A stretch of DNA of 64,000 bases. It comes from Haliotis asinina (Eukaryota; Mollusca; Gastropoda; Lepetellida; Haliotidae). The notes beneath the pieces are model-generated. The model was not told the DNA's origin and ran no database searches. It was given only the letters and a program-made list of their open reading frames with translations. Positions 1 to 64,000 of this stretch are shown here, piece by piece. Position 1 is the first letter of the stretch. Every line of letters starts with the position of its first letter. The translations under genes and the position numbers were made by a program. The stretch is from NCBI RefSeq assembly GCF_037392515.1, contig NC_090291.1, positions 43,269,001 to 43,333,000 of the forward strand, given 5' to 3'.

Positions 1-121
1 TCTCATACATCACCTTACATGTTCTGTCTAATATACCGAATAATTGCTGGTATAAAGGGGACATTGATTTAGATAGTTAATACGATTCAGTCGGAGTTAA
101 GAGAGGGTTGTTGATTTTCAG

Positions 122-3100
122 GTATGGATAGAAGCTGGCTCACAGGTCTTTTACTCACTCGGACCGGCATGGGGCTTACTTATCGTCATGGCAAGCCACA
201 ATAAGTTCACCAACAACTGTCTCAGGTCAGTATATCGACAGTGCTGTGTGACGTAATATGACGCCACTCTGACGTCACACACGTCACACAGCTTCCTCTC
301 TGTGTGTTAGTGTATAATTTATAGACATTTCTTTCAGGCTTTATCTCCAGCAGCATGTCATATTAAGTGAAACCATACTTTACGACAATAACACTGATGA
401 AATCCTGCATTCGCTTAAAGTACAAAACAACGAAACATTTGAATTATATTTTTTTTTCTCTGGCACTTAATCTGCATAATATGCCCGCTTTATCAACCCT
501 GGAGTGCGTCATCTTTTATGATTGTGATCACGATCAAAGGAATACCAGACGCCAAAACATCTAACAAGATATAATAATAAATTATATCGCATCAAAATGT
601 ATTCAGTGGTGAAACAAAATCTTCCACTGAAAGTCTTTCCCCATCCCTTCCCGGTGCACGTGTACTCGGACGTAGCCAGTGGTCGAAATGAAAGCCCTGT
701 TCATTCGCAAGGTTTCTACCGAGGACATTTTCTGTCTACAAATTGGGCACGAAAAGAAACAAAAGTCACTTTAAACAAGCTATGTCCTATGTGCATCTAC
801 CAACACTGACAATATCACAACTGGGTTGCTTTGTTTATGAAACAAATAACGGATCATATTGCAAACGACATATTCTGATGGCTTGAATCAATGATGGATA
901 CGGTTAATTTGCATACTCTCTAATGTCAATCAAATATCCTTTAATGCTATCTAGCAGTTCAGTTATCCTTCCAAGTTTACATTTTGTTTAAATGCATTTT
1001 AAGTATTCAAATTCATAATGTTTTTTGTGGAGTGTTGTTTCTAAATGGTTGTGAAGGAAGCATATTTTAAGACTATCTGGCTGACATAACTCATTCAGAC
1101 AATAGGAAATATCCTAAAAAATACAATTTAGTTAACATTTGAAATCAAATTTACTCTTAAGATATGCTTCGAAATATCTTCAAATGATGCTTTCATTCTA
1201 TGACAAACATATCCTGCCAACATCTTCAAATGATTCTTTAAGAAACAATTTCTACCAATATCAAGTTCGCTCCCTACAACACAATGTAGACATGTTTTCA
1301 AAGGAAGCATCATGAAATATTATTTAACTTATAGGTATGCATTTGAAGATAAATAGCAATGTATTTAGAAACAATATTTCAGTTACAGTCCGATAGGTAT
1401 CATATTAAAGATACTATTCTGTGTGTTCACATGTTTATTTTACATCTTCACATTCGGAGAGCTTTTCAAATACATCGACATATTCAAATTCGCAAGTATA
1501 TATCCATAAACGCTCAAGATGTTTAAATCACGTTGTAATTGGCCTACATATAACGGCTTTTGATTCCTAAGCGAAATCAAGCGCGAAATCTCCAAATGGT
1601 TTGTGCCTTTTTCCCTCTTGTAGGTGTCGTGCGTGGCATAATGGTTGGTTGTGGATATTCTGAGACGTTCGGATGCTGTGTAATAATGTTCTTTTGCATA
1701 TATCCAAACTTGGGAATATGTCTTGCCACATCCAGTCAAGAAAAAGAATTGCTTAATGTGATTAAATGGTCGTTAGTTGCGTGGCAAACAATCTAATTGG
1801 GTTCGTTAACTGTTAGTTAGATTATGTCTTTGTTCTTACTCATCCAATAGTCTTTAAAATGTTGGATGCACTGATCGGTTCATTACTTAGGTGATTCTGA
1901 TTCTAGTTGTTTATTATGGACTCATTTGATGATCAACGATGAGGATTCCTTTGCACAGTAACACGGATCCTTTTTGTTCGGCAAAACCTTTGAGTAATTG
2001 TAGGTGGTCCATTTGTGTGGTTACATGTCATGGATGGACATGTTCATTAAAGATGGTCAATCATTCAACAGTCAGTTAAATAAACCAGATGGCCCAGTTT
2101 GTTTTGCATTCGCTTCATTTGAATCTTTTCTGGCTTGTTGTTGGATTACTCCCAGTTCATGGATTTCAGTGGGTTACAAATCACTCCAAGAAGAACCATT
2201 CCAGAGACACGGGACCAAGGATGTTCAGCATTGATCTCCCAAAGAGTTCTTTTCTCCTTGTTGTTAGGAAAGCACAACTCATGTCTAGAATCGCCGAAAA
2301 TATATAACAAAATGGAAAATTAGTCAACGCGATCAACTCCTGTTTCCCCAAAGATGTTCCGGCTGTTAACCTTTGTTTTCAGAAGGGATGACAAGAGGCC
2401 AATTGGTCTTGAGAGACAGGCAACTCGAGCAGGTTTGAGGGAACATCGTTGGGCAACCAGGCTGTGAAGCAATTTGAAATGACTCTGCGTTAAGAGAAGC
2501 ATATGTCTCTTGGAGGCTATAACCTTGGAGAATACTTGTCTAAACACTTTAAGAGGGGACAGGAGGGGTTATCATCAAAATTACATGAAATAATATAGTC
2601 TTGTATAATCCATATATTGGAATCATGTCCCAGTATTTGGTATTTTCCAAGAAAACAGTTTTCAAGAGACAGTTTTTGAACAGACACAAAGCGTGGTTGA
2701 CAGAAGTTTTGTCATGTTTTCCTGGCAAACATCCATGAGCGAAGATGCAGGTTGACAAGGAATTCAACTATCATCTTTTAAGAATTGAAAATCAGATTTT
2801 TCGTTTGTCAAGCAATGTAAATATTGGACGCTATCAACGCATATAATATTTTTAATGAAAGAATTATGATTTTAGTTTAAGAAGAAAGAAGATATAAGCT
2901 ATGTTGACGACGAAACTTACCTTCGCTCTTCGGATTGCCATCCAACTACGTAGAAATTTGACACGGCGATATTAATGCATTACACCAATTCCCAGCACGG
3001 TCCTTTAAGGACGTGCCTTATGTGCTCAACGCTCTTTTCTTGTGTTTTCAGAGATGCAGTGCTTATCACTTTCCTTGGGGAAGGGACCAGTTTATATGGA

Positions 3101-6100
3101 GGCTTTGCCATATTTTCAGTGCTTGGATTTATGGCACAAAAAGCTGGAGTCCCCGTATCAGAAGTTGTTAAATCAGGTTGACTCCAACACTCAAAATTAT
3201 GCTTGCATTTAAAAACCAATGAATAGGAAGGGGAGGTTACTGTTAATGTGGACGGGTGATAACTCAACACCTTTTTGGGGATGGCCGTTGTTTCTTGTGG
3301 ACACTTTGTTCGTCACTCCAAGCACTCATGGGGCAGGAAACAGAGCCAAGTCCCGAATTACGGACAGTTTTTTATGCATGCACAGAAATACTAGATTGTT
3401 TTATACAGCGAATGCAAATCTGCATGTTACTAAGACGGAAGGGGTGATTGAATGGGTACATCATGCTGTTCAGACGGAATAAATCTTTTCACAATATATC
3501 CTCATGCTATGCCTCTTAACATAAACATTTCAAAGGGTATTATTTCAATCTTTCCGTTCTTTATTTAACTGAAATATCTTATAATTATATATTACATTTT
3601 TTGTTATTTTTTTTCCTATCCCAAGAAATAATCATGTCATATTTGCCTAATATTTGTTCATAGATCTAGATCTGTCTGTATCTCATGCAAAACGACATTT
3701 TACTGGATATGGATGTATTTTACTATATTGCTTAAACTATGCAATCAAGTCTATTTACAGCCATATGTTTTATGTACATATTTCACTGATATTTTGTACT
3801 TGGCATCATAACCATTTTAATCACTATCAGTCTACTAGAACTGCGATGCACTGACGTATTACATATTAGCGACTAATAAGTTTATATTTGTTGTATATCT
3901 TGACAGCTTTGTGCGAAACGATCCCCTAGCCTTATTTCCGTTTCCCATTCTCAAACTAAACATAATTATTAATCACCAAAACGCAGCCTCAAGCAGTGTT
4001 CTTAAGCGTGTTCCAGTATTAATTTTGATAACTGTTCGCTTTACATTGTTCGACTAACGAACTTAAAACTATTCCAGGAAACAATATTAATATGATTACA
4101 GGTAAGTTGAAGGTGAAATATGCTTTACTCATGTTGCAAACAAAGAGCCATCGCATTTGGAACAGTATTTAGTACTTTGTTATAGAAACGTTACATTCTT
4201 CGAAGAAAATGTATAAAGCACGTGTGCTGTTTTGAAAGTATTCTAACTCTGAAGGTTGTATTTCAGGGCCAGGACTTGGGTTCATTGCTTATCCTGAGGC
4301 ACTCACAACATTGCCTCTTCCTCAACTCTGGAACATCCTGTTCTTCCTGATGCTGTTGACGGTTGGTCTGGACACACAGGTATTGTTCTTATTGAATTTA
4401 ATGCTTTGTACAAATAAGATACACCGATCTATCTGAAGGTAATAAATACAAATGTATTTTGAGCTTGATGTTAAGTGAGTCGTAGTTTATTATTTCAATA
4501 TATGTGGCCACAGACTGATTTTGCAAAGCGTAGACTGACAATTGAATATGTTGCGCCACAAGCACATGTAATGTTTGAATGCAACAAGTTATATCTGGTA
4601 CAATATACATATAAATATAGAGGTGGTAGGTCATGTAATGGGCACTTCCTTGCTCCTCGGTGTAAGAGCAAAAAGGCTAAACTTGCAAGATAATTCATTG
4701 CGAAAGTATTGTTGGTGGTTAATAAAAGCTTGCATTTACGCTCCGATGGATTTCTTTTATAATAACCCGGCAGTAAATTTCTTCTCAGGTCATTATAAAA
4801 TGGACACAATAGACCGACATGGTATTCTGTTAATTCATTTGGGTGGACACAAAATGGACAAAGTCTTCCACTTTTGGGTATGCTAAATTTTCTACCCTGT
4901 GATATTATGAGAGGTTCGAAACTGTAAAAAAACGGATTTAAGGAACTTGATTGATCTGAACCAGGTAAAGCAGTGTTGAAATCCAGAAGCAAGGGACACA
5001 TTCATTAATGACGCATGGGTTTAAATCGACGACACAAATCTGAAGTTTGCTTTGTGTACATGTTCTGAATTTAGAGCACAACATGTTTGTTAACATGTTT
5101 TCAGTATCAGATTGCACTGACGCAAGCTTAATTTATCTCCGTTATTGTCACATTACATCAGTTTCACAGAAATTCTTCTTCACGTATGTTCGTTATTGTT
5201 GGTCATGACAGTCATTATGTGAATATGGACTGTTCCTATTGTTTCATCTCTGGTCGACAGCCGTTGTGTTATCTCAACTCGTAAATGATATCGTTTTCTC
5301 TACAGAGGTCTTGATTTCCCACCAATGTCTCTTCTTTCCCTCACCGTCTTCCCCTGCACAAATTCGACCACTCTAATATCCCAACTTTCCTCCACGTACA
5401 CAAGAACACGCATGCATTCCACACCCCTTTCCCATCTCCCCACCACGCCCAACGAACACGCATGATATATTCCCCGTTGTGTTTCCACAAACACCCACGT
5501 TGATTCAAATATAGCACACGTGTTTCATCTGGCATGCACTGCAAAAACCGCAGGAGATTGTTTAAGTCGGGAGACATATAACGACACTTTACAAAGTTCT
5601 TTGTTCATTGCCCTTTGTCCCTTTTAACGTGTACCGAGCTTTCATTCGGGTCAGGTTGGCGAGGTCATTGTGACCGAGGTTGACATTTTCCAGAAAGTGC
5701 AAGATGTCTTTATCCTAAAGTACCCGTGAAGATGAGGGGTAGAATAGGCCTTCAGTAACCCATGCTTGACTTAGAGGGGGACCGTTTTGTCCCGAATAAC
5801 GGGATGGGGTGGTCAGACTCGTTGACTTGGTTGACACATGTCATCGGTTCCAAATTGCGCAGATCGACGCCCTACTGTTGATCACTGGATTGTCTGGTCC
5901 AGACTCTATTATTTACAGACCGCCGCCATATAGCTGGAATATTGCTGAGTACGGCGTAAAACTAAACTCAATTACTGACACTCTGCTCTCTCAATCTCTC
6001 GCTTCTCTCTCGTTTATCCTCCCTCACTTGGTACCCGTCTGTGATGACCTTTTGACCCTTGCAGTTTTATCATTATATAATGACTTTCTAGCCATGAGCG

Positions 6101-9100
6101 TCCCATCATATCCCCATAATGTTATTGTGATAACACAATTCATTATCCAAACGTCGTCAAGGTCTAACTTAGTTACCCAAAGAAAGACTGCTCTTGGAAA
6201 CCGGTTTCGTTTATACAGGGCGAAAATATTGAGAAAAATGGGAGAACGGGTATATTTGGAGACATGACGGTGATAATGCGAAACATACCGAGTCCTGACA
6301 AAATACGTCTGTTGTTGATGACCTTGAGAGAAGCGGAACTTGAATTCCTTTTTGTTTTGTATTCAACGCGCCACTTAGCAATGTCCCAGTTATAATCCGG
6401 TGGTCTAGATACAACCCAGTGATCAACAGCAGGAGCATCGATCTGCACAACTTACATATGACATGAGTCAACCAATCCAGCGAGCCTGACCACCCGATCC
6501 CGTTAGTCGCATCTTACGACTAGTGGGGTGATCTGCACGGGTTCTGCGGTTTGAGTGGGTTGTTGGATTGAAATACGGATCAGCGATTAAACGAAGTGGT
6601 CTCTGAACATGAAGTATCAGTTTCCTGTCGATACAGTTAAATATAAACGGAACAGAGAACTCAAGAGCCGGAAGCATAATATCGATGTTTTGTGTTCCAT
6701 ATATAGCACTGCACTACAATAACGTCACACCACACCGGCGACATGACGTCACAATCCTAAAGAAATGCGACTTTTTTCCACACTAAAACTGTAATGAATC
6801 TAGAAATATAATTTGTGCTCACTTTGCTTGAGACGATAAAAAATGTCAACAAACGAAGTAATTTGGATGCAAACATAATGAGTACATGATCTGTCCACTT
6901 TTTCCATCGTTTCTGTCCACACATTATCTATACAGGAAACCGAACATTGACATCTTCTTGATTATTTGCACACGTGAATGATTTTATGAACAATGATAGG
7001 ACATATCTAGTTACCGGTGACCTTTCAAAGTACCAATCGTATCGGTACTGTAGCTCACTGTAATGACATCATAACATATGGCTGCTAGAACATTGTCGCT
7101 TTCAAAATACACACTCCCATTAGTTTCAACATGTGTGGTACATGGTGAAGTGGGGAAACCTACCTGCCAGTATTTCGCGCTCATATTCTGGATGTTTCGG
7201 AAGAGTAGATATCCGATTAATAGAGACGTTGACAGCATGGTAATACGAAGTTAAAATTAACATTCCGAACATGTACCAACTTCCGAAACATTTCTAGCAC
7301 GTCTCAGCTATAGTCTTAAATAATGTTTTTTTCAGTAATGGTAGAAACAATTTAACAAAATTGAAGTTTTCGGATGTTTGCTTGAAACGGCGTAAGGGTC
7401 CCTTGCTCAAATATTGCAAGTGGAGCTAAACATTATACAATTAAAAAAACTGCTGGCAAGCAATGCCCACGTGTATTTACCCATGAGCCTGCAGCCAGTG
7501 TTTGATAAGCATATGTTCTTCTCGCCAACGGATCCCGGATATCCTGCACGTTATTGCGGAAATGCATGTGGGAGAGTCACCCAGACATAGTTCGACTGCT
7601 GGAATCTGGACAGACTTACGCCAAGTCTTCCAAACGTATAGTTGTCATCCAAACAAGAGTTTCCTTAAGAAGCAAACAGACTCGGGTCATCCGATTGGCC
7701 ATTCCCACTGTATATTTTATTTCCAACCAATCGGATGGCCCGAGTCTGTTTGTGCGGATCTGCTCAGATCACTTGAATGTCAAGGTCACTTATGGCCGAC
7801 AATTGAGTAGGATTGCGACCGAATTTGGTGAAAATGCTTGCTTACTGTCGAGAAAATGACATGTAGTTATTACAATAAGTTTTCCGACCCGCGGAATGCG
7901 GCAACCGATCGAATACAGGCCAGCGCCGGTGCTATCAACGTGACTGGAATTAATAAACGAATTTAAAAGGTGAGTTTTCGCCGTATTTAGTGATCCATGA
8001 TTTGAGCGTGAAATTGCGGAGGTAGCTGTTTTCGATGATTCGTGGCGTATAACGTTTGAAATAATGATCTGATTGTGACCATTTATAGCTCATTTTGTAG
8101 GGAAATCATCTGGCCTTCGATCCGTTGGCTTCAACTGGGCCTTAAAAAATATTTTACGCGGTGACATGTAACTTTGATCGAGGAGGGGATGGTTTCCTCG
8201 TTACATCCCTTTGATTTGACATAGTGCTAGGGTAGGGTCTATACGCCTATACATCCTTCGAACGCCGTTTCTAAGCGATACAAGCCCCTGTGTTCAGCGT
8301 AACAACCCAGCCTGCATGAAACATCTGCATCGCGCTGATAATAACTATATGCAATCAAACTGAACATATTATGGAAAATCTAAAACGCATTAAACGATGA
8401 CTAATAAATCTCCATACACTCTCCTTAATTTTCAATACGCAATGAAAAGCGCTGAATGCTGGCGTCGGTCACGGTTATATCATCCAGTTGTCATTACCAT
8501 ACAGTTACGAAAGAGCAGATGAAGCTGGAATTAAAACTTTGAATATTATCGCATATTGATCAGAAACACACTAAACGCGAAGCGTGGAATATAGTAATAG
8601 GCTCCATTTGTCCGTACGCACGTACAAATTTCAATATTTCAAGGACCGTTGACTAAGGTTCTAGGTTCATCACAGTATAAGAAAGGTCCAGGTTTGGTAA
8701 CCTTGACCTTCATTTCAAGGTCACAAGGGGTCTTTAATGTTTCTCAAGAGCCGTTCACTGGATTTCCTTCATATCTAGTAAAGGCACAGGGCCCAGTTGA
8801 TTTTGGTGACCTTCACATCCTTTTCAAGGTGTCAGGAACACTGAATATTTCAGCATATTAAGCTGCATGTTAAAATTGCCAGCAAGATATCTCAAATATG
8901 TTTCATTGGATGTTCTTCGTAGACTTTCAAGAATATTTTTCCATAAGCAATTTCTTTATTACAAATTTTGCGCACGATGCCATTGATGTCAAGGCCAGTG
9001 TGAGTCATGAAGATATTTGTCTGTGACTGGTCATGTTTTTGTTCATATTTAACTTTATCTTAAACTACGACCTTCACTTTCATTACTTTTGAAGTTTGAT

Positions 9101-12100
9101 TTGATAATTTGCGGCGGGGGATTGTTTCACCTTAGTGCTACTGTTATTTCAAAAGATTTACAGAAGACGTGCAAGCAAGTGTATGAAATGAATTTCAAAA
9201 GTGTGCAGTTCTCAACATTTTGTCAGTATCTTGTATCAGAACAGCATTGTGTACCAACACGCCGACTATGATATTCGTATTCAATACAGGTGGCTGATTG
9301 TAAACGCAAAGTTTAAACAAATAGTCTATACGATTGATATTAGTACATGAATAAAACAGGTGTGTTGGCGATTAGGTGCCTGACTCTGATGGTATTGAGT
9401 CGAATCCCTTATGGGACTCAAGTAAAACAAGTACTAGAACTGGTATTTTACTAAGAAAAGGGTAATCCTAAATAAGACATACATTACATTTGACCACTTT
9501 CTAAATGACATTGTGTAATCATAGTCATTATGTGATTAGTGAGAGAGTGAGTGAGTTTAGTTTTACGCCGCTTTTTAGCAATATTCCAGCAATATCACGG
9601 CAGGGGACACCAGAAAATGGGTTTCACACATTGTACCCATGTGGGGAATCGAACCCGATTCGGCGTGACGAACGAACGCTTTAACCACTAGACTACCCCA
9701 CCGCCCCTTTATGTGATTAGCTGACGATTTATCTGCTTCTGCATTGCTGGTGGACTAACACGTACTCTCTGAATATTAATACAATTATAATTTTGATAAT
9801 AAAATTTAAAAGGAAAAGACCTCCGATGAGACGGGAAATTCAGAACCTGAGGCAATTTAGACTTGTTTCATTTCGGGCTTTAGTATTGTGGGGCGGGTCA
9901 GGCCGTAGAGAAAAAAATGTGGTTAAGTGGTTTCGAGACAGGCTATATTGCTGACATGTGCAAGGGAAAGAGTATCACCCGTTGTTCTTTGTGCAGAAGC
10001 ATTCCTTGAATTAAGATTCGTCACCATCTTTGATTCTGATAATGGTAACATATATAAGATTGTGGGATTGACGAAATGCAACGAATTTGTAACGACACTG
10101 TCGAAATAAACAGACGTTTCAGATCACAAATTGAACTGAATTGTTACGTGAAGTCATATTCATTGAGACATAAATGGTTTTATTGACTCAAAAGGACAGC
10201 AAATGTTAGTTCTTTATGACGGTAGTTTGATATACGTAATCAGTTTGGCTACAATATAATGCTAGAGGCTGAGACTGAAAACTATTTACTTCGTCATCTG
10301 CCAATACGATATAAACGTCATTTAATGTATGTTGCCCCATCCCTCACTAACCCCTTCTGAGCTCTGATCCGTGCGGATCCGAGAGAAATGCTCTTCAGCA
10401 CTCCTGCTTGTAGTAAAAGGGAATAACAGTATCGGGTGGTCAGACTCGCTGACGTGATTGACACATGTCATCGTATCACAGCTGTGTAGATCGATGCCCA
10501 TGCTGTTGATCAATGGTTTGTCTGGTCCAGACTCGGACCACCACCAAATAGGTGACATATTGGTGAGTGCAGCGGTAAACAACAAACAACCTAAGCAAAC
10601 CTCAGCTTTAGCGACTTGTATTCTTCCTAATCTGCGTCCAATGTCGAAAATTGGCGGATCCATAGGGGAAGTTCAGGGGGTTCGAACCCCACCCCGACCC
10701 CCATCCCCACCCCAACCTCCTGAATCCCTCCTTTCAAAATTCCTGGATCCGCGCACGAACATACTTCATGACCTAAAGATTGACATTTTGGTTATAGACT
10801 TGTATTTATCAACACTTATAGAAGCGTTTATTTATGGAACTATTCTGAAGTCTACACCTATTCTCGAAGTATGGCAGGGGTGCGTCTAGTGCGACATCCA
10901 TGATACTTGTAAAGCGTGGGTTGTGCTTTTCTAGGAACCCCTAGGTGATATCACCGTAGTGACTGTCGTTGCGATGCTGCTAAGGAGAGTCGTCAGGCAG
11001 TCCACTCATGTATTGTATTAAACGACAAAAGTATTGACCGTATTAGGACACTCAGTGTTTTAGTCAGTTACAGCTCATCATGCTGGACATGACGAGGTGA
11101 TTACTCACCACGATAAATCTCCGGACAATGTATAGTGCGATTGTCAGCTTATTGATCAGTGGTGGGTCACTCATACAAGACCGACAGTGTATGATGTGGA
11201 GAAGTTGACGGGTCTGTTTTGTCGCAAAGCAGAAACATTGTGGAATAAAGGGGTCGATCGGAATCTACGGAAATCTTCTTTCATTGAATTACTATTGTAT
11301 TTTAATGTAGCACATCAAGTAACGCAATTTATCTTTCCAAATGATAAGGTCTTGTAACCCGGCAGATAGAGTGTAATCCGACAGATAGAAACATTTCCTT
11401 ACACAGAACATCCACACACACATAACTTTATCTCCACTCACCCACTCCCTCTCTCTCATTTCTCTCTCTCTCCCTCTTTATCTCGCTCTCTCTCACTTCT
11501 TGCCCCTAATTCCCTCCCTCTAATTCTCTCTCCCTCCCTCCCTCCTCCCTTTCTCTGTAGATATCGTAGTTTATTCTACCATTCAAACCGTAGGTACTGT
11601 CAGAAACAAAATCTGTCTCTTAGTCATGGGAAATATTGAATGCAAATATGTTTTACAATTTATAGCCATCAGCTGTAGATAAGATCGGCCCTTTAGCCAT
11701 CAAATCAATTAAGGTAACAAAGTGTAGTGTGTGTTTGAACTACACAGCATATCTCAACCAACATTCAGTCGACAAGTTCCTAATGTACAGTACCAAATCA
11801 CGTTCTGCACACATAACGTCCAGGAAGATCCGGGTATTGACTGGTGGTCACCAACTCATTCATTTCGTAAGTAGTTACCAACGTGATCGGGTGGTCAGGC
11901 TCGCTGACGTGGCTGACGCGTCATCATTTTCTTTTCCGTAGATCGATGCTCATGCTGTTGATCATTGGAATGTCTCGATTAGTTTCTGCCTGCTGGATTT
12001 CATAACTGGAATATTGCTGTGAGCGGCGTTAACATAGAAATACTGTACAAATAGTGACAACTACACCAGGAATTTGTCAATTTTCACACTATAATTTTCT

Positions 12101-15100
12101 TTCAGTTCGGAATGACGGAGATCATATGCGGTACCGTGTTGGAGAGCTTCCCGGAGACTCTTGCAAAGAGGAGAACGCTGGTGACTGGTGCTATCTGTTT
12201 CGCGTTCTTCGTCCTTGGTCTGCCCTTGACCACATCGGTAAGACCTTGAATGACCTTGACATGTTACTATCAGTGCTGAATGCAAGAGTAGCTCAAAACG
12301 ACTTGTCGCAACAAAAAGGTAGCATTAATATGCGAAAATTGGATTCTAAAGACGAGTTTCCAACGACAAAATATCTTCTGTCGTTAAAATCATATGGCCA
12401 TTACAAGTGAGAAGAAACTCTCGCTTATTGTGACCGTCAAAAGAGACCATATCAGGTAATCAGAAAGCAGTTCTCGCGGTTTCTCGCTCGTTTCAAAATG
12501 GCGGCTACAATTCCCGATAGCGCTTTGAGAAATAAGTACAAAGCGTTCTCTATTCATAATGTGAAATTGAATGAAACAAAAGGGTACGTCAAATACTTGT
12601 CTCTGATTACTTGTCAGCGATTATGAAAGTCTTTTACAGAGACGTAACCGATAGAAGGCGAGATTAGCAGAAAAAACACCGAAGATCTCCTGAAGATTAC
12701 AGCCGGGCAAAAGGTGCTTCTGTTGCAGTCTGTAACAGGATGCCCTTGGATGTCTAATCATCGATTGGCTCCATGTGACATAATGATCTGAGGCGTAGAA
12801 ATTTGTTATACCGAGTTGTCTACCCTTGTGTCAGTAAAAGAAGGGACACGTCCTTTGACATTAGACCTCGCCCGTGTCTGTCGTGCAAACAGCTTTATCT
12901 GTCGAACGACCAAAGATTACCAGCTCAACCTGACCCGTTTCTGGTGCTACCAGTGATTCTCTGGGAACGTGCTGGAAACAAAAGGTTTCAAGTCAAATCG
13001 CTATCGATCATAAGATTGTGTTCTTCCCTAAAGCAATTGCTGCGACCAGCTTGAGCCGATTACTCAGCTGATGCCAAATTAAACATTGAGACTCAAGCGT
13101 GTGTTGTCACACTCTCAGCCTATCGCCTTAACGTGATGGATTCGTAACCACTCGAGCATTTCCGGTTAAGGCGATTGGTCCCCGGAGCACAGGAGTTTTA
13201 TTCAAGATGCACATGATGTGCTGGGGCAACTGGATTTATGGCTGTTCCTGTTTGGGCGCATTTTGCAGTAATCAGACGAATGATATTAGTAATCTGCAGA
13301 CTTACGCAACTATGCCACAGACAACAGACTGCGCAAACGTTTGTAAGGACAGAGGAGATGAACGCTGAAGCAATGTCTTTACGAAAAGGTGTACTGCAAG
13401 CCTTACGCATGCATTTTCAAAATAATGATCCATATTATCTCTGCTAGTATCTCATTAATACTAATCCCCCAGTATCTTATCAAGAACCTGGAATATCTAC
13501 AGATATCAGATAATTTGCCCCGAGGGCCGTTGCCTAAGACCAAGTGAGTGAGCGAGCGAGTGAGTGGGTGAGTTAAGATTTTATGTCACATCGGCAATAT
13601 GTCAGCCATATTGTGACGTAAACAAATGATAGGTTCATAAAATTGAATGACAAAAACATGTCCATGAAGAACAGTCAAATCAACTAGAATATCAGAGATT
13701 GAAAGGTAAAAGCTAATATGTAAAGAAACAGTAGAGTATACAAACAGGCTACAGACTGCCAACAACTGAAGACTCACCACAACCAGGGACCATGGCTTTT
13801 TAGAGTACATTTGCTTCCCGCATGGATCTTTGCTAGATTTAACCATCCCTTGGGATATTGGCAATTTTAAACACTTTAATCATAAGTGAAAAAAACATTA
13901 TATACTACGGTAGAATAGTATTAGGTTTAAGTTTATTTTAATTATTTGGGAAACCTCTCAGGAGGACAATAATGCGACAGTATTTTAACACCCTTTGAGG
14001 ATACAGCCACTGTTGTTAATCTCAGTTGTTAATTTAAATTACCAATCATGAAACGTTTACGATCATGCAAAACAGGAATTACTTTGTTGATTGTTTCGTT
14101 GGTGATGCTTCTGTCAATGATGATGATGATGAGTATTTATTATGCGCCTGTATATAAAAACTTCACGAAACTAAAACACTCTTCACTGCAGCATTGAAGA
14201 CCAATCACTCACTCACTCACTCAATTACAAGCAGGGGCGAGGCGATGGGATAGCCCAGTGGTTAGGGCATTCACTCGTCACGCCGATGACCCGGGTTTGA
14301 TTCCTAACATGGGTACAATGTTTGAAGCCCATTTCAGGTGTCTCTCGTTGTGATATTGCTGGAATATCGCTACAGCCGGAGTAAAACCAACTGAGTAAAT
14401 CAGTCACAGACTCTGTCTCTTCCTCACTCACCCCATCTTTCATTGTATGCAGGCTGGTATCTACTACTTCCAACTGATGGACTGGTACTCCACGTCGTTT
14501 GGTCTTCCCCTCATCGGTTTCGTCGAGTGCATTGTGTTCGCCTGGATATATGGTAAGTGTTTGGAAAGTGAAAGACAACAGCGGGACGGTGGGAACAAGA
14601 AACAACAGAAACCATATTATTTCAGAGTACCTATTTTCGGTGGCAAACTTAATTACAGAGACAGACAAAGAATTCGTTGAGCCCTAAGCTGACATTCAGT
14701 TGATCAAACTCTTACAACGTCAGCCCCAGTTTTACAACTTATCTCGCTTGACATTTTCCGATGAACCCATTTACAGATTTTGATTAGCTTTTGAGGAAAG
14801 CATTGCAAACCTCTCCGACGTACTCTCGCTTGGTGTCATATTTAATCAAGAATGTGTTACTTTCATAGGAACTGATCGCCTCGGGGATGACATCAGCATG
14901 ATGATCGGAAGACGGCCCCCACGGTTCTTCTCTATCTGCTGGAAATTCGTTACTCCGGTCCTTCTCTTTGTAAGCAGACGACTTCCTGTCACGTGACCTT
15001 CCCTAAAATACTACGTTCAACACAACTTTTGTCCCATTCATCCACATTTATGAAAATAATTCCATAATAAACATTTTTCTGGTTATCGGGAGCTTGCTAA

Positions 15101-15938
15101 TTTTATATTTCCTCCACACAGATCACGCTCATCTCGGCTTTCGTCAGCTACCAGGCGCCGACGTATGGTAAATACGTGTACCCAAATGGTGCCATTGCGA
15201 TTGGTTGGCTGATTGGCATGATGTCTGTTGTTCCGATCCCTATCTTCGTTGTCTACAAGTTCCTCAAGGCTTCAGGACCATTCATCAAGGTATTGGACAC
15301 ATGGGCGAAACGCCTTACTCAGATAATTAGTCTAAAGCTTCCAAAAACCTTCCAAAGCTGAAAACTAACGAGGCATTGTCTACATGGACATTAAGTTATA
15401 GCCACTTTCCGGGTTTTGCATCGTAATATAAAAACTGCTGGAAGCATTTTACGATATGCTGCTTTACTCGAGGCATTTGGTTGTCTTAGATGCGGCAGTT
15501 GATTGTTTCTCTTTTGAGTCAGACTCCCATTCGTCCATTTTTTCGTCTCGAGACCGGTGTCATATTCGAATTCTCCCTAGTGCACCCAAATCGAAAACCT
15601 GCCTCTTTTCTTTCTTTCCTCCCAAACTAATCAATCTGATTTTAATTGATTACTATTCAAATCACAACTCATTCATCGACTCACTGGCTCAACATCTCTG
15701 ACAATGCTGATTTTTATTTCAGCGCTTCATCCAAACCAAGAAGCCGTCGGCCGACTGGGGTCCGGCTGAAAGTCTCCCTCGCGATTCCGACTTCTCTGAA
15801 ATGAAGGACCCCCTCAATCGGACAGGGGAGCTGTCGGTGTCGTCCCCGAGTGGCACAAGTATCGCCACTGATGACTGTCCCCCAAACGGCGTCACAGTCC
15901 ACTCCAAGTTCTTCAACGAGCAGACGTATATTTCCTGA
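122..15938 (+). CDS. SLC6 Na+/Cl- coupled amino-acid transporter, glycine-transporter-like (3' part)
   Basis: Plasma-membrane symporter of the neurotransmitter:sodium family. The 5' exons (TM1-5) lie upstream of the window. Eight coding exons join in frame with AG/GT borders: 122-225, 3052-3176, 4267-4379, 12106-12237, 14453-14552, 14869-14969, 15122-15289, 15723-15938 (TGA). Exon 1 gives the unwound TM6 ([18 protein letters not shown]) and NKFTNN. Exon 2 gives TM7 and SVLGFMA. Exon 3 gives [17 protein letters not shown] and the TM8 sodium-site motif GLDT. Exon 4 gives FPETLAKRR and TM9. Exons 5-7 give TM10-12, including the MMIG block. Exon 8 is a cytosolic tail with the family's DWGP motif and about 55 polar residues. 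AWG, NNCLRD and PEALTTLP resemble the GlyT/proline/ATB0,+ branch, so substrate is probably a small neutral amino acid (inference). Odd: the TM7 Asn expected to help bind ions is Gly, within LGEGTS. Family assignment is very secure; substrate is not. Confidence 0.93.
226..3051 (+). other. SLC6 intron between the TM6 and TM7 exons
   Basis: AT-rich intron with a GT donor at 226 and an AG acceptor at 3050-3051. I saw no second gene, no recognisable transposon and no SINE here. The short open frames in it look like chance. The 5' flank 1-121 is the preceding intron and ends in a pyrimidine-rich acceptor. Confidence 0.6.
4495..5030 (-). mobile_element. LINE fragment, C-terminal part of the reverse-transcriptase polyprotein
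   Basis: Minus-strand frame 4495-5001 contains [20 protein letters not shown] followed by [13 protein letters not shown]. This is the CX2C...H...C knuckle and following block found at the end of many animal non-LTR polyproteins. Just upstream a shifted frame reads [11 protein letters not shown]...FRTS, the part that normally precedes the knuckle, so the copy is frameshifted. It is 5'-truncated and sits antisense inside an SLC6 intron. The clade is not resolved. Confidence 0.6.
5800..5985 (+). repeat. SINE-B copy
   Basis: Starts GGGGTGGTCAGACTCG, continues with GACACATGTCATCG, GCAGATCGACGCCC and TGGTCCAGACTC, and ends ATATAGCTGGAATATTGCTG...GCGTAAAACTAAACTCA. It is one of the best-preserved copies of this family in the window and lies in an SLC6 intron. 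Confidence 0.75.
6352..6525 (-). repeat. SINE-B copy, diverged
   Basis: Reverse orientation of the same family: CAACGCGCCACTTAGCAATG, then CCCAGTGATCAACAGCAGGA, ATCGATCTGCACAA and CCTGACCACCCGATCCCG. The following GTCGCATCTTACGAC segment is the family's 5' extension. It lies about 370 bp from the plus-strand copy and faces it. Confidence 0.65.
7674..7751. repeat. Short foldback, 25-bp arms
   Basis: Arms 7674-7698 and 7727-7751 are inverted copies matching at 24 of 25 positions (AAACAGACTCGGGTCATCC against its complement), with a 28-nt loop. It is probably a MITE remnant or a transcribed hairpin. I found no flanking target duplication. Confidence 0.6.
9540..9708 (-). repeat. SINE-A copy, full length with target-site duplication
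   Basis: tRNA-derived SINE. Read on the minus strand it has GGGGTAGTCTAGTGGTTAAA (A-box-like) and GGGTTCGATTCC (B-box), then the GGGTACAATGTGTGAAACCC body and the TTGCTAAAAAGCGGCGTAAA tail ending in CTCACTCAC. It is flanked by the direct repeat TTATGTGATTAG at 9528-9539 and 9709-9720, so both ends are fixed and the insertion is fairly recent. Confidence 0.85.
10433..10595 (+). repeat. SINE-B copy
   Basis: CGGGTGGTCAGACTCGCTGA start, GATTGACACATGTCATCG, GTAGATCGATGCCCATGC, GTCTGGTCCAGACTCGG, and a diverged tail GGTGAGTGCAGCGGTAAACA. It lies in the long SLC6 intron 4380-12105. Confidence 0.7.
11401..11562. repeat. Pyrimidine-rich tract
   Basis: About 160 bp made almost wholly of CT runs (CTCTCTC, CTCCCTCC), interrupted by short AT stretches. 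It is a polypyrimidine/polypurine microsatellite inside the long SLC6 intron. Confidence 0.8.
11886..12036 (+). repeat. SINE-B copy, diverged
   Basis: ATCGGGTGGTCAGGCTCGCT, GTAGATCGATGCTCATGC, TTGATCATTGGAATGTCTCG and a tail AACTGGAATATTGCTGTGAG. It ends about 70 bp before the acceptor of the SLC6 exon at 12106. Confidence 0.65.
14236..14393 (+). repeat. SINE-A copy
   Basis: GATGGGATAGCCCAGTGGTT (A-box region), CCCGGGTTTGATTCCTAAC (B-box region), GGGTACAATGTTTGAAGCCC and the tail ATATTGCTGGAATATCGCTA. It lies directly upstream of the SLC6 exon at 14453. Confidence 0.75.
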
Positions 15939-16842
15939 AAACTACCCTAAACGATGGGTCGTTGTGTGTCTGAGGAAACATATCGAAAATCTCAGTCTTA
16001 GTTTTTGTGGAGACATGGCACACAATTCTGAAACGCTTTGAAGAGTTTGAAAGTATTTAGTTTTCAAACATACATCGAAGTGTTTCGCGTAACCACTGTC
16101 AAATGATTCTTTTCGTACAACTTGCTCTACCCATGACAGATAGGAATCCCGGTAATATAGCTTTACAGTCCAAGGGGTGATGTTTTTTGTTGTAACCAAA
16201 TTTTATTTCAACGACGTCGGAGCATCTCTTCGACTCATTTAGTCTATTGGTTTTTTTTTTGGTTTTTTTTTTTTTGTTGTTGTTGTTGAAAATACAATCA
16301 AAGGGAAATGATAGTCACCTGTTCATATTAATGGCCGGTGTTTAATGTTTAGTATGATGTATGTGGGTCAATGTCTCAAGCCACTTTTCAAAATGTTAAT
16401 TTCTGTTAGTTGATTTAAACGTATTTCTCAATTTCAATATCATCAGCAGTGAATGTTTGAAAAGATGTATAAGTGAAAACTCGTCACATTCCCTCCGATC
16501 TCAGACGCTATGTTAATATTCGCATCTGCAGTTTATAACGGACCCAGATCTTATGGAACCATATCTCCACTATGCACGAGAACATGTCTGTGTATGTTTA
16601 CATATTGTAGAATTGTTTAGATCGCATAGAGGTAAAGTGAAATCCGAGCGATAGCATGATATCTGCTTCCAATGCATGGAGCCAGTCATTGTCGCCACTG
16701 CCATTGATTTTGACCTAACCAACACAGCGGGATACGGCTCCGCGTAACTGCTGGGAATATCTTAGCGGAAATGTCGCCTCGATCTTGAGTACTCACACCT
16801 GTCTCACAGCTGAGATGTTTTTGTATGGAGCTTTGATGTTGA

Positions 16843-16848
16843 AATAAA
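16843..16848 (+). other. Likely polyadenylation signal of the SLC6 gene
   Basis: AATAAA about 900 bp after the stop codon at 15936-15938. The region between (15939-16842) is then the 3' UTR. It has a T/G-rich run near 16250 and no other gene visible. The actual cleavage site cannot be seen from sequence. Confidence 0.5.
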
Positions 16849-17803
16849 CGAAATGTATTTTGAAAACAGCTGTCGTTTATATACTGTGATGAAATGTTAC
16901 GTTAAGATGATTTAGTATATTGGAAGTACGCTAAAAAATTACGGTAGATGGCACCCGAAAATTCTAACATCAGTTTAAAATGATTTCTTTAGTATTCTTT
17001 TCAAAAACCAATGCCATGTTCACAAACGTTCATGGAGTATTCATAGAGTTGTATTAACGCTGATTTCACGAAATACCTGGTGCCAACGGTATTATATTCT
17101 CTCTTGCTGATGAATCCAACATTGTCTTCCAATGATGCTCTGTATCTCAGTAAGTTATATGTTCATGGAATATATATACCCGTCTCACGTCTCTAGAGAA
17201 TCGCGTTCATCGTCTTTACATTCAACTGTTTCAATCACCCATTTCACACCACTGGTGTTTTCATAATTGTCGCTACATGACCAAATTTTAGTTTTAATTT
17301 TTTTCTTAAGTATTACTCCGCCTCACTCAAACAGGACATAGTGTGATGACTATAGAAACGTACGTGTTTTTGCTCATGTCAGGATCCGGTCAAGAAGGTC
17401 GTCACCGAAAGAACGGACACTGTTTACAAAAGGGTTGGTTCTGAAGCTAGCCAACCCATAATCACAATCGTGGCGTTTTAAAGAGGTTATTTTATATCTA
17501 CCACGTTTCATCAATGCATACCCATTACCGAAATTGGTTGGAAATCAGAACATTTTTTATAGTCGTCGGTGAACATCGCGAGGATTGAGAATGTATAAGC
17601 ATCAGTTTATAATGACCTATAATGTTTGCTATATCAACATCTGTTTCAGGGCATTATTCTCTATCAGTAATACGAGAGAATTTGTATTATCAATTATGCA
17701 GTCAGCCTTCTATTGTTTCAGCGGCTTGGTAATATTACTTTCTCAACCACGAGTCTCATACAAGTGATAACTCCCTATCTCATTTCTCAGCTGCGTTTTG
17801 CTT

Positions 17804-17916
17804 CAGGACCTAGGTTTTCAAAGCTCTCCTCGTGCTAAGATAGTCGTAAGTTAATGTTAATGCATGGCACTTACGACTTTCTTAGCACTAAGAGAGCTTC
17901 GAAAATCTAGGGCCTG
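17804..17916. repeat. Foldback (MITE-like) element
   Basis: Arms 17804-17850 and 17870-17916 are inverted copies, 41 of 47 positions matching by eye, around a 19-nt loop. Terminal sequence is CAGGNCCTAGNTTTTCNAAG. No coding capacity. The near-whole-length hairpin is typical of non-autonomous foldback elements. Confidence 0.65.
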
Positions 17917-19757
17917 GAATATAACTGTATGACGGCAATGGTTCAGGTGACCTCGGAATCTAAAAACACTGCACATATGTCCTAATCATTGAGAAGGTTT
18001 TCTTGCAATTTGGCTTTGTATATGCACGATCTGGTTTGTGTAGCCTTAGCATAACAGAGTTTGACTGTGAGTATTTCGAGTAATTTCAGGTGCACATTAT
18101 CATTTTCCAGAAGCTATTCAGTTAAGAATAAGTCTTCATAACTGAACCAAAGCCTGTCATTTTGGTTACAACATTAGCAGAATGCAACGGTGACTTATTG
18201 TAAAATCATCTTTACTATATTTGTAATCAGTACGTCAAGGCTGGCTTTGAAGGTCAAGTTCATTCAACCAGAAATTACACTGAAAACGTTTTACTGTATC
18301 AAGACGTATTTTCAGAAGCTGGCACCGATGTCATAAAATCGGAGATACACGAAGCGGAAGTGATGCCTTGTAACGCTCGTTCTGTCAGAAACACGGGGTG
18401 TCGTATATTATTTACAAAACTCAAAACTGGATATAAACTAGATCTTTGCTTAGTCAATCGTCACTCGATTTATCTGAATGGTTCTGTTTATGGCATTTGA
18501 CTATTTTTCCTTCAGTAAAAGATCTTATTCCGTTTTCTTAAACGATTGTAAGCATTTATGATCATTCTTTTTTAATCACAATACGAGGAATATCGAAAAA
18601 TATCAGTCAGAACACTTTGATGTACTGATCGGAATAAAACTTCTGAAAATTGTATTTTACCAGGAATATCATATTCCAGTAATGCGTTTCTGAACATTTT
18701 ACTACATTTAATCAAAATGATGAAAAACCAGGAAAGTGTTTTGATACGCGATAGAATTGGCGAAAGTTGTTTACTTAAAACAGTTAATGTCGTGTGTGAG
18801 TATGTCGTAACTACAGAATGTGTATGTATGCATTATTTCCAGCTGTATGTGAAGAGTTAGTTCGTAAGAAATAAACTTTGAAAAGAGACACTTCTACATC
18901 TCTGTGTTTAAAAAACAGATCTACAGAATAGTGGAAACATCTGAATGGTTACTTTACAAATCCGAGAAGAAAAAACAGCATCCCTACTTTCAATTTTGAA
19001 TGTTGTTTCCCTTTAACACATTCTAACAAAAAGCAACGTCTCCTAGTAACCTCATTGTCTTCTCATTTCATGTTTTGGGTACAGCCAAAGAGTCATTTCT
19101 TACATGTGTGAGAAATTCATAATACTACAATGTTAAAGTTGATGTACATTATTGTCATGACGATGTTGTAGTAATATCAATATATTTTTATGTGTGTGCA
19201 TTCGTACATATTGTACGCTGAACATGATTATTCATTTCACAATCTCTCTTTTTAGTGTTATGTCTTTTGATTCGAATTGTCACAATGAACGACCAAGTCG
19301 GTAATGGCAAACTGCGTAACACCTGTTAGTTATCATGGAACGAATTTGGTATTTGAATATTTTATTTACAATATCGGTTTTATGTTTTTAATAATAATAA
19401 TGAGAAGAAGATGAAAGCCTGTAAGGGACATGTATTTAGTGATGTAAAATGTCACTGATATTTGGCAATTACAAAGGTTTTTAGAGAACATAATGTTAGG
19501 CAACGTTGACAAATTCATGTGCAAGTACTGGCGTTGGTGGATGTAATCGTACACTTTATGCGAACATTTGTTTTAAAAATTATACATTGAGAAGATTGTT
19601 GAACCTACAGTTCTTCAAGCCATATTTGTACAAACTTATTTTTTTCTGAAATAATGAAATAGCAGTGTTTGATGTTTGGTTTCTAAAATGTGAAATAACT
19701 TAAAATTTTGCAATGGTATATTGTTTTCCTCATTCATACTGCAAAGGTCGATCCTTT

Positions 19758-19811
19758 TTCGTAAACCATGAACACGTGCTTTTCGTAAACCATGAACACG
19801 TGCTTTTCGTA
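19758..19811. repeat. Two-unit 24-bp direct repeat
   Basis: Two identical tandem 24-nt units at 19758-19781 and 19782-19805 (TTCGTAAACCATGAACACG plus TGCTT), followed by the first six bases of a third. Confidence 0.8.
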
Positions 19812-20407
19812 TAAACAAACCTATGCTTTCGCATACATAGGAATCATTCTGTCTCATTCATTTTAGAATTTTCACCTTCTCGAGTCCCATTTTTGTTGAG
19901 CGTTTTTGAAAGGAACGCTATCATAACAGAATCACTATCATGTAAACCTGCCATATCTGATATGCGATATGACTCATATATACGTTTCGATTAATGATTT
20001 AAGTGTATTTGCTTCGTAAGCCTTATTGTTCAAATGAATACGAATATGACAAAGAGAAATACTGTGTGTTTGATCTATTTTAGATGTGTGGAAGACCAGC
20101 TGTGCATATTCGATTTTAAGAAATTCAAACCTTTAAATGTAAAAGCGTGAGAAATCACTCCATTGACACGAACGAGAATAAATCGTTCTTTTCTAGTGCT
20201 GATATATATGTCTGTTCTTTCAAACTTGTTTCATGACCTGAGGATTGTTCAAGAGTCCACGTCAGTAAACTTTTACTAGTGACAGGTGATGGCTCATTTG
20301 TTCATATCGTATGACATTGTGATCTATCAAGTCTCAGTTTGTCCTGTCTCAGTACTTTAACCAGTTAAATCCTAGCTGTCAGTATCCTAGTATTGTGACT
20401 GTAAAGG

Positions 20408-20563
20408 CCTGGGCCCCGTTTCACAAAACTCTCGTAAGCCTAAGGTATCGTAACTTTTCTCGTAGCATTTGTACCTGGCATACTGTAACATAGGAGGTGG
20501 AAATGCTACGAGAAAAGTTACGAGACCTTAGGCTTACGAGAATTTTGTGAAACGGGGTCCTGG
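20408..20563. repeat. Foldback MITE, 68-bp arms
   Basis: The arms (from 20408 and back from 20563) begin CCTGGGCCCCGTTTCACAAA and its inverse, and stay paired for about 68 bp with only a few mismatches, leaving a loop of about 20 nt. A related, more decayed element with similar CCCNTTTCACAAA ends lies at 49575-49688. This element directly abuts the GTCAC minisatellite. Confidence 0.75.
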
Positions 20564-20564
20564 T

Positions 20565-20750
20565 TGGTCGTGTCATACACCACTGTCACATCGGAGTGTC
20601 CTGCTAGGTCTCAGTTGGTCTCTCCTTATGTCACAACGACATGTCAAGCCTCATGTGATCGTGTCTTATGTCACGGTGACATGTCAAGCCTCAGTTGGTC
20701 TTTTTGGAACACACATTAATCACGACACGTTTTATGTAACACAGTGACTT
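20565..20750. repeat. Minisatellite of about 40-bp units, left block
   Basis: Units of the type GGTCGTGTCTTATGTCAC followed by GGTGACATGTCAAGCCTCA. Each unit is centred on the near-palindrome GTCACNGTGAC. The array is interrupted by the mariner-like element at 20752 and resumes at 22051. Confidence 0.75.
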
Positions 20751-20751
20751 A

Positions 20752-22048
20752 CAGTATGGTTCAAAATTATTGAGAATAGCTAAACCATTTCATATTATTA
20801 AACGAGAACAAATCAGATAAAATTGAATGTATTGTGAAAGTGAACTGACCTTTTCATGTTGTGTAGGTAACAATTTAATATTTTATCAAGTCTCCTTGAG
20901 CTTCACGGCACAGTCTAAGACGGGTAGGCATACTTCCTATCAGAGAGGTTAGTGTCTCGTGAGTTATGCTGTCCCAGTATCGGACCACTTCTTTCTTCAT
21001 GTCTTCAATTTTTGTCAACCCCTTTTGATTCACACATTCCTTCATCATCCCCCAAATGTTCTCAATGGGATTTAAGTCAGGACTATATGCAGGAAATGGT
21101 AATGCAGTCACATTTGTCTCCTGAAACCACTGCTTGGCATGTTTTGCGGTGTGTTTAGGATCATTATCTTGCTGCAAAATCCAGTCATTTCCATAAAACA
21201 CATGTGCACTTGGAAGGAGAAAATTATCTAATATGTTAGTGTAGCGTTGACTTGTCAGATTTCCCTCAAACACACACAGCGGGGTCGTTCTTAATAAGGA
21301 TATCCCTCCCCATACATGAAACTTTGGGCTGTATTTAGGTCGTCGATACAACGGTGCTGACGCAGACTTTGTCCATATTTTCACATTATTGGGATATACC
21401 CATATTGAGCTTTCATCAGTAAAAATCACATTTTCCCAGTCAAAGTTTTCATGTGCCAAACACCACTCAACACGCCTGTCTTTATGTTCTTGTTTCATGA
21501 GAGGAGAAGGAATTCCAGTCTTTTTCTCCCATCCAAGATCAATCAAATTTCTTCTAATTGTAGATTTTGATACAACTGTTGATCCCCTTTCTATCATTTC
21601 ATACCTGATGTTGGAGATGCTTGCCCTTTGCTTTTTAGACGCTAAAATTCCCAGCCGGACGCGATCTGAGAAGTCCAATTTTCTGTGTCTCCCTGCTCCT
21701 TTCTGGTGCCCAAAATCCTTTCCCTCTTTAAAATTCTTCCTAATCCTATACACAGTAGAAAGAGGAGTTCCTGTTCTCTCTGCCAATGTATTTACATCAT
21801 CAATTCCTTAATTACACAACTCAAAAATCAACCTTCTTTTATCTTCAGCAGACATTGTTGACAGTGCTGAGGAAAATGACGTCTGCTACAAATTCAGGGG
21901 AGGTAACTCTAATTGTACTATACTCAGTAGGCCAAGATGAGTTACCTCCCTGATACCATTACTTAGTTTTAAGTATCAGTGAATCAGTTGAGGTGTTAGG
22001 ATAGCTCAAAGTAAGAAGAAAAATTCTCAATAATTATGAACCAGACTA
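20752..22048 (-). mobile_element. Mariner/Tc1-superfamily DNA transposon, 1,297 bp
   Basis: Inverted ends CAGTATGGTTCAAAATTATT (left) and, complemented, TAGTCTGGTTCATAATTATT (right). TA duplications lie at 20750-20751 and 22049-22050. The single gene inside encodes a DD34E transposase. The element sits in a repeat whose other copy at about 22350-22372 keeps the uninterrupted sequence GACTTATATAGTCTCATCCG, which confirms both insertion borders. Confidence 0.92.
20875..21855 (-). pseudogene. Tc1/mariner transposase with one in-frame stop
   Basis: Cuts and pastes the surrounding element at TA sites. The natural ATG is at 21855 (MSAEDKRRLIFELCN). Codon 16 is TAA, after which the frame is open to the stop at 20875, about 325 codons in total. 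N-terminal helix-turn-helix region around TGTPLSTVYRIRKNF; then a second DNA-binding segment (VSKSTIRRNLIDLGW); then the catalytic core: first Asp in FTDESSIWV, second Asp in LQQDNDPKHTAK, Glu in SPDLNPIENIW. Exactly 34 residues separate the second Asp and the Glu (DD34E). All three catalytic residues are present, so the stop is the only obvious lesion and the copy is young. A TTG at 21784-21786 is unlikely to be a real start. Confidence 0.9.
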
Positions 22049-22050
22049 TA

Positions 22051-22440
22051 TATAGTCTCATCCGTGGTCGCGTCATATGTCACGGTGACATGTCAAGCCT
22101 CAGTTGGTCGTGTCTTATGTCACAGTGACATGTCAAGCCTCAGAAGGTCGCGTCATATGTCACGGAGACATGTCAAACCTCAGTTGGTCGTGCCTTATGT
22201 CACACTGACATGTCAAGCCTCATTTGATCATGCCTCACGTCACGGTGACATGTCAAGCCCCAGGTGGTCGTGTCTTATGTCACGGTGACTTGTCAAGCCT
22301 CAGTTGGTCTGTTTGGAACACACATTAATCACGACACGTTTTGTGTAACACAGTGACTTATATAGTCTCATCCGTGACATAAGTTACCTTAAAGGTCTCA
22401 GTTGGTCGTGTTATATGTCACAGTGAACTGCAACTACTTG
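22051..22440. repeat. Minisatellite of about 40-bp units, right block
   Basis: Continuation of the 20565-20750 array after the transposon: about seven units with GTCACGGTGACATGTCAAGC and GTTGGTCGTGTCTTATGTCA variants. A longer subunit (GGAACACACATTAATCACG...) occurs once in each block, so the array has higher-order structure. Confidence 0.8.
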
Positions 22441-22571
22441 GTCGAGCTGTATATGACTTTGCCCCGTAAATTCGTTGTATATCACGAAATACAGATGATT
22501 TTCGCTTTGGATTTGTGAAATAGAAATCCCTGTCGTGGACAAGACAAAAAAGCCTAATGCGATTATCCACG

Positions 22572-22760
22572 ACTGAGTGAGTTTAGTTTTACGCCGCACA
22601 ATGTTCTAGCTATATGGCGGCGGTCTGTAAATAATCGAGTCTGGACCAGACAACCCAGTGATCAACAGCATAAGCATCGATCTGCGTAATTGGGAACCGA
22701 TGATATGTGTCAACCAAGTCAGCGAGCCGGACTACCCGATCCCGTTAGTCGCCTCTCACA
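22572..22760 (-). repeat. SINE-B copy
   Basis: GACTGAGTGAGTTTAGTTTT, ACGCCGCACAATGTTCTAGC, GGTCTGTAAATAATCGAG, TGGACCAGACAACCCAGTG, ATCGATCTGCGTAATTGGGA and AGCGAGCCGGACTACCCG, read in reverse orientation. It preserves nearly the whole family consensus. Confidence 0.75.
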
Positions 22761-22840
22761 ACAAGCACAGTCGCCTTTTGTGGCAAGCACAAGTTGCTGA
22801 AAACCCCGATTATCTACGATGTACATGTGATCTGATCTGA

Positions 22841-23392
22841 CATCCTTCGGTCATTACCATTTTCACCTGACATTTTACACGAATCTTAGCCGACTTAGCA
22901 TCCTAACATCGTTCTGCTGTTGGACCTATGACCAGCTGTGTGTATTTACTCAACAGTTGCCGGATAATGATCTCCCGTGTCTCCTCAGTAAACAAAAACG
23001 AATAAACCATAAATGATTTTGCTCAAAAACACATGGCACACCATTGTTTTCAGATCATGCTACATCTCAATAAATACATTTCGCTATGTATATCTTCAGC
23101 ACAAATTATTATTCTAAGTTGCTTTTTTTCTGGAAGACTCTTCCCCTTACTATCAGAGGATTAACCGCTTACCCTGCTACATGTATAAGAGCGACAGTAC
23201 CACACATTGCCAACAAACAGCCTAAATGATTCTGATTCAGTTTCGAAAATGCTTCTACGTGTCAAGTTCTCTGTTGTACCTAAAACGTGAAATATACACT
23301 TTGTCTTTCCACAGTTTTTCTGTTAAAAGAAACAGGTCTGGTTTTTGAGGGAAGGGTAATAATGCATCGGTGAAGACCTTTTTTGGTGTCAC
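22841..23392. other. Intergenic stretch, nothing recognised
   Basis: Between the SINE-B copy and the TACGTA cluster. AT-rich, no coding signature, no repeat recognised. Confidence 0.5.
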
Positions 23393-23556
23393 TATCTCCT
23401 ACGTAGGATATATTGTCTCCCACGTAGGACTTAGAATCTCCTACGTAGGAGATAGTAAGTCCTACGTAGAAGATGCTAAGTCCTACATAGGACTTACTAT
23501 CTCCTACTTAGGACACCTCCTACGTAGGACATACTATCTGCCACGTAGTACTCATA
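23393..23556. repeat. Cluster of CCTACGTAGGA palindromes
   Basis: At least eight copies of the 12-bp palindrome TCCTACGTAGGA or one-base variants (CCCACGTAGGA, CCTACATAGGA, CCTACTTAGGA), spaced about 20 bp apart with related linkers (GATAGTAAG, ACTTACTATC) that are themselves inverted copies. The block can fold on itself in many registers. Confidence 0.8.
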
Positions 23557-23647
23557 TTCTTTCAAAGGTTCTGATTATGAAATGAGTTTATTAAACTGAG
23601 AAATTTCTGGTTATGCAGGACGTTTGATAGTAGAAATGCACGTCAAT

Positions 23648-23766
23648 GCGAACGCTCGTCATGCCGAAAACTTATGTTCCATTCTCTACATGAGTACAAT
23701 GTGTGAAGCCCATTTCTGATTTCCCCCGCCGTGATGTTGCTTGAATATTGTTAACTGTGCTGTAAG
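23648..23766 (+). repeat. SINE-A copy, 5'-truncated
   Basis: GCGAACGCTCGTCATGCCGA, GAGTACAATGTGTGAAGCCC, CCCCCGCCGTGATGTTGC and a decayed tail. The tRNA-like head is missing or unrecognisable. Confidence 0.6.
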
Positions 23767-23789
23767 GTACAATGTAGTCACTGTAGGAC

Positions 23790-23884
23790 CAATGACTTCA
23801 CATGTTGTTCCCATGTGGGAGTATCGAACCCGGGTTTTCTTGTGTAACGAGCAAACCCATTACCTACTAGACCACCCCACTGCT
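23790..23884 (-). repeat. SINE-A head fragment
   Basis: CCATGTGGGAGTATCGAACC, CGGGTTTTCTTGTGTAACGA and CTACTAGACCACCCCACTGC: the tRNA-derived half of SINE-A in reverse orientation, facing the plus-strand copy just upstream. Confidence 0.6.
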
Positions 23885-24358
23885 TCGGAACAGAGTTGAA
23901 GGAATAATGTGGCCAGATGATTTGACGTTAATGTAAGAAAAGAAGTGCTGTTCTTTTCAAATCCATTTGATTAGAGGATAGATTACTTGACATAGTCCTC
24001 GCCCAATGCAATGGAGTAGTCTTCAGATGAGATACCATACCTTGTGGGTTGCAGTAGCGTGGACGTCAGACGAAGTGGCAAAGACGTCATATGATGTGGT
24101 GTAATCGTTAGATGTTTTGGTCACAAAATGCATTTGCGCGGAACACAGGCGACAATGATAACAACGTTTCTATTTATGCGGCGTCTGATCCAAAACGAGG
24201 CGTTCGGGCAAAAGCATTGTAAAATCTGTGATTTTTAGCGTCTGTTGAACTGGTCGACATTGGATGCTCTGTATGCTGTTTGGTGGACTGTTCCCCTATA
24301 CTGGTCCTGATTTCAGGCCTTTTTGTGCATTAACACTAGTAACATATATACGAACGCA

Positions 24359-24512
24359 GAAGAGTGCTATTTTACACCGCTTTAGCAATATCCAGCAACT
24401 TTCTCGCTGGGGACACGAGACATGGGCTTCACACATTGTACCTAGTTGGGAATCGAACTCGGGTCTTTGGTGCTAGGAGCTAATACCTATGCCACTGGGC
24501 TACCCGCTCCCT
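24359..24512 (-). repeat. SINE-A copy
   Basis: ATTTTACACCGCTTTAGCAA, GGGCTTCACACATTGTACCT, GGGAATCGAACTCGGGTC (complement of the B-box) and CCACTGGGCTACCCGCTCCC. Complete but diverged. Confidence 0.7.
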
Positions 24513-25055
24513 GTAGATGCAAATACTCAAAATTTGATTAAAAGTCTAGGTTATAATTACGCGTGCATCTTCATGTAGGTGTACGATTGACGTAATTTGA
24601 AAATGTTCTGCGTACAATGGTATCGCTGCCGCCCCCTCGACTCAACTTGTCAAGATACATCAGCTACAACGCTGAACATCAGGCAACAAATGAGCTCCGC
24701 AAAGCGTCTAAATATTGATTTCAGAAAGCTGTGCCTCATCATATAGTTGCGTTCAAACGTCTTTTATTTTGCGTGGGAGGCTGAAATTCCCATTAGGATG
24801 ACCTCATTCCTGGGAGTAAAATATTCGCGGGTTCATCTGTTGTTCGAATCGATATCAGAGACATTTCACTTTTGAACGTTTTAACACTTATTATCAATAT
24901 AACTCGAGTACTTGATAACAGTATCAGTAGCTCTATTTGCAATCAAGCCTCGACCTTCTTATCGACCCTTCAGCTGCGTTCACCAGTCCACGTGTCCTCG
25001 ATAACATCAGATACATCGTGTATGTGATTGTGTCACTGAGTGACTGAGTTTCAGG

Positions 25056-28000
25056 ATGCTGCGCCTAGTCATCCTCTCTGTCTGTCTTGTTCATCTGTCG
25101 GGAGCCATTCCCGTCGTTCATACAAAATTTGGTAGACTTCAGGGAGTGGAGACGAGCACCAACTACGCATACTATGGAGTTCCATATGCCGCACCCCCTG
25201 TCGGCTCGCTCAGGTTGGACACATTTGAAACTTTTGCTTTCGATATCTCAACTTCGCAAATACCTGAATGAAAATGCTGATAACGGTGTTCAGCTATAAC
25301 GAATTAAAATTTGTGGTGCCATGCACCCACCAGCCCCAGCCCCAGCACCAGCACCAGCACCAGCACCAGCACCAGCACCAGCACCAGCACCAGCACCAGC
25401 ACCAGCACCAGCACCAGCACCAGCACCAGCACCAGCACCAGCACCAGCACCAGCACCAGCACCTAAAAGCATGCGCTTGCTATAATTCTATTTATATGGA
25501 CAGGTGGCCTGGCGATAAGATGATGCTCAAAATAAATTAAGGCCCATTTCTTGATATTACCATAGTAATCAGTGCCTAACTCTGAAAACATGAAAGTCAA
25601 TGATCCTTAAGTCCATTGAATTGTATAGTCCTGACGACAATCTGTGATGTGTGTGGTCATGAGCTTGATTTTAGGAGGGACTTTGCCGTTGTGCTCCTTC
25701 GCCTTCAATTACCCATCCCCGAAAGAACAATGAGTTGGTTGGGGGTCACCTGTGGTACTTTGGCTTTTTCTTTTTCTTTTTTCTTTGCCGCAGTCAGGAA
25801 CATCTTGCGATCAAGTAAACGACAAACCAGTGGTTCTTACAGTGAGATGCATTATTCTTCCCTGGTTACAAGAACACAATCCACACTCTCCGATCCATTT
25901 TTCTGCCTCATCTGAGGAGCAGTGGAGTCCCATGGGGAAGCTCATTTTTGAAGTCTCCCGCCGTGATATTGCTGGAGTATTGTCAAAAGCGATGTAATAT
26001 TACCCACTCACTCATCTGTGGAGAACATGCATTTGTTGACTTAAAGTCTGTATGTCACTTTGATTCTGCTTCTCGGGTATTTTGTTTGTACTCGTTCATT
26101 TGCCTATAATGTAATCCGACAAACAATATTGATGCAGACTATGTCTGAATCTCACCCAGGAGCGTTCTCACACAGGTGGGCGCCCCCGCAGGACCCAGCA
26201 CAGTGGTCATCTGTTTACAGTGCTACAAGCATGAAGCCGGGATGTCCTCAGTACAAGTGCGATGACTTTAATCCACCTCTTGTGTGTCCAAAGGATGTGA
26301 GTATTTGGTGCAATTAGTGAGTGAGCGAGCGAGCGAGCGTGCGTGCGTGCGTGGGCGTGAGCGTGAGCGTATCTAAACTTCACTTTATCAGTATGTCATT
26401 TAGATGACGGAGTATTGGTCTGTATGTAGGCAAGAGGGACGTTCGAACTAATAGCACTTTCATATGGCCGCTTCATTGAAACTCACAGCGATGGATGGGT
26501 TTCATACAGAACTGTAAACAATGGTTTCGAACGGGGTCTTCCCACTGTGCAGGCACCTTTTGTTTGTAATTACCGAAGCAGTCAGGCATTGTTAAGTAAA
26601 CAATGGGATTAGTGGGGGGGGGGGGGGGGGGTCGTATATCTCTGTAGCAGAAATGATACAGACAACAGACAAAACTATTCTTTGCATGCTACTTATTTAT
26701 AACATTCTTCATGACAACCGTAGTCCATGATATTAGGTTTGGTGTCCTGCAATAACCAGCAATACAAAATCTAGTATTACAGTATTACAGACTTACAAGA
26801 TAATTAATATAATGTTAATATAACTTTACATAGCATGGTATGAACTTTTACATTCAATGTCAGCATAGTTAAAGTCCAACCAAATGTGACATGCAGTCAG
26901 CAAACTCCATTGATGATGCTGAAGAAACTATGTTAGGTGGGTTGTTTCTTGTCTGGAAGAAGTCCGTAAATAAGTGGAAACATCTTGTTGTTGACCATGG
27001 CGTGAATTGTGTAGAGCGGGTGGTAAATACTGGGGCTGATACTGAACTTGAACATTAGCCATGGTCATAAATGATAGTGCCATAAAATTGTTCTGCCTCT
27101 ATATAGAGAGAGAGCTGTAAACAGGTTGAATTTTATTCAGTGACATTAATTGAGCTATTGATGTCATAATATATACTGGTGGCTGTTAACAAGTTGATTT
27201 TTTTCAGTGACATCTATTGAACACGTTTGATTGGTGAGTTGATATCAGGGGGCCTGTCTGGTAATCTGTCCCTGGGCCATGAATTAAGTTCAGTCATAGT
27301 CATGAGAGAACCCTTTTCCTTAAAACAACATCACTAATCCTAATCCCCTACATGCTGCCTGCACAGTGGGAATAAACCCTTCGAACTAACGGTAATTGGT
27401 TTCTGAGGATCGTCAGGGCTGACGACCTCCACACTGATTTACGGCACCTAGAATGATTAATTCTACCCATATGGAGGCAATATCGAATGAAAGTATGATT
27501 GTGGCTATCAATGATTAGCAACGGTCACGGTTCTAATAAAATTCGTATCCATTCGCCATAGTTGTTTGTTTGTAAAGCCGCACTCACCAATATACCATGT
27601 ATACGACGTCGGTTTGTAAGTAATCAAGTGCGGACCAGACAAACGAGTGATTAGCATCATAACTATTCGTGTACGCAGTTTGGATACGATGACCTGTGTC
27701 TACCAAGTGAGTGAGTCTGACCACCCGATACAGTTTGTTTTGCTAGCTGCTTACAAATCGAGGAACACATTCAGTGCGAAACATAATCGAACCAGCTGTA
27801 ACAGGTTTCTGACACGTCGACAGAATTACAACGCCTAATATGATTGACCCTTGACACGTGTTGGCGATATCGACCTACATCTACCGACCATTCGCATGTC
27901 CTGTTATCTCGACGGGGCGAAAGGACACCAACTCTCCATACAACTAGGCTTGGTAAACACTGCCCTTATAACATACTTTCGACTTGGGAATTATATAGCA

Positions 28001-31000
28001 AACACAAATAAACATGCTGAAAAGTGCAGGAATACATATCATGGGACATGCTGGTACATCATAGGATGCAATGGCTAAGCAATGTAATGGTAGAATATGT
28101 ACAATATACGTGAAGACATACGTGAATAATAATATTTTTTAAAATGAACTCTATAATCTGTGAGTCCTGGGCGGATACACGTTTTGAGAACGGGTGCGCT
28201 TTCTTGAGCAATGAGGAGGGACTGGAACGCTTCCTTATGAGAATCTAGTGGATAAAAGTAGTGGAGTAGGTAAAGTCTAGGAATCTCTGTCACAGGTTCT
28301 AGAAACGACTGTCTCGCCGTGACACAGATGTTTCTGAAGGGATATTTACAACAACGCTACAATGTGTGTTAGGTCACTGGCTCTTTGGAATGACACATAT
28401 ACCTCTCAGTGCCAAGACCCTTCCCCATATGGGTGGACCTCGGGCATGTATTCACTGCGTCTGTAAAATGAACTCTCGGAGTAACGCGACGCAGATTGAG
28501 TCGACCTGTCGGTGAATATTTTCTACCACTTATGTCTGCAACGTCCCAGCCTGACATGATGTTGTAGCAGGTTACAACCACTAATGGAAGGGACGATAAG
28601 CTTATTACCTTCACCCCGTTGACGTATCATGACGTTGCGACTACTGATGCGGTATTGGGGGATGTTTTGCTGCCGTGGACGGAGTACAATTGTACTTTTT
28701 TCAGGATTTGTTCCATGGCATCTGTGTCATCTGCCACCGCCATTTGATAAAATCAACCGTCAAAATGTAATCTACACATGGACACTGAAATCTACACATT
28801 TTACGAGAACACTACACAAATAAACGTATTAACAAACAGCAATGTGATCACTATGCAAGTTAGAAAACCATAAAATGATGATTACCGGTAATTCTAACCT
28901 TAATTTTAAATTTAACTCTGCTTATTTCCTAACGAGCAACATATGTTGCCTAACATCCAGGTGCAGTTCAAAACAGGAGTTGTAGCTCACCTTTATCAAT
29001 ACGTAGTAATCCCATATTTTCAAATCTCTAGGTGTCTGAAGACTGCCTGTATTTGAACATCTGGGCACCCCTCGGCACCAACTCCACCTCCTCCCTCGCC
29101 GTCATGGTCTACATTCACGGCGGCAACTTCGTCCACATGAGTGGTGGCAGTTTGTTGTACGATGGCAGTATTCTCAGTCAGAAGGGTGACGTCATTGTGG
29201 TCAACGTTGACTACAGACTAGGTGATGCATTAATTCGTAAGGAGAGAGAGAGGCTTTATGTCACCATTATGTTGTATTTCAGTTGCATCACGTTGCGGGA
29301 CAAGGATGGTGGCGTCCGGGTGTGTATGAACTAGATTGTAGTGAACTATCTGACCACGTGTAAGGTTTGTTTGTTTGTTTGTTTGTTTGTTTGTTCTTTT
29401 GCTGTTGTTTAACGCTGCACTCAGCGATATTCCTGTTATATGACGGCGGTATGTAAACAATCGCCCCCAAACTACCCCAATGATCAATATCATGAGCATC
29501 CATAATGCAGCTGGGACACGATGACATGTGTCAACCAAGTCAGCGAGCTTGACAACCCGATCCCAGTATGGTTGCTGAGGATCAATTCTAACCGGATGCT
29601 TCACGGATGACATGAGTAGGATTTGTCTGGAATGCATTTCTCCCGAAGAACACGACAATTGTTGTTCTGAAACTGTATGATTGCAGGCGCTCTTGGGTTC
29701 CTGGTAACTGGCACTGGGGATGTGGACGCTGTTGGCAACTATGGTATCCTGGACCAGAGGCATGCCCTGAAGTGGGTCAACGAGAACATCAAGGCGTTTG
29801 GAGGGGACCCCGGAAGAGTGAGTTACGACGCCAGATACACTTGTATGTCATCTGTATGCCTGTCGCAACTTTATTGGAAAGGTTTTGATGAAGCACCACG
29901 AACACTTTCATTTAAGAAGCAGCTCGTACGGTCTGACAGTACGGTCACATCCCAGTATTATAAAGCAGAAGTTATCACAATCGGTCCTCTTCGTTCAAAT
30001 GATGGTCGTCCTAAACGAACTGGTCGTTTGGTTCGGTAACGGTTGTTGTCGTATCAACGTTCCTCCCATAGAATGTTGTGCCAGATATTAATCACGAGTT
30101 TGCCTGTTCTAATCTCGATTACATATACCGCTAGATTACACCTAAGAATTCCCTACTGCTAAACATTGATCTAAGAAATTGGAAGTAACGCCTACCAGAG
30201 AGGGAACGAGAGCTTGGGAATGTATTTTCTAGTTGTGCGAGCTCGAACATATTGGTAGGGAGCATTCCAAATGACACTTTCGGCCTTTACGAACATTTGA
30301 AAGCAAATTTCCAAGAGAAACGCTGCTATGCGTCCTAAGCCATCTATAGACATTCGAGCTGTTCAGTGTTCAAATTTTGGTCGATATTTCTCAAAGTATA
30401 CGTTGGAATGGAACTAGAGTGGGTTCCTGATTAACGTCTTCTCTATTATGTCATGTGTCGAACAAAGATCGCTTTAGTTCATTCTAACATAACCAGACGA
30501 TTTCCCACATCTTGTTCCACAGGTAACCTTGTTCGGCCAGAGTGCTGGAGCTCAGTCAAGCATGATTCATCTGGCCTCGGAAGAAAGCAGCGCCTTATTC
30601 CACAACGCTATCATTGAGAGTTCCCCCTTCTCCATCCCGTACAAAACCTACGCCGAGGCAATACTGCTTGGAGCTCATTTAGCCAGTCTCCTGAACTGTA
30701 CAGCCAGGGACATTAACTGCCTCAGACAGAAGACCTCAGTGGATATAGTTCAGGCACAGTTCATCAGCAGAAGTAAGCTCTCGTCTCTGAAATATCTCGA
30801 GGATTTTGAGCCCTGGGGACCCTGGGTGGATGGGATCACCGTCAAGGCAGAACCAATCACAGCCATGGACAAAGGGTTCTTTCAGAAGAAACCTGTTATG
30901 ATTGGTACGACTTCAGAAGAGACCCGGATGTACATCTACCAAGCCTGGGATAAACCTATAGACACTGTTGTCTACACTGCCGCTATCCTCGCTTCACATC

Positions 31001-31530
31001 CGAACCATGTAGTGGAAATAATGTACGAATACCCGCCAGACGAACCTCAGGATCAGAGGAACAACCTGGCAGTTCTTGCTACTGATTTCATCTTCGGTTG
31101 TGCCACCCGTCACGTGACAAGGGAGATGTTGGACTATGGTGTTAGTGACGTCTGGCTCTACATATACGACCACGCGTTCTCCTTCCCTGGTTGGGGGAAT
31201 ATGACCTTCTGCCAAGGTCACGTCTGCCACGGGTCGGAAGTTCCGTTCGTGTTCCAGTCAGCCGGTCGGGGAGGGTTCAAGTACACTCCCGACGAATTGG
31301 CTCTCAGTGACCTCATCATCAGTTACTGGTCGAACTTTGCCAAGACAGGTGACCCGGTGGGAATGCCCGCCTCCGGGGTCAAGGTCGTCCCAGATTGGCC
31401 TCGTTATCACGCAGAGATCCAAGCGCAGCAGTGGCCCTATCAACACTTTAAGACACCCAAGTCTTACGTGGATCCCAACTATAACGCTCCTTACTGTGAC
31501 TTCTGGGATAAAGTTGGCTATGATAACTGA
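25056..31530 (+). CDS. Esterase A: secreted type-B carboxylesterase/cholinesterase-family enzyme
   Basis: Alpha/beta-hydrolase that cleaves carboxylic esters; secretion is inferred from the N-terminal signal peptide ([17 protein letters not shown]). Five coding exons join in frame: 25056-25213, 26176-26296, 29032-29221, 29687-29817, 30523-31530, giving 535 aa, the usual family length. Family marks in order: [28 protein letters not shown], oxyanion loop YIHGGNF (about 120-126), [26 protein letters not shown], nucleophile elbow FGQSAGAQ (Ser207), acid in TSEETRMY (Glu332 or 333), base in VCHGSEVPF (His436). The triad is complete, so it should be active. The elbow has Gln where vertebrate cholinesterases have Glu (GESAG), as in some invertebrate and crystal-protein-like members. 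AATAAA follows the stop at 31547. Its 3' end was copied at 36702-37018. Substrate unknown; paralogue of the minus-strand gene at 46346-55818. Confidence 0.94.
25331..25463. repeat. (CCAGCA)n hexanucleotide microsatellite
   Basis: About 130 bp of nearly perfect CCAGCA units, with two CCAGCC variants at the start, about 120 bp after the esterase A exon 1 donor. The poly-HQ and poly-GA frames through it are artefacts of the repeat. Confidence 0.95.
25917..25998 (+). repeat. SINE-A 3' fragment
   Basis: CATGGGGAAGCTCATTTTTG, CTCCCGCCGTGATATTGC, TGGAGTATTGTCAAAAGCG and CCACTCACTCA: the body and tail of SINE-A without its tRNA-like head. It lies in esterase A intron 1. Confidence 0.55.
26313..26631. 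repeat. Simple repeats in esterase A intron 2
   Basis: A GAGC/GCGT tetranucleotide-like run (26313-26369), then non-repetitive DNA, then an 18-base run of G (26614-26631). The rest of the intron to 29031 holds one SINE-B and otherwise nothing I recognise. Confidence 0.85.
27562..27745 (-). repeat. SINE-B copy
   Basis: AAAGCCGCACTCACCAATAT, GTAAGTAATCAAGTGCGG, ACCAGACAAACGAGTGATTA, ATGACCTGTGTCTACCAAG and GAGTCTGACCACCCGATAC. Diverged; in esterase A intron 2. Confidence 0.65.
29366..29568 (-). repeat. SINE-B copy with a (GTTT)n run at its 3' end
   Basis: The (GTTT)n microsatellite at 29366-29396 is the complement of an AAAC-rich 3' tail. Then come AACGCTGCACTCAGCGATAT, TATATGACGGCGGTATGTAA, GACATGTGTCAACCAAGTCA and GCGAGCTTGACAACCCGATC. 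The SINE lies in the short intron between esterase A exons 3 and 4. Confidence 0.75.
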
Positions 31531-31546
31531 GGAATTATTTTGAGTA

Positions 31547-31552
31547 AATAAA
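31547..31552 (+). other. Likely polyadenylation signal of esterase A
   Basis: AATAAA 17 bases after the stop codon (GAGTAAATAAACACG), which would give a very short 3' UTR. The same hexamer is carried by the duplicated fragment at 37035-37040. Confidence 0.55.
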
Positions 31553-32754
31553 CACGAAATACATTATCGAACCCTCCTTTATTTCAAATACATGTTTAAC
31601 CTGTTAGTTATACAACCATGGTGTATGGTAAACCGTTAGGTCCATAGTTTATGACCCGTAGAAATGAATGCATTCGAAAACACAAGTCCTTTTAAAATTA
31701 AAATGTGAAATAATTGCTCTTGTTAGTGAACAACAATGAAACCGATCTTTTGGGATATGAACAGAATGATGACCATTATTGACGAATGTAAGCACATATA
31801 TAAGACAAAATTTTAATTTGTTTATTTTGTAAATTCAAGAATACATACTTTATTGAAGACCAGGTACACATACTGTTTGCCTGTGGAACCTGTGATATTC
31901 TTAGAAAGAAATTTATGTGCCCGTTCTTATCTTATGATAAATCTGATTATGTGCCGCAAGATATGGTGAATTTACTCAGATCACTTCCTGGCATAGCATA
32001 TCTTTGTGTTTATATGAAGTCTGGAAATTGCGAGCCAAGACTAAATTATTCCATCAACACTAGGCCCTGCAGCTATTACAGGTGCACAGTAATGTCTCCA
32101 CGATGCAAAGCATATCATCACTCTATGGCTGTATTTATATTAAGTCTGGAGCTGAGGGTCAACACTAAGCTATAAGCAATTAGCCCTGTAGTTATTACTG
32201 ACACATAGTAATGTCTCTATCACTTAATACCAAAAATTAATGAAAGTACTTTTTGTATATATACTCCCCATTAAACGTTTAGCCTCACTTAAATCACTCA
32301 CTATATGTTATGTGTGTATGCGTTTTTATATGTACATATAAAAAAAATAATTCCTCCACAGGCGCAAACATTATACAAAGGCTTGTGTAGCGTAAAGTAT
32401 TGTTAAGAATTTTCCAGTTTCCACTGATTTTCAACATTTACTGACCTCATACAGTAATCTTTTCAACGTTACGAATTTTGCAATACTTCAGTTCATGTTA
32501 CTTCAGTTCATGTGTAGACAGTAACTTCAAACAGAATGGATTTGTTTTGCAAAATCTAGTTTAGAGCCCTTACCTCAAGTGCGTGGCTGCATTTACCCTA
32601 TTGAAACAAAATAGTAGTTGCATAGTGTATAGTTAGGTACAAAGATATTTGCTTTTTACACCTTTACCATACTTTCACAAACCCCAGTCATGAAATAGGT
32701 ATACATTCCATCTTTGAAACTGCAATGATTATAGCTCAATGCACAATATATTCT
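31553..32754. other. Stretch downstream of esterase A, nothing recognised
   Basis: AT-rich, no convincing gene. Its duplicate is 37041-38242. An open frame at 31915-32175 is not intact in the duplicate, because one of the few differences creates a stop, so it is not treated as a gene. Confidence 0.5.
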
Positions 32755-34130
32755 CTGGGTTATTCACATGAATAGATTATGAAAGGATGGCCAGAAGGTG
32801 AAGAACTCACTGTTGTTGCATGTAGAATATGTATTGTATTTTGTGATTTCATATTACCCCTTATTACATGGTTAAAATATGGAACTTGTTGTTTTGTTTT
32901 GTGTGTATATATTACCTGCTTCACTACAAGACATATTGCATTTAAAGGGTTACTATTTTTTCCTTTAACCCCGAATAGAATATGTTTTGGTGTAAAATTA
33001 ATTTTGCCGACAGCTCCAGTCTTAAGCCAGCTGGTCCGGTTCTCCCAAATCTTATTAACATGACAACAATCATAAAAGAGATGGATAATTGTTTCTAGTT
33101 CTTTCGAACAAAATGTACACATAGGTGTGTCCTTTAGTCTAATTCTGTTTCAGAAAATGTTTGTAGGTACAATATCATATAGTATCCTCATTTCAAAGTA
33201 CTGCATTTTGCACATCGATTTGGCAACATGTATATGTTTCGTAACATTGTGTTATCACATTGTGTTTCAAAGACCCTTTCCCACTTTTTATGTGCATATG
33301 ATTTATTATAGTTAGAACCTAATTTTCAAATATAAAACATTTTGGTGCTTTAACCTTCAAATTTAGTTTGGATACATTGAAAGGTAGTATTGGAGAAAAT
33401 GGTATTGTTATGGGAAGGGAAATATGTCCTTTTTTTAAACAGGCAGTTATGGGAGATTTGATATTATAATATCTTAAGATACTTCTTCTGACTCGATATC
33501 TCTTCATGAGTGTAAATTTCTCCTGTAGTGGGGTTCATTAGATCATAGATAAAGTGTATTCCTGAACTGTACCATTTTTTGTATTGTGTCACGTTGCCTA
33601 CTTTAAACATGTAATTAAACCAAATACTTTGACTTAATGTATTCCTTGAATCCAGAGTCTTGTATTGCTGTTGTAAATATAATCCCCATGTGGAGATGAC
33701 ATCTCGCCAAAAGGGATTTCTTATGTACGGTTTTATGTGTTTTTCCATACATTCTGGGTCTGCTAACCAAAGTCTCTTGTGGGTAATTATACAAATTTCA
33801 GCTAGTGCTTTCCATTTACAGGTACTAGAGTATAGTCTCTTTATCCGTGATATTTTACAAGCATAAATAATGTTCTTAATAAGTGGAACACTAATTCCTC
33901 CGTACTCAGGTGGCAGATCGATTACATCCGTTCTAATTTTATCAGGTTTGTATTTCCATACAAATATGAAACATGTTTGTGGGAATGTATTTATCGTTTC
34001 ATCTGGGGGTGGTGGAATTAAAGAAAATAAATGATTTAATTTTGCTGGTAATAGTGATTTCAAAATAACATTTCTACCAATTGGTGTAAGTGTTCTTGTT
34101 CACCATAACTTCATTTCATTCTCTATCTTT
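32755..34130 (-). mobile_element. LINE fragment, L1/Tx1-like, C-terminal region
   Basis: Minus strand. It starts near 34130 with WTRTLTPIGRNVILKSLLP, then NHLFSLIPPPPDETIN, FIFVWKYKPDKI, GGISVPLIKNIIYACKISRI and KRLYSS. This is the segment after the reverse-transcriptase domain in L1-like elements. A second piece (33122 downwards) begins MCTFCSKELETIIHLFYDC, the CX2C...H...C knuckle. Between them shifted frames read KSYAHKKWERVF and similar, so the copy has several stops and frame breaks and is 5'-truncated. It is the insertion target of the palindromic element in the duplicated copy. Confidence 0.8.
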
Positions 34131-35507
34131 TATAAATTTATTTTCATAAGTCAGTTTCACCATTTCATCAGTATAGTGTATATTGTATCTTGTATTATAT
34201 TTACATATCTGCATGCCTGCGCCTGCTCAGCTCCTACATGACCACCTAGGATTTTTTGTCACAAAGAAAGCATGCATTGTGGCCTCAAGGACTCTTTGTT
34301 GACCAAACCCTGTCTGCCAATAATTAAAATGCATCATTATCGCTATTGTTTGTGAACAACAATGGAACAGATCTCTTGAAATAAGTACAGAACAATAATC
34401 ATAATTGTCTGATTTCATCACATATAAAGGCAAAAACGATTGAATGTTTATATTGTTAGTTTTCAACAACTACACACAATAGTGATACCAATTAGAATGT
34501 TGGTTGTTTTTATGGCACAAATAAACTTGATGAACAAATTGATGAACCAGCACAGTGAAAAAATTAACCAATCTGGATGACTAACGCTTACACCGCTGCA
34601 TGGCTCGCAGAAATACGTGCATTTTCCCGTTTGTTGTTGTTTCTATTTGAAGTTGTAAACGTACCTGAGAACGTTTTTTTCAGGTTGTTTATTTTCATCA
34701 TCCCATGTGATCCTAATATACATGTAGAACAACATACATATATCTGGATACAACAAAAACACAATGTGCCATAACAGTGCATTGCATTGGATCAATTCAT
34801 TCTGTTCCGCGCGCTGACTATCGTTCCCCTTGAGTGTTTGTATTGTATAAACAGCACAGTGAAAAAAATTATATATATATATACACGTTGCTCTGTATGT
34901 ATAATTAAAACATGGATCATACGAATTGTTTAACTAGAACCTTTCTGTATTGAGGAGGATAGTCAAGCTTCATAAAAAATAAATTATCAATATGGGGGTT
35001 ACAATAAAAAATAATCGAGAGTGTTTGAAGTTATTACCTAAACTGTTTCACGACACAGGGGTGTACTTTGAAGTGCCGTTGTGGACACGTGTGTTTCGCT
35101 TGACTGAATAGCTCACCAACGTTCCGTTATATACATCCCTTTGACTTTGTACTCCCTTTGAGTTTTCTCTAGTATGATAGATAGAGCCAAGAGGGTTCAT
35201 AAAGTCAGAGTAAAGTCATGCAGAAGCAAAGAAGGGATTACTCAGAGTGTGCCGTGCGACCAGTGGCGATTACTCGAGGAAACATTGTTACGAAACTTGC
35301 TATGATTCGGTCGCCAGTAAGTCTATATCAGAATCAAACGTTCTGATGAAACAAATGAAAGCATTTTTGGTTTTACTTGAAAGATATGTGCAATATTTGG
35401 TTTTATTTGAGAATCAAATAATCTGAAGTGAAATATTAGTCCGTTATTCAGTTAAGATCACCCGACAACGTTTTTGTAAGAAATATGTGAAGCCCAATAT
35501 TGCTGTC

Positions 35508-35675
35508 CGCGCTCACTCACCAGGAGGTGGTAGGACAGCCCAACGGCTCATCACGACGATGATTCGGGTTCGATTTCTCACACGGGAAGAATGTGTGAAG
35601 CCCATTTTAGAGATCCCCCGCCGTGACTATGCTGGAATGCTCATATTGCGGCATAAAGCCATACTCACTCGCTCG
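35508..35675 (+). repeat. SINE-A copy (unit 1)
   Basis: GGTGGTAGGACAGCCCAACG, TTCGGGTTCGATTTCTCAC (B-box), AGAATGTGTGAAGCCCATT, CCCCCGCCGTGACTATGC and a tail GGCATAAAGCCATACTCACT. Its duplicate is at 45604-45771. Confidence 0.7.
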
Positions 35676-36249
35676 CAGAATATAGCTTTAACTTACATGG
35701 GAAGTATTAGCCAATCCGTATATGAAAAGGGATATATTTGTTTTTATCAGGACAACCAAGCAAGTCAATAGTATAAAACAGTAGGTCAGTGGACAACAGA
35801 CGCTGTGGTGTTGATTCTGTTGAAATTGTATTTCATAACACGTGTAGTCTGCGAGCAATATGGAAGTGCGATGTTTCTGGTGGGTCACATCAAAGGCAGG
35901 AGTTGAAAATGTGCTATACATATGGCAATTAAAACGACTTCAGCTACTTGGACGTAACAGGGTCAGAAATTGCGACGCGTCGCATTCTATGACAGAAATA
36001 CTATACAGGCATAGGTACAGTTATCGCATCAACTGAATGTATGTTGTTTGTTTTTTTTCCTCTCGTTTGTATATGGAAAAAATGCTGGTAAACTTCAACT
36101 GACCTCAACCTGAGTACCCAATTTTAGTTACCAAGTCACGGATGTACAAGAAAACAACTAATTTTACAAGGATAATGACAGCAAATAAGTTTTATAACTC
36201 GACTGTATTATGTATAATCGAGTGTATGTTTAGTCAACATCTGTACATG

Positions 36250-36700
36250 TTAGTTATTGTATCCAACTTTATCCCAGAAGTCACAGAAAGGTGCGTTGTA
36301 GAATGTATCAGTGAAGGAGGATGGAGTCTTGAAGTGCTGATACGGCCACTGATTTTCTGTGTGAAACAGAGGCCACTCTGGAACGGCCTTGACCTTGACC
36401 CCAGAGTCAGACACTCCTTGGGGATTGCCAGTTTTTGCGAAGTTTGACCAATAACTGATAACTAAATCACTGAGAACAATTTCATCAGGAGTGTACTTAA
36501 ACCCTCCCTGGCCTGCCGACTGGAACACAAATGGAACTTCCGAGCCATGGCACACGTGACCTTGACAGAAGGTCAGATTACCCCAGCCGGGAAAGGAAAA
36601 CGCATGGTCGTAAATATACATCCACACATCAGCAATGCCGTATTTCACAATTTCTCGAGCGATGTGACGTGTGGGACATCCAAAAACGTAATCTGTTGCA
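36250..36700 (-). pseudogene. Truncated 3' copy of esterase B
   Basis: Minus-strand copy of the last 150 codons of the esterase B final exon (compare 46346-46796), including the catalytic-His motif VCHGSEVPF and the stop. Homology ends abruptly at 36700, in mid-exon, with no splice site. It lacks the nucleophile elbow and all upstream exons, so it cannot make an enzyme. Confidence 0.93.
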
Positions 36701-36701
36701 G

Positions 36702-37018
36702 AAGGTCACGTCTGCCACGGGTCGGAAGTTCCGTTCGTGTTCCAGTCAGCCGGTCGGGGAGGGTTCAAGTACACTCCCGACGAATTGGCTCTCAGTGACC
36801 TCATCATCAGTTACTGGTCGAACTTTGCCAAGACAGGTGACCCGGTGGGAATGCCCGCCTCCGGGGTCAAGGTCGTCCCAGATTGGCCTCGTTATCACGC
36901 AGAGATCCAAGCGCAGCAGCGGCCCTATCAACACTTTAAGACACCCAAGTCTTACGTGGATCCCAACTATAACGCTCCTTACTGTGACTTCTGGGATAAA
37001 GTTGGCTATGATAACTGA
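36702..37018 (+). pseudogene. Truncated 3' copy of esterase A
   Basis: Plus-strand copy of 31214-31530, the last 105 codons of esterase A with the stop and the AATAAA behind it. One base differs (cagcagcgg for cagcagtgg, Trp to Arg). It abuts the esterase B fragment in divergent orientation, with one unexplained G at 36701 between them. No promoter or start is attached. Confidence 0.93.
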
Positions 37019-38242
37019 GGAATTATTTTGAGTAAATAAACACGAAATACATTATCGAACCCTCCTTTATTTCAAATACATGTTTAACCTGTTAGTTATA
37101 CAACCATGGTGTATGGTAAACCGTTAGGTCCATAGTTTATGACCCGTAGAAATGAATGCATTCGAAAACACAAGTCCTTTTAAAATTAAAATGTGAAATA
37201 ATTGCTCTTGTTAGTGAACAACAATGAAACCGATCTTTTGGGATATGAACAGAATGATGACCATTATTGACGAATGTAAGCACATATATAAGACAAAATT
37301 TTAATTTGTTTATTTTGTAAATTCAAGAATACATACTTTATTGAAGACCAGGTACACATACTGTTTGCCTGTGGAACCTGTGATATTCTTAGAAAGAAAT
37401 TTATGTGCCCGTTCTTATCTTATGATAAATCTGATTATGTGCCGCAAGATATGGTGAATTTACTCAGATCACTTCCTGGCATAGCATATCTTTGTGTTTA
37501 TATGAAGTCTGGAAATTGCGAGCCAAGACTAAATTAATCCATCAACACTAGGCCCTGCAGCTATTACAGGTGCACAGTAATGTCTCCACGATGCAAAGCA
37601 TATCATCACTCTATGGCTGTATTTATATTAAGTCTGGAGCTGAGGGTCAACACTAAGCTATAAGCAATTAGCCCTGTAGTTATTACTGACACATAGTAAT
37701 GTCTCTATCACTTAATACCAAAAATTAATGAAAGTACTTTTTGTATATATACTCCCCATTAAACGTTTAGCCTCACTTAAATCACTCACTATATGTTATG
37801 TGTGTATGTGTTTTTATATGTACATATAAAAAAAATAATTCCTCCACAGGCGCAAACATTATACAAAGGCTTGTGTAGCGTAAAGTATTGTTAAGAATTT
37901 TCCAGTTTCCACTGATTTTCAACATTTACTGACCTCATACAGTAATCTTTTCAACGTTACGAATTTTGCAATACTTCAGTTCATGTTACTTCAGTTCATG
38001 TGTAGACAGTAACTTCAAACAGAATGGATTTGTTTTGCAAAATCTAGTTTAGAGCCCTTACCTCAAGTGCGTGGCTGCATTTACCCTATTGAAACAAAAT
38101 AGTAGTTGCATAGTGTATAGTTAGGTACAAAGATATTTGCTTTTTACACCTTTACCATACTTTCACAAACCCCAGTCATGAAATAGATATACATTCCATC
38201 TTTGAAACTGCAATGATTATAGCTCAATGCACAATATATTCT

Positions 38243-39192
38243 CTGGGTTATTCACATGAATAGATTATGAAAGGATGACCAGAAGGTGAAGAACTCACTG
38301 TTGTTGCATGTAGAATATGTATTGTATTTTGTGATTTCATATTACCCCTTATTACATGGTTAAAATATGGAACTTGTTGTTTTGTTTTGTGTGTATATAT
38401 TACCTGCTTCACTACAAGACATATTGCATTTAAAGGGTTACTATTTTTTCCTTTAACCCCGAATAGAATATGTTTTGGTGTAAAATTAATTTTGCCGACA
38501 GCTCCAGTCTTAAGCCAGCTGGTCCGGTTCTCCCAAATCTTATTAACATGACAACAATCATAAAAGAGATGGATAATTGTTTCTAGTTCTTTCGAACAAA
38601 ATGTACACATAGGTGTGTCCTTTAGTCTAATTCTGTTTCAGAAAATGTTTGTAGGTACAATATCATATAGTATCCTCATTTCAAAGTACTGCATTTTGCA
38701 CATCGATTTGGCAACATGTATATGTTTTGTAACATTGTGTTATCACATTGTGTTTCAAAGACCCTTTCCCACTTTTTATGTGCATATGATTTATTATAGT
38801 TAGAACCTAATTTTCAAATATAAAACATTTTGGTGCTTTAACCTTCAAATTTAGTTTGGATACATTGAAAGGTAGTATTGGAGAAAATGGTATTGTTATG
38901 GGAAGGGAAATATGTCCTTTTTTTAAACAGGCAGTTATGGGAGATTTGATATTATAATATCTTAAGATACTTCTTCTGACTCGATATCTCTTCATGAGTG
39001 TAAATTTCTCCTGTAGTGGGGTTCATTAGATCATAGATAAAGTGTATTCCTGAACTGTACCATTTTTTGTATTGTGTCACGTTGCCTACTTTAAACATGT
39101 AATTAAACCAAATACTTTGACTTAATGTATTCCTTGAATCCAGAGTCTTGTATTGCTGTTGTAAATATAATCCCCATGTGGAGATGACATCT
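38243..39192 (-). mobile_element. LINE fragment, duplicate copy, 3' part
   Basis: Copy of 32755-33704, containing the CX2C...H...C knuckle piece and the segment before it. It is cut at CATCT (39188-39192), where the palindromic element begins. The rest of the copy resumes at 43796. Confidence 0.85.
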
Positions 39193-39386
39193 AGTAGTAT
39201 ACACAATGGGGAGAAAAACCGGTAGCGGGTACACTTTGCTCAGAAGCTTCTGAGTATAGCTAATTCTGCTACCAGCATATATATTCAACAAGACCCTTCG
39301 ATAAGACCACTTTTCGGCTGCTCCCAATTACTCCCAATTATAGTGTATTCCCAATTAGAGCTATGCGGGTACATAGACATAGAAAT

Positions 39387-40550
39387 ATGCCAGGAACCAA
39401 GCTCTCGCGAGAAGCATATACCGAGATCCGATCGGGTCGTTTGTCCATTCGGGAAGCGAAGAGGAAGTATCACATATCGCAAGCTCGATACACACGAATC
39501 CGAGGTGGTATAGACAAGCCCACAACTCCCGATATATCCGAAGACTTGGAGGCCCTGCTGCAGAAGTGTCGCCCCATGTTGCTTTCCGACCGAGAGAAAC
39601 AAATCCTGGAGCAATCGGGACACACCTTCTACGAACACTACCAGATCCCCAAACAGTTTCTCGAACTCTACTTGCTGTGCTTTCGTCCACTAGTAGAAGC
39701 CGGCAAAATAGTTGATTTCGTCTACATCTACCCACCCAACCAATTTCGACCCTCGGCGGGTAAACTCCGAATCATTCTCGCTGATAACTGCTATCCGGGC
39801 CCCAAGGACAGACACAACCGATGCACCGACTGCCTAGCCACTCTATCGGAACTGCCTGCTCTCTTCGGACCCGACAACTCTACGTGCAAGTGTGGTGCCA
39901 CCGACCACTGCGTCGACAGCAAGAAATGCATTCTCTGGGAACAGAAAGCGATAGACTACACACCCCAGGAGCGACTTCCACTCGAGGTTCCAGAAGAGAT
40001 CGAGGTTGGCAGCTGTTGTGTGAATATAGAGAACCTATACGACGACGCCTGCCTTTTCTGGAGCATACAATACGCACTCCTCATCAACAAATTGATGGAC
40101 TGTTGTACGTGTAAGGAGAAAGAGTCTTGTATCTGCTGGTGGTTATCGGAGAAAGCAGAGGTACCACAGGGGCGGGGTAATATTTGGCATACCCCATTAC
40201 CCGACTATGGTGGACCCAAGCATATGGAAGTAGCACCCCCTCCATGCAGCGAACACAAAAAAGCTGCGAACGTCCCAGAAGGAGTCTACTTATGCAAAAA
40301 GTTTGCTGTAGCGGGACACGAAGGGAAGAACCGGCTGTTATTACTACTCGATCCCCCGACTGGGGAAACGATTCCAGTCTATGGCTACAAGATACGAGAA
40401 ACGATTCGGGCTGCCGGGGGAATAGAACGCCTACGGTTAGTGCGGGAACCGTTTCTATGCAAGCTCGGTAAAATCTGCTACTCACCTATATCAGAAAAGA
40501 AAGACGATAGAGAAATCGAATTACTGCTTCCAGACATTGGACGAGAATAG
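39387..40550 (+). CDS. Palindromic-element protein 1 (left arm), Cys-rich with N-terminal HTH
   Basis: Not recognised. The frame opens at an ATG at 39363, but I prefer the ATG at 39387. It starts MPGTKLSREAYTEIRSGR, which aligns with the start of protein 2 (MPPRRDLSSEKVQEIRSLR), and gives 387 aa. Residues about 6-40 look like a helix-turn-helix (SIREAKRKYHISQARYTRI). A hydrophobic stretch FLELYLLCF and VDFVYIYPP follow. The middle is rich in paired cysteines (RCTDC, CKCGATDHCVDSKKC, CCTCKEKESCICW), which could bind zinc. The C-terminal third has NRLLLLLDPPTGETIPVYGY. I see no DDE, HUH, tyrosine-recombinase or polymerase motif. It could bind the element's own DNA (inference). It is convergent with protein 2, with 137 bp between the stops. 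Confidence 0.75.
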   Translation: MPGTKLSREAYTEIRSGRLSIREAKRKYHISQARYTRIRGGIDKPTTPDISEDLEALLQKCRPMLLSDREKQILEQSGHTFYEHYQIPKQFLELYLLCFRPLVEAGKIVDFVYIYPPNQFRPSAGKLRIILADNCYPGPKDRHNRCTDCLATLSELPALFGPDNSTCKCGATDHCVDSKKCILWEQKAIDYTPQERLPLEVPEEIEVGSCCVNIENLYDDACLFWSIQYALLINKLMDCCTCKEKESCICWWLSEKAEVPQGRGNIWHTPLPDYGGPKHMEVAPPPCSEHKKAANVPEGVYLCKKFAVAGHEGKNRLLLLLDPPTGETIPVYGYKIRETIRAAGGIERLRLVREPFLCKLGKICYSPISEKKDDREIELLLPDIGRE

Positions 40551-40687
40551 GTCCGGCAGCTCGCCTAGTATTTTGGTAGATGCAGTCGTGGGCTTACAAA
40601 GGACGAATACTTATCTAGGCTAGTTTTTCGTATTCCAACTGCTTTTCGTGGTACCCTACTACTTTTTTCCCCTCAAAAAACAACACT

Positions 40688-41353
40688 CTACTGCATAATG
40701 AAGGGATCCCCACGTTTCGTCTTGGGTGTTTCTACCTTCTCGGTCGGTGTGTGCACTGATTTGCTGTGCTTCCAGGTCTTGTAGACGACCTTCCAGAGAA
40801 AAACAGCGGCTAGCGAAAGGTAGGTCCACCTTTGGGCTGTTTCTAGTATCTGCCGCACCTTCTGAATATCCAGATGGGTCTCTTCTTGTTCCTCCTCAAC
40901 GTTTTCTATTTCCTCTTCCTCATTGTCCTTATCCAGCATCGACAAGATGTCGACCAACAAATTCGTGGTTTGCTCCATATGAGCCGGCAACGTATTCGTG
41001 GTTTGTTCCAAACGAGCCGACATCGCTGCAGTTTGCTTCACACTAGCCTCTAGCCTCCCCAAGCGGTTGTAGAAGTCCTGGATGGTGGACACAGTCGGCT
41101 CTGCAGCAGGCAATACGCTCTCGCTAGGGGGTAAGATGGCCGCAGGCAATACGCTGCCGGCAGACGTCTCACTAGCGGGAGCAGGCAATGCGTCTGTGCT
41201 GGTCGGAGGTTCTACAGCAGGCTCTCGCCATATGTCGTAGAGTCTTGTGGATCCAATACCGAAGCGCTTTTTGACCTCGCTTGCTGGGAGCACCCCTCGA
41301 AGGGAGCGTATTTCTTGGACCTTTTCCGAAGACAAATCTCTTCTTGGTGGCAT
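40688..41353 (-). CDS. Palindromic-element protein 2 (left arm), HTH, coiled coil and membrane segment
   Basis: 221 aa, not recognised. Residues about 6-44 form a helix-turn-helix like that of protein 1 (LPASEVKKRFGIGSTRLYDI). Residues 45-88 are an Ala/Pro/Ser linker with repeated SVLPAA. Residues about 88-140 are a predicted amphipathic coil with two EQTTN repeats. Residues 141-160 are acidic (EEEEIENVEEEQEE). Residues about 177-190 are a short hydrophobic helix (WTYLSLAAVFLWKVV), followed by a basic tail. This layout suggests a DNA-binding protein that oligomerises and may tether to a membrane (inference). Its promoter is probably the TATATA run at 41371-41387. It diverges from its twin in the right arm. 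Confidence 0.75.
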   Translation of the reverse strand: MPPRRDLSSEKVQEIRSLRGVLPASEVKKRFGIGSTRLYDIWREPAVEPPTSTDALPAPASETSAGSVLPAAILPPSESVLPAAEPTVSTIQDFYNRLGRLEASVKQTAAMSARLEQTTNTLPAHMEQTTNLLVDILSMLDKDNEEEEIENVEEEQEETHLDIQKVRQILETAQRWTYLSLAAVFLWKVVYKTWKHSKSVHTPTEKVETPKTKRGDPFIMQ

Positions 41354-41370
41354 GGGGTGTTTTTCCTGGG

Positions 41371-41617
41371 AATATATATATATATACCATACTTCCTACT
41401 TGTCTATATAGGAACCAATCCTCTCCCAGGAAACTTCTAATAATGCTTAGCAATGCTTAGCAATGCTTAGTAATGCTTAGCAAATGCTTAATAATACTAA
41501 GCATTTGCTAAGCATTACTAAGCATTGCTAAGCATTGCTAAGCATTATTAGAAGTTTCCTGGGAGAGGATTGGTTCCTATATAGACAAGTAGGAAGTATG
41601 GTATATATATATATATT
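41371..41617. promoter_or_regulatory. Central symmetric region: hairpin, iterons and mirrored TATA runs
   Basis: The core 41440-41548 is a perfect 51-bp-arm hairpin with a 7-nt loop. Its arms are built of tandem AATGCTTAGC units (about five per arm, 10-11 bp each). On either side, at 41371-41387 and its mirror 41601-41617, are ATATATATATA runs 20-30 bp upstream of the two divergent protein 2 starts. The region therefore looks like a bidirectional promoter, and iterons at a palindrome also suit a replication origin or resolved hairpin terminus (inference). Confidence 0.6.
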
Positions 41618-41634
41618 CCCAGGAAAAACACCCC

Positions 41635-42300
41635 ATGCCACCAAGAAGAGATTTGTCTTCGGAAAAGGTCCAAGAAATACGCTCCCTTCGAGGGGTGCTC
41701 CCAGCAAGCGAGGTCAAAAAGCGCTTCGGTATTGGATCCACAAGACTCTACGACATATGGCGAGAGCCTGCTGTAGAACCTCCGACCAGCACAGACGCAT
41801 TGCCTGCTCCCGCTAGTGAGACGTCTGCCGGCAGCGTATTGCCTGCGGCCATCTTACCCCCTAGCGAGAGCGTATTGCCTGCTGCAGAGCCGACTGTGTC
41901 CACCATCCAGGACTTCTACAACCGCTTGGGGAGGCTAGAGGCTAGTGTGAAGCAAACTGCAGCGATGTCGGCTCGTTTGGAACAAACCACGAATACGTTG
42001 CCGGCTCATATGGAGCAAACCACGAATTTGTTGGTCGACATCTTGTCGATGCTGGATAAGGACAATGAGGAAGAGGAAATAGAAAACGTTGAGGAGGAAC
42101 AAGAAGAGACCCATCTGGATATTCAGAAGGTGCGGCAGATACTAGAAACAGCCCAAAGGTGGACCTACCTTTCGCTAGCCGCTGTTTTTCTCTGGAAGGT
42201 CGTCTACAAGACCTGGAAGCACAGCAAATCAGTGCACACACCGACCGAGAAGGTAGAAACACCCAAGACGAAACGTGGGGATCCCTTCATTATGCAGTAG
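41635..42300 (+). CDS. Palindromic-element protein 2 (right arm), twin of the left-arm gene
   Basis: 221 aa, identical in translation to the product of 40688-41353. Begins MPPRRDLSSEKV about 90 bp from the edge of the central hairpin and reads away from the centre. Same domain order: HTH, Ala/Pro/Ser linker, coil, acidic run, short hydrophobic helix, basic tail. The absence of any difference between the twins means that the element is young, or that the arms are homogenised by replication or gene conversion. Confidence 0.75.
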   Translation: MPPRRDLSSEKVQEIRSLRGVLPASEVKKRFGIGSTRLYDIWREPAVEPPTSTDALPAPASETSAGSVLPAAILPPSESVLPAAEPTVSTIQDFYNRLGRLEASVKQTAAMSARLEQTTNTLPAHMEQTTNLLVDILSMLDKDNEEEEIENVEEEQEETHLDIQKVRQILETAQRWTYLSLAAVFLWKVVYKTWKHSKSVHTPTEKVETPKTKRGDPFIMQ

Positions 42301-42437
42301 AGTGTTGTTTTTTGAGGGGAAAAAAGTAGTAGGGTACCACGAAAAGCAGTTGGAATACGAAAAACTAGCCTAGATAAGTATTCGTCCTTTGTAAGCCCAC
42401 GACTGCATCTACCAAAATACTAGGCGAGCTGCCGGAC

Positions 42438-43601
42438 CTATTCTCGTCCAATGTCTGGAAGCAGTAATTCGATTTCTCTATCGTCTTTCTTTTCTGATAT
42501 AGGTGAGTAGCAGATTTTACCGAGCTTGCATAGAAACGGTTCCCGCACTAACCGTAGGCGTTCTATTCCCCCGGCAGCCCGAATCGTTTCTCGTATCTTG
42601 TAGCCATAGACTGGAATCGTTTCCCCAGTCGGGGGATCGAGTAGTAATAACAGCCGGTTCTTCCCTTCGTGTCCCGCTACAGCAAACTTTTTGCATAAGT
42701 AGACTCCTTCTGGGACGTTCGCAGCTTTTTTGTGTTCGCTGCATGGAGGGGGTGCTACTTCCATATGCTTGGGTCCACCATAGTCGGGTAATGGGGTATG
42801 CCAAATATTACCCCGCCCCTGTGGTACCTCTGCTTTCTCCGATAACCACCAGCAGATACAAGACTCTTTCTCCTTACACGTACAACAGTCCATCAATTTG
42901 TTGATGAGGAGTGCGTATTGTATGCTCCAGAAAAGGCAGGCGTCGTCGTATAGGTTCTCTATATTCACACAACAGCTGCCAACCTCGATCTCTTCTGGAA
43001 CCTCGAGTGGAAGTCGCTCCTGGGGTGTGTAGTCTATCGCTTTCTGTTCCCAGAGAATGCATTTCTTGCTGTCGACGCAGTGGTCGGTGGCACCACACTT
43101 GCACGTAGAGTTGTCGGGTCCGAAGAGAGCAGGCAGTTCCGATAGAGTGGCTAGGCAGTCGGTGCATCGGTTGTGTCTGTCCTTGGGGCCCGGATAGCAG
43201 TTATCAGCGAGAATGATTCGGAGTTTACCCGCCGAGGGTCGAAATTGGTTGGGTGGGTAGATGTAGACGAAATCAACTATTTTGCCGGCTTCTACTAGTG
43301 GACGAAAGCACAGCAAGTAGAGTTCGAGAAACTGTTTGGGGATCTGGTAGTGTTCGTAGAAGGTGTGTCCCGATTGCTCCAGGATTTGTTTCTCTCGGTC
43401 GGAAAGCAACATGGGGCGACACTTCTGCAGCAGGGCCTCCAAGTCTTCGGATATATCGGGAGTTGTGGGCTTGTCTATACCACCTCGGATTCGTGTGTAT
43501 CGAGCTTGCGATATGTGATACTTCCTCTTCGCTTCCCGAATGGACAAACGACCCGATCGGATCTCGGTATATGCTTCTCGCGAGAGCTTGGTTCCTGGCA
43601 T
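42438..43601 (-). CDS. Palindromic-element protein 1 (right arm), twin of the left-arm gene
   Basis: 387 aa from the preferred ATG at 43601 (upstream in-frame ATG at 43625), identical in translation to the product of 39387-40550. The start lies about 190 bp inside the right end of the element and reads inward, converging on the right-arm protein 2. The subterminal DNA between the end and the start holds a CAGAAGCTTCTG palindrome and repeated CCCAATTA motifs, possible protein-binding sites. Confidence 0.75.
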   Translation of the reverse strand: MPGTKLSREAYTEIRSGRLSIREAKRKYHISQARYTRIRGGIDKPTTPDISEDLEALLQKCRPMLLSDREKQILEQSGHTFYEHYQIPKQFLELYLLCFRPLVEAGKIVDFVYIYPPNQFRPSAGKLRIILADNCYPGPKDRHNRCTDCLATLSELPALFGPDNSTCKCGATDHCVDSKKCILWEQKAIDYTPQERLPLEVPEEIEVGSCCVNIENLYDDACLFWSIQYALLINKLMDCCTCKEKESCICWWLSEKAEVPQGRGNIWHTPLPDYGGPKHMEVAPPPCSEHKKAANVPEGVYLCKKFAVAGHEGKNRLLLLLDPPTGETIPVYGYKIRETIRAAGGIERLRLVREPFLCKLGKICYSPISEKKDDREIELLLPDIGRE

Positions 43602-43795
43602 ATTTCTATGTCTATGTACCCGCATAGCTCTAATTGGGAATACACTATAATTGGGAGTAATTGGGAGCAGCCGAAAAGTGGTCTTATCGAAGGGTCTTGT
43701 TGAATATATATGCTGGTAGCAGAATTAGCTATACTCAGAAGCTTCTGAGCAAAGTGTACCCGCTACCGGTTTTTCTCCCCATTGTGTATACTACT

Positions 43796-44226
43796 CATCT
43801 CGCCAAAAGGGATTTCTTATGTACGGTTTTATGTGTTTTTCCATACATTCTGGGTCTGCTAACCAAAGTCTCTTGTGGGTAATTATACAAATTTCAGCTA
43901 GTGCTTTCCATTTACAGGTACTAGAGTATAGTCTCTTTATCCGTGATATTTTACAAGCATAAATAATGTTCTTAATAAGTGGAACACTAATTCCTCCGTA
44001 CTCAGGTGGCAGATCGATTACATCCGTTCTAATTTTATCAGGTTTGTATTTCCATACAAATATGAAACATGTTTGTGGGAATGTATTTATCGTTTCATCT
44101 GGGGGTGGTGGAATTAAAGAAAATAAATGATTTAATTTTGCTGGTAATAGTGATTTCAAAATAACATTTCTACCAATTGGTGTAAGTGTTCTTGTTCACC
44201 ATAACTTCATTTCATTCTCTATCTTT
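43796..44226 (-). mobile_element. LINE fragment, duplicate copy, 5' part
   Basis: Resumes at the second CATCT (43796-43800) and copies 33700-34130, including NHLFSLIPPPPDETIN and GGISVPLIKNIIYACK. Together with 38243-39192 it equals the uninterrupted fragment in unit 1. Confidence 0.85.
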
Positions 44227-45603
44227 TATAAATTTATTTTCATAAGTCAGTTTCACCATTTCATCAGTATAGTGTATATTGTATCTTGTATTATATTTAC
44301 ATATCTGCATGCCTGCGCCTGCTCAGCTCCTACATGACCACCTAGGATTTTTTGTCACAAAGAAAGCATGCATTGTGGCCTCAAGGACTCTTTGTTGACC
44401 AAACCCTGTCTGCCAATAATTAAAATGCATCATTATCGCTATTGTTTGTGAACAACAATGGAACAGATCTCTTGAAATAAGTACAGAACAATAATCATAA
44501 TTGTCTGATTTCATCACATATAAAGGCAAAAACGATTGAATGTTTATATTGTTAGTTTTCAACAACTACACACAATAGTGATACCAATTAGAATGTTGGT
44601 TGTTTTTATGGCACAAATAAACTTGATGAACAAATTGATGAACCAGCACAGTGAAAAAATTAACCAATCTGGATGACTAACGCTTACACCGCTGCATGGC
44701 TCGCAGAAATACGTGCATTTTCCCGTTTGTTGTTGTTTCTATTTGAAGTTGTAAACGTACCTGAGAACGTTTTTTTCAGGTTGTTTATTTTCATCATCCC
44801 ATGTGATCCTAATATACATGTAGAACAACATACATATATCTGGATACAACAAAAACACAATGTGCCATAACAGTGCATTGCATTGGATCAATTCATTCTG
44901 TTCCGCGCGCTGACTATCGTTCCCCTTGAGTGTTTGTATTGTATAAACAGCACAGTGAAAAAAATTATATATATATATACACGTTGCTCTGTATGTATAA
45001 TTAAAACATGGATCATACGAATTGTTTAACTAGAACCTTTCTGTATTGAGGAGGATAGTCAAGCTTCATAAAAAATAAATTATCAATATGGGGGTTACAA
45101 TAAAAAATAATCGAGAGTGTTTGAAGTTATTACCTAAACTGTTTCACGACACAGGGGTGTACTTTGAAGTGCCGTTGTGGACACGTGTGTTTCGCTTGAC
45201 TGAATAGCTCACCAACGTTCCGTTATATACATCCCTTTGACTTTGTACTCCCTTTGAGTTTTCTCTAGTATGATAGATAGAGCCAAGAGGGTTCATAAAG
45301 TCAGAGTAAAGTCATGCAGAAGCAAAGAAGGGATTACTCAGAGTGTGCCGTGCGACCAGTGGCGATTACTCGAGGAAACATTGTTACGAAACTTGCTATG
45401 ATTCGGTCGCCAGTAAGTCTATATCAGAATCAAACGTTCTGATGAAACAAATGAAAGCATTTTTGGTTTTACTTGAAAGATATGTGCAATATTTGGTTTT
45501 ATTTGAGAATCAAATAATCTGAAGTGAAATATTAGTCCGTTATTCAGTTAAGATCACCCGACAACGTTTTTGTAAGAAATATGTGAAGCCCAATATTGCT
45601 GTC

Positions 45604-45771
45604 CGCGCTCACTCACCAGGAGGTGGTAGGACAGCCCAACGGCTCATCACGACGATGATTCGGGTTCGATTTCTCACACGGGAAGAATGTGTGAAGCCCA
45701 TTTTAGAGATCCCCCGCCGTGACTATGCTGGAATGCTCATATTGCGGCATAAAGCCATACTCACTCGCTCG
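45604..45771 (+). repeat. SINE-A copy (unit 2)
   Basis: Duplicate of 35508-35675, same orientation and sequence. It was copied as part of the segmental duplication, not by a separate insertion. Confidence 0.75.
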
Positions 45772-46345
45772 CAGAATATAGCTTTAACTTACATGGGAAG
45801 TATTAGCCAATCCGTATATGAAAAGGGATATATTTGTTTTTATCAGGACAACCAAGCAAGTCAATAGTATAAAACAGTAGGTCAGTGGACAACAGACGCT
45901 GTGGTGTTGATTCTGTTGAAATTGTATTTCATAACACGTGTAGTCTGCGAGCAATATGGAAGTGCGATGTTTCTGGTGGGTCACATCAAAGGCAGGAGTT
46001 GAAAATGTGCTATACATATGGCAATTAAAACGACTTCAGCTACTTGGACGTAACAGGGTCAGAAATTGCGACGCGTCGCATTCTATGACAGAAATACTAT
46101 ACAGGCATAGGTACAGTTATCGCATCAACTGAATGTATGTTGTTTGTTTTTTTTCCTCTCGTTTGTATATGGAAAAAATGCTGGTAAACTTCAACTGACC
46201 TCAACCTGAGTACCCAATTTTAGTTACCAAGTCACGGATGTACAAGAAAGCAACTAATTTTACAAGGATAATGACAGCAAATAAGTTTTATAACTCGACT
46301 GTATTATGTATAATCGAGTGTATGTTTAGTCAACATCTGTACATG

Positions 46346-55818
<9,473 letters not shown>

Positions 55819-55926
55819 CCTCGCAGAGTGGCATGCAGTCTGCGGTGACGACGGTGTTGGGAGCTCAACTTGACCTCACCTGACGTCACGTGGCCGATAA
55901 GAAAACCATTGGCCATCATGATACAG

Positions 55927-55942
55927 CACACACACACACACA
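55927..55942. repeat. Short (AC)n run
   Basis: ACACACACACACACAC, about 110 bp upstream of the esterase B start codon, in its 5' flank. No TATA box is obvious near the gene. Confidence 0.8.
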
Positions 55943-56217
55943 CCTGTAATAGCGCATGACCGAGTACTTGTATAATGCGTATGGTTGGAACTTCTAAAGT
56001 TTAAAGTACTTGCGATATCACCACCAAGGGCAGATGACATTTCACGATCGGTGCAAAAGTACGTAAAAGACACATTACTTTTTACGAAATTCTAGCTTCG
56101 TTATACTTATTAGAAAGCGGAAATAGGTTGAAGATTATGGTTGAATGTGGTATCACTTTGAGCAGTTACCTCCCTTTGTGAAGGATGCAAGATATGCCTT
56201 CATCATGATTCATGGTC

Positions 56218-56393
56218 TGTTTGGGCAGTATCTACTATTTAAAGCGTTCACTCGTCACGTAGAAGACCCGGGTTCCATTCCCCACATCTGTGCAGTGTGT
56301 GAGTGAGTTCTATTTCTGGTGTACCACATCGTGATATTTGCTGAAATTTGCTAAATGCGGCGTGAGACTAAACTCACTCACTCACTCGATGTG
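56218..56393 (+). repeat. SINE-A copy
   Basis: TAAAGCGTTCACTCGTCACG, AGACCCGGGTTCCATTCCCC, TTTCTGGTGTACCACATCG, TTGCTAAATGCGGCGTGAGA and CTCACTCACTCACTC. It lies between esterase B and the membrane-protein gene. Confidence 0.75.
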
Positions 56394-56672
56394 AGAGCAT
56401 AATTCCCGAATTCGTAGATTTCACCAAAGTACGCATAAGAAAAACCACCGATAATCCCTAATGATATTGAATTTGAATCATATGTGGGTTTTGTATATGA
56501 CTGTTATTTAAAATCATATAAAATAGAATATGGAAATACGTAAGGCTCATTTTTCAGTTTATTTATCCACAAAAATATAAACTAAGTATCTTTTCGTACA
56601 AAACTAGCCTTAGGCTTTAAAGTGAAAACCTAAGTCTGGATACGCATGAAATCCTGTTTCACGAAATTATGG

Positions 56673-56834
56673 TGAGTGAGTTTGGTTTCACGCCGCTTTT
56701 AGCAATATTCCAGCGATTTCACGATGGGGGACACCAGAAACTGGGCCTCACACATTGTACCCATGTGGGGAATCGAACCCGGGTCTTCGGCGTGACGTGC
56801 GAACGCTTTAACCACTAGGCTACCCCACCGCCCC
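56673..56834 (-). repeat. SINE-A copy, full length with target-site duplication
   Basis: One of the least diverged SINE-A copies in the window: TTTCACGCCGCTTTTAGCAA, GGGGAATCGAACCCGGGTCT and CACTAGGCTACCCCACCGCC. It is flanked by the 13-bp direct repeat CACGAAATTATGG at 56660-56672 and 56835-56847. Confidence 0.88.
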
Positions 56835-56865
56835 CACGAAATTATGGAATGTTTATGACAGTTCT

Positions 56866-56984
56866 GGGGCTTCTTTCATGAAGCAACCTATACTAAGGTT
56901 TTCATTAACTGCCATTATTTATCACTGCACTAAGGTTACCTTAGTAACTTACGATCAACTTAGTGCTTTGTGAAAGAAGGCCTT
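56866..56984. repeat. Foldback element, imperfect
   Basis: Ends GGGGCTTCTTTCATGAAGC and GCTTTGTGAAAGAAGGCC, inside which CTAAGGTT and TTAGTAACTTACG pair in part. It resembles the other short non-coding foldbacks in architecture but has different ends. Confidence 0.5.
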
Positions 56985-57604
56985 GGTCTCTTGTCGTATT
57001 CCAGCAAGAGAATATCAAGTCTATGGAGAATGTTCTGCCTCTGGCTTGTCAAATAATTGCGGTTGTTCGGGCAAGTTGTAAATGCGATCAACAACCCCAA
57101 CCCACTCTCCCTCGACTCAAACATGGGCACAGGTTTGCCTCCAACATGACATGGCTTGTGTATCGTTAGATTCTGACATCATCACGGACCTTTAGTGGTT
57201 CATTCACATTTATTCCACGGGTTTCTCTGTCCAAATGAATATGTTTTCCCGCATTATCAAGTATTATGGTATTGTTTTATGTGAATATTATAACTATTAC
57301 CCACACCTCGGTTCTTTACAAGCATTTTCTTCATGTGGATGTTTGTTTGTTTCATACCCACATCATCCATTTGCATCTTTAACATAGCGAAACCTCGAAA
57401 ATACAGACGAAACCACTCAAAATGAGTTCCGGACGAACAATAGGTACAAAGTGATCTGAAGATGTTCCTGATACTACTCGGATACATACATTGTGCGTAT
57501 TTCAAAATGTTTCTGCAAAAATGTTTTCGAAAGTATGGATTCGCATGGAACAGTCAATAATGGCGTACAAATATCATCTATTTTCAAAATTTCGGAAACC
57601 AGGT

Positions 57605-60600
57605 TTATTTTTTACCTGTGCCATTACCGCTTTTTGGTTTAGTCAAACTTTTATTTTGCTCGGACTGAAGAAATTCATAATCTCCACTAGATGATGATTG
57701 TGCATCTTTTTGATATGATTTCGTATCTGCTGTTGCTTTTGCGTCTGTCGAGACAGGGATCATCAGATCATCAGAATCACCGCGAAAATGAACGAATTTT
57801 TTATGCAAGTCCTCATCGACACTGACAGCTACAGACGCTGTTGTCCTCGTGGAGGCTGCAACCTCGACCCAGTCACCGTCGCTGGTGGAGGCTGCAGTTT
57901 TGCGTTTGTTTGCAGGCCCTGGGGCCGATTTTACAGGGGAAGAAGTCTTGGATGTTGCTGGTGATCCTTTAGATGGCGGTTTTGGTGCTGGTTTGTTTGT
58001 GGTCTTCTGGTTATTTGCTGGTTTAACAGCTACGATCTTATTACCAGCTGGTCTAGAAGTCGGCGCTGTTTTGGGTCTGGAGGAACCAGAAGGTTTGGAC
58101 CCACTAGACAATTTCGTTGGACTCGTACTGGAAGAGCGGGGGAGGTCCTTCTTCCAAACATCCTTTGAAGATGAGGACTTGCCAGACGCAGCTATCAATG
58201 GGCTGTTCTTCACAGTGTTTTTCACAGGACTTGATCTCCCGGTATTGGCCCCGGACGTTTTGTCATTTGTTGGTGTAGTTCTTCCTCCTGATTCAGGTCT
58301 TTTTACAACCGCTGGGTGTCCTTTCACAGAAGAATCCTTAGACTGTGGAAACTTTCCAGAAACGTCTTTGACAGGAGTTGTCCTGCCAGATTCGGGATTA
58401 GCTTTTGCTGCAATGGGAGTGGTTCTTCCAGATTCTTTGGTCGATTGTGAACTAATATGACTTTCCGGCTCAGTGATAGCTATGACAGGTACGTTGATCC
58501 CTCCATCAGTCTGTTGTCCAATTTCATCTTCAAACGTCACGTGTGCTAATGACTTCTTAACAGTCCCATTAACTGTGAGCTTATCTTTAGCATTAGCTTC
58601 CTCAACGTTTATAACGTTGTCCACTTGTCTTTGGGACCCTCTTCTTTTTGCGTTGGCCGACCACAACTTTAGGAACTTGGTTGTGTTCTTTCTCTGCTCT
58701 TTCAGGGTCATTGGTTTCTTTTTCTTCTTTTTTTTAGATTTGGGTTTCTTGAAGTGACTCAGTGCTATCCTGGCCTTGATTAGTTTCCGTGTGTGCTCGC
58801 TGATATCACTGGCGTCGTCGTTGATGGTAGCTCGGTCGTAGCAGTAATCCACGAGCTTGGCCACAACATACGCGATCAAACCTACTCCGACCAGCACGGC
58901 AGCTGATACAAAAGCTTTACTGATGTCGTCCATTGCGACACTGGAACCATCTGCAATAAACACACATGATGACATTAGTACACGATGACACTAGGACAAG
59001 AAGTCAGAATGTGAGTGAGTATAATTTTACGACGCTTCTATCAACATTCCATCAATTCTCGTAGACGGATACCAGAAAAGAGTATGTACGGTTGTACGCC
59101 GCTTGTTGCAATATTCCAGTAACATCATGGCTGGGGAGACCTTAAATCTGCTTCACAGCATTGATGAAAGGAATCGAAAACACGACGTCAGTGTGACCGG
59201 TGTAAACACTGAACTACAACATCGTCCTTGATACCATGCAGCCAAGCGGAAAGTCCCGGGCCTTCAACATGACCAGCTAACATTGTAAATACCAGGATAC
59301 AACAGCGCCAAAAGCAACTGACTAAATGTTTCATTTAGTGTAGTTTTCTTTTATTACAGCTATATGTGGAGGCGGTATATAGCTAATCGAGTCTGAAACG
59401 GACAGAACATGCAGAAATCCTTAGGGGAATATACTATCAGGTGAAATGGGTATCTTCCCAAATGTCAGACTGTCAGACGGGTAATTATCTGATTAGTCAT
59501 GGTGGGTTAGTCAAGCATTAGTTACCTGTTTACCTTTCAGTAAAATGGAACAGACCACAACAATAAAAACTAAGTAAGTCCCAGGAAAGTTTTAATAACC
59601 TTTGCTCTATTATTATTTACATATCAAATTATCAAATGTAAAATACGGTGATTTGATGTGAAATGTGTTTCGAAGTAATAGTGATAGTTTCATAATCTAA
59701 AAAAGAATGTTAGGGTGTATTTGAGATGTGTGAAAAATATGACATATCGTCGATCTGTTCTGATCCGCCATTGATGCTTGTGATGTTTGAGGGTTATAGT
59801 TCCATAACTTATTTCTTTCTTGTTGATGTTATTATTTGACAAAACTGGAAAGGTGTTTTAGAGCACTGTGTGACAGTTTTACACTTTATTTTTGAGGGCA
59901 GTGTGACAGTGTCAGGTAACATTTTGTTAATGTCCATTCCATTTCCCATATGCAATAGGATATCTGAATTAATTATTAATGTAAACAAAAATGTCTCAAA
60001 GTAGATTTTTTAAAAAAGGATAGATGACGTTAACACATGCGTTCTCGCGATACTTTAGCATTCGTTAACATGTTTTGGGAGGGAAGGCCGCGGTGTATCA
60101 TTTATTCTTTCATTCATTCACAGATAATTCTAGCTCTTAATTTTTACTATAATCCATTCATTCATTGTAAAATTCCTACTAATACAATAAAATGGCTGAA
60201 GTTCTGTTAAGAACATCTGAAGTTGCACTGGGAACGTGCCAAGTGACCGTGTGCGTTGGAGCATGACGAGGCACACGTTAATAAGTACAAATGGTAAAAA
60301 AAGCAAGCGAGTGATTTATCCCTGCTAAAAGCGTCGTAAAACTAAACTCACTCACTTTTCAGACAGACAGTAGTCTATTAAAGTCTCTGAACAGACAGGA
60401 AAACAGCAAAAGTATATGGGTAGGTACATAAAAAACTCCTACGCAACCATTCATTTCATCAGGTAATATTGTGATATTCATCGTTGCATATGCACCCAAA
60501 CCCTGGCAACATAATCATCGCCCGCGGGCGACTTGTATAATCTCCTTATGATTTGATTAAGTCACGATGCTAAATACTGTGTTCATTAGGTTTGATTGTT

Positions 60601-62749
60601 TACGTAAACCCAAAGATTAGCTCCTGACTCTACCCGAAGCCGCAAATCGGTGGCAGGCGTATCCATTTCGTTACGCCACAGTCCAGTGACTGTCAATATT
60701 CTAACAGGATTATGTAGTCAGTCTCGCTGACTTGGTCGGCACGTCATCGAATACCACTTTTGTAGTTACATTTGCATGACGCCAATCTCTGGACGTTTTG
60801 TTGTGGTTCAGACCAAAAAAGTTTTAACTGTTACTTTAAACAAAACGAACTTCACTGTTCAGAAAATTCAAGAGCCTTGTACGTCTGCCATAAAATGCGA
60901 CTATCCTTATCGTAAGAGGCGACTTGTGGGATCGGGTGATCGCTGACGTGGTTGGCACATGTCACTGGTAATTGCGCAGATCGATGCTCTTGTTGTTGAC
61001 CACTGGGTTGTCTGGTCCAGACTTGATTATTTACAGACCGCCGCCATATAGCTGGAATATTGCTGGGTGTGGCTTAAAACTACACTCACTCACTCAGAAA
61101 ATGCAAAGCTATATCTGTATATAGAGATATGAAATATATTCACCAACACTGCGCCGTAATTAATGATAGCCTGGAGTTAATAGTGACTGCGTTTTGTTTC
61201 ACGCAGCACTCAGCAGTACTTCTGTGGTCTGCAAATAACTGACTCTGTACTAAAACAATCCTGTGTTCAACAGCATGAGCATCTACCAGTGCAATTGGGC
61301 CTAGACTTAAGAAACAACGCCTCACTGGGCACAGCAGACGAACAAAAACAAGTAAACAAATACCATTTTCATTTAAAACGTTACAGTTCAGACTCGAGGA
61401 AGAGGAGGACGAGGGGAGTGGAGTTATTTTATCTCATTAAGCAATGAGAATCGATTTACATCTAAATATTTCATCACCTTTACTCTGTGAGAAAAATGAT
61501 AAGTCAATAAGGTTTAAATAAACAAATAGCGAGTATTGATGTCAGATCAGCAACAGTATAGATATTGACCAATACGCGTCCAGACACGCGAGAGAGACCT
61601 TCATTAAAGCAATTATAACGTTACGCCTTGCCTGTTATGTTAAGCTGCGTTGATTCTTAACTTTTCATTTTCTTTTTGTTTTCTTCAAAAGTCACACTCA
61701 CAATGCCATAGCTGTATATAACGATGGTCTGTAAATAATCAAGTCGGGCCAAACAATCCATGATTGACGTAATCAGCCAATCTCCAAAAATGACTTATGA
61801 TGACATGTGTCAATCATGTCAGCGAACGACAGTCCAATCCTGTTAGCTGCCTGCTAGACAAACATAGGCCTGTTATAATGTTGGTACCTCAGCCTTTATT
61901 ATGAGCGTTGAATGAAAAGTGTGTGTGCGTTTACTTTTACTCCTCGCTCAACAATATTCATGCCACATCACCGCATGGGACACCAAAAATGGGCTTCACA
62001 TGTTGTCCCCATATGGAGAATCGAACCACTAGTCTACGCCACGACCCTGAATGTGGACTGGATGGCAACAGTATGAGTGGGACGTGATGGTAGCAAGTGT
62101 TTAAAACGTTCTTTCGTCATGCCAGTGACTTAGCTTTGTCTCTCCTCATGAGTTCAGTGTGTGAAACCCACTTCTGGCATCCCCTGCTGTGACACTGCGT
62201 GACACCACTAAAAGCGGCGTAAAACTGTTCTCTATATCTAAAACATGAGGCTTGTTTAATTAAATTTCACTGCGCAATGAAGATGATCTCTGCCATAGCC
62301 ATCAAACACATTTCAACGGCCTTGTTTCTGTTATTTATAGGTCTGGTTAAACAAACATCAAACCATAAACAAGTATATCTGTGACAAAATTTTGTTGAAT
62401 TACATCTTAATATAAAATAAATCAACATCTTGATTTTTGTATCAAGCATTCGTAGTAACATGGTAACATTTATATCAAATTGGATTTGATGAAAAATAAC
62501 ACGGTCTCTTAAACAGTACATACTTTGTGTCCGAAACACAGTTATGATATCCGCATCAAATGCATTGAATAATCTGTTCTTGTGTGACTTATTTGACCTG
62601 GCAGTTATGGTGTACAGTCTGAGAAAGGTATTGTAAAGAGTGTGTGGAATGGATTACTTCAAAATTGTCTTGTACTTACCCTGCGCCCTCACGCTGACAA
62701 CTAATATTGTTGTTAGTATCCACGGACAGACACGGTCGTTCAGGTTCAT
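57605..62749 (-). CDS. Single-pass membrane protein with Ser/Thr/Pro/Lys-rich tail, function unknown
   Basis: Two coding exons: 62749-62680 (donor GTAAGT) and 58950-57605 (acceptor TTATTGCAG). They join in frame at an Asp codon and give 471 aa. Residues 1-23 (MNLNDRVCPWILTTILVVSV) are a signal peptide. About a dozen residues follow, then a TM helix at about 36-56 (AVLVGVGLIAYVVAKLV). The cytosolic part has a lysine run at about 91-102 (KKPKSKKKKKKK) and a long disordered tail with repeated SGRTTP/GRSSP motifs, likely proline-directed phosphorylation sites (inference). It ends with an acidic DSDDLMIPVS region and a KSGNGTGKK terminus. No enzymatic domain or known family is recognised. The first ATG is chosen because only that exon supplies the phase and signal peptide. 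AATAAA overlaps the stop codon. Confidence 0.8.
59010..59220 (-). repeat. Two merged, degenerate SINE-A copies
   Basis: GTGAGTGAGTATAATTTTAC, GACGCTTCTATCAACATTCC, then a second tail start TTGTACGCCGCTTGTTGCAA and CATCATGGCTGGGGAGACC. Both are old. They lie in the membrane-protein gene's intron, whose region 59221-60700 otherwise shows nothing recognised. Confidence 0.55.
60905..61096 (+). repeat. SINE-B copy, near full length
   Basis: TATCGTAAGAGGCGACTTGT, GGGATCGGGTGATCGCTGAC, GTTGGCACATGTCACTGG, GCAGATCGATGCTCTTGTTG, GTCTGGTCCAGACTTGATTA, CCGCCGCCATATAGCTGG and CACTCACTCACTC. A further partial copy of the head lies at about 60710-60770. Confidence 0.8.
61190..61310 (-). repeat. SINE-B copy, diverged
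   Basis: TTTCACGCAGCACTCAGCAG, GGTCTGCAAATAACTGACTC, ACAATCCTGTGTTCAACAGC and ATGAGCATCTACCAGTGCAA. It faces the copy at 60905. Confidence 0.6.
61695..61862 (-). repeat. SINE-B copy, diverged
   Basis: CACTCACAATGCCATAGCTG, TGGTCTGTAAATAATCAAGT, GACATGTGTCAATCATGTCA and GCGAACGACAGTCCAATCC. Confidence 0.6.
61925..62045 (-). repeat. SINE-A copy, diverged
   Basis: TTACTTTTACTCCTCGCTCA, ACAATATTCATGCCACATCA, TGGGCTTCACATGTTGTCCC and ATGGAGAATCGAACCACTAG. Confidence 0.6.
62095..62232 (+). repeat. SINE-A copy, diverged
   Basis: AACGTTCTTTCGTCATGCCA, GAGTTCAGTGTGTGAAACCC, ATCCCCTGCTGTGACACTGC and CTAAAAGCGGCGTAAAACTG. It faces the copy at 61925, about 450 bp before the first exon of the membrane-protein gene. 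Confidence 0.65.
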
Positions 62750-64000
62750 GACGATATGATCGGGGGTCAGTTGGGTGTTATTGGTCTTATGTTATTCACA
62801 AACATATCCAACCGATTGCTTTTTCATAAATCATGGTCTGTTTGAACCACAAACATCATCAACGAAACATGACTAAAACTCTGTCCGCATCAAGTCATTT
62901 GTGAAATGTACTGTTACGTAACTGGACACACTCAGCGGCTTGTTAACCGTCCGCCATTACAATGTTGAAGTTACCGACGTATGCCAATCACAAGTTGAAA
63001 TACCTCTCACATGGTTCACCGACTCAATCCACTTGTGACTTTCACATATAAATATCCTTTGGAGCCCCTATGACAACAGATAAATAGAAATTCGTCACTT
63101 GCCAAACTTCTCAGTCACTGCCTAGTTTTTGAAATATACAATTGTATCTCTCCAACGCTGGGTGTTCAATACCCACACAAGCCTTCTGCAGATCAGCCGT
63201 TCCGCTCGGCCGAGCGGCTTTGTGAAGTTCGGAATATAATACAGCCACTGTAATGCCATAGAATGTGTATATGAAAGGCACCAGACCTTGTGACAAGCTC
63301 TTTAGTACCCCAGCCGGTGGGGATATGTATGTACGATACATACATCATTGTTCATGTCAACAAACCATGGTAAAAAAACAGAATTACCGCTGGACACATG
63401 GTCGGGCGGTCCAGTCATTAACCAGAAATGGCTTCACGTTTTGTAGCCACACCGGAGGGGCAGTCTGAGCGTACCCATATGAATATGTTTCAGTACTGTT
63501 AGACCTTTGAAAGCACCGAAGTAGGGGTCATGGGAAAGATTTTACCCGCCCTGTCATGGTTGTGAAGAGGTATTTAACACGTCGATTCTCTGATCCAACA
63601 GCGAATCCTAAAATGATAATATTATATATACTGTAGTACCGTTGTGAAGTGGACAAGATTTCCAGTCCACAAAATGTGAAACCTGTCAATGTAATAATCC
63701 TTGATGTTTAGAAAGTAGTTATGAGTTATAAACTCATAATTAAAATTATAGTATCTCTCATTTAAATGGTGACAACTATATCAGCCATGTTTTGGTCTCA
63801 AGCAGCGTGCGCGCGGGTGTGTGTTACTCTCTCAGAAGGCTTAATGAAACACGTGTGGAATTCGCCGGTGGCTATTCCAGCATCGCTTACGTAACTACCT
63901 AGTACACCGTAATATCGTACTAAATAACAACACGACTGTTTTAGCCTGCAAACTTGAGGGCCACATAAACTACCTACGTAACTACCTAGTACATCGTAAT
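62750..64000. other. 5' flank of the membrane-protein gene, otherwise nothing recognised
   Basis: This should hold the gene's 5' UTR and promoter. I see no clear TATA box or upstream exon. A 26-bp direct repeat (TACGTAACTACCTAGTACA plus YCGTAAT) lies at 63888-63913 and 63975-64000, and may continue beyond the window edge. Confidence 0.5.

What the first reader, a model, noticed from the sequence alone, without database searches (positions are those of the whole stretch)
39193..43795. A 4.6-kb perfectly palindromic mobile element encoding two unknown proteins in duplicate
Two 2,298-bp arms are exact inverted copies, as far as compared, around a 7-nt centre. They are bounded by a 5-bp target duplication (CATCT), and the unoccupied site is present in the sister copy of the duplicated locus. 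Each arm carries the same two convergent genes, whose products I cannot place in any transposase, integrase, helicase, polymerase or structural-protein family. I know of no named DNA-transposon class with this whole-element palindrome and two copies of all its genes. It may be a head-to-head dimer form of a 2.3-kb linear replicon, or a pair of long terminal repeats whose interior was lost. These origins are inference.
Basis: partly seen in the sequence, partly recalled or inferred. Interest (0 to 1): 0.92.

Follow-up and report, generated by a model that had tools for sequence, protein, structure and literature searches.

The report
Palindromic satellite of Maverick transposons
A short mobile DNA element in this animal genome reads the same on both strands from end to end, carries two unknown genes twice, exists in dozens of near-identical copies, and appears to move with the help of abundant virus-like Maverick transposons whose tips it shares.

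Summary
The element (39193-43795, 4603 bp) is two identical inverted 2298-bp arms around a 7-nt centre, with a CATCT duplication and an empty site in the sister copy. It is no one-off: I count 44 young loci in this 1.14-Gb genome. Of 43 read at both ends, all have AGTAGT...ACTACT tips and 40 have exact 5-bp duplications. All 83 full-length P1 frames listed are open.
The main new result concerns the arms. Within an element they differ at 0-2 sites in 22 of 23 elements, but different elements differ at 5-36. Of 60 substitutions private to one element, 53 are in both arms and 7 in one. Arms are thus re-copied from one template as the element spreads, which points to a hairpin DNA stage.
The arms are not repeats of a known longer family. 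At the one locus with a long interior, a 14.5-kb Maverick with its own 319-bp repeats is nested in a palindromic copy and shares its first 16 nt. Its integrase has at least 150 copies.
Best reading: a gene-bearing satellite of Mavericks. Trans-mobilisation and the hairpin stage are inferred.

The parts
39193..41490 (+). left arm, 2298 bp
   Evidence: identical to reverse complement of 41498-43795
41491..41497 (.). 7-nt asymmetric centre (tip of the hairpin)
   Evidence: only asymmetric positions 41491, 41494, 41497; the asymmetric 13-nt tip recurs in 17 of 26 elements, 11 one way round and 6 the other; 9 of 26 lack it
41498..43795 (-). right arm, 2298 bp
39188..39192 (.). target-site duplication CATCT, left
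43796..43800 (.). target-site duplication CATCT, right
39193..39208 (+). terminal motif AGTAGTATACACAATG ('CAC' end type)
   Evidence: (AGT)2 end as in Mavericks (PMC8097293, passages); same at both ends of the element
43780..43795 (-). terminal motif, right end
39363..40550 (+). P1, 395 aa: N-terminal HTH, Cys/His-rich middle, beta-rich C-terminal part
   Evidence: HTH shared with P2; low-confidence model, mean pLDDT 50
42438..43625 (-). P1, second copy
40688..41353 (-). P2, 221 aa: N-terminal HTH, long helices with a hydrophobic stretch towards the C-terminus
   Evidence: model (mean pLDDT 65); hydrophobic stretch read by eye
41635..42300 (+). P2, second copy
41434..41554 (.). central repeat cluster (GCTTAGCAAT-type units) that folds into one hairpin with a 7-nt loop
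   Evidence: -65.9 kcal/mol versus mean -19.8, sd 2.4 for 200 shuffles
33700..33704 (.). empty insertion site in the sister copy of the tandem duplication
31214..36700 (.). sister copy of the duplicated locus, without the element
36702..46796 (.). copy of the duplicated locus that carries the element

Best explanation
The element is a young, multi-copy, gene-bearing palindromic mobile element that behaves as a satellite of Maverick/Polinton elements. It supplies Maverick-type tips (AGTAGT...), so a Maverick integrase can insert it with a 5-bp stagger. It supplies two DNA-binding-type proteins of its own, of which P1 at least is kept by selection. It is copied through a hairpin (snapback) stage, in which the two arms are complementary parts of one strand and so are made identical again, while the loop at the tip is not paired and can keep its asymmetric letters. 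Shown here: palindromy as a family trait, tips, 5-bp duplications, arm co-evolution, open frames, the 16-nt tip shared with a Maverick, and the abundance of that Maverick's integrase. Inferred: that the Maverick integrase (and perhaps its polymerase) acts in trans, and that an unintegrated hairpin form exists.
For: Copies: 34 of 398 candidates scored, 79 matches; 105 of 718 scored, 108 matches, 83 full-length P1 frames at 97-100%, none with a stop; I count 44 young loci by hand. Ends: AGTAGT/ACTACT in 43 of 43 loci read at both ends; exact 5-bp duplication in 40 of 43. Arms: within-element differences 0-2 in 22 of 23 elements (0 in 14), against 5-19 to the nearest other element and medians of 17-28. 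Of 141 variable columns in 22 elements, 132 are symmetric in every element; 53 substitutions are private to one element in both arms and 7 in one arm. The two arms are sisters or identical in 22 of 22 elements in a tree. Centre: tip asymmetry retained in 17 of 26 and a strong hairpin. Tips: the nested Maverick shares AGTAGTATAGGGAATG with the GGG-type palindromes; 6 of 6 further Maverick tips read are AGTAGTATAGG(G/A)AATG, 5 of them with the full 16-mer; at least 150 near-identical integrase copies, 149 without a stop (150 of 3292 candidates scored). Selection on P1: 24 synonymous against 30 non-synonymous changes, p = 0.0004.
Against: Only 9-16 terminal nt are shared with the Maverick. Of 22 tested elements, 7 (the window's included) have a CAC tip and one a TAC tip, for which no matching Maverick was found; the pattern search for the CAC tip did not complete. 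Vertebrate Mavericks make 6-bp duplications (PMC8097293), and the 5-bp duplication of the resident Maverick was read for one copy only. Three of 43 palindromic loci lack an exact 5-bp duplication. Nine of 26 elements lack the common tip, and L029+L030 is symmetric to the last base. In the multimer L044+L045 the inner arms differ from the outer ones at 2 and 7 columns. P2 shows no significant selection (p = 0.11). No free or hairpin DNA was observed. P1 could itself be an unrecognised recombinase or replication protein. Arm identity could partly be chromosomal gene conversion.
Confidence: 0.6

Rival explanations
1. The element is self-sufficient: P1 (HTH plus Cys/His cluster), perhaps with P2, is a new recombinase or replication-initiation protein, and the Maverick-like tips are convergent or borrowed.
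For: P1 is conserved, selected and in no known family. Relatives exist elsewhere, one filed under a symbiont of the bivalve Ctena orbiculata.
Against: Tips plus a 5-bp stagger already fit an abundant Maverick integrase. The P1 model has no recognisable enzyme fold, though its confidence is too low to exclude one.
Confidence: 0.2
2. The two arms are kept identical by gene conversion after insertion, as in chromosomal palindromes; transposition itself does not pass through a hairpin.
For: Long perfect palindromes can exchange sequence between arms (recalled); the arm data alone cannot time the event.
Against: An older, about 70%-identical element has inverted outer arms that differ by 14 substitutions and 5 indels in 1354 aligned bp, so conversion did not erase them. 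One-arm deletions persist in L008, L032, L033, L034 and L042.
Confidence: 0.13
3. The arms are the long terminal repeats of a larger Maverick-like family and the interior was lost.
For: Tips are of Maverick type. One locus has arms about 18.7 kb apart from end to end around Maverick genes.
Against: At that locus the Maverick has its own 319-bp perfect repeats, its own duplication ACCCC, and shares only 16 nt with the arm. tblastn of P1 and P2 against the three Maverick pieces gave only weak short matches (best E 0.023). None of the other 43 young loci in the capped list shows arms around a long interior; one is a single arm whose far side was read for 1.5 kb only (L025).
Confidence: 0.06
4. 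Assembly or sequencing artefact (fold-back read joined to itself).
For: Perfect palindromes are a known artefact type (recalled).
Against: Dozens of loci with different flanks, nearly all with exact target duplications, and with element-specific symmetric mutations.
Confidence: 0.01

Closest known systems
Maverick/Polinton elements
   Same: (AGT)2...(ACT)2 tips; insertion with a short fixed duplication; 16-nt tip shared between GGG-type copies and the resident Maverick family
   Different: no polymerase, integrase, ATPase or capsid gene found in the element; the whole element is palindromic; 5-bp duplication against 6 bp in vertebrate Mavericks
Foldback elements (FB, Galileo, Tetris, Tm1)
   Same: very long inverted repeats that make up most of the element
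   Different: Galileo is tied to P-type and Tm1 to Mutator-type transposases (titles and abstract starts in the listing), with other duplication lengths (recalled); here there are genes in each arm, Maverick tips and a near-zero spacer
Self-complementary AAV genomes and parvovirus duplex dimers (recalled)
   Same: about 4.6-kb palindromic dimer that folds into a 2.3-kb hairpin duplex and depends on a helper virus
   Different: no Rep or capsid homologue detected; integrates with a target duplication; no virion evidence
Palindromic defective genomes of protein-primed linear viruses such as adenovirus (recalled)
   Same: end-containing fragment doubled head to head, replicable from either end
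   Different: here it is a lasting lineage with its own genes, not a transient by-product

Membership tests
Maverick/Polinton | (AGT)2 / (ACT)2 type tips | tested here: met
   43 of 43 loci read at both ends; motif from PMC8097293 (passages)
Maverick/Polinton | 6-bp target duplication | tested here: not met
   5 bp in 40 of 43, 6 bp in 2, none in 1
Maverick/Polinton | own integrase, DNA polymerase, ATPase and capsid genes | tested here: not met
   P1 and P2 are the only frames of 200 aa or more in each arm and reach no Pfam cut-off
Maverick/Polinton (the nested inner element) | rve integrase, A32-like packaging ATPase, DNA polymerase | tested here: inconclusive
   PF00665 E 7e-11 and PF04665 E 8e-9, both above cut-off; the 1164-aa protein matched Endonuclease_7 (above cut-off) and Rho_N but no polymerase family and no PDB sequence; I call it a polymerase from motifs (recalled)
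Foldback elements | long inverted repeats covering most of the element | tested here: met
Foldback elements | P- or Mutator-type transposase relationship and the matching duplication length | tested here: inconclusive
   no transposase family hit in the element; 5-bp duplication; the reference lengths are recalled
MITE | short, non-coding deletion derivative of an autonomous element | tested here: not met
   4.6 kb, open frames and selection on P1; at most 16 nt shared with the Maverick
Parvovirus / AAV-like | Rep helicase/nuclease and capsid genes | tested here: not met
   no such Pfam hit
Hairpin-replicating replicon | unintegrated hairpin DNA form | not testable with these tools
   only indirect: arm co-evolution and retained tip asymmetry

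The most novel reading that the evidence does not exclude
A satellite replicon of Mavericks with a self-complementary hairpin genome: it borrows Maverick replication, integration and perhaps particles, and uses its own paired HTH proteins P1 and P2 to find Maverick replication sites or its own hairpin. It would be an AAV- or virophage-like layer of parasitism on a virus-like transposon.
Probability: 0.3. Interest if true: 0.92.

Novelty: new variant of a known kind. Interest (0 to 1): 0.8.

Why it matters
Mavericks are thought to be virus-like, and their replication in a live host is hard to study (recalled, and the abstract start of PMC8097293). A young partner that shares their tips, with dozens of copies in the same genome, gives natural substrates to test what the Maverick integrase and polymerase need. 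The symmetric-mutation signature is also a simple, general test for a hairpin stage in the life cycle of any palindromic element. I found no description of such an element in the searches; that library lacks most subscription journals.

Tried and rejected
Rejected: the arms as Maverick terminal repeats. I held this, recorded it in a note, and withdrew it after (note). Rejected: a Pfam, PHROG, NCBIfam, PADLOC or PDB identity for P1 or P2 (weak hits such as Glyco_hydro_26 0.052, Bap31 0.023, ChrB_N 0.0059 and DUF1664 0.0061 in relatives of P2, a PHROG scaffold 0.0072, SbcC 0.0048 and syntaxin 0.038 look like coiled-coil or chance matches). Fold searches with the poor P1 model gave nothing at E <= 0.001 (best 0.0012, an unnamed viral protein, over 95 columns). 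Three exact matches to the 16-nt CAC tip in IMG/VR do not continue into the arm sequence; I looked at the frames of one of them, L001. The two orientations of the centre tip say nothing about flip-flop replication, because the element is otherwise symmetric and can insert either way.

Not done: total copy number (searches score only the best candidates), an autonomous partner for CAC tips, P2 in the own genome, genomic context of the relatives P0001-P0017, duplication length for more Mavericks, a shuffled-label control for the number of tip changes.
Full report
OBSERVATION. The element 39193-43795 is exactly as described: two 2298-bp arms, identical as inverted copies, around 7 nt in which three positions break the symmetry. 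It has a 5-bp duplication CATCT and an intact empty site in the sister copy of a tandem duplication. Each arm has two convergent frames, P1 (395 aa) and P2 (221 aa).

IT IS A FAMILY. The window lies in a 1.14-Gb genome (C12:43269001-43333000). A search with one arm scored 34 of 398 candidates and gave 79 matches, mostly as head-to-head pairs. A search with P1 scored 105 of 718 candidates and gave 108 matches. By my count of that list, 83 are full-length frames at 97-100% identity, none with a stop; 17 are distant (50-65%), 16 of them with stops and one open (C1:30299223); and 8 are partial pieces of young copies. From the two lists I count 44 young loci by hand: one single arm (C4:76281086), one with a nested Maverick (C4:24289193), one multimer (C4:29291818) and 41 palindromes, some with a deletion in one arm. 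All these are lower bounds.

ENDS. I read both ends of 43 of the 44 loci: 26, 16, and the nested one. All 43 have AGTAGT...ACTACT. The duplication is an exact 5 bp in 40, 6 bp in 2 (L037, L046) and absent in 1 (L009/L072). L041 and L042 have the same flanks and are one insertion inside a larger duplication, so 42 insertions are independent. The two ends of an element are identical over 24 nt in 23 of 23 and 16 of 16, although the tip varies between elements (GGG 14, CAC 7, TAC 1 of 22). On a weakly resolved tree the tip type changes at least 6 times; no shuffled control was run.

ARMS CO-EVOLVE. Of the 26 elements, three short ones were skipped (L008, L033, L042), leaving 23. The other 18 of the 44 loci were not used: five with one arm incomplete or interrupted in hand (L006, L009, L025, L032, L043) and thirteen read only at their ends. 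Over about 1840 bp, the arms of one element differ by 0 (14 elements), 1 (7), 2 (1), or 5 substitutions and 2 indels (L034, which has a deletion). For the multimer L044+L045 the two outermost arms were compared; its inner arms differ from them at 2 and 7 columns. The nearest other element is 5-19 differences away, and the medians are 17-28. Without L034 there are 141 variable columns; 132 are symmetric in every one of the 22 elements. Of substitutions private to one element, 53 are in both arms and 7 in one arm. In a tree that leaves out the tips, the two arms are sisters or identical in 22 of 22 elements. If the palindrome had been made once and then moved as ordinary duplex DNA with no exchange between arms, arms within an element would be about as different as arms between elements. 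Instead one arm is repeatedly re-made from the other. A hairpin or snapback stage does this naturally; gene conversion in the chromosome is the rival. The loop is the only part not paired in a hairpin. The same asymmetric 13-nt tip is kept in 17 of 26 elements, 11 in one orientation and 6 in the other, as expected if loop letters are not corrected; the other 9 have other centres, and L029+L030 is symmetric to the last base. The window's centre folds at -65.9 kcal/mol against a mean of -19.8 for shuffles. This step is inference from sequence; no hairpin DNA was observed.

OLDER RELATIVE. At C13:538500-545000 an element about 70% identical to the family over some 1.2 kb has inverted outer arms that differ at 14 substitutions and 5 indels in 1354 aligned bp; its middle is scrambled, with further degenerate arm pieces. 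Its ends are AGTTGTATAGGG.../...CTATAGGACT, with flanks CGCCC and CGCTC, one letter apart. The inverted form is thus probably older than the present burst, and arms do drift apart after insertion. This rests on one old copy.

THE MAVERICK LINK. PMC8097293 (passages seen) gives (AGT)2//(ACT)2 as the commonest vertebrate Maverick tip, with 6-bp duplications. At C4:24289193 two arms lie far apart, and I first took them for Maverick terminal repeats (note). Closer reading showed a nested insertion. The inner element is 14,461 bp with perfect 319-bp repeats of its own and a 5-bp duplication ACCCC; it lies near the centre of a palindromic copy whose own duplication is AATCT. The inner element encodes an rve integrase (PF00665, 7e-11) and an A32-like ATPase (PF04665, 8e-9). 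It also has an 1164-aa protein with polymerase-B motifs and a capsid-sized protein, which I recognise from memory; Pfam found Endonuclease_7 in the former but no polymerase, the capsid model scored below its cut-off (0.0095), and a PDB sequence search of the 1164-aa protein gave nothing. It shares exactly 16 terminal nt, AGTAGTATAGGGAATG, with the host palindrome, and 9 nt with the window copy. tblastn of P1 and P2 against its three pieces gave only weak short matches (best E 0.023). Its integrase has at least 150 matches at 97-100% identity, 149 without a stop (150 of 3292 candidates scored). Nearly all the others match residues 1-231 inside a longer frame (326 aa) than the nested copy's (245 aa), so the nested copy's integrase end is not typical. 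Six of those 150 were read at one tip: all have AGTAGTATAGG(G/A)AATGA(C/T)AGTCCG, five with the full 16-mer.

THE PROTEINS. P1 relatives: 5 hits and 7 with a profile (which scored only the 7988 best candidates; 4 were new). P2 relatives: 8 hits. None is named except one filed under a symbiont of the bivalve Ctena orbiculata, probably host DNA (my inference). P1 and P2 share an N-terminal helix-turn-helix (hhalign E 2e-5, probability 77). P1 variation among 22 elements (left arms) is 24 synonymous and 30 non-synonymous changes, where 23% synonymous is expected without selection (p = 0.0004). The part of P2 inside the aligned stretch (133 codons) has 7 and 13 (p = 0.11). So P1 at least is selected while the element spreads, unlike an ordinary deletion derivative.

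HOW IT MOST LIKELY WORKS. Shown: palindromic family, Maverick-type tips, 5-bp duplications, arm re-copying, selected P1. Inferred: Maverick integrase acts in trans; copying passes through a hairpin, possibly primed at the tips by the Maverick polymerase; P1 and P2 bind the tips or the central repeats. Weak points: the tip match is short, the CAC tip has no known partner, and the Maverick duplication length rests on one copy.

NOVELTY. I searched the open library with ten queries, seeing listings with abstract starts and, for PMC8097293, passages. I saw no whole-element palindrome with genes, and phrases such as 'non-autonomous Maverick' or 'non-autonomous Polinton' returned no paper. I file it as a new variant of a known kind (a non-autonomous, satellite-like element), with a categorically new reading left open.

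None required a change of odds.

Noticed in passing
31214-46796: Tandem duplication of about 5.5 kb at over 99.7% identity; only one copy has the element. It could also be two haplotypes placed in tandem by the assembler, which would make the insertion polymorphic.
   Followed up: partly
L044+L045, C4:29291818-29300712: A multimer with four arms (+ - - -); the last arms repeat with a 2279-bp period and the tip is joined to centre-like repeats.
   Followed up: partly
L025, C4:76281086: A single arm that stops at the hairpin tip and runs into DNA that is not the other arm.
   Followed up: no
C4:24291414-24305874: A Maverick inserted close to the centre of a palindromic copy that had lost its central repeats.
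   Followed up: yes
G000: At least 150 near-identical Maverick integrase genes, 149 without a stop, so probably a recent and large Maverick expansion.
   Followed up: partly
30529-31530 and 46346-47356: Two inverted genes, 73% alike in DNA, that look like carboxylesterases by eye; each overlaps an edge of the duplicated locus.
   Followed up: no
20875-21786: A 303-aa frame that looks like a Tc1/mariner transposase by eye.
   Followed up: no
P0001: The 511-aa P1 relative seems to repeat the C-terminal beta-rich part of P1 (by eye).
   Followed up: no
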